64,000 nucleotides of DNA from Verrucomicrobiia bacterium (GTDB lineage Bacteria; Verrucomicrobiota; Verrucomicrobiia; Limisphaerales; JAEYXS01), in contig DASWYF010000022.1 of assembly GCA_036405135.1 (NCBI GenBank), positions 62,001-126,000 on the forward strand. The letters are read 5' to 3'. The notes under the pieces were generated by a model. The model ran no database searches and was not told the origin of the DNA. It saw only the letters and a list, made by a program, of their open reading frames with translations. This document shows, piece by piece, positions 1 through 64,000 of this stretch. Numbering within the stretch: the stretch's first letter is position 1; the number at the start of each line of letters is the position of its first letter. The position numbers were made by a program, and so were the translations under genes.

Positions 1-53
1 GGATGGACCCAGCCAATAGCGATGGAGCTATCGACTACGAATGGATCTGTCAC
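1..53 (-). CDS. PIN-domain toxin (VapC-like), 5' fragment
   Basis: Only the first 17 codons lie in the window. They read VTDPFVVDSSIAIGWVH from a GTG start. The hydrophobic strand followed by D and S residues is the usual N-terminus of PIN ribonuclease toxins, with D8 as the first metal-binding acidic residue. The GTG overlaps the stop of the upstream antitoxin gene by four bases (GTGA), the coupled arrangement typical of VapBC pairs. The rest, including the other catalytic acids, is off the left edge, so activity cannot be judged. Confidence 0.7.
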   Translation of the reverse strand, partial: MTDPFVVDSSIAIGWVH

Positions 54-313
54 TTCCTTCCTTCCTCCAACGCAGAACGGACATCTTGATCGGTCAGCTT
101 GCGGCCGCTTCGCTTGCGGGCGGCGATTTGCTGCCTTAATTCATTGAGGCCATTTACAGCGTCCTGTACGTCAGCGAGGCTGTTGCGGTTTTCAGGCACA
201 ATTCGTGCAACCGGTTTGTCGTGCCGGGTGATGACAATCTCTTCGCCGGTCGCAACGCGGTCCAGCAATTCGCCAAAGCGCGTCTTGGCGTCAAATGCAG
301 TTATAGTTGCCAT
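50..313 (-). CDS. Phd/YefM-family antitoxin
   Basis: This 87-residue protein has the Phd/YefM pattern at its N-terminus (AFDAKTRFGELLDRVATGEEIVITRHDKPVARIVP): a short DNA-binding fold that normally binds the operator of its own operon. The basic, charged C-terminal part (about 45-87) would wrap the toxin. The partner starts inside its stop codon and looks like a PIN-domain RNase. Together they should form a type II toxin-antitoxin module, autoregulated by the complex. Family assignment is firm; the partner type rests on 17 residues. Confidence 0.85.
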   Translation of the reverse strand: MATITAFDAKTRFGELLDRVATGEEIVITRHDKPVARIVPENRNSLADVQDAVNGLNELRQQIAARKRSGRKLTDQDVRSALEEGRK

Positions 314-373
314 AGCTTTAAATTAACCAGTCTTTAACCAGTTTAAGCGATACGCTTTGCTTTTGCAAGCGGA

Positions 374-1954
374 TCACGCCTTCTGCAATTTCGGCTGGCC
401 GCTTTCTACAACGAACGAGCGGCGCGTGTTCATTGGTGAGCCGGGGCGGGTGACGTATTCCACGGTCTTGTAGTCGGTGCGCCATTGCTTGGGCGTGACT
501 TCGCAGCGGACGTAGCCGCGCTCGGCGTTGTGGAATTTCACGAAGGGGTTTTCGGAATAGAGCGCGTCGAGATTCTTCGGAATGTTCAGGCCATCGCCGC
601 TGGAGGAGATGGAGGTGCCGACGAATTCAGTGGCGACGCTCTTGGAGTCGAGGTTGTCGAAGTCTGCGATGAGTTCGTTTGCCCAATTCGTGTGGATGTC
701 ACCGGCGAGGGCGACGGGATTGGAAATCTTACGGTCGTGCAGGAACTTCAGGAGCTTGCGGCGATCGCCTTCGTAGCCGGGCCACTGATCCATGCTGTAG
801 CCGACTTCGGCACCGGCCTTGCGGTCCACGCGGGCGATCATGATCTGCTGGGCGAGGATGTTCCAAGTGGAAGCGGATTTGCCGAGGTTGTTGAAAAGCC
901 AGTCGCGTTGCTTGACGCCGAGCAAGGTGCGGCTTGGGTCGAGCGCTTCATCGCATTGCGGTTTGTTGCCGTCACCACAAGGCTGGTCGGAGCGGTATTG
1001 GCGCGTATCGAGCACTTGGAATTCAGCGAGTTTGCCGAAGTTCAGCTTGCGATAGAGCGTCATGTCCGGGCCTTTCGGCAAGGCAGAGCGCCGCAGGGGC
1101 ATGTTCTCGTAGTAAGCTTGATACGACGCGGCGCGGCGGATGAGGAAGTCTGCGGGGAGAACACCTTTCTCCTCAGAGATGTCGTTCGCGCAGTTGTTGT
1201 CGAACTCATGGTCATCCCAAGTGACGATCCAGGGTGCGGCAGCGTGCATGTTTTGCAAGGCGGGGTCCGCCTTATACTGGGCGTAACGCGAGCGATAACC
1301 GTTCAAGGTTTTGCATTCCGGGCCGACGTGTTTGCGCACCCGTTTATCGATACCCGCGTATTCGTAGATATAGTCACCGAGGTGAAGCACAAGATCGAGG
1401 TCTTCCTTGAGCATGTGCTCGTAGGCAGTGAAGAGGCCGGTCTCGTAATGCTGGCAGGAGGCGAAAGTGAAGCGCAGGCGCTCAGGTGTGCTGTTCTTCG
1501 GGGGCATAGTGCGTGTTCGGCCTTTCGGGCTGAACTCGCTGCCGGCTTTGAATTGATACCAGTACCAGCGGTCCGGCTTCAGTCCATCCGCTTCCACGTG
1601 TACGGAATGGCCCCAATCCGGTGAAGCAATGACGGTGCCTTTCTTCACGACCTTGGCCATGGCTTCATCTTCGGCGATCTGCCAGGAGACCTCAATGGAG
1701 TCCGGCGTCATGCCAAAATCTTCTTCGAGCGGCTTTGGTGCGAGGCGCGTCCAGAGGATCACGCTTTTATCATCGGGATCGCCCGAGGCGACACCGAGTT
1801 GGAAAGGATAGGCGGAGAATTTGGGGTTCTTGGTGACCGCACCCAGCGCATGACCAGACCACAATGCGGCGGCAGCGATCGAGGTGGTGGTGAACAGGAA
1901 GGAGCGGCGGTTCATTGCCTTGGGCGAGAGCAAGGGATACAGCGGCTGATTCAT
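374..1954 (-). CDS. phoD: PhoD-type alkaline phosphatase/phosphodiesterase, Tat-exported
   Basis: The 526-residue protein begins with a twin-arginine signal (NRRSFLFTTTSIAAAA, from about residue 15), so it is probably folded before export. Metal-site motifs of the PhoD metallophosphatase family are visible: HLGDYIYEY (about 190), WDDHEFDNN (about 250) and AGDIHTNW (about 430). The family cleaves phosphate monoesters and diesters using Ca/Fe. The start used overlaps the stop of the preceding gene as ATGA, which supports coupling; the internal Met at 1915 is an alternative that begins right at the Tat motif. It is last in a three-gene operon with two sialidase-like genes. Confidence 0.9.
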   Translation of the reverse strand: MNQPLYPLLSPKAMNRRSFLFTTTSIAAAALWSGHALGAVTKNPKFSAYPFQLGVASGDPDDKSVILWTRLAPKPLEEDFGMTPDSIEVSWQIAEDEAMAKVVKKGTVIASPDWGHSVHVEADGLKPDRWYWYQFKAGSEFSPKGRTRTMPPKNSTPERLRFTFASCQHYETGLFTAYEHMLKEDLDLVLHLGDYIYEYAGIDKRVRKHVGPECKTLNGYRSRYAQYKADPALQNMHAAAPWIVTWDDHEFDNNCANDISEEKGVLPADFLIRRAASYQAYYENMPLRRSALPKGPDMTLYRKLNFGKLAEFQVLDTRQYRSDQPCGDGNKPQCDEALDPSRTLLGVKQRDWLFNNLGKSASTWNILAQQIMIARVDRKAGAEVGYSMDQWPGYEGDRRKLLKFLHDRKISNPVALAGDIHTNWANELIADFDNLDSKSVATEFVGTSISSSGDGLNIPKNLDALYSENPFVKFHNAERGYVRCEVTPKQWRTDYKTVEYVTRPGSPMNTRRSFVVESGQPKLQKA

Positions 1955-2967
1955 AAAGATACTTTGGCCAAATAGATCGCGGTCTTGGATTCGTGTGAGG
2001 AGTAGTAGCTAACCCAAAGCTGGCCCTCGTGCCAGACTAATCCGGGGTAACTGGAGTCACCTTTGGAGGGAAGTTTCAGGCACTCGGTCAAGGTAGCTTT
2101 TTCGGCATCCAGCCAAAACAAGGAGGTTCGGATGGAGCCATCGTGATTGCGGCCCGCAGCGAGCAAGCGGCCATCGGGAAGCTGGATGAAATTCGGGCCG
2201 CCGATGCGCGGCAGACCCTCGCGCCATGTCCATTCTTTGTAAGGTGGTTTGGCGGTGCCGGGCAGGGAAGTAAAAGGTTCGAGATCGCGGCGAACGAGAC
2301 AGAGGGCTGTGCCATCTTTCAAGAAACGGATCGTGTTTTCACCGGGAGAAGACTGATCGAACAAGCGTTCATTCAGCACTTCGAACTTCTTGCCATCATC
2401 GCTGCGGTAGAGGCGGAGGAAGCGTTTGGTGCGGTCTTTGTTCGTGTTGTAGCCGATGGTGTAGGCTTTGCCTTCGTGCCACGTCACACGCCAGAGCCAG
2501 AAATCGGGATCACCGATCAGTGAAGGCTCGGACCATTTGCGGCCATCATCGCTGAACCACGCGACGGATTGGTGGCGGTGCTGGGATTGATCTTTCAGGG
2601 CGATGGCGCCGTTCAGCATGAGGCGACCATCTGGTGTGACGCAGAGCTTGGCATCGCGGGCATCACCGAGTGGAGATTCCACCAGAGCAGCGGATTCCCA
2701 TCTCTCGCCATCGTGGGAAGTGATGACGCGGAGTTTGCCATCGGGTGAGGCGTGCTTGGCTCCTTCACGGAAGACGCAGAACCATTCGCCTTTATGGTGG
2801 AGCAGGTCGGTGAAGGCGTTGTGCGGAGCAGAGTCCCAAATCTTTTGGACGGAGAGGAGTTTTGGTGCGTTCGCTTCGGCCGCGACACCAAAATAGCTGG
2901 ACAAAGCCAAACCGCTGGTGGCAAGGAACCATCGGCGGCGGGTCATGCTGGCTTGCTCTCGGATCAT
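1951..2967 (-). CDS. BNR/sialidase-like secreted protein
   Basis: A 338-residue beta-propeller type protein of the exo-alpha-sialidase superfamily. The N-terminus (TRRRWFLATSGLALSS) is a Tat-like export signal. Asp-box-like turns (S-x-D-x-G-x-x-W/F) are seen as TSHDGERWE, FSDDGRKWSE and RSDDGKKFE. It is a diverged paralogue of the next upstream gene; both end with the same WVSYYSSHE/WISYYSSHE block followed by K-T and IY residues. True sialic acid hydrolysis is not established: the family includes many glycosidases of unknown target. Its start overlaps the upstream stop (ATGA). Confidence 0.75.
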   Translation of the reverse strand: MIREQASMTRRRWFLATSGLALSSYFGVAAEANAPKLLSVQKIWDSAPHNAFTDLLHHKGEWFCVFREGAKHASPDGKLRVITSHDGERWESAALVESPLGDARDAKLCVTPDGRLMLNGAIALKDQSQHRHQSVAWFSDDGRKWSEPSLIGDPDFWLWRVTWHEGKAYTIGYNTNKDRTKRFLRLYRSDDGKKFEVLNERLFDQSSPGENTIRFLKDGTALCLVRRDLEPFTSLPGTAKPPYKEWTWREGLPRIGGPNFIQLPDGRLLAAGRNHDGSIRTSLFWLDAEKATLTECLKLPSKGDSSYPGLVWHEGQLWVSYYSSHESKTAIYLAKVSL

Positions 2968-3995
2968 TTCTTCACCTTGGGAAGTTTCACCTTGGACATG
3001 TAGATGCTCGTTTTGCCTTCGTGCGAGGAGTAGTAACTGATCCAGAGATCGCCGTAGTATTGCAGGCCGGCATAGCTGGTATCGCCTCCGCTGGGGAGAT
3101 CGAGGAGCGGGCGGAGTTTGGCTTCTTTCACATCCAATTCACAGACGGTAGTGCGGGCGACGATCTTGCCTTTGTCATCCGGACGGAGCATACGACCGAC
3201 GGCGATCCAGCGGCCATCGGGTATCTGGATGAAGTTCGGTCCGCCGAAGAAGACGCCGAGGTCTTTCCATTCCCACTCTTTGTAAGGCACTTTGCTGATG
3301 CCGAGGAAGGCGCTATTGGCCCCGGCTTTGCCATCGCGACGTTGCAGAACATACGCCGTGCCATCTTTGGCGAAGCGGATGGTGGCTTCATTCGCGCCAA
3401 CTTCTTCACAAAGCGGATCGGCAAGGGGATCGAAACGCACGCCGTCTTCCGAGACATAAAGTTTGGAGGAGAATTTGCCGGAAGCACGGGTATCGGGACG
3501 GACATCATAGGCCACACCGTATGCCTTTCCTTTATTCCAAGTGACCCGCCAGAGCCATTCCTGATCGGGACCGACATAATCGAAGCGGTTCCAGGTGATG
3601 CCATCCTTGGATCGGGCGATGAAGTTGCGGGTGGAGGTGGCGGCTTTGTTGCCTTCACGGATGACATCGCCGCCGAGGACTTCGAGCCATTTGCCATCGG
3701 GACTGACGCTGAGCTTGGGGTCGCGCAGATCGTGGCCTTTCATCTCGATGACGCTGGCCGAGAGCCACTCCCGGCCGTTCTTCGAGGTGAGGATGCGCAG
3801 GTCTGCCTTGGGCGAGACGTGTGCTTCGCCTTCGCGGAAGGTGCAATACCAGCGGCCTTTGAAACGGATGAGATCGGTAAAGGCGTTATGATTTCCCTTA
3901 TCCCAGATCTTCGTGGTCTCCAGCAGTATGGCTTCTTGTGCGGTGGCAGCAAGAGTGGCGACGCAAAGCAAGGTGAGTGCGATGAGGTTCTTCAT
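2964..3995 (-). CDS. BNR/sialidase-like secreted protein, paralogue
   Basis: A 343-residue paralogue of the following gene, with a plain Sec signal (MKNLIALTLLCVATLAATAQ) instead of a Tat one. Propeller-type repeats include LTSKNGREW, RSKDGITWNRF and VSEDGVRFDP. Shared signatures with the neighbour are HNAFTDL near the N-terminus, WLWRVTW and GGPNFIQ in the middle, and WISYYSSHEGKTS near the end. It is the first gene of the operon ending in phoD. Likely role: periplasmic or surface glycan processing, by family inference only. Confidence 0.75.
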   Translation of the reverse strand: MKNLIALTLLCVATLAATAQEAILLETTKIWDKGNHNAFTDLIRFKGRWYCTFREGEAHVSPKADLRILTSKNGREWLSASVIEMKGHDLRDPKLSVSPDGKWLEVLGGDVIREGNKAATSTRNFIARSKDGITWNRFDYVGPDQEWLWRVTWNKGKAYGVAYDVRPDTRASGKFSSKLYVSEDGVRFDPLADPLCEEVGANEATIRFAKDGTAYVLQRRDGKAGANSAFLGISKVPYKEWEWKDLGVFFGGPNFIQIPDGRWIAVGRMLRPDDKGKIVARTTVCELDVKEAKLRPLLDLPSGGDTSYAGLQYYGDLWISYYSSHEGKTSIYMSKVKLPKVKK

Positions 3996-4040
3996 GCTTA
4001 AGTATGGAAGCGATGGTAGCGTGATTTATTCAGTAAGTGA

Positions 4041-4076
4041 AAAAGAAAAAACGCCGGACGTTGTGACGTCCGGCGT
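4041..4076 (-). terminator. Rho-independent terminator of the BI-1 gene
   Basis: Perfect 10-bp stem ACGCCGGACG / CGTCCGGCGT (4051-4060 and 4067-4076) with a 6-nt loop. On the minus strand it is followed by TTTTTCTTTTTC, just after the stop of the Bax-inhibitor gene. Confidence 0.9.
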
Positions 4077-4099
4077 TTGGTGAAAACTTTATCCAGTGA

Positions 4100-4813
4100 T
4101 TATCGGCGGCCCGTGAGCTCGATGAGGATGCGCAGGATATAGTAAAAGAGCATCGCTACGGCAGCGAACAAAGCCAGGGAAGCAGCCACGTGCTGGTCTG
4201 GACGGTACTCATGGATGATGTTCGAAGTGGTGTGAAGAATCGATGCACCAGCAATCAGAACCATCACTGCGGAGAACAAGATGCCGAGATTGAAGCCGAA
4301 GATCATGCTCGCGACCGCCACGCCCAAGGCGATCAAACTGGCAATGGTCACGATTGGACCGAGGAATGAGAAGTTCTTCCGGGTGATAAAGGCAGACAAA
4401 GTCAGGCCGGCGAAAAGGAGGAGCGTGAAAAATGCCGCCATGGGCAGCACGGTAGGGCCGCTAAATTTCTGCGCATACCAGAGGATCGGCACGAAGATGA
4501 TGGCATCTGCGATGACATAGAGCGTAAGGCCAGCGTATTGCAGTGCGGGCGAGCTATCTGACCTGGCCCACCAATTGGCCAGAAAGGAAGCGCCGATGAA
4601 AAGGGCTAACACGATCAATGGGGTGTATTTGCCGCCCACCATCATCTTCAGGATGGAATCAGCCATGCCGCTCTTGAACAACGACACTTCAAGTGCTGTG
4701 AAGAACAGGATGGCGGCGGCGAGATGCAGATAAGTGCGACGGATGAATTGCGCGCGCTGTTCAGCGGGCGCTTCCGAGGCCATATACGGAGCAGAAAATG
4801 CGTGTTCGTTCAT
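4100..4813 (-). CDS. Bax inhibitor-1/YccA family membrane protein
   Basis: A 237-residue protein with about seven hydrophobic helices after a 25-residue polar N-terminus, the size and layout of the TMBIM/YccA family. The family holds pH-sensitive calcium leak channels and, in bacteria, FtsH-interacting proteins such as YccA; the exact role here is unknown. It is a single-gene unit with its own terminator. The divergent upstream stretch contains no obvious partner gene. Confidence 0.85.
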   Translation of the reverse strand: MNEHAFSAPYMASEAPAEQRAQFIRRTYLHLAAAILFFTALEVSLFKSGMADSILKMMVGGKYTPLIVLALFIGASFLANWWARSDSSPALQYAGLTLYVIADAIIFVPILWYAQKFSGPTVLPMAAFFTLLLFAGLTLSAFITRKNFSFLGPIVTIASLIALGVAVASMIFGFNLGILFSAVMVLIAGASILHTTSNIIHEYRPDQHVAASLALFAAVAMLFYYILRILIELTGRR

Positions 4814-4975
4814 ATTGTGTGGAACCTGGTTACGGCTTCCTTGTTGTTAATTACAACGGGGAGATTAGTAGTCTAAGAATGTGAGGAAGGCAAGTTTTCA
4901 GGCGGCTATTAGTGTGCTTTGAATGATGGAAACAGTAACGAACGCGGCCTTTACTCAGGAAAGTCGCCTTTCCCC

Positions 4976-5007
4976 TCACCCCGGCCCTCTCCCTTGGGGA
5001 GAGGGGG
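4976..5007. repeat. GC-rich palindromic intergenic repeat
   Basis: A 9-bp perfect stem CCCTCTCCC / GGGAGAGGG (4985-4993, 4997-5005) with a 3-nt loop, preceded by CCCCTCACCCCGG. A close relative with the same kind of left flank and an 11-bp stem lies at 62856-62896. It has no T tract, so it is not a normal terminator. This type of short palindrome is commonly dispersed in verrucomicrobial and planctomycete genomes (recollection, not tested). Confidence 0.7.
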
Positions 5008-6549
5008 TTAACATTTGCCGCGTCTGGGATGCAAGTAATCGCTTGGTAGGCGGTTGCTTGTGCCACAATAAGTTTGTAACTGAGCCTTACGCGTTCTTCT
5101 TCTTGTTTTTTTCTTGCCGTCGTTGGCGGGCGCTTGATTGGAGAAGGAGTTGGCGGGCCAGTTCTTTTGGACGAGGGATTTCATCTCGGCGACGACACCC
5201 GCATGTTTCGGGTCGTTGATGAGGTTGTTCAGTTCTTTGGGATCGTTCTGATGATCGTAGAGCTGGGCACCGACCTTACCATTGTCCCATTCGGTGTAGC
5301 GCCAGCGTTCAGTGCGGACGGAGTGACCGGGTGTGCCGCCACGGGCGACTTGCGTGTAGGCAGGGCGATCCCACTTGGCGGTGGCGTCTTGCAGGAGGGG
5401 CTGGAGGCTTACACCTTGGACCTTGGTGGGTTTGGGTAGATTGCAGAGATCTGAGAGCGTGGGGTAGAGATCGAGCAATTCGACAGTGCGTTGGCAGCCT
5501 TTTGGTGCGGCTTTCACACCGGGACCGGCGATGAGCAAGGGGACGCGCGCGGATTCTTCGAAGTTGCTCTGCTTCATCATCAGGCCGTGCTCACCCCAGT
5601 GATAACCGTGATCGCTCCAGAAGACGATGACGGTCTTGTCCGCGATCTTTAAGCGGTCCAAAGCTGCGAGCAGACGACCGACTTGGGCATCTACGAAGGT
5701 GATGGTGGCGAAGTAGGCTTGTTTGGCCTTACGCGCTTCGTCAGCCGTTACGCCGAAATAGGGCCGTGGACTGGTGGAAGCGAGCGCAGCGGCGGGGACA
5801 TCTTTGAACTCACTTTCAGAAATGGGCGGCAGGGTGATCTTTTCCAATGGATACATGTCGAAATATTTCTTGGGCGCAACGTAAGGGCAGTGAGGACGAT
5901 AGAATCCAGCGGCGAGGAAGAAGGGCTTGTCCTTGTTCGTCTCCATGAGCTTGATGACCTCAGTGGCGACCATGCCATCGGTCTGTTCTTCATCGGTGCC
6001 TTCGGAGGCCATGAAACTGAGCGAACTGCCGAGGCCGCGCTTGGGCGTGAGGTTGGTGATCTTGGCTTCCTCGACCTTGTCGCGACCACTGGGGTTTATC
6101 TTATGATTCCATGAAGGGGCGTCATCCAGTCCATCGGTGCCGATCTGGCCGGGGTTGCCATAGTGGTAGATCTTGCCGACGCGCGCGGCGTAGTAGCCGT
6201 TATTCTGGAAATGTTGTGAGAGCGTGACGGCATCGGGCACGACGCTGCGGAAATGTTTTTGCAGATCGAAGACTTGGGTGGTGTCGGGACGCAGGCCGGT
6301 CATCAAGGAACTGCGGCTGGGGCTGCACAAGGGGAATTGGCAATAGGCGCGGTCAAAGCGGACGCCTCGGGCGGCGAGTTTGTCGAGGTTCGGGGTTTTG
6401 ATAAGCGGATCGCCGTAACAACCGAGGGTGTTGTTCATGTCGTCCACGGAGATAAAGAGGACATTGTATTTCTCGGCGGCATGGGTGTGCGCCAAGGTGA
6501 GGATGAACAGAGACAGCAGGAAACACCAACGAGTGGAGGTCGCTTTCAT
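5008..6549 (-). CDS. Secreted sulfatase (iduronate-2-sulfatase-like, type I)
   Basis: The 513-residue protein has a Sec signal (residues about 8-24) and the formylglycine motif C75-S-P-S-R79 followed by SSLMTGLRP. The cysteine must be converted by a formylglycine-generating enzyme, which is not in this window. The opening block NVLFISVDDMN and the FWSDHGYHWGEHG metal-site motif are typical of iduronate-2-sulfatase-like enzymes that remove sulfate from polysaccharides. The last 35 or so residues are a Lys/Arg-rich tail that runs up to a palindromic repeat and may not be part of the fold. It sits beside sialidase-like genes, fitting use of sulfated glycans. Confidence 0.9.
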   Translation of the reverse strand: MKATSTRWCFLLSLFILTLAHTHAAEKYNVLFISVDDMNNTLGCYGDPLIKTPNLDKLAARGVRFDRAYCQFPLCSPSRSSLMTGLRPDTTQVFDLQKHFRSVVPDAVTLSQHFQNNGYYAARVGKIYHYGNPGQIGTDGLDDAPSWNHKINPSGRDKVEEAKITNLTPKRGLGSSLSFMASEGTDEEQTDGMVATEVIKLMETNKDKPFFLAAGFYRPHCPYVAPKKYFDMYPLEKITLPPISESEFKDVPAAALASTSPRPYFGVTADEARKAKQAYFATITFVDAQVGRLLAALDRLKIADKTVIVFWSDHGYHWGEHGLMMKQSNFEESARVPLLIAGPGVKAAPKGCQRTVELLDLYPTLSDLCNLPKPTKVQGVSLQPLLQDATAKWDRPAYTQVARGGTPGHSVRTERWRYTEWDNGKVGAQLYDHQNDPKELNNLINDPKHAGVVAEMKSLVQKNWPANSFSNQAPANDGKKKTRRRTRKAQLQTYCGTSNRLPSDYLHPRRGKC

Positions 6550-6672
6550 GAGTGGAAAGACGGTAGCAGAGGCGAGGAGGTTTCGGGAGAAAATTTCTTA
6601 TGCAAAGATAAATCCCAAATCCAAAGCTCCCAACACCAGAGGCACATCAAACACCAAATCTAGGGCGCGTGA

Positions 6673-7926
6673 TTACTCGGTTGTGCGGCTTGGGTTGCCC
6701 AATGCTTTGTGGACTATCATCTTTAGCTGGCCTTTGTTGGAGACGATTTTGCTCGCGAGGATGTCTTCTTCGGTGAATTTGGCCATGAAAAGTTCGCGAT
6801 CTTTGGCGCGGTTATGATCGTAAATGATGTTGATGGTGCCATCGGGAGCTTGGAAGCCATCGGGGTAGGAGACGCCAGTGCGTTCATCGAGCAGGAGGCC
6901 GCCTTTCCAGGTCTGGCCTTCGTCATCAGAGAGGAAAGCGCGGATGTGAGAGCGCTTGGCGGTGCGTTCATCAATCTCGCCGTGCTTCACTAAGAGCAGT
7001 TTGCCGGAGGCGAGGCGGCGCAGGTGGAAGCGGGCGTTGATGTGTTTGATCTTTGAGGGCTGGGCATCGGTCCACGTGCGGCCTTGATCGGAAGAGAAAC
7101 TTTCGGCGAGGCCGTAGGTGGTGCGGGCCAGGAGCCAGAGGCGGCCGTCTTTCAATTCCACAAACATGTGTTCATCGAACTGGCTTTGCGGGACTTTCAC
7201 ACCGCCACGGCGGGTCCAGGTTTTGCCTTGATCGTTCGAGACGAAGACATTCGCCATGCGGAGATCGTCGAGTTCAGGGAATTCGTTTTTGAAGAGGGCA
7301 GGACCGATATGATTGCGACCCCAGAGAGAGATGGGCATGAGCCATTCACCGTTTTTCATTACGATGGGTTTATTCAGGGTGGCACCGTGCCAGATGCGGA
7401 ACGGAGCGGACCAGACGGGTTTATCGGCATCGGGATTATCGCAGGTGATAGCCCAAGCACCGGCGCGGCCATCGAAGTAGCCCATGGATTGATCGTAGAA
7501 AAGCCAGAGCTTGCCGGTGGGATCGGTCCAGAAATTGCCGACGAGGGCGCGGCGAGGGATGCCTGTGGGAGAATCGGTGGGATCAATGACCAAGCGCGTG
7601 GCGGACCATGTCTTGCCGTCATCATCGCTGGAAGCGGCGACGAAGAGGCCTTTGTGGCTATCGCCACCCGCGACCCACGCAGCCCAGATACGGCCTTTCG
7701 GCGTGCGGTCCATGCCGATGACCATGGCGTAGTCGAGTTGTGCGGCGGAGTATTCAGGGCCGGGATTGACGTTCGTGGGGACGGATTCGAGAGCGAGCGG
7801 GAGGATATCGGCGGCGACCAAGTTTGTATTAACGGTCGCGGGTTTGTTATCGGCAGCGGAAAGGGAAAGGGTCAGGCCGGTGAGGCTCAAGACGACAGCG
7901 GTGGCCAAGGAGTTGAAACGGAGCAT
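6673..7926 (-). CDS. Exo-alpha-sialidase-like BNR protein, secreted
   Basis: I chose the ATG at 7926 (MLRFNSLATAVV) because a clean signal peptide follows; an in-frame upstream extension to 8007 would bury it. The mature part shows four Asp boxes: SSDDDGKTWS, VSNDQGKTW, FSSDQGRTW and LSDDEGQTW, with the ends YPDGFQAPDG and IIYDHNRAKDRELFMAKF. This resembles the secreted sialidase-family proteins found in numbers in Verrucomicrobia and Planctomycetes. Linkage specificity cannot be read from sequence. It is in the same orientation as the sulfatase but separated by about 120 bp. Confidence 0.85.
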   Translation of the reverse strand: MLRFNSLATAVVLSLTGLTLSLSAADNKPATVNTNLVAADILPLALESVPTNVNPGPEYSAAQLDYAMVIGMDRTPKGRIWAAWVAGGDSHKGLFVAASSDDDGKTWSATRLVIDPTDSPTGIPRRALVGNFWTDPTGKLWLFYDQSMGYFDGRAGAWAITCDNPDADKPVWSAPFRIWHGATLNKPIVMKNGEWLMPISLWGRNHIGPALFKNEFPELDDLRMANVFVSNDQGKTWTRRGGVKVPQSQFDEHMFVELKDGRLWLLARTTYGLAESFSSDQGRTWTDAQPSKIKHINARFHLRRLASGKLLLVKHGEIDERTAKRSHIRAFLSDDEGQTWKGGLLLDERTGVSYPDGFQAPDGTINIIYDHNRAKDRELFMAKFTEEDILASKIVSNKGQLKMIVHKALGNPSRTTE

Positions 7927-8053
7927 GGGATTGATTCGACCATGGTGAAGTAGGGGAGAGCAAAGGAAAAATGCACCAGACCAAATCTGGATGAAGCCGA
8001 ATGACAAGCTCCCAATGAACTACGGCGGCACTAGTTGCCGTTCAATTTATCAA

Positions 8054-9196
8054 CTACGAATCGTCTTGATGGCCCAGTTCTTTCCGGCGTTTCCATAACT
8101 CCTTGGGCTTGAAAATGCCTGCGGGGGTGATGATGCCGGTGATGAGGTCGGGAGGTGTCACGTCGAAGCCGGGGTTGCGGGCATGGCTGTCGGGGTTGCC
8201 GATGCGGACGTAAGTCCTCTCACCAACCTGTTTCGCGCCGCGCACTTTGCCCTTTGCACTTTGAGCGATGCCCCATGCGCCAAGAACTTCGCTTTCGTGA
8301 CGTTCTTCGATAGGGATGTCGAAACCAGAGCGCATGTCCCAATCAATGGTGGAAAGTGGAATGGCAACGTAGAAGGGGATTTTGTGACGCTTGGCCAGGA
8401 CGGCTTTCGTGTATGTGCCGATCTTGTTGGCGACTTCACCGGTGCGGCCGAGGGTGCGGTCGCTGCCCACGATGACCATGTCGATCTCGCCGCGTTGCAT
8501 GAGGTGACCGGCGGCGTTATCCGCGATGACGGAGTGGCTGATGCCTTGTTGCGAAAGTTCCCACGCGGTAAGCGAGGCGCCTTGGCAACGGGGACGCGTT
8601 TCATCGCAGAAGACGTGAAACTTTTTACCCTGTGCCTGCGCTTCATACATGGGGGCGGTGGCGGAGCCGATGTCTACGAAGGCGAGCCAGCCGGCGTTAC
8701 AATGGGTGAGCACGCGCATGCCTTCTTTGATCAAGGGCGCACCGAGTTTCCCGATGGCGTGGCAATGCTCCACATCGTCATCGGCGAAGTGATGGGCGGC
8801 GTGCAGGGCACGGGTCTGTTGCTCGGCCACAGTGGTGCCAGCGGCCATTTGCGCGCGGACATCGAGCATGGCGTTCACGGGATCGACCGCGGTGGGGCGC
8901 GCTTCTTTGAGGACGGTGAAGACTTCGTCCACGTGCTTTTGGAACTTGGCGAGGTCATTGCCTTTGAAGGCTCGGGCGCCTTGGGCGAGGCCGTAGGCGG
9001 CGGTGGCTCCGATGGCTCCAGCACCGCGCACGATCATGTCGCGAATGGCGACGGCGGTGTCGCGAAAGTTCCTGGTGTGAATAAGCTGGAACTCGTGAGG
9101 CAGGAGGCGTTGCTCGATGAGCACCACGGAGTTCTTTGATTCATCGAAGCCTACCGTCCGGTAGTGCTGCACCTTGCGGCCCGTGCGTACGTTCAT
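8054..9196 (-). CDS. mtnA: S-methyl-5-thioribose-1-phosphate isomerase
   Basis: A 380-residue protein with the methionine salvage isomerase signatures: RGAGAIGATAAYGLAQ (substrate binding), THCNAGWLAF with the catalytic Cys, and IADNAAGHLMQRGEID with the catalytic Asp, followed by VGSDR. It converts methylthioribose-1-phosphate to the ribulose form in the salvage of methylthioadenosine. The related eIF2B family shares the fold, but the Cys and Asp motifs favour MtnA. It follows a TPR gene by only 9 bp, and metF (methyl supply for methionine) lies just upstream in the opposite direction. Confidence 0.93.
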   Translation of the reverse strand: MNVRTGRKVQHYRTVGFDESKNSVVLIEQRLLPHEFQLIHTRNFRDTAVAIRDMIVRGAGAIGATAAYGLAQGARAFKGNDLAKFQKHVDEVFTVLKEARPTAVDPVNAMLDVRAQMAAGTTVAEQQTRALHAAHHFADDDVEHCHAIGKLGAPLIKEGMRVLTHCNAGWLAFVDIGSATAPMYEAQAQGKKFHVFCDETRPRCQGASLTAWELSQQGISHSVIADNAAGHLMQRGEIDMVIVGSDRTLGRTGEVANKIGTYTKAVLAKRHKIPFYVAIPLSTIDWDMRSGFDIPIEERHESEVLGAWGIAQSAKGKVRGAKQVGERTYVRIGNPDSHARNPGFDVTPPDLITGIITPAGIFKPKELWKRRKELGHQDDS

Positions 9197-9205
9197 GCGT
9201 TCAGA

Positions 9206-9631
9206 TTATTTGCCCGAAGATTTGCCGCCCTTGAGTTTCTTGATGCGTTCGCGCATGGGCTTGAAGAGGGGATGCTTGCGCAGTTCTTTCAAGTCTTCAT
9301 CACGGGAGAGCCAGTGGAAGTCGCGATAGCCGAGGTCCATGGCGTGGTCGAGGGTCTTGATGGCCTTCTCATAATCCTTCATGAGGGCGTAACTGCAGGC
9401 GAGGTTGTAGAAGACCAATGGATCTTCCGGTCGCAACTGGGCGAGCTGTTCGTCCACATGGAGGCCTTCGGTCACACGGCCGCGGGCGGTGTAGTCATCG
9501 CCCAAGATCTGGAGGGCTTCCTCGTATTGGGGATCGCGCCGGACAACACCTTCCAGAAAACCTATTTCGATGTCCAGGTCACGCCGTTGTTCGCGGGAGA
9601 GTTGCTTGGTCGTCGTGGTCTTTTTCGGCAT
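9206..9631 (-). CDS. Small TPR-repeat protein
   Basis: A 141-residue soluble protein with at least two tetratricopeptide repeats (for example VFYNLACSYALMKDYEKAIKTLDHA, written in part) between about residues 25 and 120, and a Lys-rich C-terminus. No export signal. It lies 9 bp upstream of mtnA on the same strand, so they are probably co-transcribed. TPRs mediate protein contacts; the partner is unknown. Confidence 0.75.
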   Translation of the reverse strand: MPKKTTTTKQLSREQRRDLDIEIGFLEGVVRRDPQYEEALQILGDDYTARGRVTEGLHVDEQLAQLRPEDPLVFYNLACSYALMKDYEKAIKTLDHAMDLGYRDFHWLSRDEDLKELRKHPLFKPMRERIKKLKGGKSSGK

Positions 9632-9788
9632 ACTACTTCACCGCCAATCAAGACGAGCTTGGGCCGTTCGTCAAGGGGTTGTGTGGAAGCTAGGTAGGGC
9701 ACGGTAGTCAGATCCAGGTGCTGGCCGAACCGGTATCGGGATGTGCAACATTCCGGACATTAGTGATCACTTCGTCGCAACCGGCCTT

Positions 9789-9809
9789 GCGCTTAACCCG
9801 GTTAAGCGC
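9789..9809. promoter_or_regulatory. 21-bp perfect palindrome in the metF leader (candidate operator)
   Basis: Arms GCGCTTAACC (9789-9798) and GGTTAAGCGC (9800-9809) are exact reverse complements around one central base. The site ends 15 bp before the metF start codon, where a repressor or an RNA hairpin could block ribosome access. No T tract follows, so it is not a terminator. The regulator is unknown. Confidence 0.45.
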
Positions 9810-9824
9810 ATAATAACCAGCACA

Positions 9825-10715
9825 ATGCAGTTGATACGGGACATCCATAAGGCGTGCGCCCAGGCGCAACGTCCGGCCATATCGTTCGAGTTCTTCCCAC
9901 CGAAAACGGCGGAAGGTGACGCGTCTCTCTTGGAGAAGACGATTCCCGAACTCATGTCCCTCCGCCCTGATTACTGCTCCGTCACCTACGGTGCAGGCGG
10001 CAGCACGCGCGACAAGACGCTGATGATTGTAGACCGCATCCAGCGCGAGCATAAGCTCACCGCCATGTCCCACCTCACCTGCGTGAACAGCACGAAGGAT
10101 GAACTGGCTGCTGTGTTGAAGCAGGCGAAAGATCTGGGCATTAAAAACATATTGGCCCTGCGCGGAGATCCTCCGGGCGGCACGGGCGGTTTCGTAAAGA
10201 CTGAGGGCGGCTTCGAGTTCAGCTACGAACTCGTGGAATTCATCCAGCAGATGAACGAATTCTGCATCGGCGTGGCCGGTTTTCCAGAAGGCCACATCGC
10301 TTGCAAGGAAGGCAAACAGGTTGATTGGCAACGCCTGAAGAACAAGATCGATAAAGGCGCGGACTTCGTTATCACCCAGTTGTTCTTCGATAATGCCGAT
10401 TTCTTTGAGTTCCGCGATCACCTCACCAAGCTCGGTGTGAAAGTGCCCATCATCCCCGGTATCATTCCGGTGATGAGCGGTTCGCAGATCAAGCGCTTCA
10501 CCGCGCTGTGCGGTGCGCAATTGCCTTCCAAGCTCGTCAACCGCCTCGACCAGATCGGCGATAACGACGAAGCGGCGAAGGAATACGGCATCGAATATGC
10601 CACAGAACAATGCCAGGAACTGTTGAAGAACGGTGTTCCCGGTATCCACTTCTACACCTTGAACAAGGCGGCTTCCACGATGCGCATCGTGAAGAATCTC
10701 AATTTGGCCAGATAA
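9825..10715 (+). CDS. metF: 5,10-methylenetetrahydrofolate reductase
   Basis: The ATG at 9825 gives a 296-residue protein beginning MQLIRDIHKA; the family block SFEFFPPKT follows at once, so the in-frame extension back to 9741 is unlikely. Other signatures are SVTYGAGGSTR (Glu/flavin region), LALRGDPP and a VITQLFFD strand. The enzyme makes 5-methyl-THF for methionine synthesis using FAD and NADH. It is divergent from the TPR-mtnA pair and carries a strong palindrome in its leader. A bidirectional terminator follows. Confidence 0.95.
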   Translation: MQLIRDIHKACAQAQRPAISFEFFPPKTAEGDASLLEKTIPELMSLRPDYCSVTYGAGGSTRDKTLMIVDRIQREHKLTAMSHLTCVNSTKDELAAVLKQAKDLGIKNILALRGDPPGGTGGFVKTEGGFEFSYELVEFIQQMNEFCIGVAGFPEGHIACKEGKQVDWQRLKNKIDKGADFVITQLFFDNADFFEFRDHLTKLGVKVPIIPGIIPVMSGSQIKRFTALCGAQLPSKLVNRLDQIGDNDEAAKEYGIEYATEQCQELLKNGVPGIHFYTLNKAASTMRIVKNLNLAR

Positions 10716-10730
10716 CGCTCCAGTAATTGG

Positions 10731-10770
10731 AAAAGCCGCGTCCATCCAGGGCGCGGCTTTTCGTTTTGTC
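10731..10770. terminator. Bidirectional terminator, metF / porin gene
   Basis: Stem AAAAGCCGCG / CGCGGCTTTT (10731-10740, 10752-10761) with an 11-nt loop and TTTTCGTTTT on the plus strand; the A-run gives a U tract for the converging minus-strand gene. Confidence 0.9.
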
Positions 10771-10780
10771 TTAAGCTAGC

Positions 10781-12001
10781 TTAGAAGCCGTAACCCACCG
10801 CGATGTTGAGTGAGTGGTTGAAGAATTTGTATGTACCGTCTGCAGACTGGCCGCCGATGGAGGGGGTGCTTCCGGTGATGGTACGCTTTGGCCCGGTGAT
10901 GATCTGATAAGAGACCGCCCAAGACCATTTCTCCAACTGACGTCCTATGCCGAGACTGCCCACGTGCAGATTGGTGTCAGGCGTCAGCGGGTTGAAATTC
11001 ACTGCAGAAGTGGAGTTGCCGCTGTAGAAGTAGCCGATGCTGGCGAAGTAGCCGTCCTTCAGCTTGCGTGTGATGCCGAACTCGTAGAGGAACGAGGATT
11101 GCCAGTTGAAGGCGAACGGAGTGTTGCCGGAAGATTTTTCAAATGTCACGGTGTTAAGTGAGTCCCAATCCGTCCAATCCACATTGAATTCAAAATTCCA
11201 GTCCGGCGTGGGGCGATAGGAAACGCCGCCCATGATGTATTGTGGGAAGGGTATGGTCGCCCGAGTGGTTTCCTCGGCAGTGTATGGCATCGCCACGGAA
11301 TGGCCGCGGAAGGTCATCTCCGACTTGGATTTGTAGTTTATACCGAACGCCAGCTTCTCAGTGGGCTGCCAACGGGCGGAAACCGTGTACCCATAGGCGA
11401 AATCTGTGCCTTTGAATTTGAACTCATCACCCGCCGTTGGCAGGAAGATGCCTTGGCGCAATTCCACGCGGCCATAATTCAAGGTCGGTCCGGCTGCGAT
11501 CGATAGCGAGGGAAGTGCCTGCCATGCCACCACTGGATTCACGGTGGTATACATCAGGCGACCTTCCAGCGCGAGCGTGCGAAAACCGCTGTCTTCCGGC
11601 CATTCGATGCCTAATCCATAAGGTGCATATGTTCCCAAGCCGAATGAGAGATCGCTCTCTTTTGGAGAGTGCACCAAATACATTTGCGGCACCGGTTGCA
11701 CCTCGAAGAGAGAGTGGGCTTTGCCGCCTGCGGGTGAGTGGTATGTTGAATTGACGGAGGTGATGTAGAATCCCAGTTGGGCTTGAGTGCCTTCAATCTG
11801 GGTGATGCCGGCAGGGTTGTAATACATCGCTGCCGGTGTATCTGCGGTGGCGGTGAACGCATTGCCACGGGCAATGGCCGCTGCATCCTGGTTGACGATC
11901 CGAAAACCGATCGCCTGGGTGTTTTGTACTGCTAACAGGCTGGTTGCGGCCAATGTCAGCAAACAGAGCGGGCGTGTGTTGGTTGGAGTTGGGGTCCGCA
12001 T
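10781..12001 (-). CDS. FadL/OmpP1/TodX-family outer-membrane transport protein
   Basis: A 406-residue protein with a signal peptide (about residues 12-31) and the family hallmark just after it: GFRIVNQDAAAIARGNAFTA with the NPAG turn (MYYNPAGITQIEG). The rest alternates polar and apolar residues as expected of a 14-strand barrel and ends in an aromatic residue (VGYGF). The family brings long-chain fatty acids or other hydrophobic compounds across the outer membrane. It is divergent from a signalling operon whose first gene resembles a fatty-acid methyl ester synthase, which may be chance. Confidence 0.88.
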   Translation of the reverse strand: MRTPTPTNTRPLCLLTLAATSLLAVQNTQAIGFRIVNQDAAAIARGNAFTATADTPAAMYYNPAGITQIEGTQAQLGFYITSVNSTYHSPAGGKAHSLFEVQPVPQMYLVHSPKESDLSFGLGTYAPYGLGIEWPEDSGFRTLALEGRLMYTTVNPVVAWQALPSLSIAAGPTLNYGRVELRQGIFLPTAGDEFKFKGTDFAYGYTVSARWQPTEKLAFGINYKSKSEMTFRGHSVAMPYTAEETTRATIPFPQYIMGGVSYRPTPDWNFEFNVDWTDWDSLNTVTFEKSSGNTPFAFNWQSSFLYEFGITRKLKDGYFASIGYFYSGNSTSAVNFNPLTPDTNLHVGSLGIGRQLEKWSWAVSYQIITGPKRTITGSTPSIGGQSADGTYKFFNHSLNIAVGYGF

Positions 12002-12336
12002 GATAGTTTTCTAGTAGACCGATGTCGCTCTTGTATGAAAGCAAAAAATCTTATTATCATCATTCTGTTCACCATAGAGCAAAATTTGACGATAAGTTCC
12101 TATGTTTTCAGTTAATGAAACACTTGGTCATCAACTCCTTTGTCTTTGTACCTGTTTGTGCGGAAATTTCTTTCAGTCAAAAAAAAGGTTGGTCAAAATA
12201 ATTTGCAAGTTCTTGTCTTGGAGAAGAAAAAACATTGTCCGGGGCCGAATGGTTCTGGTATCCATTTACCTATTCTTGAGGGGGAGGATTGGTGTGCTTT
12301 TTTATATCAACGGGCTAACCGTGGCGGACGTATCAA
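12002..12336. other. AT-rich divergent intergenic region
   Basis: This 335-bp stretch separates the divergent porin gene and the phc-like signalling operon. It is clearly richer in A+T than its surroundings, with A runs near 12180 and 12225. It must carry promoters for both directions, but I could not fix a convincing -35/-10 pair. No gene or stable hairpin was found. Confidence 0.6.
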
Positions 12337-13767
12337 ATGGAAAACGAAAATGTCATAACATCGCCTTCCCGAGATCGGGATAGCTTTATAGTCTGCCGAA
12401 ACAGCCAAGGCGCAGAAGTGCGTGCGACCCTCCTGCGCCTGACTCGCTATCTGGTTGTTTTCGAAGTCTATAACCCTTACAGCATCCTCCAGCTGTCCGA
12501 GGTGCTTTCTGATTTCCGGATCATTATCCGGGACCGGCTTGTGTACTCGGGCCGTGCTGTCGTCAGCAATCTGGTGAACACGGGCATCGTGCTCGTTTGT
12601 GAAACCACGCTTGATGAAGCGTGGGTGGACGTCGATTTCCTTGTTTCCAGCACTCAACCCAACCGGTTGCGTGATGAATTCAAGGATTTCATCACCGAAT
12701 GGAGCAAAAACCAGCGCGTCACGCCGGATTTCAAGGTCGTCGTCGCGGATATGCAGACCTTGTTGGCCGATCTGCGACGCTGGCTGGAGCAGGTGGAGCT
12801 GAGCATCCGCTCCGATCCCGGTGCAGACCGCCAGCAACGCGAGCGCGAAGTCATCGCCGAGCTGAGCAGCCCCATGTTACCCGTGGTGAATGATCTCTTT
12901 GTGCGGTTCGAGGACATCGCCCAGAAGATCGACACCGAGCTGCAACCAATTCACCGCACTTATGTGAAACGGCAGTTGCACCCGTTGCTGCTGTGCTCGC
13001 CGTTCATGTATCGTATTTACCAGAAGCCTTTGGGTTATGCTGGTGATTACGAGATGGTGAACATGATTCTGCGCGACCCGCATGAAGGCAGCTCGCTCTT
13101 CGCCAAGATCCTGAATGTCTACATCCTGAATCAGGCTCCTGCCGAAGCGCATCGCAACCGCGTCAAATACCTCACCCAACGTCTTGCTGAAGAAACCCGC
13201 CGCGTCACGCGCTTGGGCCGTCCTTGCCGGGTGCTGAATCTTGGCTGCGGTCCGGCCAAGGAGATCCACGATTTCCTGCAACAGGATGACATCTGTGACC
13301 GCGCGCAGTTGACGCTGCTGGATTTCAATGATGAAACACTCGAATCCACCGGCCAGAAGCTGAACGAGGTGAAGGCGCGTTATCGCCGCTTCACCGGCCT
13401 CCAGTTCACCAAGAAATCGGTGCATCAGATCCTGAAAGAGGGCGGCAAGCCGATGTCTCTGGGCCAGCAATATGACTTCATCTATTGCGCCGGGTTGTTC
13501 GATTACCTCAGCGACCGTATCTGCAAGCGTCTCATGACGATCTTCTACGAACAGCTTGCGCCCGGTGGTTTGGTGGTGGCCACGAATGTGGATTCATGCA
13601 ATCCGATCAAGAACATCATGGAGTACATCTTTGAATGGCACTTGGTGTATCGCGATGACAAGCAGCTCGGCACGCTGATCCCCGATGAAAGCACTCAAGG
13701 GATGTATTCTGTGAAGGCTGATCACACCGGTGCCAATATTTTCGTGGAAGTCCGCAAGCCTCTCTGA
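12337..13767 (+). CDS. PhcB-like protein: PilZ-like N-terminus plus SAM methyltransferase
   Basis: A 476-residue protein. Residues about 20-110 look like a PilZ-type beta domain. Residues 205-245 hold the block LHPLLLCSPFMYRIYQKPLG. A class I methyltransferase fold begins at about 295, with the SAM loop VLNLGCGP (299-306), the acidic strand end LLDFND (327-332), and a YDFIYCAGLFDYL strand near 380-391. This layout matches proteins annotated as 3-hydroxypalmitate methyl ester (extracellular factor) synthases, the PhcB family. It is followed by three kinase/receiver genes as in the phcBSRQ operon. Inference: it makes a fatty-acid methyl ester signal; substrate not shown. Confidence 0.75.
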   Translation: MENENVITSPSRDRDSFIVCRNSQGAEVRATLLRLTRYLVVFEVYNPYSILQLSEVLSDFRIIIRDRLVYSGRAVVSNLVNTGIVLVCETTLDEAWVDVDFLVSSTQPNRLRDEFKDFITEWSKNQRVTPDFKVVVADMQTLLADLRRWLEQVELSIRSDPGADRQQREREVIAELSSPMLPVVNDLFVRFEDIAQKIDTELQPIHRTYVKRQLHPLLLCSPFMYRIYQKPLGYAGDYEMVNMILRDPHEGSSLFAKILNVYILNQAPAEAHRNRVKYLTQRLAEETRRVTRLGRPCRVLNLGCGPAKEIHDFLQQDDICDRAQLTLLDFNDETLESTGQKLNEVKARYRRFTGLQFTKKSVHQILKEGGKPMSLGQQYDFIYCAGLFDYLSDRICKRLMTIFYEQLAPGGLVVATNVDSCNPIKNIMEYIFEWHLVYRDDKQLGTLIPDESTQGMYSVKADHTGANIFVEVRKPL

Positions 13768-13769
13768 TC

Positions 13770-16463
13770 GTGAACCAGCAGGACGTCAAAACAGCCTTTG
13801 CCGAATACGACAAGAAGGTGCGGATCAGCAATTCGCGCCTCGGAGCTGTTTGGGCGATGATCCTGATGCCGGCTGGCTTCACGCTCGATTATCTGGTCTA
13901 TCCGCAACTGGTCTGGGAGTTCCTGTGGCTGCGCATACTGTGCTCCATCTACGTCGGCATCGTCCGTTCCGCCTTCAATACGGAGTTCGGTGATCGAAAC
14001 TACCGCGTGTTGGGGATGATTTGGTACATGCTCCCGGCGTTTTTCATCGCGGGTATGATTTACGCCTCAGATGATGTCACTTCGCCTTATTACGCGGGTT
14101 TAAACATCGTGTTGATCGGTGCCGGATTGTTCCTCCCTTGGACCTATTTTGAAAATCTCCTCGCCTGGCTTTTGGTGACGGCCATGTATGCGGTGGCGGT
14201 GCTCATGATCGGCACTACGCATGATTTCCCACTGGTGTTTAATAACCTCTACTTCCTCATCCTGACCGGCCTCATCGTCGTCGTTTCCAGCTATTACACC
14301 GGGGATACTCGTTACCGTGAATTCGCCCTGCGCTTCGAACTGGACCGCAATAAACAGGTCTTGGAGGATGCGAACAAAAAGCTGAAGGAGCTGGATGAGG
14401 TGAAGACCCGTTTCTTCGCCAATATCAGCCACGAACTGCGTACACCGCTGACATTGCTTTTGGCTCCCATCGAAACCATGCGCCGCCAGAAGGCGCATAA
14501 CTTCGATGAACAAACTCGTGAATGGCTGTCTACGATGGAAGCCAACGGTCTGCGCCTTCTGAAACTCATCAATGACCTTTTGGACCTCGTGAAGCTCGAG
14601 TCCGGTCACATGGATGTGCGGCGGGACTCAGTGAATTTGGAAGACTTTCTTAAAGGCCTGCGCAGCTCCGTTCAGAAAATGGCGGATGATAAGCGCGTCC
14701 ATATCTCCGCCCAAGTGGATCCCTCGGTCACCGCGATTGTGACGGATCGGGACAAGCTGGAAAAAATTCTCCTCAACTTGGTTTTCAATGCCATCAAGTT
14801 CACTCCGGCCAAAGGGCAGGTCATCATAAAAGCAAGGAAAGACGGAGAATTTACCCAGATAGAGGTGGTGGATACCGGTGTTGGTATTGCCGAAGCCAAT
14901 ATTCCTTACCTGTTCACCCGTTTCTGGCAGGCGGATACCTCAGCACAAAGAAAGTATCAGGGAACCGGTATCGGTCTTGCTTTGGTGAAAGAATTAGTTG
15001 AAGTTCAGGGCGGATCAGTTGCCGTTGCCAGTAAGGAAGGCGTGGGTACCACCATGGCGGTGCGTCTCCCGGCAGCTGTGGGCAGGGAGGAAAAAACTGT
15101 ACCTGTGTCTCCACAGATGCCTGTCATTACACCAGAACCTGTCGTGTCCCAAGACGCACAGCCGCCTGATCCTTCGCCCCAAGGCGAATGGCTCCAAGGT
15201 CTGTATCGTCGTGCGGAACTTTTCCCCTCGCTCACCGCGCTCAAGGACAGCATCCGTCCCTTGCAACCCATCGGCGTGAACGGCCAACGGGCCAAGGTGC
15301 TCATCGCGGATGATGAGCCCGACATGCTGCGCTACCTGAAGTCCGAACTGGTCGCCGAGTACGAAGTCCTGGAAGCCGCCGACGGCCGCCAGGCCATCGC
15401 ACTCGCCGCCCAGTTCCAGCCGGACATCATTCTGTGCGACATGATGATGCCGGAGATGGATGGCGTGCAGGTCTGCAAGGAACTCCGCACCAAGAGCACC
15501 ACGCAGAACATCCCCGTCTTGCTGCTCACCGCCCGCGCGGATGAAGATACGAAACTGAATGCGCTCTCCCACGGTGCGAGTGATTTCCTCACCAAGCCGT
15601 TTTCCGTGACCGAATTGCATGTGCGCCTGCGCAACCTCGTCGGTGCTTATCAGATGCAGCGCAAGCTCGCCCGTCAAAATCAGGTGCTTGAGGCCACGCT
15701 GGAGCAGTTGAAAGAGACTGAGACGCAGCTCGTGCAGACGGAGAAGATGGCCTCCCTCGGCCGTATGAGCGCGGGCATCATCCACGAGATCAACAACCCG
15801 CTGAACTACGCCAAAACCGGCCTGTTCACGCTGCGCAAAAAATCGAAGTACGTTCCGGAAAAAGAACTGGAAGATTTCAACGAGGTGCTCAAGGACGTTG
15901 AAGACGGTGTCAATCGCGTGAAGGACATCGTCTCCGACCTCAGGACCTTCACCCATCCGCGTGAAGACAAGCTGGATGAAGTGGAGATCGGCAAACCGGT
16001 AGCCGCTGCCTTGCGTTTTCTTTCGGGCGAGCTGAAAGATCATGTGGAACTGCATCAGAGCTTCAACGCCCAGCAGATCGTCATGGGCAATGAAAGCACC
16101 TTGCTGCAGTTGCTCATGAACCTGCTGCAGAATTCGCTCGACGCTCTCAAGGGCCGGGGCGAACGGGGGGACAAGCCCGCCATCTGGATCGAGGAAAAGG
16201 TCACCGAATACCATTACCATCTCATCCTGCGGGACAATGGCCCCGGCATCCCAAGCCACGTCATCGACAAGATTTTCGACCCGTTTTTCACTACGAAAGA
16301 CGTCGGGCAGGGCATGGGCCTCGGCCTGAGCATCTGCTATCGCATCATGCAGCAACATGAAGGCCGCATACAGGTGAATACTGAAACCGGCAAGTTCACC
16401 GAATTTATACTCGAATTCCCATTGAAAGCTGTTAAGAAAGAAGCCCTAGAGGCCGTATCCTGA
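13770..16463 (+). CDS. Membrane hybrid sensor kinase (kinase-receiver-kinase), PhcS-like
   Basis: The GTG start lies 2 bp after the previous stop. The 897-residue protein has about six membrane helices (25-175), a coiled linker, kinase 1 with H221 (ISHELRTPL), an N-box (NLVFNAIKF, 336-344) and G-boxes DTGVGIAE and [10 protein letters not shown] receiver follows (508-622), with acidic pocket ADDEPD and phospho-acceptor D557. A second kinase has H672 (IIHEINNPL), N-box [13 protein letters not shown] and G-boxes DNGPGIP and GMGLGLSI. All key residues are present in both kinases. Two complete kinase cores in one chain are unusual. Likely the membrane receptor of the signal made by the upstream gene. 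Confidence 0.85.
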
Positions 16464-16472
16464 TTTACATAT

Positions 16473-17714
16473 ATGCAGAATCTGTACGACTACAAAAAAT
16501 ACGCGGTCCTTTATGTAGACGACGAGGAGAAGTCCCTGAAGTATTTCTCCCGCGCCTTCGCCGATGAATTTCGCATTTTGACAGCCCCTAATGCAGCAGA
16601 AGGTCTGCAGATCTTTGAGGCGAACCGCGACTCCATCGCCGTGTTGATGACGGATCAGCGCATGCCCGGTGAAAAAGGTGTGCAGCTTCTGGAGAAGGCC
16701 CGTGCGATCAGCCCGCGTGTGATCCGTATTCTGGCCACCGCTTATTCCGATCTCGATGCCGCCATCGACGCTGTGAATACCGGTGCCATCTACAAATACG
16801 TCACCAAACCGTGGGACATCCCACAGCTCGAAACGACTTTGAAGCGTGGTATCGAATTCTTCATCGTCCAGCACGAGCGTGACCAGTTGATGCGCGAGAA
16901 ACTTTCCGTGCTGCACAACATGATGATCACGGACCGCGTCGTCAGCCTCGGCGTGATGGCAGCGGGCTTGAGCCATCATCTGCGCAATCCGCTGGTGGCC
17001 GTGCGCACCTTCCTCGATCTGGCTCCGGCCAAGTTGCAGGAGGAGAAGATGGCGATGGATGAACTGCGCAACCCGAACTTCTGGCGTGATTTCTACGATC
17101 ACGTCCGCGTGCAGGTGGAGCGCATCTCCGCCCAGCTCGACAATCTCGGCCTGCTCAACGCCAACAGCGGCGCGCTCCAAAGCGTGAACCTGTCTGAGGT
17201 GGTCATCGAAGCGCTCAAGACGTTGGAGCCTGTTCTGACGAGCCGCAAGATCGCCGTGACGAACAACGTGCCGGTGAATCTGCCGGCGATGAACACCGAG
17301 CGTCCGCAACTGACGCGCATGCTCCAGTTGCTGATGCAGGAGACGATCGCCCAGCTCTCGGCTGGCGGTCACATTACCTTGTCCGCGGAGTCTCAGGAAA
17401 ATGGCGTGAAGCTCGTCGTCGAGGATGATGGTCCCGGCTTGCCTGCCGAAGCCTTGCGTCGGGTGTTCGATCCGTTTTTTGCCCGCAGCGGTCATCCGGA
17501 AGATTTCGGCATCAACCTGATGGCGTTTTATTTCTTGGCTTATCACTTGGGTGGTCGCGTTCGCGCGGAATCCCGCTCGCCCAAGGGGGCCAAGTTCACG
17601 CTCACATTCCCGTTGGAAAAATCTTCCGTGCCTGTGGGGAATGATGATCGCGATTTCATCAACAAGGTGCTTTTGAACGACGCCTTGTGGGAGAAGCTAC
17701 TGTCTGGCGAATAA
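16473..17714 (+). CDS. Receiver + degenerate histidine-kinase protein, PhcR-like
   Basis: A 413-residue soluble protein. The receiver (10-125) has acidic pocket VDDEE, phospho-acceptor D61 (MTDQRMPG) and K112 in VTKPW. The kinase-like part keeps a His (SHHLRNPL, H168) but the neighbouring acidic residue expected at +1 is His; the N-box Asn residues are missing (MLQLLMQETIAQL, about 283-295); G1 is kept (DDGPGLP) while G2 is replaced by FGINLM. ATP binding and autokinase activity are therefore doubtful. PhcR of Ralstonia is also a receiver with a kinase-type output domain. It starts 9 bp after the hybrid kinase gene. Confidence 0.85.
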   Translation: MQNLYDYKKYAVLYVDDEEKSLKYFSRAFADEFRILTAPNAAEGLQIFEANRDSIAVLMTDQRMPGEKGVQLLEKARAISPRVIRILATAYSDLDAAIDAVNTGAIYKYVTKPWDIPQLETTLKRGIEFFIVQHERDQLMREKLSVLHNMMITDRVVSLGVMAAGLSHHLRNPLVAVRTFLDLAPAKLQEEKMAMDELRNPNFWRDFYDHVRVQVERISAQLDNLGLLNANSGALQSVNLSEVVIEALKTLEPVLTSRKIAVTNNVPVNLPAMNTERPQLTRMLQLLMQETIAQLSAGGHITLSAESQENGVKLVVEDDGPGLPAEALRRVFDPFFARSGHPEDFGINLMAFYFLAYHLGGRVRAESRSPKGAKFTLTFPLEKSSVPVGNDDRDFINKVLLNDALWEKLLSGE

Positions 17715-17735
17715 ACCGGCTCAAACGCACCGATC

Positions 17736-19037
17736 ATGAAGAGCACGAACAATAACGCAGAGAGGCCTGTGACGCATGAAGCACAGGCGGATATGGCAGG
17801 CGGAGCCAAGCACCGTCGTACGTTGTTGATCGTGGACGATGATGAGAGCCCCCGACAAGCCCTCTGCATGGTGTTCGGAGATGATTATGAGCTGCTCATC
17901 GCGGAAAATGGGGAACGAGCTCTGGAACTGGCACGCAATCATGTGGTGGACACCGCCATCGTGGACATCCGTATGCCGGGCGTTTCTGGTATTGATGTTC
18001 TGGCGGGGTTGAAGCAGATGGATATGGCCATCGAGGTCATCATCCTTACCGCTTATCAGACGCTGGAAACTGCGCGGCAGGCCTTGCGCCTAGGTGCGCG
18101 GGATTACCTCGTGAAACCATTCGGTGTGGATGAGATTCGCAAGGTCGTCTCCGCCGCGATGGAGCATCGTAACGCCGCCGGTCGTATCAAAGAAACAGCC
18201 CGCCTCCTCAATTCCCTGCAGGAAGAGATCGAGGGCCAGCGAAAGACCGTTCGTTCCTCGCAGATGAAAGGCGAACTCTACGCCGGCATCATTCATGATC
18301 TTAACAGTCCGTTGACTGTCGTTTCAGGCATGGCCGAGATGATGGGGGAACGGCTGAGCGGGGTGACCTTCGTGAACGGCGAACAGCTGGCAGCCATGCG
18401 GAAGGATGTGGCCCAGCTTTCAAAGCATGTGGAACGTTGCTTGGAAATCTCCCGCCGTTACATGGATCTCTTCCGCCAGCGTGCCCACAGCGAGAAGGAA
18501 GCCTACCTCGGCTCAGTGCTGAAGAATGTTGATGAACTTCTTTCGTTCCATCCGGCCGTCAAGAAGCACGAACTGGAGATCGTGAACAGTGCAGGCAATG
18601 TGATGCTACCGGTGAACGCCCTCGATCTGGAGCAGGTGCTCATCAATCTCATCCATAACGCACTTACTTGCACGGCCCGTCATCATCATGTGTGGGTTCA
18701 TGCGCGCATGGAGAATGAAAACTTGTCTGCCGACAAACTCGAATCCAGCCATGGTGCCAAAGTGGTGAATGAGGAGCGGTTTCTGAACAAAGGTCCGTTT
18801 GTTGTCATCGAAGTGCGTGACAATGGCGTAGGTATACCAGAAGCCGTATTAGGCCGTATTTTCCAGCCGTATTTCTCCGTACGCGAGGCGGGCCAGGGCA
18901 CCGGCCTAGGCCTTTCCGTCGTGCGCCATCTCATCTCTGAGACGCAAGCCTTGCTACGAGTGGAGAGCCATTATGGCCATGGCGCGATCTTTACGCTGAC
19001 CATTCCCTGCACCCCGGCTTCCCTGCTGCCGGAGTGA
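17736..19037 (+). CDS. Receiver + histidine-kinase protein, PhcQ-like
   Basis: A 433-residue soluble protein. A 25-residue polar leader is followed by a receiver (28-145) with VDDDES, phospho-acceptor D77 (IVDIRMPG) and K127 (LVKPF). A kinase core has H187 (GIIHDLNSPL), N-box VLINLIHNAL (N304, N308) and G-boxes VRDNGVGIP and GQGTGLGLSVV, so it looks active. It lacks any DNA-binding domain. As last gene of the set it matches PhcQ in position and architecture class. Output could be phosphotransfer to a regulator elsewhere. Confidence 0.83.
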   Translation: MKSTNNNAERPVTHEAQADMAGGAKHRRTLLIVDDDESPRQALCMVFGDDYELLIAENGERALELARNHVVDTAIVDIRMPGVSGIDVLAGLKQMDMAIEVIILTAYQTLETARQALRLGARDYLVKPFGVDEIRKVVSAAMEHRNAAGRIKETARLLNSLQEEIEGQRKTVRSSQMKGELYAGIIHDLNSPLTVVSGMAEMMGERLSGVTFVNGEQLAAMRKDVAQLSKHVERCLEISRRYMDLFRQRAHSEKEAYLGSVLKNVDELLSFHPAVKKHELEIVNSAGNVMLPVNALDLEQVLINLIHNALTCTARHHHVWVHARMENENLSADKLESSHGAKVVNEERFLNKGPFVVIEVRDNGVGIPEAVLGRIFQPYFSVREAGQGTGLGLSVVRHLISETQALLRVESHYGHGAIFTLTIPCTPASLLPE

Positions 19038-19089
19038 ATTTGAGGCTTGCTTGCTTTCCCTGTCCGTATTGGTGTGTACATGAACTCTC

Positions 19090-19710
19090 ATGAAGCTTTA
19101 CGGATTAACGGGCGGGATCGGTGCGGGCAAAAGCGCAGCTGCGGAGATATTGCGCAACCGCGGCGTGATGGTCACGGATACGGATCATCTCGCCCGTCAA
19201 CTGGTCGAGCCAGGCCAGCCTGCTTTAGTGGAGATCGTCGCCCGTTTCGGTAATGGCGTGCTGCAAGGCGAGCATCTGGACCGGCGCGCCCTCGCCCGTA
19301 TCGCGTTCGGGGACGAAGCTGCCCGCAAAGATCTTGAAGGGATTTTGCATCCTCGCATCCGTCAGGCGTGGGAAACGGAAACGCAACAATGGCGTCAGCA
19401 AGGTTGTCCGGTGGGTGTCGTGGTGATTCCGTTGCTCTTCGAGACGAATGCCCAAACCAGCTTTGATGCCGTCATTTGCCTGGGCTGTTCTGAGCAAACG
19501 CAGAGGCAGCGCTTGTATCAGCGCGGCTGGTCAGATGTGGACATCAACCAGCGTATTTCATCTCAACTGCCTTTGGAAAAAAAGATGAACCGTGCCAATT
19601 ACGTCATCTGGAACGAAGGCGATTTGGATACGCTGGCCGAACAGCTCGATCGTATCATCCCTCCAGTGAAACCCGCTGACTATTTCTTGGATGAGACTGC
19701 TGGCGAGTAA
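19090..19710 (+). CDS. coaE: Dephospho-CoA kinase
   Basis: A 206-residue protein with the P-loop GLTGGIGAGKSAAAEIL at the N-terminus, the DTDHLARQLV substrate block and the HPRIRQAW block typical of CoaE. It phosphorylates dephospho-CoA in the last step of CoA synthesis. It begins 52 bp after the signalling operon with no terminator between, so read-through is possible. It is of usual length and lacks fusions. Confidence 0.95.
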   Translation: MKLYGLTGGIGAGKSAAAEILRNRGVMVTDTDHLARQLVEPGQPALVEIVARFGNGVLQGEHLDRRALARIAFGDEAARKDLEGILHPRIRQAWETETQQWRQQGCPVGVVVIPLLFETNAQTSFDAVICLGCSEQTQRQRLYQRGWSDVDINQRISSQLPLEKKMNRANYVIWNEGDLDTLAEQLDRIIPPVKPADYFLDETAGE

Positions 19711-19754
19711 ATCGCTGCAGTTGCTTTTTAGGCCAACTACGGCTTCTTTGATTC

Positions 19755-19934
19755 ATGGAAGATGATGCTTCAGTCTCGTGCCCTTATTGCGGCGGTGAAA
19801 GCACCCTTGTGCTGGATGCTACCGTGCGTAGTCAGACTTTCACCACGGATTGTGAAGTCTGCTGCCGCCCGTTTAGCGTGCATGTGGAATGTTCCGGCGG
19901 CGAGATTCTGAGCTTGGATGTGAGCGCCGATTGA
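19755..19934 (+). CDS. CPXCG-type small cysteine-rich protein
   Basis: A 59-residue protein with C9-P-Y-C12 and C33-E-V-C36-C37-R-P-F, the arrangement of the CPXCG motif family: a single zinc-ribbon domain of about 60 residues ending in an acidic strand. The function of the family is unknown. It lies between coaE and a TMEM14-like gene on the same strand, with short gaps. Confidence 0.85.
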   Translation: MEDDASVSCPYCGGESTLVLDATVRSQTFTTDCEVCCRPFSVHVECSGGEILSLDVSAD

Positions 19935-19965
19935 TTGAAAGTCCTGCCCGTTGTTTTAAATTTTT

Positions 19966-20253
19966 ATGTCACCGAATACTGTTTTGTGGATTTACATCGT
20001 GTTGCTCGTCATCGGCGGAGTGATGGGCTTGGTCAAGGCTGGTAGCAAGGCTTCGCTCATCGCCTCAAGCATCTTTGCGGCGATTCTGGCCATCTGCGCC
20101 CTAGGCGTTATCTCTTGGCCTTACGCGGCGGATGTGGTGTTGGCTTTTCTGCTGGTTTTCTTCGGGATGAAGTTCGCCAAGAACAAGAAGTTCATGCCGT
20201 CAGGCATGATGTGCATCCTGACGGTAGTGGCCTTGGCACTGCGTCATATCTGA
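19966..20253 (+). CDS. TMEM14-family small membrane protein
   Basis: A 95-residue protein with three to four hydrophobic helices and the GGVMGLVKAGSKASL segment typical of the TMEM14 (UPF0136) family. Bacterial members have no settled function. It closes a short run of genes after coaE and is convergent with argC. Confidence 0.75.
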   Translation: MSPNTVLWIYIVLLVIGGVMGLVKAGSKASLIASSIFAAILAICALGVISWPYAADVVLAFLLVFFGMKFAKNKKFMPSGMMCILTVVALALRHI

Positions 20254-20265
20254 ACGGCGTTAAAT

Positions 20266-20314
20266 CGTAAAAAAGTGAATCGTTAAAACGGGCTGAAACC
20301 CATTTTAACGATTC
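20266..20314 (-). terminator. Terminator of argC
   Basis: Twelve-bp stem GAATCGTTAAAA / TTTTAACGATTC (20277-20288, 20303-20314), extended inside by GGG/CCC. On the minus strand it is followed by CACTTTTTTACG, beyond the argC stop. The plus-strand side has only a weak T run. Confidence 0.75.
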
Positions 20315-20368
20315 AACTGTTTTAGCGAGTTGGTTAGTTCTGCCTCGTTACCTCGGCAGCTACATGGG

Positions 20369-21433
20369 TCAGATTAGTCCTGACATCTCCGGGAATCCGC
20401 CGAGGATATTGAAGCTCTGCACCGCCTGTCCGCTCGCGCCTTTCACGATGTTGTCTTCCGCGCTGAGAACGATCAGACGGCCAGTGCGCACATCCAGACG
20501 CCACGCGAGTTCCACCATGTTGGTTCCTACGACATTCTTGGTGTCCGGCAATGCCTTGCCTTCCAGCACGCGCACGAACGGCTCGTTCGCATAAGCCTGC
20601 TGGTAGCACGCTTTGATCTTCGCATTCAGCTCCGCCGCTTCTGTCTCCGTGCTGAAATGCTTTTCTGGCGCGAGATACAAAGTGCTGTGAATACCACGGT
20701 TCACCGGGATGAGATGCGGTGTGAACTGGATGGTGACAGGTGCTCCGGCTGCCTTCGACAATTCCTGCTCGATCTCAGAGAGGTGACGATGCTTCGGGAG
20801 GCCATAGGAACGCACACTCTCATTGCACTCTACGAAGAGGTAATCAATCTCCGCCTTGCGACCCGCGCCGCTCACGCCGCTCATCGAATTGGCGATGATG
20901 CCGGTGTGCTTGATCAATCCCGCTTTCAACAACGGGATGATCGGCAACAAGATGCTCGTAGGATAGCAACCCGGCGAAGCGATGAGCTGCGCAGACTTGA
21001 TCTCGTTACGATACACTTCCGGCAAGCCGTACACGGACTTCGTGAGCAGATCGGGAGCCGGGTGGTCATGTGCGTAAAATTCTTTGTAAACCTCCGCGCT
21101 CTTGAGGCGGAAGTCCGCGCTGAGGTCGATGACACGGCAGCCAAGCTGGAGCAGTGGAATAGCGAACTCCGCTGCGACGCCATGGGGCAGGGCGAGGAAT
21201 ACGACATCTGCTTGCTTGGCGAGCAGCTCCACATTGGGATCGGAGAAGTGCAGATCCCGTGCTTTCGGATAATGGGCGAACTTCGGGAACACTTCCGCAA
21301 TGCTCTTGCCCGCGGATTGGCGGGAGGTCACCGCGGTCAATTCGGCGTGCGGATGACGCAGCAGCAGACGCACAAGTTCTTCACCGGAATAACCAGAGGC
21401 TCCAACGATAGCGACACGAACAGTTTTCGACAT
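20369..21433 (-). CDS. argC: N-acetyl-gamma-glutamyl-phosphate reductase
   Basis: The ATG at 21433 (MSKTVRVAIVGASGYSG) is preferred over a TTG at 21445; it lies 8 bp after the preceding stop. The NADP-binding GASGYSGEELVRLL block and the active-site ASPGCYPTS with its Cys identify ArgC, and HRHLSEIEQEL supports it. It performs the third step of arginine synthesis. It probably forms a two-gene unit with the upstream GNAT gene. No other arg genes are nearby. Confidence 0.95.
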   Translation of the reverse strand: MSKTVRVAIVGASGYSGEELVRLLLRHPHAELTAVTSRQSAGKSIAEVFPKFAHYPKARDLHFSDPNVELLAKQADVVFLALPHGVAAEFAIPLLQLGCRVIDLSADFRLKSAEVYKEFYAHDHPAPDLLTKSVYGLPEVYRNEIKSAQLIASPGCYPTSILLPIIPLLKAGLIKHTGIIANSMSGVSGAGRKAEIDYLFVECNESVRSYGLPKHRHLSEIEQELSKAAGAPVTIQFTPHLIPVNRGIHSTLYLAPEKHFSTETEAAELNAKIKACYQQAYANEPFVRVLEGKALPDTKNVVGTNMVELAWRLDVRTGRLIVLSAEDNIVKGASGQAVQSFNILGGFPEMSGLI

Positions 21434-21441
21434 GGCGACAA

Positions 21442-21930
21442 TCAATTTCCTGCCGCCTCTTTTGGCAAGCAGAGTTTTGCAACATATGGGTTAGGATTGA
21501 AGATTTGCATGAAGAAGCCGGTGTCTTCCACGATCTGGAACCCAAACTTCTTATAGAGCCCCTGCGCATCTTTGGTGCCCAGCATGAACCGCCGCAAGCC
21601 TTGCAGACCAGGATGAGTGATGATCGTGCTCACCAGCGCTTTGCCGATGCCATGCTGACGTTCCCGCTCTGCGACAATGACGTCACTTAACCACGCGAAT
21701 GTAGCTTGGTCTGTGACGACTCGGGCGAATCCCACTTGCTGTCCGGCCAGATAGGCACCGAAGCACAGGGAGTTTTCGATCGAACGCTCCACCACTTCAT
21801 GCGGAATGCCTGCAGCCCAGTAAGTGCGGCTTAGTTCGCCATGGATGAAGTCACGGTCTAGACGCGATTTATCAGTGGAGATAAGAATCTCGCCGACTTG
21901 CTTCTCGAATGGGGCAGGGATGGTGGCCAT
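21442..21930 (-). CDS. GNAT-family N-acetyltransferase
   Basis: A 162-residue protein from the ATG at 21930 (MATIPAPFEKQ); an earlier in-frame ATG at 21942 lies in the upstream terminator. The acetyl-CoA loop reads ERERQHGIGKALV and the C-terminal part GTKDAQGLYKKFGF is the usual GNAT beta-bulge region. Its position directly before argC recalls ArgA-type acetyltransferases, but the short form with this pattern resembles general GNATs, so no substrate is assigned. Confidence 0.85.
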   Translation of the reverse strand: MATIPAPFEKQVGEILISTDKSRLDRDFIHGELSRTYWAAGIPHEVVERSIENSLCFGAYLAGQQVGFARVVTDQATFAWLSDVIVAERERQHGIGKALVSTIITHPGLQGLRRFMLGTKDAQGLYKKFGFQIVEDTGFFMQIFNPNPYVAKLCLPKEAAGN

Positions 21931-21934
21931 AGGT

Positions 21935-21972
21935 AAAAACAAAAAACCCCGCTGGAGGCCAGCGGGGTTTTT
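21935..21972 (-). terminator. Terminator of rplM-rpsI
   Basis: Fourteen-bp stem AAAAACCCCGCTGG / CCAGCGGGGTTTTT (21942-21955, 21959-21972), 3-nt loop, followed on the minus strand by TTTTTTG and more T. It lies between the S9 stop and the GNAT gene. Confidence 0.92.
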
Positions 21973-21990
21973 GTGAAACTTGTTCCAGAA

Positions 21991-22386
21991 TTAGCGTTTG
22001 CTGAATTGGAAGCGTTTGCGCGCACCCGGCTGACCGTACTTCTTGCGTTCCTTCATACGGGAATCGCGGGTCAGCGTGCCTTCAGTCTTGAGGGCAGCGC
22101 GGAAGTTTGCATCAAACTTGAGCAAAGCGCGGGCGATACCATGACGGACCGCACCAGCTTGGCCGACAGGACCGCCGCCCTTGACGTTCACATTCACGTC
22201 CAGCTTGCTGGCCGTATCCGTGATGCTCAGGGGTTGCAGCACCAGCGCGCGCTGGGTGTCTGTCATGAAATAAGCGTTCAATTCGCGACCGTTCACGGTG
22301 ATCTTGCCGGAACCGGAGGCGAGGCGCACACGGGCGACCGAGGTCTTGCGACGGCCTGTGCCCAAAAACTCAGAGGTAGTAGCCAT
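21991..22386 (-). CDS. rpsI: Ribosomal protein S9
   Basis: A 131-residue protein ending in the family tail [17 protein letters not shown], whose last residues reach the P-site tRNA. The start block [17 protein letters not shown] is diagnostic. It follows rplM by 18 bp, the conserved bacterial L13-S9 operon. Confidence 0.97.
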
Positions 22387-22404
22387 ATCTGGGTAAAATT
22401 AAAA

Positions 22405-22839
22405 TTACTTCGCGGGAGCGAGGGCGGCAGGTTGCTGCGCCTTGTGCGGATGTTCAGTACCCTTGTACACCTTCAGCTTCGTCAGCATGCGGGCACCCAA
22501 ACGGTTCTTCGGCAGCATGCCTTTCACGGCATGCATGATGAGGCGCTCAGGATGGCTCTCACGGACTTGGGAGACGGTCTTATACTTCTCGCCGCCTTTC
22601 CAGCCGGAGTAGGACATAAATTCCTTTTCCGTTTCCTTCTTACCAGTCACGGCGATCTTTTCCGCGTTGATAACGACTACAAAATCACCAGCGTCGATGT
22701 GAGGGGTAAAGACGGGCTTGTTCTTGCCGCGCAGGATGTTGGCAACCTGGACAGCGACACGACCAAGGACAGCTCCGTCGGCATCCACCACGTGCCACTT
22801 CTTCTGGTCCTGATTAATCTTCGGCAAATACGTTTTCAT
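22405..22839 (-). CDS. rplM: Ribosomal protein L13
   Basis: The ATG at 22839 (MKTYLPKINQDQKKWHVVDA) is the family start and gives 144 residues. The blocks GRVAVQVANILRGK and AVKGMLPKNRLGARML are diagnostic. L13 is an early 50S assembly protein. It is divergent from rpmB across a 317-bp gap and leads the L13-S9 operon. Confidence 0.97.
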   Translation of the reverse strand: MKTYLPKINQDQKKWHVVDADGAVLGRVAVQVANILRGKNKPVFTPHIDAGDFVVVINAEKIAVTGKKETEKEFMSYSGWKGGEKYKTVSQVRESHPERLIMHAVKGMLPKNRLGARMLTKLKVYKGTEHPHKAQQPAALAPAK

Positions 22840-23156
22840 CCAATTTCGATTTCGAAAGAGCCGGGACAATATCAAATGGCTTCTTTCAGTCAACACACAT
22901 TTACGAGAAAATGTTAAATGTGCATGAATGACCATTTCGGGAGAGATTACGCCGTTCAGATCGGCTCGCAATCCGCCAGTTGGTTGTGGTTTCTGAACTG
23001 TGTCATACTATGTATGGTAGCTGGACCTAAAAAGGCTCCCGTTGGGTGGTTAGGCGAGTTGGGAAAGGCTGTTGAAAAAATTTTTAATTCGGGCTTGCAC
23101 AGGGAGGGGTGGATGATTACTGTTCGCACTCTTTTAACAGATAAAAGTTAGAGTTT
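22840..23156. other. Divergent intergenic region rplM / rpmB
   Basis: This 317-bp stretch should hold the promoters of both ribosomal genes. A TTGCAC (23095-23100) and TACTGT (23118-23123) pair with 17-bp spacing points toward rpmB, but the -10 match is weak. A 77-codon reading frame here shows no family pattern and I do not call it. Confidence 0.5.
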
Positions 23157-23417
23157 ATGTCGAAAATTTGCGAACTGACAGGCAAGCGCCCCATCAAAGG
23201 CAGTCACATCTGGCGCTCTGGTAAGGCCAAGAAAAAAGGCGGTATCGGCACCCACGTCACGGCGATCACCAAGCGCCGTTTCCTCCCGAACCTCCAACGC
23301 GTGAAGGCTGTGGTGGACGGCGAAGTTCGCTACATCCGCGTGACCGCGAAGGCCATCAAGGAAGGTCTCGTGACCAAGCCGGCCAAGCGCACTTGGAAGA
23401 AGCCCGCTGCGGCCTAA
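23157..23417 (+). CDS. rpmB: Ribosomal protein L28
   Basis: An 86-residue basic protein beginning MSKICELTGKRP, the start block of L28, with a TKRRFLPNLQRV middle and an RVTAKAIKEGL C-terminal block. It lacks the zinc cysteines of some L28 forms apart from the single early Cys. Monocistronic with its own terminator. Confidence 0.96.
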   Translation: MSKICELTGKRPIKGSHIWRSGKAKKKGGIGTHVTAITKRRFLPNLQRVKAVVDGEVRYIRVTAKAIKEGLVTKPAKRTWKKPAAA

Positions 23418-23441
23418 GCCATTTTCGCATAACCAATTTGC

Positions 23442-23476
23442 AAAGGCGGAGAATAATTTCTCCGCCTTTTTCTTTT
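23442..23476 (+). terminator. Terminator of rpmB
   Basis: Eleven-bp stem AAAGGCGGAGA / TCTCCGCCTTT (23442-23452, 23459-23469) with a 6-nt loop, followed by TTTCTTTTA. Confidence 0.92.
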
Positions 23477-23599
23477 ATCAAAATCAGCAGGGCGAGAATC
23501 CCCTCGAGCCCTGACTGAATCTTGAATTGTTCTCCGATCTGAAGCAGTGAAGTGGAATAAACGATGCTTCCAATGCCTTGAAAAGCGCATTCCTCCCGC

Positions 23600-24055
23600 T
23601 CACCGCCCCTTCATATACTTCATCGTCACCCGTTTCATCTCGCGCTCATCATCGCGCTTCTTGAAATCCTCACGCTTATCGCTCTTTTCCTTGCCTTGAC
23701 CCACGCCGAGCTGGACCTTCACCTTGTTGTTTTTCCAGTAAAAGCTCAACGGCACGAGCGTATTGCCCTTGATTGAGGCCAGCTCATACAACTTGCGGAT
23801 CTCGTTCTTGTTCAGCAGCAGCTTGCGGGGGGCCTTGGGCTGGTGATTGAAGCGGTTGCCCTGCGTGTATTCGTCGATATGGGCGTTGTAGAGATAGACC
23901 TGTTCTTTCTCCACCCGGGCAAAGGAATCGCTGATCTGGCCCTTGCCGGCGCGCAAGGCCTTCACTTCAGTGCCATGCAGCACGATGCCCGCCTCGTAGG
24001 TCTCGAGGATGGTATAATCGCGCCGGGCTTTGGAATTGGTCAATATATCCGCCAT
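23600..24055 (-). CDS. smpB: SsrA-binding protein SmpB
   Basis: The ATG at 24055 (MADILTNSKARRDYTILE) gives 151 residues with the family blocks YEAGIVLHGTEVKALRAGK, YLYNAHIDEYTQGN and a lysine-rich C-terminal helix. SmpB brings tmRNA to stalled ribosomes. It follows rpoZ on the same strand, with a terminator hairpin in between. The tmRNA gene itself was not found in the window. Confidence 0.95.
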   Translation of the reverse strand: MADILTNSKARRDYTILETYEAGIVLHGTEVKALRAGKGQISDSFARVEKEQVYLYNAHIDEYTQGNRFNHQPKAPRKLLLNKNEIRKLYELASIKGNTLVPLSFYWKNNKVKVQLGVGQGKEKSDKREDFKKRDDEREMKRVTMKYMKGR

Positions 24056-24057
24056 GA

Positions 24058-24095
24058 GAAAATAAAACAGCCAGGAAGAGTGAACCTCCTGGCTG
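24058..24095 (-). terminator. Hairpin terminator between rpoZ and smpB
   Basis: Nine-bp stem CAGCCAGGA / TCCTGGCTG (24068-24076, 24087-24095), followed on the minus strand by TTTTATTTTCTC. The T tract runs into the smpB start codon at 24055, so the same bases form the smpB leader, which has no clear Shine-Dalgarno. Confidence 0.75.
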
Positions 24096-24134
24096 CCGTG
24101 AAATTGCCGGGGTTCAACCCCTCTTGCTCTTTGC

Positions 24135-24359
24135 TTATTCGAAATCCGTGATGTCCATCGTCTGCTCGTAGGCCAGCTTGTCTTCGGCCAGTTCGCGCAT
24201 GGCGATATCTGCTGCACCGAGACCGGCTGCGTCTTGGATCAACGGACGACCGCTGCCGCCACCCGAGTTCAACTGGCGCACACGGCGTGACACCACGTTG
24301 ATCAAAACATTCGGGTTTCCAACCTTATCCAGGGCTTTGCGAGTGATTTCAGCGTTCAT
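24135..24359 (-). CDS. rpoZ: RNA polymerase omega subunit
   Basis: A 74-residue protein with the omega pattern: NVLINVVSRRVRQLNSG at 17-33 (normally A-x-R-A-R-Q-L), and an acidic ELAEDKL...DITDF tail. Omega assists assembly of the beta-prime subunit. It is divergent from the prenyl synthase gene and upstream of smpB. Confidence 0.85.
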   Translation of the reverse strand: MNAEITRKALDKVGNPNVLINVVSRRVRQLNSGGGSGRPLIQDAAGLGAADIAMRELAEDKLAYEQTMDITDFE

Positions 24360-24469
24360 AGTCTCTGTCTTCGAGAGCGGGGAAACTTACTGTGCTAATG
24401 GCTGGAAGCAACAGGAAAATTCATTCATTCGCTTGCGCGGAGGGGCAGGTTTCCGTAGAAAACCTCCCC

Positions 24470-25393
24470 ATGCCGACCAATTCCGCCAAGTCCGCGAGCA
24501 AAAACGTGACTTTTGATCTGAGCGCCTATCTCACCGAGCGCACCGCGCAAGTGAATGACGCGATGGATAAATTTCTGCCCAAAGCGAAGACCAAACCCGC
24601 CGTGCTGCATGAATCCATGCGCTACTCCATCTTCGCCGGTGGCAAGCGCATCCGCCCGGCCGTGTGCATCGCGGCCGCGGAAGCCTGTGGTGGCGAGATC
24701 GAACCTGCCTTGCCGCTCGCATGCGCCGTGGAATGCATCCACACCTACTCGCTGATCCATGATGATCTCCCCGCGATGGATAACGACGATTACCGTCGCG
24801 GCAAACTGACGAACCATAAGGTGTATGGCGAAGGCATGGCCATCCTCGCCGGTGACGCTCTGTTGACCCAAGCATTCGAGATCGCCGCTTTGAGCAAAGG
24901 TTGGCCGCGCTACTCGCATAAGGACTTGGTGCTGGAGATCGCGAAAGCCTCCGGCTCCCTGCAACTCATCGCTGGTCAGGCTGCGGATCTGGAAGGCGAG
25001 GGGAAGAAGCTCTCCGTGCCCGAGCTGCGCTACATCCATGAGCGCAAGACCTCCGCGCTCCTTTGCTGCTCCGTGCGCCTCGGCGGCATGAGCGCGAATT
25101 GCACGCCTGCTCAACTCCAAGCCCTCACCGATTTCGGTTACAACGTCGGCCTCGCCTTCCAAGTCATCGACGACATCCTCGACGTTACCCAGACAAGCGA
25201 GAAGCTCGGCAAGACCGCCGGCAAAGACACCGCCGCGCAAAAAGCCACCTATCCCTCCATCGTCGGCCTGGAGAAATCCCAAAAGATCGCGAAGCAACTC
25301 ACCGACAAAGCCTTCGCTGCATTGAAGCCGTTCAAGGGCAAAGCTGTAGCGCTCGAAAGCATCGCGAGCTATCTGCTGAAGCGGGATAACTGA
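24470..25393 (+). CDS. ispA: Polyprenyl (farnesyl/geranylgeranyl) diphosphate synthase
   Basis: The ATG at 24470 gives 307 residues. The first Asp-rich motif is DDLPAMDND and the second DDILD, both needed to bind diphosphate through Mg. FAGGKRIRPAV and GDALLTQAFE are family blocks. Bulky residues just before the first motif set chain length; short-chain C15/C20 product is likely but not certain. A longer in-frame start at 24392 exists but adds an unconserved leader. It converges with the sigma-TPR gene with only 3 bp between stops. Confidence 0.88.
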   Translation: MPTNSAKSASKNVTFDLSAYLTERTAQVNDAMDKFLPKAKTKPAVLHESMRYSIFAGGKRIRPAVCIAAAEACGGEIEPALPLACAVECIHTYSLIHDDLPAMDNDDYRRGKLTNHKVYGEGMAILAGDALLTQAFEIAALSKGWPRYSHKDLVLEIAKASGSLQLIAGQAADLEGEGKKLSVPELRYIHERKTSALLCCSVRLGGMSANCTPAQLQALTDFGYNVGLAFQVIDDILDVTQTSEKLGKTAGKDTAAQKATYPSIVGLEKSQKIAKQLTDKAFAALKPFKGKAVALESIASYLLKRDN

Positions 25394-25396
25394 GGT

Positions 25397-27190
25397 TCAT
25401 CTGCTACCTGAAGCACGCCGATTATTACTCGGATCGCTGATTAGCGGTGTTTGGGAACGGTAGAGTGCCAGTCTGGCTTCCATGACTGCGCGCTCTTCGT
25501 TTGAAATGTTCACCGCGCGTTTCAACGCAAGCTCTTGGTAGCGAATTGCGGAGTCATATTTTCCATAACGCGAATTCACCGCCGCTGCTGCTTCCAGATG
25601 ATAGGGTTCGGATTCTTTCAGCACCTCCATAGCCTTGCTGACAATCATCAGTGGTTCCTCATTAGAACGAGAATTGGATTTGCTTGTGGCGGCCAATTCC
25701 ATGGCGCGTTCTGACATAATATCGAGATCGATGATTGCCAAGTCTTTGCGTCCAATTTTTTGGTGGAGTTTACTGCGCCTCCAATAAACAAGCATACTAT
25801 GTCCACCCGTGGGGTCATTTAGGATGGAGTTTGAGTAGTCGGCCAATGCTTTGTCGTATTCCTTTCGATCCTCATAAATCCGACCTCGATATTCGTAAGC
25901 CAACGCAATGGCTTCTTCTTTTGGGTGACTATATGTTGAATAATCAATATCCCGGTCATCGATTATCACGGAATAGTCGGCTATGGCCTCATCCATTTTA
26001 CCCAAGTAGGAATAATACAAAGCGCGGTTGTGTCGTGAACTGTAATACTTGGGATCAAGTTCCAGTCTTCGTGTATGGTCAGCAATCGACTTCTCGTAAT
26101 CCTTCAAATCTGCGTAAAGACTGGCCCGGCTGAAATAAACATCCTTGAAGGCATTCCACCGGCCAATCCCTTGGTCGAGCAAGGCGATGGATCTGCCGTA
26201 GGCGTCCAATGCTTCATCATATTTTTTCTCCTGCTGAAGTTTCCAGCCAAGATCATACAGTTCCCGTGCTTCTGTGGATTGTGGCGTAACTTGTGCTGTA
26301 TTTTTACCCGATATGGCTGGTCTTCTTATGGAAGTTTTGGCATTGATAGTGTTGCTCGTTACAACAGAGTTTTCTCGGATAATTGCCTTCGAGTTGCGGG
26401 TTTCAATCCTATGATTTTTGGGCGATGGTCTGTCAGCGAAATAAAGGCCTAACCCCACAACGCACAGTGCAATGCCAATGGTCACGGTTTTTAGCTTCGC
26501 CGTAGTGAACCCAGTCAGCAACCCTCCCAAAAGCGAAGCAGTGCTTGCAGCATGGGCTGCTTTTAGTGCGGCTGCTTGGACTGATCCTTCAACGCCGGGT
26601 GGAACTGCTTGTGCCGAATGCTCCAACAAGAAAGCACCCAAAAGGCCCGTCGTGCAGGCAACCTTCTTGGCCTCCAGCAAAGACCTGAGTTTTTCCAATG
26701 CCCGGTTTACCCGCATACGTGCGGCATCTTCTGTGACACCCAGCGTCATTCCGACTTGCACAAAGGATTTTCCCTGAAAGAACCGCAGGAGCAACGCGAT
26801 GCGTTCCTGCTCCGGGAGTTCGCTCATGGCTTCATCCAGATGTGGAGCGATGTCGTCCCAAGGCGTTTCTACGGTGGGTTGCGGTTGAATCATTTGGGCG
26901 GCCTCCAGTTCGCGGTGCTGACGGCGATACTCAGTCCGCCAATACTTGGCCGTCATCAGGCAGGCGGTTTGGTGGAGCCAGCTCGCGAGTGCTGCTTCGG
27001 AACGGATCGTCCGGGCCTTATCAGCCAGCAGGCAAAATACGGATTGCGCGATCTCTTCTGCGATATGTGGCTTGCTGGTGCGGCGTAGCGCCACGGAATA
27101 AACCAGTGGCAGATGACGCTTCACCAACGCGGAAAAAGCTGCCTCCGACCGGTTATCCACATAATCCCGAAGTAGAGCTGTATCTTCCAT
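25397..27190 (-). CDS. ECF sigma factor fused to a membrane anchor and TPR domain
   Basis: From the ATG at 27190 (MEDTALLRDYVDNRSEAAF) the protein has 597 residues. Residues 1-90 are sigma region 2 and 120-175 region 4 (LPEQERIALLLRF, then a helix-turn-helix around VTEDAARMRVNRALEKL). A linker precedes one membrane helix (234-252, VTIGIALCVVGLGLYF). The remaining 340 residues carry TPR repeats (about 300-580) and would lie in the periplasm. Sigma factors with long C-terminal extensions are frequent in Pedosphaera-type genomes. Inference: extracytoplasmic TPR sensing controls the attached sigma part directly, without a separate anti-sigma factor. Confidence 0.85.
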   Translation of the reverse strand: MEDTALLRDYVDNRSEAAFSALVKRHLPLVYSVALRRTSKPHIAEEIAQSVFCLLADKARTIRSEAALASWLHQTACLMTAKYWRTEYRRQHRELEAAQMIQPQPTVETPWDDIAPHLDEAMSELPEQERIALLLRFFQGKSFVQVGMTLGVTEDAARMRVNRALEKLRSLLEAKKVACTTGLLGAFLLEHSAQAVPPGVEGSVQAAALKAAHAASTASLLGGLLTGFTTAKLKTVTIGIALCVVGLGLYFADRPSPKNHRIETRNSKAIIRENSVVTSNTINAKTSIRRPAISGKNTAQVTPQSTEARELYDLGWKLQQEKKYDEALDAYGRSIALLDQGIGRWNAFKDVYFSRASLYADLKDYEKSIADHTRRLELDPKYYSSRHNRALYYSYLGKMDEAIADYSVIIDDRDIDYSTYSHPKEEAIALAYEYRGRIYEDRKEYDKALADYSNSILNDPTGGHSMLVYWRRSKLHQKIGRKDLAIIDLDIMSERAMELAATSKSNSRSNEEPLMIVSKAMEVLKESEPYHLEAAAAVNSRYGKYDSAIRYQELALKRAVNISNEERAVMEARLALYRSQTPLISDPSNNRRASGSR

Positions 27191-27367
27191 CTTGCCTGAT
27201 AAGTTCCCGCGGACGGACAAAGCGAACAGGAAACTGCAAAAGATTTTGCTGCTCTCCCGAGATTTCAGCAATCACATAGAAAGCGATCTGGATATGGGGT
27301 GATTGCCTTTTCTTTTGAGGGAAAAGCCTGCCGTTAAGATGCCATCTCAGTGATGGTAGTTTCCCGG

Positions 27368-27610
27368 ATGAAAACGACGCGCAAACCTTCCCACACGAAA
27401 AAGCGTGCGATCAATAAATCAGTTGATCGCCGCTTCAAGATGCGGCATCAGCGGGCTTCAACGAATTCTTCCAATGCCGGGACATCTCTTTTGGACATCC
27501 CTGACGTGCCTCGTCAAAAGAGAAAGCAGGGTGGTCCAAGCCGTTTGCAGCTGGGTCGGACTTTGAACCAAGGAGAACTCGCAGACCGCGATCCGGTGCG
27601 TGAAGATTAG
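27368..27610 (+). CDS. Hypothetical small basic protein
   Basis: An 80-codon frame from ATG 27368 (MKTTRKPSHTKKRAINKSV), rich in Lys and Arg in its first half, with no domain I recognise. It lies in the 500-bp gap between the divergent sigma-TPR gene and the aminotransferase gene. Coding status is uncertain: the composition is not clearly that of the neighbours and no strong ribosome site is seen. The remaining gap bases show nothing further. Confidence 0.3.
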   Translation: MKTTRKPSHTKKRAINKSVDRRFKMRHQRASTNSSNAGTSLLDIPDVPRQKRKQGGPSRLQLGRTLNQGELADRDPVRED

Positions 27611-27689
27611 TTTTAAGCGGACAACATAATTTTTTCCGCGAAAGATTGCAGCCGCGAACGGCCTCGTTACTCTTCGCCGAAATCTAAAT

Positions 27690-28865
27690 ATGCCGTCCAC
27701 CGCCACACGTCTTGCCGGTTTCACCGAGTCCGTCATTCGCGGAATGACACGCTTGGCGAACCGCCACGGGTCCATCAATCTCGCGCAAGGCTTCCCTGAT
27801 TTCGAGCCGCCTGCTGAATTGCTCGCCGCTCTGAAACGTGCCGCCGATGGCCCGTATCATCAATACGCCGTGACTTGGGGCGCACCGCGCTTTCGTGAGG
27901 CGTTGGCGAAGAAGATCCGGCACTTCAGCGGCCTGCCCATTGAGGCGGATAAACATCTCGTCGTTACTTGCGGCAGCACCGAGGCGATGATGGTGGCCAT
28001 GATGACCGCGTGTAATCCCGGCGATAAAGTCATCGTGTTCTCGCCCTTCTACGAGAACTATGCGGCCGATGCGATCCTCTGCGGCGCCACGCCCATCTAC
28101 GTGCCCTTGCGCCCGCCGCAATTCGATTACACGAAAGCCGAACTCACCGCTGCCTTCGCGCAAAAGCCCAAGGCCATCATCCTGTGCAATCCTTCCAATC
28201 CCTGCGGCAAGGTGTTCACTCGTGCAGAACTTTTGGAGATTGCCGTGCTCGCGCAGGAGCATGACGTGTTCGTCATCGCGGATGAAGTGTATGAACACAT
28301 CGTCTATGCACCGCAGGAGCACATCAGCGTGGCGACGTTGCCGGGCATGTTCGAGCGCACCATAACGTGTAACTCGCTTTCGAAAACGTATTCCATCACC
28401 GGCTGGCGCTTAGGCTATGTGCAGGCCGCGCCGGAGGTGATCGCGCAAGCCCGCAAGGTGCATGACTTCCTCACCGTCGGTGCCGCCGCGCCGTTGCAAG
28501 AAGCCGCCGTGACGGGCTTGGAATTCCCGCCGGAATACTACGCCGGGTTGCAGCAGAGCTATCAGCGGAAGAAAGAAGTGTTCCTCAGCTACCTCGCCCA
28601 AACTGGTTTGCCGTATTCTGAGCCGCAAGGTGCCTACTACGTGCTGCTGGATATCTCCTCGCTTGGCTTCACCGATGACACCAAGGCTGCCGAATGGCTT
28701 ACCACCGAGATCGGCGTCACCGGCGTGCCCGGATCCAGCTTCTTCCGCGAACCTGTGAACCACCTCGTCCGCTTCCATTTCGCCAAGAAAGAGGAAACCT
28801 TGCGCGCAGCGGGGGAGAAGTTGCTGCAGTTGAAAACGAAGCGTCCTGCTGGATCCGTTCGGTGA
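27690..28865 (+). CDS. PLP-dependent class I/II aminotransferase
   Basis: A 391-residue fold-type I aminotransferase. The PLP lysine lies in NSLSKTYSITGWRLGY; NPSNPCGKVF and DEVYEHIVY are the substrate and cofactor blocks. The N-terminal INLAQGFPDFEPP and the SITGWRLG form resemble methionine/kynurenine-type transaminases (YbdL/KAT branch) more than AspC. Such an enzyme could close methionine salvage with mtnA, but they are 19 kb apart. It ends at a bidirectional terminator. Confidence 0.85.
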   Translation: MPSTATRLAGFTESVIRGMTRLANRHGSINLAQGFPDFEPPAELLAALKRAADGPYHQYAVTWGAPRFREALAKKIRHFSGLPIEADKHLVVTCGSTEAMMVAMMTACNPGDKVIVFSPFYENYAADAILCGATPIYVPLRPPQFDYTKAELTAAFAQKPKAIILCNPSNPCGKVFTRAELLEIAVLAQEHDVFVIADEVYEHIVYAPQEHISVATLPGMFERTITCNSLSKTYSITGWRLGYVQAAPEVIAQARKVHDFLTVGAAAPLQEAAVTGLEFPPEYYAGLQQSYQRKKEVFLSYLAQTGLPYSEPQGAYYVLLDISSLGFTDDTKAAEWLTTEIGVTGVPGSSFFREPVNHLVRFHFAKKEETLRAAGEKLLQLKTKRPAGSVR

Positions 28866-28905
28866 AGAAAAAGGCCGGTCCGACTGGACCGGCCTCTTCT
28901 TTTCT
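28864..28905. terminator. Bidirectional terminator
   Basis: Nine-bp GC-rich stem GGCCGGTCC / GGACCGGCC (28873-28881, 28886-28894), loop GACT, with CTCTTCTTTTCT on the plus side and TTTTTCTTCACC on the minus side. It serves the aminotransferase and the converging TPR gene. Confidence 0.9.
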
Positions 28906-28915
28906 AGATTGTCGC

Positions 28916-30310
28916 TTACTTCTTCGCCGCGTAATAGGCATCCACCTTGCCTGCAACATCCTTGTAACCGATGTCCACTTCGTAGATGACCTTGAACTGT
29001 TCGATGGCTTCCTCGCCTTTGCCCATCTTCTCATAGAGATCGCCCAGCATGTAGAGGATGTCTTTCTTTTCCTCGTCCATGCCGGCTTTTTCCTTGAGGG
29101 CATCTTGCAAACGGGCGATGGCGAAATCGTTCTTGCCGGTAGCGGCAAAAATCTTCGCCATCTGCACGAGGGAGGCTACGCGACGGTTGCCGTGATTGCG
29201 CGTCTTCTGGAATTCCTGCAAGGCTTCGTTGTAACGCGCGAGCTTGAGGAGCATCACTGCGTAATCGTAGCGGATGAGCAAGTCGTTCGGATATTTCTCC
29301 ACGCGACGTTTGACATCCTCGATCTGGAACTCCGCCTTTTGTTTCTCGATCTCGGCACGTTGCTGGTCGTAATCTGGAGATTCCTTGTCGAGGGCGATGA
29401 CCTGTTGGTCGAAGCGCTTGCTCTTCAATTCATTGATGATGCGTTCCATGTTGGCATCACCGGCGCCGACTTCCATCAGCATGCCATAATACTTGATGGC
29501 CTTGTCGTAGTCCTTGGCCTGCACGTAGAGATCGGCCACGACCTTTGCCTGTTGGATATTGGAGGGGTCTTCGCGCAGTTTGTCCACGGCTTCATCCAGC
29601 AGCTTGAGTGTCTGCTCGATGGAACGAACCTGTTTGGACTCCTGTTCCAGCGCGATCGCCTCTTCCTTGTTCTTGAGGATGTCGCGATAGGAGCCTTTGC
29701 CATCGGCCAGACCTTCGTAGCCGCCTTCCTGCAAGGTCTTGGTCGCCGAAAGGTCTTTCAAGAGAACGGCGATCTCGGTGTCGTTGCGATTCTTATTGAG
29801 CAACTCGTGATAGACCAGCTCCGCCTTGGAGAAGGCTTTGCTCGCGATGTAGGCACGTGCCAGAGCCATGGCGATGCCGCGGTCATTCGGGTTGTTCTTG
29901 CGATTCTGTTCCAGTGAGAAGATGGCCGTCTTGGGCAGGTCGGCATTCATCGCGGCTTCAGCCAGCGTATTATGCGCCATGCTGTTGTCCGGATCGCTGT
30001 TCAGGATCTGTTCGCAGGTTGCGATGGCTTCGTAAGGATTCTTTTTAACCAAGACAGCAGCTTTGGCGATGAGCGGTGAACTGCCCGCAGTGCTCATGAC
30101 CTTGCCAAAAAAGCTGGTCTTCTTGCTGGCCTTGGCGATCTGGGCAGCGCGCAAAGCCTGGCGGCAATCAAAGAAGCCTGGCTCCTTCTGCAGTGCTTGG
30201 AGGTAAAACAAAAAGGCGTAGTCCCAGTTCTCCCGCTGAACCGCTGCATTTCCCTTTTCTAGCAAATCCCGCACATCCCGTGGGATTTCGTTACTGTTCT
30301 TCTCTGGCAT
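28916..30310 (-). CDS. TPR-repeat protein
   Basis: A 464-residue soluble protein made largely of tetratricopeptide repeats: clear units near 24-50 (NWDYAFLFYLQAL), 95-185 and again 250-300 and 360-460 (AIEQFKVIYEVDIGYKDVA). A charged coiled-coil stretch lies at about 300-345. There is no signal peptide. No enzymatic motif is seen. It probably scaffolds other proteins; no partner is evident from the neighbours (tRNA-Leu upstream on the opposite strand). Confidence 0.75.
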   Translation of the reverse strand: MPEKNSNEIPRDVRDLLEKGNAAVQRENWDYAFLFYLQALQKEPGFFDCRQALRAAQIAKASKKTSFFGKVMSTAGSSPLIAKAAVLVKKNPYEAIATCEQILNSDPDNSMAHNTLAEAAMNADLPKTAIFSLEQNRKNNPNDRGIAMALARAYIASKAFSKAELVYHELLNKNRNDTEIAVLLKDLSATKTLQEGGYEGLADGKGSYRDILKNKEEAIALEQESKQVRSIEQTLKLLDEAVDKLREDPSNIQQAKVVADLYVQAKDYDKAIKYYGMLMEVGAGDANMERIINELKSKRFDQQVIALDKESPDYDQQRAEIEKQKAEFQIEDVKRRVEKYPNDLLIRYDYAVMLLKLARYNEALQEFQKTRNHGNRRVASLVQMAKIFAATGKNDFAIARLQDALKEKAGMDEEKKDILYMLGDLYEKMGKGEEAIEQFKVIYEVDIGYKDVAGKVDAYYAAKK

Positions 30311-30453
30311 GGCTTTGATAGTATTTTCCCCCGCTGAAAAAATCCACAGGAAATCCCGGGGCGTCCTTGGAATGCCTTTTGGTCTCGTTCATCGGGTTAT
30401 TGATAAATTCGCTTGCACTCGCAGAAATTCAAGGTTCAATTACGCGCTCGGTT

Positions 30454-30538
30454 GCGGTTATGGCGAAATTGGCAGACGCGCTACCTTGAGGTGGTAGTGG
30501 GGAAACCCATGCAGGTTCAAGTCCTGCTAACCGCACCA
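30454..30538 (+). tRNA. tRNA-Leu (GAG)
   Basis: An 85-base cloverleaf with acceptor stem GCGGTTA / TAACCGC, long variable arm typical of Leu (TGGGGAAACCCAT), T arm GCAGGTTCAAGTCCTGC and an encoded CCA end. The anticodon loop TTGAGGT gives anticodon GAG. Confidence 0.96.
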
Positions 30539-30945
30539 AATTCTGCAAAACAAGAATCCCCCAAAAGTCAGTGGATGACTCGCAGGGGCTTGTGTGGCAG
30601 GAGGTTGCCGCTGGCACCGGGTATAATAAAACGATTGAGCGTTTTCCGGTGGCCGGGGTCCAAAAGGAAAGAAACTTAGCGAAAGCCGATGGCATTCTAC
30701 GGGGTTTATGGTATAGTGCTGGTTAACAGGTGAAATTCTAGTTGCATTTGCGGAATATTAGGTTTAGTTACTGCCGCGTTGCAGGTATTAACCGGCCCCT
30801 AGTAAGTCAGGTTTTCTCAGTTTCTATGTTCTTGGGTTCCGGTTCTCCCTAGACGATTCATCGTTCCAAGTGGACTTCATCATTTGATGTCTTTGGCCGG
30901 GTCAGTCAGGGGCGCACCCATTTATATTTTTAAGTCGATACATCT
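30539..30945. other. Long rho leader / intergenic region
   Basis: A 407-bp gap between tRNA-Leu and rho. No reading frame of interest was found. A TATAGT hexamer lies near 30711 with no good -35. The length allows an untranslated leader in which Rho could limit its own transcription, as known for rho in other bacteria; no specific structure was identified. Confidence 0.5.
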
Positions 30946-32073
30946 ATGAACAAACCGTCAGTGAATACGCCGGAAACAGGTTCCGGCTATTTGGAAATAT
31001 CCGAAAAGGGCTTTGGCTTCCTCCGTTCCCCAGAGAGCCGGTTCCAACCCAAGCCTTCCGACATCTTCGTCACGCCTGATACCATCAAACGCAGCTTCCT
31101 CCGTGAAGGGGCCTTGATTAGTGGCACGCTCCAACCGCCGCATCGTGGCAACAGCCCGCAGCTCCGCGAAGTGCAGGCCGTCAACGGCATGCCGTTCTCT
31201 GATTACACCAAGCTGGTGCGCTTCGAGAACCTGACCTCCATCGACCCGACGGAAAAGTTCACGCTGGAAACCGCGCCGGACATCCTTGAGACGCGCATCA
31301 TCGACCTCGTCACGCCCATCGGCAAAGGCACGCGCGGTCTGATCGTGGCACCTCCGCGCACGGGTAAAACGACCATCCTCAAGCAGATCGCCAATGCGGT
31401 GACGACGAATCACCCAGAGGTGCATGTGATTGTGTTGCTCATCGACGAACGTCCTGAGGAAGTCACCGACTTCCAGCGTTCCGTGAAGGCCGAAGTGGTG
31501 GCCTCCTCGAACGATATGGACCTGGAAACGCATGTGCGTCTCTCCCGCTTCATGATCGAGCGTTGCCGTCGCATGGTGGAATGCGGCAAGGACGTGCTCG
31601 TGCTGCTGGACTCCATCACCCGCGTGGCCCGCGCTTACAACAGCGTGCATGGCGGCAGCGGCCGTACGATGACCGGTGGTGTGGATGCCCGCGCTCTGGA
31701 AATCCCCCGTAAGATGTTCGCCGCTGCGCGTAATATTGAAGGCGGCGGTTCCCTCACGATTCTCGCCACGGCGCTCGTCGATACCGGTAGCCGCATGGAT
31801 GAACTGATTTTCCAAGAATTCAAAGGCACGGGTAACATGGAATTGGTGCTCGATCGCAAGCTGTCTGATCGCCGTCTGTATCCGGCCATCGACATCCCGA
31901 AGTCCGGCACTCGTAAGGAAGAAAAACTCTTCGCCGCGAAGAATCTGGAATCCATCCGCAAGCTCCGCCGTATGATGGTGGACTTGAACCCGATCGAGGC
32001 CATGGAGACCCTTCAGGCCGCGCTCAAGAAGCACAAGACGAACGACGAGTTGCTCGCGAAGCTGATCGGCTAA
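30946..32073 (+). CDS. rho: Transcription termination factor Rho (short form)
   Basis: A 375-residue Rho that starts almost directly at the RNA-binding OB domain (GYLEISEKGFGFLRSP, 14-29) and lacks the usual N-terminal helical region. The ATPase part has the P-loop APPRTGKT, the DERPEEVTDFQRSV block, Walker B VLVLLDSITR and the Q-loop/R-loop region NSVHGGSGRTMTGGVD. Rho is a hexameric helicase that ends transcription. MtfA-type and WYL genes follow on the same strand. Confidence 0.96.
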   Translation: MNKPSVNTPETGSGYLEISEKGFGFLRSPESRFQPKPSDIFVTPDTIKRSFLREGALISGTLQPPHRGNSPQLREVQAVNGMPFSDYTKLVRFENLTSIDPTEKFTLETAPDILETRIIDLVTPIGKGTRGLIVAPPRTGKTTILKQIANAVTTNHPEVHVIVLLIDERPEEVTDFQRSVKAEVVASSNDMDLETHVRLSRFMIERCRRMVECGKDVLVLLDSITRVARAYNSVHGGSGRTMTGGVDARALEIPRKMFAAARNIEGGGSLTILATALVDTGSRMDELIFQEFKGTGNMELVLDRKLSDRRLYPAIDIPKSGTRKEEKLFAAKNLESIRKLRRMMVDLNPIEAMETLQAALKKHKTNDELLAKLIG

Positions 32074-32111
32074 AAACGCGTTGTCCGCGCAGGCGGCCAA
32101 AATATCCCGGC

Positions 32112-32903
32112 ATGTTTGGGTATTTTAAACGTCGTCGTCGCGAACAACTGAAGGCACAGCCTTTCCCCACGGCGTGGCAGGACATCCTGCTGCGCCGTTT
32201 TCCTTTTTACGAACGGCTGGACGCCGCAGGCCGCGAAGCCCTGGAAGACCTCATCCAAGTCTTTCTGGGCGAGAAAGTCTTTGAAGGCTGTGGTGGCATG
32301 GAGATCACGGATGAGGTGCGGCTGGTTATCGCAGCCCAAGCCTGCCTGCTTCTGCTGAATCGCGATACGGATTGCTATCCCAAGCTGAAGACCATTCTCG
32401 TGTATCCCTCTGGCTATTTTGCCAAAGGCTCAGGAAATCACGGTGATCAGCAGGTGGAACACGAGGGGCAGGGCAGGTTGGGTGAATCATGGAATGCCGG
32501 TGTAGTGGTGCTGGCTTGGGATGCCACCCTGCATGGTGCGGCCAATGCCAATGATGGGCACAATCTGGTTTACCACGAGTTCGCCCATCAACTGGATCAG
32601 GAAGACGGTGCGGCAGATGGGGCGCCTTCATTGCCGGGAGATACCGTTCGCGAGCGATACGGGCGGCATCTGGCGTGGGCACGTATTCTCGGTGAGGAAT
32701 ATCGTGAGTTGCAGGAAGCTATCGAACGTGGGCGCAAGACGGTGATGGATGAATATGGTGGGAGCAACCCGGCGGAGTTTTTTGCGGTCGCCTCGGAATG
32801 TTTCTTTGAAAAGCCGCGACAGATGAGGAAGAATCACCCCGCACTCTACGAGGAACTGGAGAAGTTTTATCAACAGGACCCGGAGACGTACCTAGGGAAA
32901 TAG
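32112..32903 (+). CDS. mtfA: MtfA-type zinc peptidase (M90)
   Basis: A 263-residue cytoplasmic protein with the gluzincin motif H155-E-F-A-H159 in YHEFAHQLDQ and the family start RRRREQLKAQPFP. A downstream E in NPAEFFAVASECFFEKP is the probable third zinc ligand. MtfA of E. coli is an aminopeptidase whose activity responds to the glucose repressor Mlc; no Mlc is seen here. It starts 38 bp after rho and ends 1 bp before the WYL regulator, so these two form a unit directly before the proteasome locus. Confidence 0.9.
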   Translation: MFGYFKRRRREQLKAQPFPTAWQDILLRRFPFYERLDAAGREALEDLIQVFLGEKVFEGCGGMEITDEVRLVIAAQACLLLLNRDTDCYPKLKTILVYPSGYFAKGSGNHGDQQVEHEGQGRLGESWNAGVVVLAWDATLHGAANANDGHNLVYHEFAHQLDQEDGAADGAPSLPGDTVRERYGRHLAWARILGEEYRELQEAIERGRKTVMDEYGGSNPAEFFAVASECFFEKPRQMRKNHPALYEELEKFYQQDPETYLGK

Positions 32904-32904
32904 C

Positions 32905-33921
32905 ATGGCCAAGCGCTCCACAAAAAAGAAAGCACCGGCACCGCGTTCTGTACCCACCACGCGTCCTCCGCTGGACCGCATGATGCGCATCCATCAGGAG
33001 ATCCAGTTGGGTAAGTATCCGAACGGACCAGGCTTAGCGCGAGAACTGGAAGTGAGTGCTAAATCTGTCCAGCGCGATCTGGAGTTCATGCGCGACCGGA
33101 TGAATCTGCCGCTGGCTTACGATAAGGGTCGCAACGGTTATTATTACACGGAAGAAGTCGGTGCATTTCCCACGCTGCAAATAACCGAGGGTGAATTGTT
33201 CGCGTTGCTGGTGGCGGAAAAAGCATTGCAACAATATCGCGGCACGAATTTCGAGCGACCTTTGGTTTCGGCTTTCAAGAAGATGGCGTCTTCGCTACCA
33301 GACACGGTTTCATTGAATCTTGCAGATTGGGAGCAGACCATTTCTTTCCGCACCAGTGCTGAGCCGATCCTGAATCTAGAAGTGTTCGAGTTGTTGAGCA
33401 AAGCAGCGGCGGAGCGGAAGCAGCTCAAGCTGGAGTATCGCAAAGGCGGCCAGCGCAATACGGAGGAGCGTGTGGTGGACCCGTATCATCTGGCGAATAT
33501 CAATGGTGAATGGTTCCTCTTCGCCTTCGATCATTTGCGCAATGACCTGCGGACGTTTGCGCCCGCACGTATCGTAAAAGCGGAGCCGACGGGCAAGAAG
33601 TTCGCGCGACCGGAGAAGTTCTCTTTGGAGAAACGGTTGCGTGATAGCTTTGGCGTTCATTCCGGGCAGAAGGAGCAAACGGTGATCATCCGTTTCGATG
33701 AGTTTGCGGCGGATTACATCCGGGAGAAACGCTGGCATCCTTCACAGCAGCTTAAAGAGTTGGAAGGTGGCGGCGCGGAATTGACGATGAAGCTATCGAG
33801 CCTTATCGAGGTGCAACGATGGATCCTTGGTTGGGGGGGACATGCGCAAGCGGTGGAGCCGAAGGAACTGATTGAATCCGTGAAGAATGCCGTGACCGCG
33901 CTGGGTAAGAGTTTGGAGTAA
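32905..33921 (+). CDS. WYL-domain transcriptional regulator (PafBC-type)
   Basis: A 338-residue protein: a basic leader, a winged HTH at about 30-85 (GLARELEVSAKSVQRDLEFMRD), then a WYL domain (about 165-235) with YHLANINGEWFLFAFDHL and TFAPARI, and a WCX C-terminal part (about 255-330). WYL proteins bind nucleic-acid ligands; in actinobacteria PafB and PafC are WYL regulators encoded next to the proteasome ligase and control the DNA-damage response. Its place before the proteasome locus makes the same link plausible here. Confidence 0.88.
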   Translation: MAKRSTKKKAPAPRSVPTTRPPLDRMMRIHQEIQLGKYPNGPGLARELEVSAKSVQRDLEFMRDRMNLPLAYDKGRNGYYYTEEVGAFPTLQITEGELFALLVAEKALQQYRGTNFERPLVSAFKKMASSLPDTVSLNLADWEQTISFRTSAEPILNLEVFELLSKAAAERKQLKLEYRKGGQRNTEERVVDPYHLANINGEWFLFAFDHLRNDLRTFAPARIVKAEPTGKKFARPEKFSLEKRLRDSFGVHSGQKEQTVIIRFDEFAADYIREKRWHPSQQLKELEGGGAELTMKLSSLIEVQRWILGWGGHAQAVEPKELIESVKNAVTALGKSLE

Positions 33922-33922
33922 G

Positions 33923-34070
33923 GTGCTGCCGGATTCTAGCCGGCAGTTTGGGTGACGACGCAATTTGAGACGCGCTGAACTCTCAACAGCGAGAGGAAAT
34001 CCGACAGGATAAGGCAGAGAAAACAGGCTTCGTCGGATGCGCTCAACTGCCGGCTGGAATCCGGCAGCAC
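33923..34070. repeat. 148-bp element with 26-bp terminal inverted repeats
   Basis: The ends at 33923-33948 and 34045-34070 are reverse complements at 25 of 26 positions (one T/C difference). Each end is itself a hairpin (CTGCCGG...CCGGCAG). The inner part holds another short inverted pair (ATCCGAC / GTCGGAT). It carries no gene, like a small non-autonomous element, or two facing copies of a dispersed palindrome. It lies between the WYL regulator and the proteasomal ATPase. Confidence 0.8.
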
Positions 34071-34143
34071 GGGCGCTATGGCTAACTATCTCACTGGTTT
34101 CACTCCCGGTTGCGTTCCCGGCAAAACAGAGTAGTGTTCTGTT

Positions 34144-35865
34144 ATGGCTGGGCAAAAGAAGCAGCCGGGTACGCCAACGCCAACCCCGTCTCCCAAGCCG
34201 GAAACACCCGTTCCCGGCGATTCTACGTCGCTTCCGCTGAACGACCTTTTGAGTCGCGAAGACCTTGATTCTCTTTCCGCTCTCCAATTGCTGGACCTCA
34301 TCGCTACGAAGATGCCGGCACGGAGCACAGTGTTGCTAGACTTAGTCTATCTGCGTGATCGCATCACGATGATGGAGGAGATGAACGATCAGGCGCGTGA
34401 AGTCATCGAGAAGCTGGATCAAGCGGTGGAGAAATTACGTGCGCCAGCTCTGCGCATCGGAACTTTTCTGGCGGCGTTGAAAGATGATCAAGCGCACGTC
34501 TGTGTCGGGGGAACGGATTACGTGTGCAAAATAGATCCCGATCTGTCGCTCGCTAGTTTGCAACCTGGCCAACGCGTCCTGTGTAACGAAGCTTTTGCGG
34601 TGACGCGCAGTCTTGGTTTCGATCAACACGGGCCGATCGTGCGGGTGGATGAAACGCTGTCTGATGGACGCCTGCGTATAGGACAAGAATCTGGGGTGAT
34701 GCCGCTGGTGGTGCAGCGTTCGGCGCTCTTGCAGAAGGAGAAGCTCAAGCCCGGCATGGAAGTGCGGTTGGATGCGAATCAACGCATCGCACTGGAGGTC
34801 ATCGGACATGGCAAGCGAGTGGATCGCACCCTGGATGTCGTAGGTGAAGTGCCTTGGGCAGCGATCGGTGGACAGGCGGAAGCGGTGAAATCCATCCGCG
34901 ACGCGATCGAGCTGCCGTTCTTGCATCGTGATCTCTATAAGCGTTTTGATCATCGCATCCCGAAAGGGTTTCTTCTGCATGGGCCGCCCGGTTGTGGCAA
35001 GACGCTGCTCGGCAAAGCGACCGCTTACAATCTACGCCAGCAATTGAAGCAGCAGACGGGTGTGGATCATCCTGAGTTCTTCCTGCATGTGAAAGGGCCG
35101 GAATTGCTCAACATGTGGGTGGGTGAATCCGAGCGACAGGTGCGCGATCTTTTTCAGCAATGCCGCGAACGCGCGGCTGAGGGCTATCTCGCATTCCTGT
35201 TCATGGATGAGGCGGAATCGCTGCTAGGGGTGCGTCATGGTGGACGGTTCAATTCCATGTCCAGCACGCTCGTGCCGATGTTCTGTGCGGAGATGGATGG
35301 GCTGGAAGCCCTCGCGAATGTGGTGATCATTTTGGCATCGAATCGTGCAGATTTGATTGATCCGGCGATTCTTAGGCCCGGTCGCGTGGATCGGAAAATC
35401 AAAGTGGCGCGACCGGATAAGGAAGGCGCGCGGGCGATCTACCAAATTTATCTGCGCGATACGTTGCCGTTGGCAGAGCCGGGGGCTGAGTTGGCCAAGC
35501 GCATGGCGGATACGCATTACGCGAAGACGGATGAGAATGCGTTTCTCGAAGTGAATTATCGCAGTGGTCGCAAAGAGACGTTTTATCGGGGTGACTTTGC
35601 GAGCGGGGCGATCATTGCGGCGATCGTGGAGCGGGCGAAGGCGGTGGCCATCCAGCGTTCTATTGCAAATGGAGCGGAGTCGCCAATCACGTATGGAGAT
35701 TTGCTGGCGTCGTTGAAGCAAGAGTATGTGGAAAGCGGCCTGTTCCCGTCGAACGATATGACGGAGGATTGGTTAAAGCTCACGGATCTGGAGCCGGATA
35801 ATGTGGCACGGCTCACGCCGATACGACCACGCCAGACGACGGGGTATGCGGGGAAGATTATCTAA
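34144..35865 (+). CDS. arc: Proteasome-activating AAA+ ATPase (ARC/Mpa)
   Basis: A 573-residue protein: Pro-rich leader (1-30), coiled coil (about 62-98) that in Mpa binds the modifier, OB-type interdomain (about 103-225), and one AAA+ module with Walker A GPPGCGKT (280-287), pore-loop region MWVGESE (324-330), Walker B FLFMDEAES (351-359), sensor N400 and the RPGRVDRK arginine fingers (411-418). It should unfold modified proteins into the PrcBA core. The C-terminus reads TGYAGKII and lacks the penultimate Tyr of the gate-opening tail in Mpa/ARC. It is bounded by two inverted-repeat elements. Confidence 0.93.
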   Translation: MAGQKKQPGTPTPTPSPKPETPVPGDSTSLPLNDLLSREDLDSLSALQLLDLIATKMPARSTVLLDLVYLRDRITMMEEMNDQAREVIEKLDQAVEKLRAPALRIGTFLAALKDDQAHVCVGGTDYVCKIDPDLSLASLQPGQRVLCNEAFAVTRSLGFDQHGPIVRVDETLSDGRLRIGQESGVMPLVVQRSALLQKEKLKPGMEVRLDANQRIALEVIGHGKRVDRTLDVVGEVPWAAIGGQAEAVKSIRDAIELPFLHRDLYKRFDHRIPKGFLLHGPPGCGKTLLGKATAYNLRQQLKQQTGVDHPEFFLHVKGPELLNMWVGESERQVRDLFQQCRERAAEGYLAFLFMDEAESLLGVRHGGRFNSMSSTLVPMFCAEMDGLEALANVVIILASNRADLIDPAILRPGRVDRKIKVARPDKEGARAIYQIYLRDTLPLAEPGAELAKRMADTHYAKTDENAFLEVNYRSGRKETFYRGDFASGAIIAAIVERAKAVAIQRSIANGAESPITYGDLLASLKQEYVESGLFPSNDMTEDWLKLTDLEPDNVARLTPIRPRQTTGYAGKII

Positions 35866-35866
35866 T

Positions 35867-36019
35867 CCGGTAGGGCGAGACTCTGTCGAGCTGTTGCCAG
35901 ATAGAGGCGTATTCGCCAGTCAGATAATTTGAAAGTTTAACTTGTTGCCTGAGCATCGTTACAGGCTATCGGGCGCACAAAGGTTTGGCATGGGCTCGAG
36001 AGGACTCTCGCCCTACCGG
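35867..36019. repeat. 153-bp element with 14-bp terminal inverted repeats
   Basis: Ends CCGGTAGGGCGAGA (35867-35880) and TCTCGCCCTACCGG (36006-36019) are exact reverse complements, with imperfect similarity continuing inward (TCGAGC on both sides). No gene inside. It starts 1 bp after the ATPase stop and ends at the dop start region. Its sequence differs from the element upstream of the ATPase. Confidence 0.75.
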
Positions 36020-36030
36020 TGATAGTAGAT

Positions 36031-37548
36031 ATGGACACGCTGCCGATTTTGTTTGGGATTGAGACGGAGTATGGCATCGCGCGGGATGGCGCTGATGAAC
36101 TGGATGTCGTGCAGGAATCCATCGATCTCGTCCGCAGCGCGACTATCGCCGGTGTGCGGCAGCGCTGGGATTATTCAGCGGAAGATCCGCATCTGGACAT
36201 GCGCGGTTTTCGCGTGATGGAACTCAGGCAGGATTACGACGAGGCGAACTACACCCGGCAGGACGAAGAACGTGAACTGAGCTTCGAGGAGATCAAGAGC
36301 GACTTGGTGCTGCCGAATGGTGCACGTTTCTACAACGACCACGCGCATCCCGAATACTGCACGCCGGAATGCCGTTCCTTTGCGGACATCGTGCTGCAAG
36401 ACCGGGCAGGGGAACGTATCGTAGAGGCGTGTGCACAGAAACTTTCTGAGCGACGTGAAGCGAAGGTGCGGGTGTATAAGAACAACACGGATTTCTGGGG
36501 GCATAGCTACGGTTGCCATGAGAATTATCTGCTGCCACGTTCGCTAGTGTGGGCGACTTTAGCCGAAGGGATGGAAGCGTTTCTCGTCACACGGCAGATC
36601 TTTGCGGGCGCGGGCAAGTTTGGCATCGAAGCGGAGGATTCGTTCGAGGGCCCTGGATTTCAGATCGCTCAGCGTAGTGATTTCTTTAGTGAGTTGCAGA
36701 GCGTGGATACGATGCAGCGTCGGCCCATCATCAACACGCGCGATGAGCCGCACGCGAATGCACTCTTGTATCGGCGATTCCATGTCATCATCGGTGATGC
36801 GAATATGTCGCCCTTTGCCACGCGCTTGAAGGTTGGCACGACAGCACTGGTGTTGGAAGCACTCGTGCTGGATCCGAAAAAGCGTCATCCGCGATTGGAT
36901 GATCCGTTGCTGGCTCTCCCTGTTATCTCGCAGGATTTAAGCTATAAATGGGAAGTGAAGTTGCGCGGTGGTGTGCCTAGCACGGCGTTGGAGATTCAGC
37001 GGCACTACTTGGAATGCGTGAAGGCGGTATGTGACTTGAGTTCGGTTGAGCGCATAGAATTGGTCAAGGATTGGGAGACGGCCTTGAATGATTTGGAGCA
37101 GGATTACCGGCGTTGCCGCGACCGTCTGGACTGGGTGGCGAAGCTGATGTTGGTCCGTGAGTTTCAAGCGGCGGAGAATGTGTCGAATGATGATCCTTGG
37201 TTGCGCAGCTTGGACTTGGCTTATCACTTGGTAGATGAGGCGGAGGGATTGCATGCGGGCTTGGAACACGCTGGGGTGATGATTGGTGTGCCGGAGGAAA
37301 AGGCGGTGATGGCCGCTGTTAATCAACCGCCCAAGGACACTCGGGCATGGATACGAGGCAAGTGCGTGGCGAAGTTCACGGATGCCGTCATCTCCGCCCA
37401 GTGGGACCATGTGACGCTCCAAGGCAGCCGGGGGCGCTTGCGCATTTCGTTGCTGGATTTATTCGCGCCGGAAGACATTTTGCGCTATGCTCAATGCATA
37501 GAGCGGGCGGTGACGCCTGATGACCTGCAAGCCATTGCGGAGACATGA
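36031..37548 (+). CDS. dop: Depupylase/deamidase Dop
   Basis: The ATG at 36031 (MDTLPILFGIETEYGI) is preferred to a GTG at 36019 that lies within the repeat. The 505-residue protein has the carboxylate-amine ligase-like core: GIETEYG with the Mg-binding Glu, NGARFYNDHAHPEY with the nucleophilic Asp (about 103), KNNTDFWGHSYGCHENYL, INTRDEPHA and LKVGTTALVLE. The C-terminal block NQPPKDTRAWIRGKC followed by QWDHV matches Dop rather than PafA. Dop turns the modifier's C-terminal Gln into Glu and removes it from targets. First of a compact block dop-UBact-prcB-prcA-pafA. Confidence 0.93.
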   Translation: MDTLPILFGIETEYGIARDGADELDVVQESIDLVRSATIAGVRQRWDYSAEDPHLDMRGFRVMELRQDYDEANYTRQDEERELSFEEIKSDLVLPNGARFYNDHAHPEYCTPECRSFADIVLQDRAGERIVEACAQKLSERREAKVRVYKNNTDFWGHSYGCHENYLLPRSLVWATLAEGMEAFLVTRQIFAGAGKFGIEAEDSFEGPGFQIAQRSDFFSELQSVDTMQRRPIINTRDEPHANALLYRRFHVIIGDANMSPFATRLKVGTTALVLEALVLDPKKRHPRLDDPLLALPVISQDLSYKWEVKLRGGVPSTALEIQRHYLECVKAVCDLSSVERIELVKDWETALNDLEQDYRRCRDRLDWVAKLMLVREFQAAENVSNDDPWLRSLDLAYHLVDEAEGLHAGLEHAGVMIGVPEEKAVMAAVNQPPKDTRAWIRGKCVAKFTDAVISAQWDHVTLQGSRGRLRISLLDLFAPEDILRYAQCIERAVTPDDLQAIAET

Positions 37549-37551
37549 GAT

Positions 37552-37725
37552 ATGCCTGATCAAAGCCAGAAACAACGGCCGACCGGCCCTTCACCGGGTG
37601 GCGGCGGAGGCGAGGGGCCACGGGAACCTCAAGTGGAAAAGCCAAGCACGGAGGAACTTCTGAAGCGCATGCGCAAGGTCGATCCCGACCAGGCGCGGCG
37701 CTATCGGCAACGCACCGGCCAATGA
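37552..37725 (+). CDS. ubact: UBact/Pup-type protein modifier
   Basis: A 57-residue disordered protein: MPDQSQKQRP, a Gly-rich stretch (16-22), then the conserved helix LLKRMRKVDPDQARRYRQ and the end RTGQ. This C-terminal block is that of UBact, the Gram-negative counterpart of Pup; actinobacterial Pup ends GGQ or GGE instead. Q57 must be deamidated by Dop before ligation to lysines by PafA. It starts 3 bp after the dop stop and 6 bp before prcB. Short, and easily missed by gene finders. Confidence 0.93.
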   Translation: MPDQSQKQRPTGPSPGGGGGEGPREPQVEKPSTEELLKRMRKVDPDQARRYRQRTGQ

Positions 37726-37731
37726 ACTGAC

Positions 37732-38505
37732 ATGAACACCGGGATAGCAGGGGATTTCCTCGGACTGCTCGCGCAGCACAATCTGCGGCCATTGAGCGCA
37801 GAGGCTTCTTCACGCGCGCCGGAGCAGACGCACTCCACGACTGTTTTCGCCTTCCGCTTTCGCGATGGCGTGCTGGTGGCGGGTGATCGACGGGCAACAG
37901 CGGGTAACATCATCGTGGCGGATGATGTGAACAAGATCATCGAGATCGACCGCTCTTCTGTGCTCGCCATTGCCGGTGTCCCTGCGATGGCGTTTGAGAT
38001 GGCGCGGGCGATGCAGGTTTCATTCGCTTACTATCGTCGCAGCCAATTACAGCCACTGAGTTTGGAAGCGAAGGTGCGAGCTTTGGCGCGATTACTTCGT
38101 GAGAATTTACCCCTGACATTGCAAGGCGTGGGTGTGGTCGCGCCAGTGTTTGCTACGGTGGAGACGCAGGGAGATCGAATTGTTCCGCGAATTTATTTCT
38201 ACGATCCCTTGGGCGCACAATTTGAAGCGGTGTCTTTTGCGGCATCCGGTTCGGGTTCAGGCACGGTGCGGAGTGTATTGAGTTTTCAGGAACGGTTCGG
38301 AGAGGTGAAACCCTCGACGATGACGCTGAAGCAGGCCATCCGTTTCGCGCACAACGTGCTGACGGTGGCGTCGGAATTTGATGCGGCTACGGGTGGTGTC
38401 GATCCGACACGGACGCTGTGGCCGATTCTAAAAGTGCTGGATGATAAGGGCGTGCGGGATGTGCAGAGCACCGAGCATCAGGCGGCGCAGAAGGAGGGGG
38501 CATGA
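37732..38505 (+). CDS. prcB: 20S proteasome beta subunit
   Basis: A 257-residue N-terminal-nucleophile hydrolase. The 35-residue propeptide ends before T36 in HSTTVFAFRF, the catalytic Thr after self-cleavage. GVLVAGDRRATAGN holds the Asp and the basic residue of the active site, and the catalytic Lys region is near VNKIIEID. SGSGSGTVRSVL matches the family S-x-S-G segment. It forms the two inner rings of the core. Its stop overlaps the prcA start by 4 bp (ATGA). Confidence 0.95.
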   Translation: MNTGIAGDFLGLLAQHNLRPLSAEASSRAPEQTHSTTVFAFRFRDGVLVAGDRRATAGNIIVADDVNKIIEIDRSSVLAIAGVPAMAFEMARAMQVSFAYYRRSQLQPLSLEAKVRALARLLRENLPLTLQGVGVVAPVFATVETQGDRIVPRIYFYDPLGAQFEAVSFAASGSGSGTVRSVLSFQERFGEVKPSTMTLKQAIRFAHNVLTVASEFDAATGGVDPTRTLWPILKVLDDKGVRDVQSTEHQAAQKEGA

Positions 38506-39239
38506 CCGAGGAACCATTTCGCTGGCTGGAGGCGATCGCGAATCGCCGAGACTACGTGCAGCAACAAATCGCAGCGGGCTCACCAGTATTCGCGGTGAGC
38601 TTGGAAACAGGTGTGTTGTTGCTCGGCGTGGGTAGCGGGCAATCGAAAGTGTTCGAGATATTCGATCGCCAAGCGATGGCGGCATTGGGACATCCGGCGG
38701 ATATCGAGCGCGTGCGCCAGATGTTGATCGATGCCGCGCATCTGGAGGCGTTCACGCGGGCGAGTGCAGATGTGAATGTGCGTCGGCTTGTGAGTTTTGG
38801 TTTGAGCCCGCAATTGAAACAGAGTTTTGAGCAAGTCTTTCAAGCGCCGTTCCTCATCACCTTGCTGCTGGCTGAAGTTGCTGAGCAGGCGAATCAAGAT
38901 GTGCTCGTGCAAGTGAACTTCGATGGTGGTTTCCAGATTCAACACGGCGGCGTGATGGTGGCGACACCGAAGCAGGAGCAAGTGGCATCGACGACGGAGT
39001 GGCTGAAGAAGCACATCGATCAAAAGCAAACGCCCGAGCGCGCGGCACTGATTCTCTTGCTCGCGTGGGATGCCTTGGTGAGCGGTCAGGCTCTGCCGGA
39101 GACCGTCGATGTCTCTGTGAAATTGCCTGATGCCCTGCGTGAAAATCTGAATGGGAAAGTGGTGGAAGCAGCCTTGTTGGAGCGTAAGAGCACCAATGTG
39201 GCGCGATACACACCACGCATTCCATTGCTAACTGGCTAA
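38502..39239 (+). CDS. prcA: 20S proteasome alpha subunit
   Basis: A 245-residue protein coupled to prcB by an ATGA overlap. It begins TEEPFRWLEAIANRRDYVQQ, the alpha-type N-terminal helix that forms the gate, and keeps the fold pattern VFAVSLETGVLLLGVGSG but no catalytic Thr. Alpha rings close the core and dock the ATPase. The C-terminal part (about 200-245) is diverged from actinobacterial PrcA. Confidence 0.92.
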   Translation: MTEEPFRWLEAIANRRDYVQQQIAAGSPVFAVSLETGVLLLGVGSGQSKVFEIFDRQAMAALGHPADIERVRQMLIDAAHLEAFTRASADVNVRRLVSFGLSPQLKQSFEQVFQAPFLITLLLAEVAEQANQDVLVQVNFDGGFQIQHGGVMVATPKQEQVASTTEWLKKHIDQKQTPERAALILLLAWDALVSGQALPETVDVSVKLPDALRENLNGKVVEAALLERKSTNVARYTPRIPLLTG

Positions 39240-39244
39240 GTCCT

Positions 39245-40657
39245 ATGAATCGCATTGTCGGACTTGAAACCGAGTATGGATGCCTGCTGGCTGAGAGCGG
39301 CGTGCCTGCAGGTTTGATTGGCCGCGTGCGCAACTGGCTCTTTGAGAACAACCGTTTCGGCCTGCCTGATTTGCATCAGCGCGATTGGGATGAGCCGGCG
39401 GGGAATGGCGGTTTCCTCTTCAATGGTGGCCGTGCGTATGTGGACATGGGCCACTTCGAGTATTGCACGCCCGAATGCCTGACGGTGCGTGATGTCATCA
39501 AGTATGATCGCGCAGGGGATGCGATGCTAAACCTGGCCTTGAAGGAGTTGGAGATGACGGAGTTGGCCGGTTTCGTACGGAACAATGTGGATCACTACTC
39601 CGGCGCGACGTTCGGTTGTCATGAGAATTATCTCGTGCGACGGCAGGCACCGTTGACGGAAAAGAATGTCCTCTCCCTCTTGGCATTTCTTACGGTGAGA
39701 CTACTTATGGTTGGCGCGGGAAAGGTTGGTGCGTCACCGGGAGTAGAGCAGGGGAATGCGCCTTTCCCCACAGGTCGCGTGCCGAAATTTCAGATCAGCC
39801 AGCGTGCGGATTATATCAATAACGACTTGTTCGAGTGGGTGCAGTTCAATCGCGCCATCATCAATACACGTGATGAACCGCTGGCCGATGGGCGCAAGTA
39901 TCGCCGCCTGCATCTGCTGCACGGTGATACTTCGGTGCTGCCTTCTACACTAGCGTTGAAAGTCGGCACCACGGCGCTCGTGCTGGATTTGCTGGAGGTG
40001 GATCAATTACCTGAGATCGCGTTGTCGGACGCGGTGATGACTTTCCATATCCTCTCACATGATACGGAAGGGCCATGGCTGGTGCATCTGAACGATGGAC
40101 GGCAGATTGATGCGCTGGAGTTGCTAGACCTGTATCGGCGCAAAGCGCAGAGCGAATTTGGCGGTCGCGATGATGAGACGGATGATGTGCTAAGACTTTG
40201 GCAGGGAACGATCGAGCGTCTGTGCAAGAAGAAGGAAGAACTGGTTGGCGTAGTGGATTGGGTGACGAAGCGGTGGCTCTTTGAGCAGTTCGTTACAGAG
40301 CAGAATTTGGATTGGGATGATCCATGGCTGAAGTCATTGGACTTGGAGTTCCATCACATTTCACCCGGACGCAGCTTGGCGTTGCCGTTGGATAAGATTG
40401 AGGCGGGTTGGACACCTGGCGGCGATGACGTCATCCACGCGTTGCAAACAGCACCGAACAATACGCGGGCAGGATTGCGCTCTCGTCTGATGCAGGAGTT
40501 GAGCCGCAGGAGTCTGCGCTACTATGTGGATTGGGAAGTATTGGATGCGGCGGGAGCCAAGACGTTGGAATTATCCAATCCGTTCGAGGTGGAGTCGCCG
40601 ATAGCGGAGCAGTGGTTAAAATCAGTGGATGAGCCGGGTGATGCACTATCGATTTGA
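39245..40657 (+). CDS. pafA: Pup/UBact ligase PafA
   Basis: A 470-residue ligase 6 bp after prcA. Motifs: GLETEYGCL (Mg-binding Glu), NGGRAYVDMGHFEYCTPEC with the catalytic Asp, NNVDHYSGATFGCHENYL, INTRDEPLADGRKYRRLH and LKVGTTALVLDL. The end APNNTRAGLRSRL followed by YYVDWEVL matches PafA, which distinguishes it from Dop in the same operon. It joins the deamidated modifier to substrate lysines with ATP. Last gene of the proteasome block, followed by tRNA-Arg. Confidence 0.93.
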   Translation: MNRIVGLETEYGCLLAESGVPAGLIGRVRNWLFENNRFGLPDLHQRDWDEPAGNGGFLFNGGRAYVDMGHFEYCTPECLTVRDVIKYDRAGDAMLNLALKELEMTELAGFVRNNVDHYSGATFGCHENYLVRRQAPLTEKNVLSLLAFLTVRLLMVGAGKVGASPGVEQGNAPFPTGRVPKFQISQRADYINNDLFEWVQFNRAIINTRDEPLADGRKYRRLHLLHGDTSVLPSTLALKVGTTALVLDLLEVDQLPEIALSDAVMTFHILSHDTEGPWLVHLNDGRQIDALELLDLYRRKAQSEFGGRDDETDDVLRLWQGTIERLCKKKEELVGVVDWVTKRWLFEQFVTEQNLDWDDPWLKSLDLEFHHISPGRSLALPLDKIEAGWTPGGDDVIHALQTAPNNTRAGLRSRLMQELSRRSLRYYVDWEVLDAAGAKTLELSNPFEVESPIAEQWLKSVDEPGDALSI

Positions 40658-40825
40658 CGATTTCACATGGGGGTGCCATCCGGCCTTAGTGAAGGTGATT
40701 CTAGGCAATAAAGGTGTGCGTAGCATCTGTAATTTCCTTGCGGCACGCTGGTTGTGTTACCTATCCTGCGTTCAAATGGGGCTAGGAGCGGATGGCCGCT
40801 ATGGCCCTGTTTTGTCAGTGCGGAT

Positions 40826-40902
40826 GCGCGAGTAGCTCAATTGGATAGAGTGACGGTCTCCGAAGCCGTAGGTTGTGGGTTCGACCCCCGCCTCGCGCAC
40901 CA
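40826..40902 (+). tRNA. tRNA-Arg (CCG)
   Basis: A 77-base cloverleaf: acceptor GCGCGAG / CTCGCGC, D arm GCTCAATTGGATAGAGT, anticodon stem ACGGT/GCCGT with loop CTCCGAA (anticodon CCG), T arm with GGTTCGACCCC and an encoded CCA end. Confidence 0.95.
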
Positions 40903-40941
40903 TCTCTGGCAAAATCAATTCCGTTTGCCTGCGGCGCCCAT

Positions 40942-41397
40942 ATGAATTTCAAAAAGTTCTTTATTCCCGGTCAGGAAAAAGTTCATGAGGTGCCCGAGGA
41001 TGAATTGCCGCCCGACAGACGGAAGATTCTCGTGCTGGATGACGACAAGGATTTCATTTTTCTCCTTAAAGAGTATCTGGTGGACCAGCACTTCGAGGTC
41101 ACGGCGGTGGAGAACGGCGTGGAAGGAGTGAAGCATGTGATGGCGACGGATTTCGACATCATCCTGTGCGATATGGCCATGCCCAAGCTGCCAGGTGACA
41201 TGTTCTACCTCGCGGTGGAGCGCACCAAGCCGCATCTCTGCAAACGCTTTATCTTCATGACGGGCCATCGCGGTGATGCAAAGATCGATGAATTCATCCG
41301 ACGCGTGAAAGGATTGATGCTGTGGAAGCCGTTTGAGTTCTACATGCTTACGGATGCCATCAAGACGGTTCTGAAGAAGAATGCGAATGCCAGTTAA
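40942..41397 (+). CDS. Stand-alone response-regulator receiver protein
   Basis: The ATG at 40942 (MNFKKFFIPGQEK) gives 151 residues; a longer frame would run into the tRNA. The receiver (27-148) has LDDDKD, phospho-acceptor D77 (IILCDMAMP), T in FIFMTGH and K in LWKPFEF. There is no output domain, so it is a CheY/Spo0F-like relay. A short leader rich in charged residues precedes it. No kinase is adjacent; the phc-like kinases are 22 kb upstream. Confidence 0.88.
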   Translation: MNFKKFFIPGQEKVHEVPEDELPPDRRKILVLDDDKDFIFLLKEYLVDQHFEVTAVENGVEGVKHVMATDFDIILCDMAMPKLPGDMFYLAVERTKPHLCKRFIFMTGHRGDAKIDEFIRRVKGLMLWKPFEFYMLTDAIKTVLKKNANAS

Positions 41398-41560
41398 ACG
41401 GCGCGGCAGTTCTTCACAGATTTCCCTCTACAGTCCCATCATCACTTGGGTGGGACACCCCATCTGGGTTATCCGGTAAAAAATCTTGCCCGGAATGCAT
41501 AATGCGCGGAAACTTGCGCTCACATTTTTCCGAGGTAACTGAATTCGAAATCACTGATTT

Positions 41561-42556
41561 ATGGGACGCATCTATAACAATATCGTGGAGACGGTCGGGC
41601 GTACGCCGCTCGTTCGCCTGAATCGCATTCCGGCCAGCGCAGGCATCGACGCCAGTACGAGCATTCTTTTGAAGTGCGAGTTTTTCAATCCGCTGGGCAG
41701 CGTGAAGGATCGTATCGGTATGGCCATGATCGAGGACGCCGAGAAGAGCGGCATCTTGAAGAAAGACACGGTCATCATTGAGCCGACGAGCGGTAACACG
41801 GGTATTGCACTTGCGTTCGTGGCAGCGGCGAAGGGATACAAGATCATCCTCACCATGCCAGAGACGATGTCGTTGGAACGCCGCACCTTGCTGGCGATGC
41901 TTGGTGCGAAGCTCGTCCTGACGCCTGGCGCAGAAGGCATGCGCGGTGCGATCAACAAGGCTGAGCAATTGGCCAAGGAAACGCCGAATGCGTGGATTCC
42001 GCAGCAGTTCGAGAATCCCTCGAACCCGGAGATCCATAAGAAGACGACGGCGGTCGAGATCTGGGAAGACACAGATGGCAAGGTGGACATCTTGGTGGCC
42101 GCAGTCGGCACGGGTGGCACGATCACGGGTTGCTGCGAAGTGATCAAACCGAAGAAGCCATCCTTCCAAGCCATAGCGGTGGAGCCGAAGGATTCTCCGG
42201 TCATCACGCAAACGCTCAATGGCGAAGCCATTAAACCCGGACCACATAAGATCCAAGGCACGGGTGCGGGCTTTGTGCCGAAGAACCTGCATCTGAAGGA
42301 TTCGACCGGCAATGCGCAGATCGTGGAAGCGGTGCAGGTGACGAATGATGACGCGTTTGCCATGGCGCGCCGTCTGGCGAAGGAAGAGGGCATCCTCGTC
42401 GGCATCTCCACGGGCGCGAATGTCTGGGCGGCTTTGGAAGTTGCCAAGCGTCCTGAGAACAAGGGCAAAACCATCGTCACTGTGGCTTGCTCCACGGGTG
42501 AGCGCTATCTGAGCACGGCCTTGGCGGCCGAGGCGAAGGCGGAAGTGGGAGGCTAA
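41561..42556 (+). CDS. cysK: Cysteine synthase A
   Basis: A 331-residue PLP enzyme. The PLP lysine is in [22 protein letters not shown] is the substrate loop and VGTGGTITG binds the cofactor phosphate. The start block [18 protein letters not shown] is diagnostic. It makes cysteine from O-acetylserine and sulfide. CysK rather than cystathionine synthase is supported by length and the absence of a CBS domain. It ends at a strong terminator. Confidence 0.95.
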
Positions 42557-42574
42557 ACCCCGCTTGATTTTGCG

Positions 42575-42607
42575 AAGGCCGATGGAATCTTCCATCGGCC
42601 TTTTTGC
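42575..42607 (+). terminator. Terminator of cysK
   Basis: Twelve-bp stem AAGGCCGATGGA / TCCATCGGCCTT (42575-42586, 42591-42602), 4-nt loop, then TTT. Confidence 0.9.
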
Positions 42608-42708
42608 TGTCCCGATGTCGCCCTTAGATAAGGAATGGCAAAAAACAGCCCAAAATAGCTAAAGATTTTGCTTTTCTCATAAATACGAACACGTAGCTTT
42701 GCCCGCCT

Positions 42709-43122
42709 ATGGAATTGACTGTGATTTTGTTGAAGCCTGACTGCGTACAGCGGAACCTGATCGGTGAGGTGATCGGCCGCTTTGAGAAGAGCGGGCTGAA
42801 GGTGCGTGCTTGCAAGATGATGCAACTGACGGATTCGTTGCTGAAGGACCACTATTCCCATCTGGCGGACAAGCCGTTCTTCCCGGAGATCGCTGGCTTC
42901 ATGAAGTCGGCCCCCGTGGTCGCGATGATCTTGGAAGGCGAGAATGTCATTGTGAAGGTGCGTGACATGGTCGGCCCGACGGACTCCACAAAGGCACCGA
43001 AGGGCAGCATCCGTGGTGATCTTGGCAAGACGAAGATGGAGAACATCGTCCACGCTTCGGATACACCAGAGAATGCGGCTGCGGAAGTGAAGCGCTTCTT
43101 CAAACAGGAAGAGATTTTCTAA
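42709..43122 (+). CDS. ndk: Nucleoside diphosphate kinase
   Basis: A 137-residue protein. The phospho-histidine lies in NIVHASDTPENAAAEVKRFF, the start is ELTVILLKPDCVQRNL, and KGSIRGDL is the nucleotide-binding turn. It balances NTP pools. The segment MVGPTDSTKAPKG differs from the common G-x-T-N-P-x-x-A-x-P-G form. Monocistronic with its own terminator. Confidence 0.95.
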   Translation: MELTVILLKPDCVQRNLIGEVIGRFEKSGLKVRACKMMQLTDSLLKDHYSHLADKPFFPEIAGFMKSAPVVAMILEGENVIVKVRDMVGPTDSTKAPKGSIRGDLGKTKMENIVHASDTPENAAAEVKRFFKQEEIF

Positions 43123-43144
43123 GATCTTCCGAACAGATTTGCAG

Positions 43145-43175
43145 GCCTGCCATCGAAAGATGGCAGGCTTTTTCG
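43145..43175 (+). terminator. Terminator of ndk
   Basis: Ten-bp stem GCCTGCCATC / GATGGCAGGC (43145-43154, 43159-43168) with a GAAA tetraloop, followed by TTTTTCGTTT. Confidence 0.93.
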
Positions 43176-43355
43176 TTTCGGGGAAATATGTGAAAGATCA
43201 AGGCGGTCATTGCCTTGGCTTTTTTTGCTGTGTCAATTCCAAATCTTATTGCCTAAAAATATGACAACGGAGTTGCAGTCTTGCTTATTCAGATCTACTC
43301 TTAGGTCGCCAAACGGGGAGACACTTAAAACGCAATCAAGCAAGCTGTACCTGTT

Positions 43356-44699
43356 ATGCGCATACGTCATCTCTTTCCCGTATTGGGGCTGGTCACTCTT
43401 TTGGGCGTAGTTCCCAGTGGTCATAGCCGGGTTCCAGTCGCCACCAACGACACCTATTCTATAGCGAATGATTTGACGTTGAACGTTTCGGCTCCAGGTG
43501 TGCTGGTCAATGATTTTGACAGCAACGGTCACGCGAAGACTGTAGTGGCGCTGGAATCCAAGACGTTCACTTTCAATGGTATCACCTTTGATCAGGCGTT
43601 GACCCCCAATGTCTATCTAACACTGACAGCCGGTACCTATAGCAATGCGACGGTGACTGCGGAACCGAATGAGACAGCGACCGAAGTCGCTGGCTTCCCG
43701 GATTCTGCCGTTGGTTTCCAGGGATTGTTGTCAATCGGACATCAGTTCCGCGATGAATCGACTTTCTTCGGCACGAAAGCATTGAACCTTCCCCGGGGAA
43801 ACGCAGGCACCACCGAGCGAAGCGGTTTTGAGTTGAGCTGGGCCTCGGGCGTGATGCTGACCAATCTTTCCGGGGATGATTTTGTGGTCTTTGAAGCGGG
43901 TGGTGTGAATGCGCCGGAAGCATTTATGGTTCAGGTACATAATTCCGTCGATGACGTCTGGACACCGTGGGTTTATATCGGTTCTCAATCTTCGGCTCCC
44001 TACGACGGCGGCAGCTCCATCCTTCACGCCACCAAGTTCAATCTGGATACTTTCGGTATTCCGGCGAATGGCCGCGTTGACCGCATCCGGCTCGTGAACA
44101 TCACCAGCGCGGATCGCATGCAGAGTGCTGGCGAAGGAATAGTATTGCCGGGAGATAACGGTGCCACCAGTGCCATCGTCCCCGATCCTCCTGGATCGGC
44201 GACAGCTTATACAGGTGGTTCACTCGATCCAGATATTGTTTACGTCGGCGTGCTTCACATCTTGGGTGCGACCATACCCGCTTACTCTGCTACGAGCGAG
44301 CTGGGAGCCACCGTGGTGGTGAATTCAGATGGCAGTTTTAGCTATGATCCTTCGGCTTCCAGCGCTTTGCAGGCTCTGGCTCCGGGCGAAACTTTGGAAG
44401 ATACTTTCTACTACCTGGTCACGGACGGAAACTCGGGTCATGCCAAGGGCTTGGTCACAGTCACGGTTTCTGGTGCGGCCAGCACGCGTCCGGCGCTGAC
44501 CATCACCCTGTCAGGCAGCGATGTGATTCTCCGCTGGCCAAACACGACGGGTTACTACTTGGAATCGACTCTTTCCCTGAGTGAACCCGCCTGGGAGGGA
44601 GTGGAAGCTGTGCCGGAAGAAGATGGTGACGATCTGACGCTGACATTGAATGCCAGCATAGGGAACGCCTTCTTCCGACTGGCCTACGAGGCTCCTTAA
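43356..44699 (+). CDS. Secreted protein with a split cadherin/VCBS-like domain
   Basis: A 447-residue exported protein (signal about 1-25). Residues 28-55 (NDTYSIANDLTLNVSAPGVL) are the first half of a VCBS/cadherin-like repeat; the second half comes only at about 310-370 (GATVVVNSDGSFSYDPS ... TFYYLVTDGNSGHAKGLVTVTV). The roughly 240 residues between look like a separate surface-protein beta domain (GFELSWASGVMLTNLSGDDFVVFEAG). The C-terminus (about 380-447) ends in a WPNTTGYYLESTLSL repeat-like beta module common in verrucomicrobial exported proteins. Function unknown; surface adhesion is possible. Confidence 0.65.
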   Translation: MRIRHLFPVLGLVTLLGVVPSGHSRVPVATNDTYSIANDLTLNVSAPGVLVNDFDSNGHAKTVVALESKTFTFNGITFDQALTPNVYLTLTAGTYSNATVTAEPNETATEVAGFPDSAVGFQGLLSIGHQFRDESTFFGTKALNLPRGNAGTTERSGFELSWASGVMLTNLSGDDFVVFEAGGVNAPEAFMVQVHNSVDDVWTPWVYIGSQSSAPYDGGSSILHATKFNLDTFGIPANGRVDRIRLVNITSADRMQSAGEGIVLPGDNGATSAIVPDPPGSATAYTGGSLDPDIVYVGVLHILGATIPAYSATSELGATVVVNSDGSFSYDPSASSALQALAPGETLEDTFYYLVTDGNSGHAKGLVTVTVSGAASTRPALTITLSGSDVILRWPNTTGYYLESTLSLSEPAWEGVEAVPEEDGDDLTLTLNASIGNAFFRLAYEAP

Positions 44700-44738
44700 G
44701 GCGTTTACAAGACTGTGCAAGCAATATTTGGCAATCGT

Positions 44739-44769
44739 AAGGGCGCCCCTTGAATGAGGGCGCCCTTTT
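44739..44769 (+). terminator. Terminator before thiH
   Basis: Stem AAGGGCGCCC / GGGCGCCCTT (44739-44748, 44758-44767) with a 9-nt loop and TTTT. Confidence 0.88.
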
Positions 44770-44783
44770 GCTAGTGTGGATGC

Positions 44784-45986
44784 ATGTCGTTCGTGAATGA
44801 ATTCAATGCGCTTCCGTTCCCGGCCTTGTTAGACGTGGCCCAGACGGCGGGGCGCGAGCGCGTGCAGCAGGTATTGCAAAGGTCACCTGCGAGTCTCGCG
44901 GATTTTGCGGCTTTGCTGTCGCCTGCTGCCGGTCAATCCTTGGAAGAGTTGGGCCGCCGTTCTCAGATGATGACGAAACAGCGTTATGGCCGTGTCATCC
45001 GTTTATTCGCGCCGCTCTACCTTTCCAACGAATGCATCAATAACTGCAAGTACTGTGGTTTCTCCCGAGACAATCCCATCTTGCGCGTCACGCTTTCCGT
45101 GGATGAGGTATTACATGAAGCCCATGCTCTGAGAGAACAAGGCTTCCGTAATGTGCTGGTGGTGGCGGGAGAGCATCCCAAATTTGTCTCCAACGGTTAC
45201 TTGGCAGATTGCACCCGCGCGCTTCATGAAGTGCTGCCGAGCGTCTCGCTGGAAGTCGGCCCGATGGAGACAGAAGAATATCGGCCAATCGTGGAAGCGG
45301 GTGCGGACGGCTTGGTCGTGTATCAGGAGACTTATGACCGCGGGCTTTATGCCGAGATGCATACGGCTGGACCGAAACGCAATTTTGACTGGCGCTTGGA
45401 AACGCCTGAGCGTGCTTACACTGCCGGGTTCCGTCGTTTGGGCATCGGCGCGTTGTATGGTCTGGCGGATTGGCGTTATGAAGCCATTTCTGTGGCTGCT
45501 CATGCGCAATATCTCCTGCGTCATTGCTGGAAATCTCAGGTGACTATCTCGTTACCACGCTTGCGTCCTTGCGCTGGTGAGTTTCAACCGCTGACTCATT
45601 TGGGCGATCGTGAACTCGCACAATTGATCTGCGCGTTCCGTTTATTCCTGCCGGATGTAGGTTTGGTGCTGTCCACGCGTGAACCGGCGCGATTGCGCAA
45701 TGGTTTAATACCGCTGGGCATCACGATGATCAGTGCGGGCAGCCACACAGAGCCGGGCGGCTATACAGGGGCGGGCAAGGATCGTATACATCGTACGGAG
45801 AAGGGGCGGATCGTAGAGCTGGCGGTAGGGGCGAGCGAATGGTCTGCACCGGCAGATCGCAGCACGAATGCGACTGGACAATTCGACATCGCGGATGAAC
45901 GCTCACCGCAGGAGATGGCGGAAGTGTTGCGCCGCCTTGGCTATGAGCCGGTATGGAAAGACTGGGATGCCGCCTTGACGGCGTGA
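44784..45986 (+). CDS. thiH: 2-iminoacetate synthase ThiH
   Basis: A 400-residue radical SAM enzyme with the cluster motif C84-x3-C88-x2-C91 in NECINNCKYCGFS, followed by the family blocks VVAGEHPKFVS, VYQETYDRGLYAEMH and ISLPRLRPCAGEF. It cleaves tyrosine to give dehydroglycine for the thiazole of thiamine. Its stop overlaps the next start by one base (TGATG), so the following peptidase gene is translationally linked. thiS lies one gene downstream; thiG, thiF and thiC are not in the window. Confidence 0.93.
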   Translation: MSFVNEFNALPFPALLDVAQTAGRERVQQVLQRSPASLADFAALLSPAAGQSLEELGRRSQMMTKQRYGRVIRLFAPLYLSNECINNCKYCGFSRDNPILRVTLSVDEVLHEAHALREQGFRNVLVVAGEHPKFVSNGYLADCTRALHEVLPSVSLEVGPMETEEYRPIVEAGADGLVVYQETYDRGLYAEMHTAGPKRNFDWRLETPERAYTAGFRRLGIGALYGLADWRYEAISVAAHAQYLLRHCWKSQVTISLPRLRPCAGEFQPLTHLGDRELAQLICAFRLFLPDVGLVLSTREPARLRNGLIPLGITMISAGSHTEPGGYTGAGKDRIHRTEKGRIVELAVGASEWSAPADRSTNATGQFDIADERSPQEMAEVLRRLGYEPVWKDWDAALTA

Positions 45987-47089
45987 TGATGCTGCGGATT
46001 CACCTCCAACTGTTGTTGTTGCTGCTGTCGTTGATGCCGCCTGGTCAGGCATTCAGCGCGGAGAATCCGCCTGTTTGCATCGTCTGTGGAGAAGCGGTCA
46101 AAGCCGGGCAGAAATATTTCGTCTACGAAAAGCATCCCGCCACAAAAGGCACGGTGGCCATCTGTGCCACCTGCAATGAGCTGAAGTTGCATTGCAGCAA
46201 ATGCGGTTTGCCGGTGAAGGAGACGGCTGAGAAGACGGAGGATGGGCGGTATTTTTGCCCAGTCTGTGTGCCAGTGACCGCATTGAAGGATGACGAGATC
46301 CGGAAGACGTTCGGTGCCGCCGCAAGCACGCTGGACAGTTTGAGCAACGGAAAGATGAGGCTGAAAAACACGACCGTCACGGTGAATGTTTTCGACGTGG
46401 ATTATTGGAACAGCAAACTGGGAGAACGTGACAAGGGGGTGATGCAGCGGCATGGGCTGTCCACTTCACGCCCGGTGGGCAATGGGATGGTGCATACGGT
46501 GCTGCTGCATCGCGGGTTGTGGAAGGATGAGATGATCGCGGTCTGCGCTCATGAGTACACGCATCTGTGGATCAATGAGAACAAGCCGGAGAGCCGGATG
46601 ATCGAGCCGCAGACGATCGAGGCAGTGTGCGAGGTGGTGGCGCTGGCGCTGATGGAGCATTTGCAGATGCCGGGACAGGTGACGGCCATCATGGAGAACA
46701 CGTACACGGAAGGTAGGATCAAACCGGCTGCCCAGTATTACAAGGTGCATGGATTGAATCGGGTGCTGGACTGGGTGAGGGAGGGGAACCAGCCGGTTTT
46801 TGATGAAGGGGATTTCGCGAATGCCTCAAAGGAGGAGGCATCCGTGGTGTGGCCAGCGGCGGGGGTGGCCTATAAAAAGGATTTTACCGCTTTGAAGTTG
46901 AAAGGAATCATCGGCCAGAACGAGAAGGCAGTGGCGTTGATCAATGACAAGACGTTTGCCAAGGGCGAGGAGCGCAAGATGGAGATCGCCGGGAAGAAGG
47001 TATTGGTGAAGCTGCTGGAGATCGGCGAGGAATCGGTGACTCTGCAGGTAGAGAACAGCAAGGAACCGGTAAAGCTAACGAGGGAGTAA
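45986..47089 (+). CDS. LIM-like zinc / DA1-like metallopeptidase, exported
   Basis: A 367-residue protein from the ATG at 45986, with a signal peptide (about 3-25). Four Cys pairs follow (C31/C34, C60/C63, C70/C73, C91/C94), as in a LIM double zinc finger. The peptidase part has H189-E-Y-T-H193 in AHEYTHLWINENKP and a downstream IEAVCEVVALALME (about 211-224), the pattern of the DA1-like family known from plant growth regulators. The C-terminal 100 residues are unassigned, perhaps a binding domain. Odd context: it sits between thiH and thiS with overlapping or 1-bp junctions. Confidence 0.75.
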   Translation: MMLRIHLQLLLLLLSLMPPGQAFSAENPPVCIVCGEAVKAGQKYFVYEKHPATKGTVAICATCNELKLHCSKCGLPVKETAEKTEDGRYFCPVCVPVTALKDDEIRKTFGAAASTLDSLSNGKMRLKNTTVTVNVFDVDYWNSKLGERDKGVMQRHGLSTSRPVGNGMVHTVLLHRGLWKDEMIAVCAHEYTHLWINENKPESRMIEPQTIEAVCEVVALALMEHLQMPGQVTAIMENTYTEGRIKPAAQYYKVHGLNRVLDWVREGNQPVFDEGDFANASKEEASVVWPAAGVAYKKDFTALKLKGIIGQNEKAVALINDKTFAKGEERKMEIAGKKVLVKLLEIGEESVTLQVENSKEPVKLTRE

Positions 47090-47090
47090 G

Positions 47091-47297
47091 ATGGATAATA
47101 TTGTGACCGCCAATGGACGTGAATTGCCGCTGGAGCGACCGTGCTCATTGACGGACTTCCTTACGCGCCAGCAGTTGCTGCCCAAGAGTGTGGTGGTGGA
47201 GCTAAATGGTGAGGCTGTGCCGCCCTCCGAGTTCGGCGCGCGCATGGTAAAGCCCGGGGATAGGCTGGAGATAGTCCGCATAGTGGCGGGAGGATGA
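47091..47297 (+). CDS. thiS: Sulfur carrier protein ThiS
   Basis: A 68-residue ubiquitin-fold protein ending in the required Gly-Gly (EIVRIVAGG). The start DNIVTANGRELPLERPCSL and the block VVELNGEAVPPSEFG are typical. Its C-terminal thiocarboxylate gives sulfur to the thiamine thiazole. It starts 1 bp after the peptidase stop with a GAGGGAG ribosome site inside that gene. Confidence 0.92.
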   Translation: MDNIVTANGRELPLERPCSLTDFLTRQQLLPKSVVVELNGEAVPPSEFGARMVKPGDRLEIVRIVAGG

Positions 47298-47366
47298 GCG
47301 ATTTGTAGCCAAAAAGTTTGGCTCTGCGGGTTGACGTCCTGCCTTTTTTGCCTCAAGTAAGTCTCT

Positions 47367-48758
47367 ATGAAGTTGAAGTTTGAGACAGTTTATCGCGGAT
47401 TCCTCGGATTGTGTCTGTTGATGTTGTTGTGGTCGTTTTATGCGAGCGCGCAGACGAATACGAATTCACCGGCGGCGACCAATGGACTGTTCGTGACCAA
47501 TGCCATCATCTACACGAACGTGGATGGCTCGACCGTGACGAACTATGTCAAGGAACCGGTTGAGAAGAATAAAGATGAGTGGGCGGAGATAACCAAGGAT
47601 TTTCAGGTCACTTTCGGGCTGGACCAGTATCCCATTTTGCAAAAGGAGACGCTGGGAAATCCGCGGTGGAAATACATTGCTTCACTGATCTATATCTTTC
47701 TGGCGTTCTACATATCCAAGTTTTTGGATTTCCTGGTGGGTGTGTGGCTCAAGCAATGGGCCAAAAGAACCAAGACGCAGTTCGATGACCTGCTGCTGGA
47801 ATTGCTGCAGGGACCGGTCAAGGTGGTCAGTTTCGTCATTTTCCTGCACATCGGTCTCAGTGTTTTCGAGTGGCCGGATTACATGGAGAAGATCATGTCC
47901 AAGGGGCTGCTCATTGTAGTGGCCATCTCGCTGACGTACATGGTCATGAAGTTTGTGGATCTGCTGCTGGGTTATTGGAAGCAGAAGAATCAGAACGAGT
48001 CTGACCGGACGTTCGATGACCAGCTTTACCCGATCATCCGGAAGTCGTTGAAGGTATTCATCGTCGTGGTGGCCGTGTTGGTCACATCCTCGAATCTTGG
48101 GGTGAACATCACGGCAGCCATCGCGTCACTGTCCATCGGCGGTCTGGCAATCGGCCTGGCGGCGCAAGACACCTTGGCGAATCTCTTCGGAGCGGTGGCT
48201 GTGTTCTTGGACAAGCCGTTCCGTATCGGCGATCGCATCCAGCTCGATGCGGTGGATGGCACGGTGGAAACCATCGGCCTGCGCAGCACGCGGGTGCGCA
48301 ACCTGGACGGTTTTCTGGTCACGGTACCGAACAAGACGATGGGTAATGCCACAATCACCAACGTCACACGGCGAACGAATATAAAGACGGTGATGAGCAT
48401 CGGATTGACTTATGACACGCCGTACGAGCGGGTCAAAAAAGCGGCGGAGATTCTGAAAGAGGTCTATACGGGGCATCAGAAGACTCAGGATGTGTGGGTC
48501 AGCTTCAACAAGTTTGGAGCCTCTTCGCTGGATATCACGGTCATTCACTGGTGGAATGATACTGACTACAAAGCCTATCTGGCCGGGATGCAGGAGATGA
48601 ATCTGGAGATAAAAAGGCGCTTTGACGACCAGAGCCTGAACTTTGCCTTTCCGACGCAGACTTTGTACCTCAAGCAGGATTCCGGTTGGAAGCTGACCGG
48701 GGAAATGCCGGAGGAAAAGCCGATGGAGGTCGATAAAAAACCGAATCCGATTGGCTAA
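47367..48758 (+). CDS. MscS-family mechanosensitive channel
   Basis: A 463-residue protein with a signal-like N-terminus (1-28), a polar periplasmic part (30-95), then helices at about 97-120, 155-175, 180-200 and the pore region 225-280 (ITAAIASLSIGGLAIGLAAQD, then NLFGAVAVFLDKPFRIGD), the MscS TM3 and beta-domain signature. It should open on membrane tension to release solutes. The extra periplasmic N-terminal domain is longer than in E. coli MscS. A 7-bp hairpin (47307-47323) without T tract separates it from thiS. Confidence 0.9.
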   Translation: MKLKFETVYRGFLGLCLLMLLWSFYASAQTNTNSPAATNGLFVTNAIIYTNVDGSTVTNYVKEPVEKNKDEWAEITKDFQVTFGLDQYPILQKETLGNPRWKYIASLIYIFLAFYISKFLDFLVGVWLKQWAKRTKTQFDDLLLELLQGPVKVVSFVIFLHIGLSVFEWPDYMEKIMSKGLLIVVAISLTYMVMKFVDLLLGYWKQKNQNESDRTFDDQLYPIIRKSLKVFIVVVAVLVTSSNLGVNITAAIASLSIGGLAIGLAAQDTLANLFGAVAVFLDKPFRIGDRIQLDAVDGTVETIGLRSTRVRNLDGFLVTVPNKTMGNATITNVTRRTNIKTVMSIGLTYDTPYERVKKAAEILKEVYTGHQKTQDVWVSFNKFGASSLDITVIHWWNDTDYKAYLAGMQEMNLEIKRRFDDQSLNFAFPTQTLYLKQDSGWKLTGEMPEEKPMEVDKKPNPIG

Positions 48759-48790
48759 ATGGCGCAGTGGGCTAAGTTGTCAGCACACAG

Positions 48791-49582
48791 ATGGCAATAC
48801 TTGAAAATCCGGCGCTGAACGCTTTTTTGGCCGCTTTGTCTGACGGGATGGTTTTTGGCGAGGTCCAGATCAGCCATCAGGGAGGCTCGTTCGAGTTGCG
48901 CCATGTGGCAGACCGTGGGGCGCGCGATTCTGCTTTGGACCGTGTGGAGATCGGGGCATTACGTGCTTTGGCGAATCACACGGGAGAAGGGAGGTTTCGT
49001 CCGCTGAAGTCAGCACCAAGTCTGCGCCGTGGCTGGCTGGCGGAGGCGGCTACGGCCGGGGAACTGGAATGCGCGCTGGCCCATCTGTATCCGGGGGCGT
49101 TGGCTGATTGGTTCATGGCAACACAACCGGAGCCGCCGGTCACGAGTTATCGCAGTTTCGTCAACCGGCAGACAGGGATGTATCGCATATCCCAGATGTT
49201 GACGGATGGGCAGGTGAGGGATCTGGCTCATGCGGGGTGTCATCGGGATGCATGCCTGAAGCGCCGGTTGTGGGGTGGTCCTGAACTGGCTGCGGACAAT
49301 GCGGTTGAGAAGAGTGTCATTCCGTGCTTGGAGCCTTGTGCGGTGATGCTGGAATTTGCCCGCAAATCCATGCGGCTGGAGCAGGTGGAAAAAGCCGCGG
49401 CAAACATCTCCGAGGGGGATTTGCAAACGCTGCTGGCGGCGGTGGATATGGCTTTGGCCAACCCGGCGGCGAACGAGCGGGAAGGGGATTTCAATGCGCC
49501 GGACAATCCGCGGCGATTGAGGCGGTCGAAGATCCTGCTGGAACGTTGGCTTGCGGAAGTGCCGAAAAAGGTGGAGAAGTAA
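48791..49582 (+). CDS. DR2241-like iron-sulfur domain protein
   Basis: A 263-residue protein. The middle reads RPLKSAPSLRRGWL ... LYPGALADWF (about 70-107), a block I associate with the DR2241 family that is sometimes fused to CbiX-type chelatases. Four cysteines C150, C155, C179 and C183 (CHRDAC and CLEPC) could hold a 4Fe-4S cluster, in the family's place. No chelatase domain is present here. Role unknown; a cobalamin or siroheme link is only by family association. Confidence 0.5.
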   Translation: MAILENPALNAFLAALSDGMVFGEVQISHQGGSFELRHVADRGARDSALDRVEIGALRALANHTGEGRFRPLKSAPSLRRGWLAEAATAGELECALAHLYPGALADWFMATQPEPPVTSYRSFVNRQTGMYRISQMLTDGQVRDLAHAGCHRDACLKRRLWGGPELAADNAVEKSVIPCLEPCAVMLEFARKSMRLEQVEKAAANISEGDLQTLLAAVDMALANPAANEREGDFNAPDNPRRLRRSKILLERWLAEVPKKVEK

Positions 49583-49589
49583 CAAAGCC

Positions 49590-50717
49590 ATGAAGCGTAT
49601 CATTTTCATCGGGCAATCTCTTTTGTTGGGGATGGCTTTGTTGACGGCGCCAAGTATTCACGCGCAAGAGAAGGGCAAGGCACCGGACAAAGACAAAACG
49701 GCTGAAGCGGACAAGGCGTGGCAGGAATTCCTGAAAGAATCGCGCCCGCCCGGCGGACCTCCACCGGAGTGGAAGGGGCAACTGCCGACGCAGGAACAGA
49801 TCGATGAGTATCATCGGAAGAACGGTCTGCAGACGGCGAAGGCAGCGGATCTGGCGCGGGCATTCTACGAAAAATATCCCGATCATCCGAATGCGAAGCT
49901 GGCGCGTGAGAAGGAGTACAAGCTGAATGAAGTGTCCGTGGAGCTAGGCAATACCAGTCGTGAGGCGCGGTTGCAGGAGCTCAAGACGGCGCTTATCAAT
50001 TCACCTGATCTGCCGGAAGAGAAACGTCTCCAGATACGCTTGGAGCAGTTGACACGGGAGATGATCGGCAATCGAGAACTGGAGATGCCGGCTTTGCTGG
50101 AAGTGCAGGAAAAGATCGCGCGGATATTGATGAAGGAGTTTCCGGGCCGTTCGGAACCGGACAACATCCTGTTGCAGACATTCAATGGCGCGGTCGGAGA
50201 AGGCAATGTGCAGCTGGCGCGCCGACTGGCTTCTGAACTGGAAGGCAAGAAACTGGGAGTTGCCTCGCAAAACATCATGCGGGCGCAGTTGAAACGTCTC
50301 AATGCCGTGGGACATCCGTTCATCTTCATGGCTCCCGGCATCGATGGGAAAGAGATCAACCTGGAGCATATGCGCGGCAAGGTGGTGGTGCTTGATTTCT
50401 GGGCCAGTTGGTGCGGGCCTTGCATGCGGGCCATACCGGAGTTGAAGGAGATGTATGAGAAGTACAAGCCGCAGGGTTTTGAGATCATCGGCCTCAACCG
50501 GGATGAAAGCATGGAGGTGCTGAAAGAGGTTGTGGAGAAGCACAAGATACCGTGGCTGCAACATTTCGACATGGGGAATCCGGAGGGCGGTTGGGCGGCG
50601 AAGTATGGTGTGATGGCCTTCCCGACGGTGTTCCTGATAGATAAAAAAGGCATCCTGCGTGAGATCAATGCAGTGAATGACCTGGAAGAGAAGGTAAAGA
50701 AGCTGCTGGCTGAGTAG
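49590..50717 (+). CDS. TlpA-like thioredoxin-fold protein, exported
   Basis: From the ATG at 49590 (MKRIIFIGQSLLL) the protein has 375 residues, a signal peptide, a mostly helical N-terminal domain (about 30-240), then a thioredoxin fold with the active site WASWCGPCMRAIPELKEM and the cis-Pro loop MAFPTVFLID. Periplasmic members reduce or transfer disulfides, for example for cytochrome c maturation. The long helical N-terminal part is a feature of verrucomicrobial and Bacteroidetes TlpA-type proteins. It begins 7 bp after the previous stop. Confidence 0.88.
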   Translation: MKRIIFIGQSLLLGMALLTAPSIHAQEKGKAPDKDKTAEADKAWQEFLKESRPPGGPPPEWKGQLPTQEQIDEYHRKNGLQTAKAADLARAFYEKYPDHPNAKLAREKEYKLNEVSVELGNTSREARLQELKTALINSPDLPEEKRLQIRLEQLTREMIGNRELEMPALLEVQEKIARILMKEFPGRSEPDNILLQTFNGAVGEGNVQLARRLASELEGKKLGVASQNIMRAQLKRLNAVGHPFIFMAPGIDGKEINLEHMRGKVVVLDFWASWCGPCMRAIPELKEMYEKYKPQGFEIIGLNRDESMEVLKEVVEKHKIPWLQHFDMGNPEGGWAAKYGVMAFPTVFLIDKKGILREINAVNDLEEKVKKLLAE

Positions 50718-50770
50718 GGATGGCTTTCTGTTTGTCAGAGCCGCGGATTACGGGCTAAATCCAGCGAACT

Positions 50771-51196
50771 ATGGATTGGCTGCACAACCTTGTGTTTCCC
50801 GGCGGCAAGCTGCTGGGGATCGAGTGGCATTTCTGGAAGGTCATCGGCTGGGTGGGAAACCTCGTCTTCTTCTCGCGTTTCATCGTGCAGTGGTATGCCA
50901 CGGAAAAGAAGAAACAGGTGGTGGTGCCTTCGGCGTTCTGGTGGCTGAGTCTGAGCGGATCGCTGTTACTGCTCAGCTACGCACTGTTTTATCAAAAAGA
51001 TTCCGTTTTCATCTTTGCCTACGCGTTCACGTGGATTCCTTACATCCGGAATCTGATCATCCATCGTCGTCATAAGAAGGCGCACCTAAACTGCGCGGAA
51101 TGCGGGACATTATGCCCGCCCAAATCCAATTATTGTTTTGATTGCGGCGCACCGCTGCTGCCTGAGCAGGAGCGTTCCGCGGCAAAAGCGAGCTGA
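50771..51196 (+). CDS. LABN-domain membrane protein with zinc-ribbon tail
   Basis: A 141-residue protein. Residues about 15-98 form the lipid-A-disaccharide-synthase N-terminal-type membrane domain with three helices (IGWVGNLVFFSRFIVQWYAT is the hallmark). The C-terminal tail carries C108/C111 and C122/C125 (CAECG, CFDCG), a zinc ribbon not usual in this family. It lies 3 bp upstream of a GT4 glycosyltransferase gene, suggesting work on the same lipid-linked glycan. Confidence 0.85.
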   Translation: MDWLHNLVFPGGKLLGIEWHFWKVIGWVGNLVFFSRFIVQWYATEKKKQVVVPSAFWWLSLSGSLLLLSYALFYQKDSVFIFAYAFTWIPYIRNLIIHRRHKKAHLNCAECGTLCPPKSNYCFDCGAPLLPEQERSAAKAS

Positions 51197-51199
51197 CCG

Positions 51200-52372
51200 A
51201 TGCGCATCCTGCTGGTCAATGAAAGTGCCCGTTGCCACACCGGTGGGGCGAATCGTGTGGTGGTGGAGACACTGGCGTTGCTGGTGGGCGGAGGGCATGA
51301 AGTGGCCCTGGCTTATTGGGATGGGAAAGGCAGCGAGGTATCGTGCCCAGTCTATCGTTTTTCCATCGATGTGACCGATAGTGTCTTGCGCGGGCGTTGG
51401 GAGGAGATACTCAGGGACTTCCGACCGGACATCGTGCAAGTGCATCAGATGGATCATCCGTTTTTTCTCGAAGAGGCAGGACGCTCTGTGCCGTATGTCC
51501 GGTTTCTCCATGACCAGAGCTGGTTTTGCTCGGGAGGCGACCGGATGTGGCGCGGCTTTAAGGCATGTCACCGGCCACATGACGCATTGTGTTTCTGGCA
51601 TCATTACGCGAGCGGTTGCGGTGGCAAGAATCCGAAAGGGAACTGGGAACGCTGGCAACGGGTGCAGCAAAATTTCACCTTTGGGCGGCAGCAACATTTT
51701 CAGGTGGCGTCAGAATTCATGGCCCACGGACTGCTGGAGAACGGTATCCCACGCGAGGCCATCGATGTAGTGCTGCTGTATGCGAAAGAGCCGATGGTAA
51801 AAGCGGCAACGGTTCCCGGACGCATCGTGGCGGCATCGCGGCTGGTGAAGGCCAAAGGCGTTCATCTGTTGGTGGAGGCGATGGCGCATCTGCACGAGCA
51901 TAATTGTTCCCTGGTAATTTGCGGAGATGGTCCTGAGCGTGAGGAGTTGGAGGCGCTGGCGAAGCAATCAGGAGTAAATGAGCGTATCCAGTTTCTAGGA
52001 GAGGTTTCGCCGCAACAGGTGGATGAGCAGATCGCGAAGGCAGAATTGGTGGTGACTCCCACCTTGCGCCCGGAGCCATTTGGATTGATCGGGCCGGAGG
52101 CGATGGCCCATGGAAAAGCGGTGTTGGCTTTTGATGGCGGGGCGACACCTGAATGGTTGCAAAATGGCGTAAATGGGGTCATGCTATCTCTGCGGTCGGT
52201 AACTGAACTAAACGCTGCACTTTCAGCCCTGTTTAAAGACCGGTCGCAACTGCAAGCCATGGGAAAGAATGGGCATCAAATGTGGAGGGAGAAGTTTTCC
52301 GAGAAGGCATATTTACACAGGCTGCTCGATTCTTTCGAACGGCTCATACAAAAACACGGTCACAAGAAGTGA
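51200..52372 (+). CDS. GT4-family glycosyltransferase
   Basis: A 390-residue GT-B enzyme. The N-terminal half begins MRILLVNESARCHTGGANRVVVE; the C-terminal half has the nucleotide-sugar part VAASRLVKAKGVHLLVEAM, LVICGDGPEREELEALAKQ and PEPFGLIGPEAMAHGKAVLA (E-x7-E motif). A Cys/His-rich insert lies at about 110-135 (CSGGDRMWRGFKACH), as in some surface-glycan transferases. Coupled to the LABN gene. Sugar and acceptor unknown. Confidence 0.9.
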   Translation: MRILLVNESARCHTGGANRVVVETLALLVGGGHEVALAYWDGKGSEVSCPVYRFSIDVTDSVLRGRWEEILRDFRPDIVQVHQMDHPFFLEEAGRSVPYVRFLHDQSWFCSGGDRMWRGFKACHRPHDALCFWHHYASGCGGKNPKGNWERWQRVQQNFTFGRQQHFQVASEFMAHGLLENGIPREAIDVVLLYAKEPMVKAATVPGRIVAASRLVKAKGVHLLVEAMAHLHEHNCSLVICGDGPEREELEALAKQSGVNERIQFLGEVSPQQVDEQIAKAELVVTPTLRPEPFGLIGPEAMAHGKAVLAFDGGATPEWLQNGVNGVMLSLRSVTELNAALSALFKDRSQLQAMGKNGHQMWREKFSEKAYLHRLLDSFERLIQKHGHKK

Positions 52373-52486
52373 ACCGAGAAACAGTCGCTAAACATCTGCA
52401 AAGGGAACAGTTTAAGCTGGAGAAATAGAAAGCATAAATCGCCGGTTAAACTGGAATTTACGGGGAAAAAGAAGCACGTTAAAACT

Positions 52487-52843
52487 ATGAAACTAATCCT
52501 ATCAACGCACAACGTGACGCTTACCAAAGCTATCGAGGACCATATCATGGACCGCATCGACAAGCTGGAGCATCTGGACCGGTGGGCGATCAACGCGCGT
52601 GTGATCCTGGAACATGACAACACCAAGACGGCGGATGACAACTATACTGTCTCCATGCGCCTGATGGTGCCAGGACCGGACCTGTTCGCGGAAGATACGG
52701 AAAGCGATCTGTATACCGCGATCGATATGGTGACGAAAAAGATCGAACAGCAGATCCGCAAACGGCAGGGCAAACGCAAAGATCGCAAGCAATCCCAGGC
52801 CTCGCGCGGCAAACGCGCACGGCAGGAAGCGGCCCTCAAGTAA
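52487..52843 (+). CDS. hpf: Ribosome hibernation-promoting factor
   Basis: A 118-residue protein of the HPF/YfiA fold: KLILSTHNVTLTKAIEDHIMDRIDKLEHL, then DLFAEDTESDLYTAIDMVTKKIEQQIRKRQ, with a basic tail (95-118). This is the short form without the dimerising C-terminal domain. It blocks the decoding centre in resting ribosomes. Confidence 0.93.
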   Translation: MKLILSTHNVTLTKAIEDHIMDRIDKLEHLDRWAINARVILEHDNTKTADDNYTVSMRLMVPGPDLFAEDTESDLYTAIDMVTKKIEQQIRKRQGKRKDRKQSQASRGKRARQEAALK

Positions 52844-52874
52844 GGCGCATAGAATAGATTCCGATGTTTAAATC

Positions 52875-52916
52875 CAGCCTGCGCTGCATTATCGTCAGCG
52901 CGGGCTGATTTATTTT
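52875..52916 (+). terminator. Terminator of hpf
   Basis: Twelve-bp stem CAGCCTGCGCTG / CAGCGCGGGCTG (52875-52886, 52896-52907; one G-U pair), then ATTTATTTT. It ends just before the next start codon at 52919. Confidence 0.85.
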
Positions 52917-52918
52917 CC

Positions 52919-54139
52919 ATGCTGTTACGTGCGCGCATATTGCTGCCGGTGACTGCTCCGCCGATAGAAAACGGCGGAGTGCTTGTGCGTGACGGAAGAA
53001 TCGTCGCATCAGGAAGATGGCCGGAGGTTTGTGCGCTGGCATCTGGAGATGAGATCATCGATCTGGGCAATGTCATCTTGATGCCGGGATTGGTGAATGC
53101 CCATGCGCATCTGGAATACACCGGCTTGGCCGGGCAATTCAGCGGTGCGAATGGTTTCACCCAGTGGGTGCGGGACATCAATGCGAGCAAGCAGAAGTTC
53201 AATCGTGATACTGCGACGGAGCAATGGCTGACCGGAGCGGCGATGCTGGTGGATAGCGGCACGACGACGGTGGCGGATGTGCAGACGCGGGTGGGCACAG
53301 AGACGGCAGATCCCAAGCTGACAGCCTTGCGTGTAATGCCTTTCATCGAGATGACGGGGGTGATCAGCCGTCGTGCGCCAGTTGATCTGCTCACGGAAGC
53401 GGACACATTTTTAAAAGGCGGAGGTGGTTATTCGCCGCATTCTCCTTATGCCACGATGCCGGGTTTGCTGGAGCTGACGGCGACGCAGGCAGCGGAAAAC
53501 GGGCGGGTGGTGATGATCCATGTGGCGGAATCGGCTGATGAATTTGAGATGTTCACGCAGCGGTGCGGGCCGTTGTATGAGCTGATCGCCTCGCTGGGGC
53601 GGCCGATGGAGGATTGCGATGGGCGCACGCCGTTGCAGCAGGTAGCAAAGAGCGGGCTGTTGCAAAAGAAAACGGTGCTCGTGCATGCCAATTATCTTAC
53701 GGATGACGATGTGGTCCTCACCGGCAACAGTGGAGCGAGTGTGGTGCATTGTCCAAGTTCGCACGCCTTCTTCGAGCACGAGGAGTTTCGTTGTTTTGAT
53801 CTGAAACGGAGCGGTGTGAACATCTGTCTGGGCACGGACAGCTTGGCCACGATGAATCCAGAAGGGGGGCGCGCGCCGGAATTGAACATGCTGACGGAGA
53901 TGCGCCGCTTCCGGCTGAAGCATATGGATTTGATGGCGCGCGATGTCCTGGCCATGGCGACGGTGAATGCGGCGCGAGCATTGGGAGTGGCGAATGATTT
54001 GGGGAGCTTGCAGGCGGGAAACAAGGCAGATGCCATTGCGATCCCTTATAACGGAGGTCTGAAGCTGGCGGAGGAATCGATTTTGTCCTCGGATGCACGG
54101 GTGGAAGCGAGCTTCATCAATGGACGTCGAATCAAGTAA
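52919..54139 (+). CDS. Amidohydrolase-family deaminase
   Basis: A 406-residue metal-dependent hydrolase of the MtaD/SsnA/aminodeoxyfutalosine-deaminase group: NAHAHLEYTGL (metal HxH, about 61-66), MIHVAESADE (third His and Glu), VHANYLTDDD and LGTDSLATMN (catalytic Asp). It removes an amino group from a purine-like ring. It starts the operon that continues with an SDR and the biotin genes. Substrate cannot be fixed; no menaquinone genes support aminodeoxyfutalosine. Confidence 0.85.
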   Translation: MLLRARILLPVTAPPIENGGVLVRDGRIVASGRWPEVCALASGDEIIDLGNVILMPGLVNAHAHLEYTGLAGQFSGANGFTQWVRDINASKQKFNRDTATEQWLTGAAMLVDSGTTTVADVQTRVGTETADPKLTALRVMPFIEMTGVISRRAPVDLLTEADTFLKGGGGYSPHSPYATMPGLLELTATQAAENGRVVMIHVAESADEFEMFTQRCGPLYELIASLGRPMEDCDGRTPLQQVAKSGLLQKKTVLVHANYLTDDDVVLTGNSGASVVHCPSSHAFFEHEEFRCFDLKRSGVNICLGTDSLATMNPEGGRAPELNMLTEMRRFRLKHMDLMARDVLAMATVNAARALGVANDLGSLQAGNKADAIAIPYNGGLKLAEESILSSDARVEASFINGRRIK

Positions 54140-54146
54140 TGAGAGT

Positions 54147-54866
54147 ATGAGTGAAACGATTTCCAAACGGGTGGCTTTGATCACGGGTGCTGCTGGCGGA
54201 TTAGGTGCCGCAGTGGGGAAGGAATTGGTGTCGAGCGGTTGGGAAGTGGTGGCGGGATGGAATCGAAGGGCGGTGACGGAAGCCGGGGGGATGCACCCGG
54301 TGGCTTTGGATGTGACAAATGCCGAGAGTGTGTCGAAGGCGGTGGAGGAGACTTTGAAGCGATGTGGCAAAATCGATCTGCTAGTGAACAATGCGGGAGT
54401 GACGGTGAACCAGATGCTGCCGCAGACTTCAGAGGAGGATTGGAATCGCGTGATCGATGTGAACCTGCGAGGAGCGTTTCTTTGCTCCAAGGCAGTAATT
54501 CGTGGGATGTTCAAGCAGCGGTCCGGTCATGTGATCAATATTTCGAGTTTTGCGGCGCGTTCGGGACCGCGTGGACAGGCGGCATATGCGGCGGCGAAAG
54601 CGGCGTTGATCGGATTCACGCAATCGATGGCGAAAGAGTGCGGGGGGCGTAATGTGCAGGCGAATGTGATTTTGCCCGGGGTGCTGCCGACTGGGATGAC
54701 GGAGGGGCTTCCAGAGGAAGTCATGAAGGCGTTTGCGGAAGCGAATGCGCTGGGGCGGATCAATGAAGTAGAGGAAGTGGCGCGGTTCATTGCGAATCTG
54801 GCGGAGATGAAGAACGTTTCAGGGCAGGTTTTCCAGCTCGACAGCCGCATTGCACCTTGGACGTGA
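54147..54866 (+). CDS. Short-chain dehydrogenase/reductase (FabG-like)
   Basis: From the ATG at 54147 (MSETISKRVALITGAAGGLG) 239 residues. Rossmann motif TGAAGGLGAAVG, NNAG, catalytic Ser in INISSFAARSG and Y-A-A-A-K in QAAYAAAKAALIG. The substrate loop LPGVLPTGMTEGLP is FabG-like. Its place before bioF suggests reduction of a 3-oxoacyl intermediate for pimeloyl supply; a simpler role as general FabG is possible. The stop overlaps the bioF GTG start (GTGA). Confidence 0.88.
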   Translation: MSETISKRVALITGAAGGLGAAVGKELVSSGWEVVAGWNRRAVTEAGGMHPVALDVTNAESVSKAVEETLKRCGKIDLLVNNAGVTVNQMLPQTSEEDWNRVIDVNLRGAFLCSKAVIRGMFKQRSGHVINISSFAARSGPRGQAAYAAAKAALIGFTQSMAKECGGRNVQANVILPGVLPTGMTEGLPEEVMKAFAEANALGRINEVEEVARFIANLAEMKNVSGQVFQLDSRIAPWT

Positions 54867-56104
54867 AACCGCATAATGGCCGCACCGTGGCGTCGCGAAA
54901 ACATAATCTGTCCGGTGCGCTGGATGAACAGCTTGATGAGATACTCGAGCTGGGCCTGATGCGGAATCTGCGTGAAGTGGATTCGCCGCAGGGCGTGACT
55001 GTGCAGGTGGAGGGCAGCGAGTGTCTGAATTTTTCCTCCAATGATTATCTGGGGCTGGCGAATCATCCTTTACTTAAAGAAGCGGCGATCAAGGCGATCG
55101 AGAAGTATGGTGTCGGCTCGGGGGCTTCGAGGTTGATCTGTGGGAATATCCGGCCGCATGTGGAGCTGGAGGAGGCGATTGCCGCGTTCAAGGGAACGGA
55201 AGCGGCGCTGGCATTTTCATCCGGTTATGCAGCGGCAGTGGGGACGATCAGTGCCTTGCTCGGTCGCGATGACATTGTGGTGTTGGATAAACTGTGTCAT
55301 GCGAGCCTGATTGACGGAGCGCGGTTGAGCGGGGCGAAGCTGCGTATCTTTGCGCATAATGATCTGCAGAAGCTGGAGACGATTTTGAAGTGGGCGACGC
55401 GTCCGCAAGGTGAAGGGGCGCAGGCGCGGCGCATTCTGGTGATCACGGAGAGTGTGTTCTCGATGGATGGGGATATTTCGCCGCTAAAGAATGTCGCAGA
55501 GCTGACACATCAGTATGGCGGGTGGCTGATGGTGGATGAGGCGCATTCGGTAGGGTTATTCGGTGAACAACGGCGGGGATTGGCAGAAGCCTTCGAGATG
55601 CATGATGACATCGATATTCATTTCGGTACGTTGGGCAAGGCGGTTGGGGCTTCGGGTGGTTATGTGGCGGGGAATGCGACACTTATTAATTTCCTCATCA
55701 ACAAGGCGCGCAGTTTTATTTTCTCCACGGCACCTTTGCCCGCAGTGGCTGCAGCGGCTACGGCGGGGATTCGGTTGATTCAAAGTGAAGAGGGTGAGCA
55801 TCGGAGACAGCGCGTGTGGTCGTTGATTGATCATTTGAAATCGGAATTGCTGGAACGCGGCATCACGCTACCTCCGACGCAGAGTGCGATTGTGCCGATT
55901 CTTTTGGGGCAGGAAGACAGGGCACGCAAGGTGGCGGCGGAGTTGTTGAAGCGCGGCATCTATGTGCCGGCCATCCGTTATCCGACGGTGGCGATGGGGA
56001 AGGCGAGGTTGCGTGTTTCCATGACGGCGAATCATGAAGTGGAGCAGATTCAGCAGCTTTGCGTTGTGCTGGCGGAGACGTTGAATAAATTTCCTGAAGC
56101 ATGA
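54863..56104 (+). CDS. bioF: 8-amino-7-oxononanoate synthase
   Basis: The GTG at 54863 is coupled to the SDR stop by 4 bp, as are the other junctions here; a TTG at 54857 is an alternative. The 413-residue alpha-oxoamine synthase has NFSSNDYLGLANHP, GVGSGASRLICG, VDEAHSVGLFGEQ and the PLP lysine in TLGKAVGASGGYVAG. It condenses pimeloyl-thioester with alanine. A glycine C-acetyltransferase is excluded mainly by the bioA neighbour. Ends with ATGA overlap to bioA. Confidence 0.92.
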   Translation: MKPHNGRTVASRKHNLSGALDEQLDEILELGLMRNLREVDSPQGVTVQVEGSECLNFSSNDYLGLANHPLLKEAAIKAIEKYGVGSGASRLICGNIRPHVELEEAIAAFKGTEAALAFSSGYAAAVGTISALLGRDDIVVLDKLCHASLIDGARLSGAKLRIFAHNDLQKLETILKWATRPQGEGAQARRILVITESVFSMDGDISPLKNVAELTHQYGGWLMVDEAHSVGLFGEQRRGLAEAFEMHDDIDIHFGTLGKAVGASGGYVAGNATLINFLINKARSFIFSTAPLPAVAAAATAGIRLIQSEEGEHRRQRVWSLIDHLKSELLERGITLPPTQSAIVPILLGQEDRARKVAAELLKRGIYVPAIRYPTVAMGKARLRVSMTANHEVEQIQQLCVVLAETLNKFPEA

Positions 56105-57573
56105 GCACGCCTGCCAAACTTGATCAGCAATATGTATGGCATCCGTTCACGCAGATGCGTGACTGGCTGCGTATGGAGCCGATCGTGATCGCGTCGGGCA
56201 AAGGTGCGGTGCTGCGTGATACGAAGGGGAGGGAGTATCTGGATGGCAATGCGTCTATCTGGACGAATCTGCACGGCCATGCGCATCCGAAAATCAATGA
56301 GGCAATCAAGAAGCAGCTTGGGAAGATCGCGCACAGTTCGGCTCTAGGACTGGCGAATCAACCGGCATCGTTCTTGGCGGAGCGATTGGTGAAAGCGGCG
56401 AACACGGGGGTGAACGGAGCGAGCAAGCACTTCGCGAAGGTGTTTTATTCGGACGATGGGTCGACGGCGCTCGAGGTGGCGTTGAAACTGGCGTATGAAT
56501 TCACGCGTCGCTCGGGCAAGAGCAAGCAGCCGAAGTTCATATCGCTCGAAGGGGCGTATCACGGAGACACGGTGGGGGCGGTGAGCTTGGGGCACATTGA
56601 TTTGTTTCATAAGGCTTACAAGGGGTTGCTGTTTTCGGCGGATAAGTTGAAGGCGCCGTATTGCTATCGTTGTCCGTTCAACAAGGCGAAGCCGGAGCGG
56701 GCGGATGCGCGGACATATCGGAAGTGCAATTGGGAGTGCACGAAGCAGGCGGAGAAGGTTTTTTCAGCGCAGAAGAAAAAGGGCAATGCATATGCGGGGT
56801 TTGCGTTTGAACCTTTGATGCAAGGGGCGGCGGGGATGATCGCGCAGCCTTCGGGATGGTTGAAAACGGTGACGGATATCGCGAAGGGGCATGGGGCATT
56901 GCTCATCGCGGATGAGGTGATGACGGGGTTTGGACGCACGGGGATCAGTTGCCGCGTGCATCGGGAGGCAATCATCCGGGCGGAGAAGCGGCCGGTGAGC
57001 AAGACGCTCTTCGCGTGTCAGCGACCTGAGGTGGAGCCGGACTTTCTGTGTCTCGCGAAAGGGCTGACGGGTGGTTATCTGCCGATGGCGGCGACGTTGA
57101 CGACGCAAAAGGTGTTCGATGCTTTCTTGGGTGAATATCACGAGTTCAAGACGTTTTTTCATGGGCATAGCTATACGGGGAATCAGTTGGGTGCGGCGGC
57201 TGGATTGGCGAGCTTGGATCTGTTGGAGACGGAGAAATCTTTGCGTGAGCGGGCGGTCTTGCAACAGACGATGCATGAGGAGTTGAAGGCGTTGTGGGCA
57301 TCGCCGTATGTGGGGGATGTGCGGCAGGTGGGGTTGGTGGCGGGGATTGAGTTGGTGAAGGATTGGCGCACGCGGAAGCCGTTTGAGTTGAAAGAGCAGG
57401 CTGGGATACGGGTGTGTCAGGCGATGGCGAAGCGGGGGGTGTTGACGCGGCCGATCGGGAGTGTGATCGCGTTGATGCCGCCGTATTGCATGAAGCCAGC
57501 GCAGGTGAAGCGGATGGTGGCGGTGTTGCGCGAGGCGATCGAAGAAACTTTTCCGAAAGCGAACGGGTCATGA
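56101..57573 (+). CDS. bioA: Adenosylmethionine-8-amino-7-oxononanoate aminotransferase
   Basis: A 490-residue class III aminotransferase. YVWHPFTQMRDW is the BioA start block; the substrate Ser/Tyr region YHGDTVGAVSLG, ADEVMTGFGRTG with the PLP Asp, and the PLP Lys in CLAKGLTGGYLPMAAT are present. An insertion with Cys residues (YCYRCPF ... CNWECTKQ) near 190-220 is typical of the longer BioA branch. It makes 7,8-diaminononanoate. bioB, bioC and bioD are not in the window. Confidence 0.93.
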   Translation: MSTPAKLDQQYVWHPFTQMRDWLRMEPIVIASGKGAVLRDTKGREYLDGNASIWTNLHGHAHPKINEAIKKQLGKIAHSSALGLANQPASFLAERLVKAANTGVNGASKHFAKVFYSDDGSTALEVALKLAYEFTRRSGKSKQPKFISLEGAYHGDTVGAVSLGHIDLFHKAYKGLLFSADKLKAPYCYRCPFNKAKPERADARTYRKCNWECTKQAEKVFSAQKKKGNAYAGFAFEPLMQGAAGMIAQPSGWLKTVTDIAKGHGALLIADEVMTGFGRTGISCRVHREAIIRAEKRPVSKTLFACQRPEVEPDFLCLAKGLTGGYLPMAATLTTQKVFDAFLGEYHEFKTFFHGHSYTGNQLGAAAGLASLDLLETEKSLRERAVLQQTMHEELKALWASPYVGDVRQVGLVAGIELVKDWRTRKPFELKEQAGIRVCQAMAKRGVLTRPIGSVIALMPPYCMKPAQVKRMVAVLREAIEETFPKANGS

Positions 57574-57893
57574 GCGAGCCGAAGAAGAAAGCGAAGAAAA
57601 CATCGTGGACGATGGCGGAGTGGCAGAAGCGATGTGCGTGGTGCACGAAGATCATCAAGGCCAATGATCCGGTATTCGGCATCAGCATCAGTTTGCGTGC
57701 GGAGGCGTTCAAGGAATTCACGCCGGGGAGCGTGCAACCGTTGCTGCTATTTTCTGCGGGCAAGACTGTGGCGATGATGGTGGTGACGGAGGATTCTCCA
57801 GCGAAGAAGGCGGGGAAGGATGCGATGTTTCAGCTTTGCTCGGAGGAGTGTGCGCAGAAGTTGCAGGTGGCGTTGCAGCAGGAATTGGGATGA
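57570..57893 (+). CDS. Hypothetical protein with two Cys pairs
   Basis: A 107-residue protein coupled to bioA by an ATGA overlap. A Lys-rich start (SEPKKKAKK) is followed by C22-x2-C25 (CAWC), a beta-rich middle, and C90-x3-C94 (CSEEC) near the end, which together could hold one zinc ion as in FCS/TRASH-type fingers. I know no function. Its tight coupling to the biotin genes is the main clue. Confidence 0.75.
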   Translation: MSEPKKKAKKTSWTMAEWQKRCAWCTKIIKANDPVFGISISLRAEAFKEFTPGSVQPLLLFSAGKTVAMMVVTEDSPAKKAGKDAMFQLCSEECAQKLQVALQQELG

Positions 57894-58025
57894 TTTTCGG
57901 GCGTTTTGCACGTTTTGCTTGCGGTGACTTTTTTGAAAGTCCATAACGGCGGTTACGGTGGCAACTGTGTGCAGGTTCCTGTTCACTGCAAACAAGGTTG
58001 CCGCCAAAAACCTGTTGTTATTTGC

Positions 58026-59918
58026 ATGATCCAAGCAAGCAGCTCGCCCATCGGAGATGAGGGACTCTCTCACGAGACATTAAGAGCTTCATCGCCGGTA
58101 GAGGATTATCTGACCCGATTGCAGCAGTCCTTCGCAGAGGTACGGAGCGGAGCGGTGGCGACATATATCCCTGAACTGGCTAAAGCGAATCCTGAGTGGT
58201 TCGGCATCTGCGTCGTCACCGCAGGCGGAAATGTCTATGAGGTGGGAGACAGCGGTCAGCATTTTACCATCCAATCCATCTCCAAGCCGTTTGTGTATGG
58301 GATGGCCTTGGAGGACAACACCCGAGCGGTAGTGATGTCAAAGGTGGGAGTCGAGCCTACGGGTGATGTGTTCAATGCGATCAGCCTGGAGCAGGGAACG
58401 GGCAGACCGCGTAATCCGATGATCAATGCGGGGGCGATTGCCACGGCTGGTCTGATCGCGGGCAAGACGCAGCAAATACGATTTCAGCGGATCTTGCAGA
58501 CATTTTCTGCGCTGGCTGGGCGGGAATTGTCATTGGACGAAGAGGTTTACCGTTCGGAAAGCGAGACGGGACATAGAAACCGGGCGATCGGTCATATGCT
58601 GAGAAACTTTGACATTCTCACTGAGGCACCAGAGCCCGTTGTGGATTTATATTTCAAGCAATGCTCGATCTCGGTGACATGCCGTGATCTGGCTATGATG
58701 GCAGCGACGCTGGCGAATCGCGGAGTGAATCCCGTGACCGGGAAGCAGGCGATGCGTGGTGAATATGTGGAGAGTGTGCTGAGTGTGATGGGTTCTTGCG
58801 GGATGTATGACTATGCGGGTGAGTGGATTTACCGAGTCGGCATGCCGGCCAAGAGCGGGGTGGCGGGCGGGATCATCGCGGTCTTACCGGGGCAAATGGG
58901 CATCGGAGTGTTCTCACCGCGATTGGACGAGCACGGCAACAGCGTGCGGGGGATCAAGGTCTGTGATGCGATTTCACGGCATCTGGATTTGCATCTGTTC
59001 AACACGCCATCGATGAGCAAGTCGGTGGTGCGGTTAAAATTTAATGGTTCGGAAGTGAATTCGAGCCGGGTCCGGACGAAGGAGGAGACGTTGCTTTTGC
59101 GGGAACACGGTCGGGGCATCCAAATATACCAATTGCAGGGGCACCTGATGTTTGCCACGGCCGAAGTGTTTGTGAGGAGCGTGGTGGATTCGATGGCGAC
59201 ACTGGATTATCTGGTGCTGGACTTCAAACATACGTTGAGCCTCAACGAGAGTGCGAGTCATCTGATCTACGATGTGGTAGTGAAGCTGGCTGCTGCCGAC
59301 AAGACGGTGATCTTCACCAATACCGCAAAGGTCCCGGGATTGCGGCGTTACATGCGAATCAAGCTGAAAGAGCGGTTTGAAGCATTGTACCAGACTTTCA
59401 GCGATGTGGACCCGGCGTTGGAGTGGTGCGAAAACCAGATACTGAGCCAGTATCTGCCCGTGTGGTCTTCGGAGGTGACGGAGGAAGCAGAGGAGTATGA
59501 ATTGTTTGAGGGGCTGAAGGGTGAGGAGAAACGCTTGGTGAAGGGATTGCTACAATCCAAGCATTATGCGAAGGGGGAGATCATCGTGCAGTTCGGGGAG
59601 GCGGCGAAAGAACTGTTCTTTTTGAAGTCCGGCAGTGCCAGTGTGACGGTCACCTTGGCCAGCGGCGTGCAGAAACGGATCGCCACGTTCTCGCCCGGCA
59701 TGGCGTTCGGAGAGATGGCATTGCTGGATGGGGCGCCGCGGTCGGCGGTGGTGGTGGCGGACACCAAGGTGATATGCGAACTGCTGACATTGGGGGATTT
59801 CGAGGCATTGGGCGAGACGCATCCGGCCATCAAGATCAAGTTGCTGAAGAACCTGGCACTGGGACTCTGCCGCAAGTTACGCAAGGCGAATCGCGAGATC
59901 AGTGTGTTTGACTATTGA
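58026..59918 (+). CDS. glsA: Glutaminase fused to STAS and cNMP-binding domains
   Basis: From the ATG at 58026 the protein has 630 residues. Residues 25-320 are a glutaminase A: the nucleophile S84 in S-I-S-K87 (QSISKPF), the NPMINAGAIA block, and SGVAGGIIAVLPG. Residues about 375-480 are a STAS domain (GIQIYQLQGHLMFATAE, LDYLVLDFKH), and 515-625 a cyclic-nucleotide-binding domain (FSPGMAFGEMALLDGAPRSA). Glutamine hydrolysis may thus be gated by cAMP or a related ligand through the fused parts. An upstream in-frame start at 57906 would add an unconserved leader. Confidence 0.9.
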   Translation: MIQASSSPIGDEGLSHETLRASSPVEDYLTRLQQSFAEVRSGAVATYIPELAKANPEWFGICVVTAGGNVYEVGDSGQHFTIQSISKPFVYGMALEDNTRAVVMSKVGVEPTGDVFNAISLEQGTGRPRNPMINAGAIATAGLIAGKTQQIRFQRILQTFSALAGRELSLDEEVYRSESETGHRNRAIGHMLRNFDILTEAPEPVVDLYFKQCSISVTCRDLAMMAATLANRGVNPVTGKQAMRGEYVESVLSVMGSCGMYDYAGEWIYRVGMPAKSGVAGGIIAVLPGQMGIGVFSPRLDEHGNSVRGIKVCDAISRHLDLHLFNTPSMSKSVVRLKFNGSEVNSSRVRTKEETLLLREHGRGIQIYQLQGHLMFATAEVFVRSVVDSMATLDYLVLDFKHTLSLNESASHLIYDVVVKLAAADKTVIFTNTAKVPGLRRYMRIKLKERFEALYQTFSDVDPALEWCENQILSQYLPVWSSEVTEEAEEYELFEGLKGEEKRLVKGLLQSKHYAKGEIIVQFGEAAKELFFLKSGSASVTVTLASGVQKRIATFSPGMAFGEMALLDGAPRSAVVVADTKVICELLTLGDFEALGETHPAIKIKLLKNLALGLCRKLRKANREISVFDY

Positions 59919-59980
59919 TGGTGAAGTGAGGCGATTCACGGCTTGCAGTTCTTTCTCCCCAGCGCAAGACTCGCTGCATC

Positions 59981-60883
59981 ATGAAATCTCCAGTGCTGCT
60001 TTGCACAATTTTGCTGGCCGCTTCATTTTTGCATGCGGCTGATGCACCGAAGGCCTCTTCACCAGATGACCAATACAAGAAGCTCACGCCGGACTCCATG
60101 GAGCAGCCGGGTGTGCCAAAGGGGAAGGTCACGGAATACGAGTGGAACGACAGCAAGATTTACCCTAATACGGTGCGAAAGTATTCTGTGTATGTCCCGG
60201 CACAGTATGATGCGAGCAAGCCTGCGTGTGTGTTCGTCTGCCAGGATGGCGTGATGTATAAGGCGCCGACGGTGTTCGATAATTTGATACACAAGAAGGA
60301 GATGCCGGTGACGATTGGTATCTTCATCCGGCCGGGTGACAGGCCGATGAAGCCGGGTGAACCGCCGCGCAAGCGTCCGGATGGACGTCCAGCATCCGCT
60401 ACGAATCGCAGCACGGAATATGACACGTTGAGCGATGTGTATTCCAAGTTCCTGCTGGAGGAGATCCTGCCGGAGGTGGGCAAGAAGTATAATCTGACGA
60501 AAGATCCGGAAGGCCGATGCATCGCGGGCAGCAGTTCGGGTGGCATCTGTGCGTGGACGGTTTGTTGGGAGCGTCCGGATCAGTTCCGCAAGTGCTTTAC
60601 CACAGTGGGCAGCTTTACGAACATCCGTGGGGGGAACAAGTATCCTGAACTGGTGAAGAACACGGAGAAGAAACCGATCCGTATCTTCCAGCAGGACGGT
60701 TCCAATGACATCGTGAACCAGTTCGGCTCCTGGCCGGAGGCGAACAAGGCGATGGCGGCAGCGCTGAAGGAGAAGGGGTATGACCACAAGTTTGTCTTTG
60801 GCGAAGGTGTGCATAGTGCGAATCATGGCACGCAACTGTTCCCGGAGGCGATGAAGTGGATGTGGCGGGACTATAAGAAATAA
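59981..60883 (+). CDS. Secreted alpha/beta-hydrolase esterase
   Basis: A 300-residue protein with signal peptide (1-20). The nucleophile elbow G183-S-S185-S-G187 (CIAGSSSGGICAW), acidic region and H in HSANHG (about 274-279) complete a likely Ser-Asp-His triad. The arrangement resembles the esterase D/Fes and CE1-type carbohydrate esterases abundant in Verrucomicrobia. Sugar-linked ester cleavage is a fair guess. Ends at a terminator. Confidence 0.85.
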   Translation: MKSPVLLCTILLAASFLHAADAPKASSPDDQYKKLTPDSMEQPGVPKGKVTEYEWNDSKIYPNTVRKYSVYVPAQYDASKPACVFVCQDGVMYKAPTVFDNLIHKKEMPVTIGIFIRPGDRPMKPGEPPRKRPDGRPASATNRSTEYDTLSDVYSKFLLEEILPEVGKKYNLTKDPEGRCIAGSSSGGICAWTVCWERPDQFRKCFTTVGSFTNIRGGNKYPELVKNTEKKPIRIFQQDGSNDIVNQFGSWPEANKAMAAALKEKGYDHKFVFGEGVHSANHGTQLFPEAMKWMWRDYKK

Positions 60884-60912
60884 GGGCGGATTTGGCTGAA
60901 TGGGAAAACTTG

Positions 60913-60950
60913 GAGCGCGTCGAATTTGAATAATTCGACGCGTTCTTTTT
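60913..60950 (+). terminator. Terminator of the esterase gene
   Basis: Fourteen-bp stem GAGCGCGTCGAATT / AATTCGACGCGTTC (60913-60926, 60932-60945; one G-U pair), 5-nt loop, then TTTTT. Confidence 0.92.
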
Positions 60951-60966
60951 AGGACATATAGGACTT

Positions 60967-62064
60967 ATGCGACATATATTGCTGGCGATTGCTTTGACGG
61001 TTTTGGGAGGTTTTCAGGTTTCGGCGGCTGAACTTAAGACCAAGAATGTGATCTATATCACGTTGGATGGATTGCGCTGGCAGGAGGTGTTCACGGGAGC
61101 GGAAGAGCAGTTGCTGACGAAGGAGAATGGCGGAGTGCGGGACACGAATGCGGTGCGACAGGCGTATTGGCGGGAGACGCCGGAAGCGCGGCGCGAGGCG
61201 TTGATGCCGTTTCTCTGGGGCGTGGTGGCCAAGCAGGGACAATTGCTCGGCAATACGAACAAGGGCAGTGCGGTGCGGGTGACGAATGGGATGAATTTCT
61301 CGTATCCGGGTTACAACGAGTTGCTATGCGGGTTTCCTGATCGACGGATCAACAGCAATGCGAAGCGGCTGAATCCGAATGTGACGATGCTGGAATGGCT
61401 GAACGGCAAGCCGGAGTTCAAGGGCAAGGTGGTGGCGTTCACGTGCTGGGATGTGTTCCCATATATCATCAATGTGGAGCGGAGCGGATTGCCGGTGTAT
61501 GGGGATGTCGAATCGTTTCAGAAACTACCAGCCGGTGGAAATAATGATGTGTTGAAGCAGTTGGCGAGCGATACTGTGCCAGTGTTCAAGGGCGTGTTGC
61601 CGGATTCATTTGTGTATCACGCAGCGGTGGAGAACCTCAAGACGCAGAAGCCACGGCTGATGTATCTTTCATTTGGCGATACGGATGATTGGGCGCATGA
61701 GGGGCGGTATGATCTGGTGCTGGAATCGGCGCGGCTGGCAGATGGGATGATCCGCAAGTTGTGGGAGACAATCCAATCGCTGCCGGAGTATAAGGACAAG
61801 ACGACGATTGTGATTGCGACGGATCATGGTCGTGGTGGCGGGAAGAGTGATTGGAAGAATCATGGCGCGGCGACGATCGGGGCGGATCATATCTGGCTGG
61901 GAGCTCTCGGGCCGGATACGCCGCCATTGGGTGAGCGGACGAATATCAGCAATGTAGGGCAGAACCAGATCGCGGCGACGGTAGCGGCGTTCTTGGGGAA
62001 GGATTATTGCGCAGAGGTGCCGCAGGCGGGTCGGGTAGTCGAAGAACTGATTAAGCGGAAATAG
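60967..62064 (+). CDS. Alkaline-phosphatase-superfamily hydrolase, secreted
   Basis: A 365-residue protein with signal peptide (1-20). Metal motifs of the superfamily: VIYITLDGLRWQEVFTG near the start, FGDTDDWAHEGRYD in the middle and IATDHGRGGGKSDWKNHGAA near the end. A conserved nucleophile Thr or Ser is probably in GMNFSYPGYNELLCGF. It could be a phosphodiesterase or a sulfatase-like enzyme; no C-x-P-S-R motif is present, so it is not a type I sulfatase. Confidence 0.85.
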   Translation: MRHILLAIALTVLGGFQVSAAELKTKNVIYITLDGLRWQEVFTGAEEQLLTKENGGVRDTNAVRQAYWRETPEARREALMPFLWGVVAKQGQLLGNTNKGSAVRVTNGMNFSYPGYNELLCGFPDRRINSNAKRLNPNVTMLEWLNGKPEFKGKVVAFTCWDVFPYIINVERSGLPVYGDVESFQKLPAGGNNDVLKQLASDTVPVFKGVLPDSFVYHAAVENLKTQKPRLMYLSFGDTDDWAHEGRYDLVLESARLADGMIRKLWETIQSLPEYKDKTTIVIATDHGRGGGKSDWKNHGAATIGADHIWLGALGPDTPPLGERTNISNVGQNQIAATVAAFLGKDYCAEVPQAGRVVEELIKRK

Positions 62065-62243
62065 TTTACCACGGAGACACGGAGGGCTCAGAGAAGGGAT
62101 TTTTAGAGCCACAGCCCCGACTAAAGCTGGGGTGAAATTAAACACGGATCACACGGATAGGGGAAGAAAAGTATGCGGATTCGATTCGAGGACGACGACG
62201 AGAACGAGGACGATTACGATGGGATAGATGGTTGGTTGGTTGG
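62065..62243. repeat. Repeat-rich and low-complexity intergenic stretch
   Basis: No gene. It holds ACCACGGAGACACGGAGG (62069-62086), a short run AACACGGATCACACGGATAG (62141-62160), and a GAC/GAG/GAT-rich low-complexity run (about 62184-62220). Such motifs occur in many copies between genes in this type of genome, to my knowledge; copy number cannot be tested here. Confidence 0.55.
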
Positions 62244-62828
62244 TCACTTTAGGCGGTAGTGGCCGGTGATGGTGAAGCCGAACAGGAGGTCTTCTTCTTG
62301 GGTGCCGGAGCCGATATTGTGGATGATGAGGGGAATGCCTTTTGAGCTCCGACGATCGGAGACGAGGCCGATGTGGGTGATACCGTTGCCGAGGTCCCAA
62401 GTGACGATGTCGCCGGGGAGATAATCAGCGGGCTTTTGGGTGATAGTCTGTGAATAGCCTTTGCGTTTGAAATAGGTCATCAGGTTGGGGACGCGGCGGT
62501 GGTCGATGTTTTTATCGGGCTTGGTGAGGCCCCATTTCTTTGGGTAAGCGGAGAAGTTCGCGCGCATGTCTTCGTGGACTTCTTTTTGGAGATCGAGGGA
62601 TTGCTGGCGCAGGGCGCGGATGATGACATCGGTGCAGACGCCGGTTTCCTTGGGGACATCGCCGCCGGGGTAGCTCAGGGTGCGGTAGGCAGGGTCGTAG
62701 GATTTGGTGATGCCGATCTGGGAGCAGGCGGAGGTGACGAGTTTTTGGGCATTGATTTCGGCGAAGCAAAGTAGCGGGAACAGAAGCAGGAAACATCCAA
62801 CACCGGTTGCACCGGTTGGCCAAAACAT
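62244..62828 (-). CDS. DUF1287 protein (YiiX-like), exported
   Basis: The ATG at 62828 (MFWPTGATGVGCFLLLFPLL) gives 194 residues and a good signal peptide; the frame continues upstream through repeats, so a longer protein is unlikely. The block SYPGGDVPKETGVCTDVIIRALR holds the probable catalytic Cys, and GDIVTWDLGNGITHIGLVSD the His, the layout of NlpC/P60-like DUF1287 proteins. A cell-wall or amide-cleaving role is possible; none is proven. Confidence 0.85.
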   Translation of the reverse strand: MFWPTGATGVGCFLLLFPLLCFAEINAQKLVTSACSQIGITKSYDPAYRTLSYPGGDVPKETGVCTDVIIRALRQQSLDLQKEVHEDMRANFSAYPKKWGLTKPDKNIDHRRVPNLMTYFKRKGYSQTITQKPADYLPGDIVTWDLGNGITHIGLVSDRRSSKGIPLIIHNIGSGTQEEDLLFGFTITGHYRLK

Positions 62829-62855
62829 CGAACGCTGAACATCGAGAGAGGGAGC

Positions 62856-62896
62856 ACCCCTCATCCTCAATCCTTCTCCCCTCCGAGGGGAGAAGG
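62856..62896. repeat. GC-rich palindromic intergenic repeat, second copy
   Basis: Perfect 11-bp stem CCTTCTCCCCT / AGGGGAGAAGG (62872-62882, 62886-62896) with a 3-nt loop, preceded by CACCCCTCATCCTCAAT. Related to the copy at 4976-5007. Confidence 0.7.
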
Positions 62897-62961
62897 AGGA
62901 TTGGACACGGCGAACGTCAGCAAACTCTGATATAAATTGAGAAAGCAGATGCTTCGGCGGC

Positions 62962-62988
62962 GGCGCGGTGAGGACACCGCGCCCTACC
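62962..62988. repeat. Palindromic intergenic repeat GGCGCGGTG
   Basis: Perfect 9-bp stem GGCGCGGTG / CACCGCGCC (62962-62970, 62975-62983) with loop AGGA, followed by CTACC. The core resembles the GCGCCCTACC-type dispersed repeats and shares CCCTACC with the element next to dop (36011-36017). Confidence 0.6.
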
Positions 62989-63027
62989 AGCTTGCGCAGA
63001 TGTGACAGAGCTTTTGCGATCCATGGT

Positions 63028-63723
63028 CTATTCGCGTTTGGAGTCATACCAGATGTCCAGGTCTTGGCGGTGTTGGAGGCCCTTGGGACCTTTTGCACCG
63101 ACTGTAAACAGGGTGCGGAGGAAATACCAGAGGGAGTAGGTGCGGGCTTTGCGTCCGGAGGTGAGGACGGTTCCAGCGAGGGTGATGCGACCTTGTTTTT
63201 TCAGGGCGGAGACGAAGATGGCGTCTTCGGCGGCGTAGTAGGTTTCGTTGAAGCCACCAGTGGCGATGAAGGCGGCGCGGGTGCAGAAGAGTGATGAGCC
63301 GCCGGGTTGTCTGAGGAGATGAATGCCGAGCCAGAAGATGGGGTAGCCGAAGTAGAACCATAGCGGGAGCGGTTTATCGAAAGCTGGGATGCCACCGCCA
63401 CCAACTCGGCCTTTTTCCAAAGCCTTTAGGGCTGACTTGAGATAGCGTGGGTTGATGAGGGTGTCGGCGTCGATGAAGAAGAGGATGTCGCCTTGGGCGG
63501 CGCGTCCACCGGAGTTTCGAGTGGCGGCGATGTGGCGGTGGGTGACGTTAAGGACTTTGGCTCCGTGTTGCTCGGCAAGTTGGGCGGTGTCGTCCGTGGA
63601 GGCATCGTTTACGACGATGATTTCGTAGGGTTGATCCAATGATTGAGCGGATTGGCGGATGGCTTGTATGCAGGCGGCGATGGATCTCGCTTCATTGTGG
63701 GCGGGGATGATGAAGGAGAGCAT
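63028..63723 (-). CDS. GT2-family glycosyltransferase
   Basis: The ATG at 63723 (MLSFIIPAHNEARSI) gives 231 residues. GT-A motifs: VNDASTDDT, FIDADT (DxD-type) and the acceptor region YYAAEDAIFVSALK. Two hydrophobic segments near 135-155 and 205-220 may attach it to the membrane. It adds sugars to a lipid or polysaccharide acceptor; target unknown. It precedes a GNAT gene on the same strand with a gap of about 95 bp. Confidence 0.88.
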   Translation of the reverse strand: MLSFIIPAHNEARSIAACIQAIRQSAQSLDQPYEIIVVNDASTDDTAQLAEQHGAKVLNVTHRHIAATRNSGGRAAQGDILFFIDADTLINPRYLKSALKALEKGRVGGGGIPAFDKPLPLWFYFGYPIFWLGIHLLRQPGGSSLFCTRAAFIATGGFNETYYAAEDAIFVSALKKQGRITLAGTVLTSGRKARTYSLWYFLRTLFTVGAKGPKGLQHRQDLDIWYDSKRE

Positions 63724-63818
63724 GGTATGGATAGGGTAAAGCGGTGGTGGACACGCCGCAAGATGCGGCTTAACCCGCACACTAGGAAGCGTGCGCTACG
63801 AATGCTTGTGCGCGTCTC

Positions 63819-64000
63819 TTACAGCGATCGAATACCTGTCTTAACTGGTTTCTCGAAGCAGAGGCTGACGGGGTCGCCGATGTAGCGGCCGAAGGCGGGG
63901 ATGCGGTGAAAGCCGTAGCGTTCGTAGAGGGCGATGGCTTCGGGCTGGCGGGTGCCGGTTTCGAGGCGGATGGTTTGGTAGCCCAGAACACCAGCGAGTT
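63819..64000 (-). CDS. GNAT-family N-acetyltransferase, 3' fragment
   Basis: The last 59 codons of a gene cut by the right edge. They read as the C-terminal part of a GNAT fold: GYQTIRLETGTRQPEAIALY, then ERYGFHRIPAFGRY and ending KTGIRSL before the stop at 63819. The block L-x-T-G-x-R-x-x-E-A-x-x-L-Y-x-R-x-G-F is typical of GNAT acetyltransferases. The acetyl-CoA loop is outside the window. Confidence 0.8.
   Translation of the reverse strand, partial: LAGVLGYQTIRLETGTRQPEAIALYERYGFHRIPAFGRYIGDPVSLCFEKPVKTGIRSL

Follow-up and report, generated by a model that had tools for sequence, protein, structure and literature searches.

A probable Phc-type lipid-signalling operon with a linked FadL porin in Verrucomicrobiota

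Introduction

The proteins encoded by the Ralstonia phcBSRQ quorum-sensing operon have well-defined sizes, of 464-468 aa for PhcB, 368-374 aa for PhcR and 336-337 aa for PhcQ (PMC8578825). The starts of phcB and phcS lie 1417 nt apart, as derived from mutation coordinates, and residues R22 of PhcB and R154 of PhcQ, both sites of adaptive mutation, are kept across Ralstonia, Cupriavidus and Paraburkholderia (PMC6989110). The phospho-acceptor of PhcS is H230 (PMC11960443), and PhcQ has been found to bind PhcA in Ralstonia (PMC13320629). In Cupriavidus, phcA is located away from the phcBSRQ genes (Rmet_2977 versus Rmet_2949-52; PMC2864759). A survey published in 2023, which covered Proteobacteria only, described the phc gene cluster as confined to the Betaproteobacteria, with a limited distribution there (PMC10653808). 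In a different type of signalling, FadL of Sinorhizobium fredii takes up long-chain acyl-homoserine lactone (AHL) signals (PMC9938287).

Here we analyse a locus on a 64,000-nt stretch of DNA from a Verrucomicrobiia bacterium (hereafter, the window), which had been annotated as a phcBSRQ-like operon outside the proteobacteria. Verrucomicrobiota are a phylum of bacteria that dwell in soil and water. A search of the open-access literature yielded no report of a lipid autoinducer system in this phylum, no paper linking PhcB or FadL to its signalling, and none joining Verrucomicrobiota, quorum sensing, histidine kinases and FadL.

Results

Organisation of the locus

The initial annotation had described four adjacent genes with gaps of 2, 9 and 21 bp, and four codirectional open reading frames, here called MT, HK1, HK2 and HK3, were found exactly at those positions (Table 1). 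No terminator-like site was detected in the three intergenic gaps, and the GC content of the operon genes equals that of the window. An unrelated coaE gene begins 52 bp downstream of HK3. The FadL-type porin that had been reported next door in the opposite direction was also recovered, with a Pfam Toluene_X (PF03349) match of 134.2 bits over residues 23-358, well above the gathering score of 29.7. The 335 bp separating FadL and MT have a GC content of 38%, versus 55% for the window, and are probably a regulatory region.

Table 1. Features of the locus; positions are those of the window unless another locus (L number) is named
Feature	Position	Strand	Basis and remarks
MT, PhcB-like SAM methyltransferase	12337-13767	+	476 aa; ORF, Pfam, AlphaFold model, P. 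graminis alignment
HK1, PhcS-like membrane kinase, hybrid form	13770-16463	+	897 aa, GTG start; ORF, Pfam, motifs
HK2, receiver and degenerate kinase (predicted pseudokinase), PhcQ/PhcR-like	16473-17714	+	413 aa; Pfam, orthologs, receiver tree, model
HK3, receiver and intact histidine kinase, predicted accessory	17736-19037	+	433 aa; Pfam, receiver tree
FadL/OmpP1-type outer-membrane porin for hydrophobic compounds	10781-12001	-	Pfam; divergent from operon
AT-rich intergenic stretch between divergent FadL and MT	12002-12336	.	Base composition
SDR example, L033	13391-14218	-	
SDR example, L042	8709-9542	-	
SDR example, L136	849-1676	+	
SDR, further examples			About 8 more loci

An MtnA-like gene and a MTHFR gene (metF) of methionine and SAM metabolism adjoin FadL (window 8054-10715). 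A SAM-supply link through these methionine-cycle genes was considered and dropped, because they are not part of the locus in relatives.

Further away, the window carries a Pup-proteasome locus on the forward strand (32112-40657), with a proteasomal ATPase (34144-35865), a proteasome subunit (37732-38505) and two proteins of the Pup-ligase/Dop type (36019-37548 and 39245-40657), preceded by genes for a WYL/WCX regulator and an M90 peptidase. A single 624-aa protein joining a sigma-70-family factor (regions 2 and 4) to a long tail of TPR repeats is encoded at 25397-27271 on the reverse strand, and a 670-aa glutaminase fused to a cyclic-nucleotide-binding domain at 57906-59918 on the forward strand.

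MT and the kinases form a conserved module to which FadL is often linked

A lack of co-occurrence in related genomes would have counted against the initial annotation, but the genes do co-occur: kinase genes (HK1, HK2 or HK3) adjoin MT in 91 of 94 dereplicated loci. The other recurrent families around MT in this set were FadL (51 loci), a short-chain dehydrogenase/reductase (SDR; 12) and a mixed group of response regulators (9). Among 58 genomes of the same order, MT was present in 33 (one weak match left out); 29 genomes carried both MT and HK2, 4 MT only, 2 HK2 only and 23 neither (Fisher p = 4.7e-10). When genomes were drawn evenly across the phylum, MT was found in 22 of 388, each time as a single match, and HK1 directly followed it in nine of the ten phylum-wide loci examined, the exception being the very divergent L196, with no kinase gene at that place. 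A search of genome contigs yielded at least 575 relatives, the best 80 of which are mostly named Verrucomicrobiota, including Prosthecobacter, Roseibacillus, Pelagicoccus, Pedosphaera and metagenome-assembled genomes (MAGs), together with a small branch of MAGs labelled FCPU426. The MT-HK1-HK2 arrangement is a conserved module, far beyond chance, which recurs across the order and the phylum.

Neither a PhcA-like output gene nor any other conserved regulator was found near MT in the neighbourhoods of the 94 loci. A LuxR-type response regulator upstream of MT was discarded as a part of the module, since the nine loci concerned hold a mixed family and the feature is not general. In five loci with Pelagicoccus-like or Spartobacteria/Methylacidiphilales labels (L096, L098, L102, and L108 and L111 of the cultured strains Pelagicoccus mobilis and DG1235, respectively), where no nearby FadL was found, an ORF of 358-403 aa lies immediately upstream of MT and is weakly similar to the window kinases.

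Linkage of FadL, defined as a position within 4 kb upstream of MT or directly after HK2, was assessed in the 83 dereplicated loci for which 2.5 kb or more of upstream sequence was available. FadL was linked in 49 of them: upstream on the same strand in 27, divergent as in the window in 19 and downstream in 3. The genome to which the window belongs is 5.8 Mb in size and has just two FadL genes, so that linkage by chance is roughly estimated at 0.4%. The linked porins belong to several separate FadL lineages and occur in different arrangements; therefore, the linkage has been maintained or re-formed, and its repetition argues for a functional tie between FadL and the module. This linkage is not obligatory, as 34 of the 83 loci have no nearby FadL. 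In about 11 loci an SDR resembling 3-oxoacyl-ACP reductases accompanies FadL upstream, in most cases directly upstream and in the same direction, so that sdr-fadL-MT-HK1-HK2 looks like one operon (Table 1).

The methyltransferase

The first gene had been annotated as encoding a PilZ-like/SAM methyltransferase. Pfam places a class I methyltransferase domain at residues 297-420, in agreement with the second part of this description. The PilZ label was not confirmed, as no PilZ match was obtained with Pfam in 12 members of the MT family, although a beta domain of six strands is indeed present at the N-terminus (residues 17-92) of the AlphaFold model (pLDDT 85.8), followed by a helical domain (108-290) and the class I fold (297-473). 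Near-invariant residues are found both in the core (C304, G305, D329, Y383, C384, G386, D389 and Y390) and in the helical region, which contains the motif KPLGYAGDY (230-238). In the MAG contigs L056 and L062, and also in L061 and L112, MT is split across two reading frames, which suggests sequencing errors or decaying copies.

A search of PDB sequences gave no convincing relative. The best structural match of the MT model was 3ocj of Bordetella parapertussis, a protein of unknown function (Z 18.7, 17% identity), and the remaining matches were mostly class I enzymes acting on small molecules of many kinds; therefore, the substrate of MT cannot be assigned from its fold. A closer relative is encoded in Paraburkholderia graminis, whose MT is 40% identical to the window MT over 96% of the window protein, with 46% identity in the N-terminal beta domain and 36% in the helical domain.

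These comparisons bear on the possibility that the locus encodes an intracellular relay, in which MT would modify a protein (as in CheR-like carboxyl methylation of the sensor) or a cofactor and so tune the kinases, with FadL serving the uptake of a sensed nutrient. The variety of small-molecule methyltransferases among the structural neighbours is compatible with such a role, and all 12 MT family members gave weak matches to CheR (best 9e-5). FadL proteins, moreover, also import nutrients, such as fatty acids and hydrocarbons, and pollutants. However, the window MT scores far below the Pfam cut-off for CheR, the locus has no conserved methyl-accepting partner, and the homology to the P. graminis enzyme, which has a phc-type gene context (see below), extends over the full length, with the N-terminal beta and helical domains included. 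We consider this explanation unlikely.

A probable phc operon in Paraburkholderia graminis related to the module

Our comparison with characterised Phc proteins was made through the P. graminis proteins together with published lengths and residue positions. On the P. graminis plasmid pPHS1_P, the operon CUJ91_RS33675-RS33690 encodes an MT of 468 aa, a histidine kinase (HK) of 445 aa and two response regulators, RR1 and RR2, of 134 and 344 aa. This MT was the only full-length relative among the plasmids searched, and no relative was found in viral contigs. Published positions could be followed from one system to the next: PhcB R22 corresponds to R22 of the P. graminis MT and to R29 of the window MT, an arginine in 83 of 101 MT sequences; PhcQ R154 approximately to R157 of RR2, which aligns with R155 of HK2, an arginine in all 81 sequences; and PhcS H230 approximately to H233 of the P. 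graminis HK. The starts of the first two genes are separated by 1408 nt in P. graminis and by 1433 nt in the window. Given the spacing, the lengths, which fit those of PhcB and PhcQ, and the residues R22, R157 and H233, the P. graminis operon is very probably phc. No FadL gene was present in its annotated 12 kb flanks.

In an unrooted tree, four MTs of Verrucomicrobiota form a group with the P. graminis MT nested among them (UFBoot 100, SH-aLRT 96). These nearest relatives come from L198-L201, loci of other Verrucomicrobiota families that are also the closest to phcBSRQ in composition. A position of the window MT outside the PhcB clade would have counted against the annotation; the protein groups with an MT from a betaproteobacterium, one whose gene context is of the phc type.

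The same tree could be read in another way, namely that P. graminis imported its operon from Verrucomicrobiota and that the likeness to Ralstonia phcBSRQ reflects convergent assembly of common parts. Its MT lies inside the Verrucomicrobiota part of the tree, and the operon is on a conjugative plasmid, with no second plasmid copy found. This seems rather improbable to us, since the lengths and the three residue positions agree with the published Ralstonia values, Paraburkholderia is stated to have PhcB and PhcQ homologs carrying the two arginines (PMC6989110), and the long end branch of the P. graminis MT (1.46) speaks against a recent import.

The membrane kinase and the receiver proteins

Directly downstream of MT stands a membrane sensor kinase of the PhcS type, HK1. 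The kinase-receiver-kinase layout given in the initial annotation was reproduced by Pfam, with a MASE8 domain (40-191), a HisKA/HATPase pair, a receiver (510-620) and a second HisKA/HATPase pair. The motifs of both kinases are intact, with the H-box histidines at 219 and 670. The MASE8 score was 21.7 bits in the protein scan and 26.5 bits in the genome scan, against a cut-off of 26.2; the P. graminis sensor is also MASE8-like, by a weak match. The proposed equivalence of HK1 with PhcS is consistent with the membrane kinase and this shared input domain, but the HK-REC block of HK1 is additional. In L052, L053, L055, L057, L059 and L130, HK1 is shorter, at about 450-510 aa (453-509 aa in relatives such as L055, L057 and L059), and consists of a membrane region and one kinase, as do PhcS and the P. 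graminis sensor. At least six changes between the short and hybrid forms are needed on the MT tree, so the internal block has been gained or lost frequently.

HK2 and HK3 had been annotated as two receiver-kinase proteins, and Pfam detects a receiver, a HisKA and a HATPase domain in each, but the kinase half of HK2 is degenerate. The receiver aspartate D61 does not vary among the 80 HK2 orthologs compared. In the kinase half, the H-box histidine survives in just 52 of them, the acid following it and the N-box asparagines have been lost, and a GINLM-like motif stands in place of the G2 box. The receiver, helical and ATPase-like parts are still visible in the AlphaFold model (pLDDT 78). As judged from its motifs, HK2 is thus a conserved pseudokinase, with an invariant receiver, a degenerate active site and a retained fold. 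In HK3, by contrast to HK2, the N-box asparagines and the glycine-rich box are kept throughout, together with most other motifs.

The suggestion that HK2 and HK3 are, in this order, PhcR (REC-HK) and PhcQ (REC) had to be abandoned. The receivers of HK1, HK2 and HK3 form three separate groups in the receiver tree, and those of RR1 and RR2 both fall into the HK2 group (SH-aLRT 97). HK3, also tried as PhcR and rejected on the basis of its separate lineage, is carried by a minority of loci and missing from many; by phylogeny it is a counterpart of neither PhcR nor PhcQ, and is best described as an unrelated accessory. The alignment of RR2 to HK2 covers residues 13-272 and continues past the receiver. 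Whereas the window has one HK2-type protein, L198-L201 have two each, the number to be expected of phcR plus phcQ, one with an unrecognisable, PhcQ-like C-terminal half and the other with a kinase-like half; the PhcQ-like protein is up to 52% identical to RR2 over 155 residues. A possible match between the degenerate G2 box of HK2 and PhcR residues taken from a docking paper (PMC9102662) was too weak to be used.

A further reading takes the locus for an ordinary two-component cluster of the LvrAB type, in which a hybrid kinase is paired with a hybrid response regulator, and the adjoining MT for an unrelated gene. This is very improbable: HK1 does match the LvrA model over residues 190-883, and LvrB is the best PDB match of the HK2 model, but the scores (314.6 of 1200 bits for LvrA and 63.1 of 500 bits for LvrB) do not reach the NCBIfam cut-offs, MT is conserved in the module as strongly as the kinases, and LvrA carries a PAS domain instead of MASE8, with no methyltransferase mentioned in the Lvr paper.

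Discussion

We conclude that the operon is probably of the Phc type, a variant in another phylum of the lipid-signalling system known from Betaproteobacteria. The initial proposal of a phcBSRQ-like operon outside the proteobacteria stands as regards gene order, the shared parts in P. graminis and the residue matches; the roles assigned to HK2 and HK3 had to be revised, HK1 has an additional HK-REC block that PhcS is not described to have, and the PilZ label was not confirmed. Some observations weigh against a Phc-type operon: characterised Phc proteins are reached by way of P. graminis and published residue positions, HK1 is larger than PhcS, the substrate of MT cannot be read from its sequence, 34 of the 83 loci have no nearby FadL, one distant MT, that of L196, has no adjoining kinase gene, and a PhcA-like output gene is not conserved nearby. 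Equivalence of the window operon to Ralstonia phc is what we infer from the sequence comparisons.

In a Phc-type system of this kind, MT would most likely methylate the carboxyl group of a fatty acid that carries a hydroxyl group or some other modification, producing a hydrophobic signal, presumably a fatty-acid methyl ester. FadL would let this signal, whether made by the cell itself or by others, through the outer membrane, and the MASE8 kinase HK1 would sense it in the membrane. Phosphate may then flow from the first kinase of HK1 to its internal receiver and second kinase and on to HK2, which, as a receiver with a dead kinase, would act by protein-protein contact on a regulator encoded elsewhere, in the way that PhcQ acts on PhcA, and HK3 may be a lineage-specific extra relay arm. 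These results suggest that the Verrucomicrobiota carrying the module make and sense a lipid signal, and the conserved operon with its linked porin predicts a signal in the form of a methylated fatty acid, together with a sensor and a route of uptake.

A broader scenario is also conceivable, although the balance is against it, in which Phc-type lipid quorum sensing would be a widespread Verrucomicrobiota system with a dedicated FadL, and betaproteobacterial phc a derived, transferred branch where the pseudokinase receiver decayed to PhcQ and PhcR. Mutation of PhcQ R154 alters quorum-sensing dynamics in Ralstonia, and the conserved operon suggests that this is an ancient conserved position and that the uncharacterised C-terminal half of PhcQ is the remnant of a histidine kinase.

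Among the known systems, Leptospira LvrA/LvrB resembles the locus in having a hybrid kinase followed by a REC-kinase hybrid response regulator. It differs in its PAS input, neither a methyltransferase nor FadL has been described with it, and the kinase of LvrB is active while that of HK2 is degenerate. Uptake of long-chain AHLs in Sinorhizobium offers a parallel for a FadL porin with a possible role in lipid signalling; there, FadL serves signalling of the LuxI/LuxR type, whereas here it is genetically linked to a module with a PhcB-like enzyme and a MASE8 kinase. In Ralstonia and Cupriavidus phcBSRQ, as in the window, a methyltransferase of PhcB size comes first, followed by a membrane sensor kinase and then by receiver proteins that lack DNA-binding domains. 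The Verrucomicrobiota loci, from a different phylum, depart from this plan in that the sensor is in most cases a hybrid that carries an additional HK-REC block, an HK2-type pseudokinase takes the place of PhcR/PhcQ, HK3 is an optional unrelated REC-kinase, FadL and sometimes SDR are linked, and no PhcA is seen nearby. The P. graminis operon differs from that of the window in its single-kinase sensor and in receiver proteins without a recognisable kinase domain, but shares with it the 40% identical MT, a MASE8-like sensor and the order of the genes, and both of its receivers are of the HK2 type.
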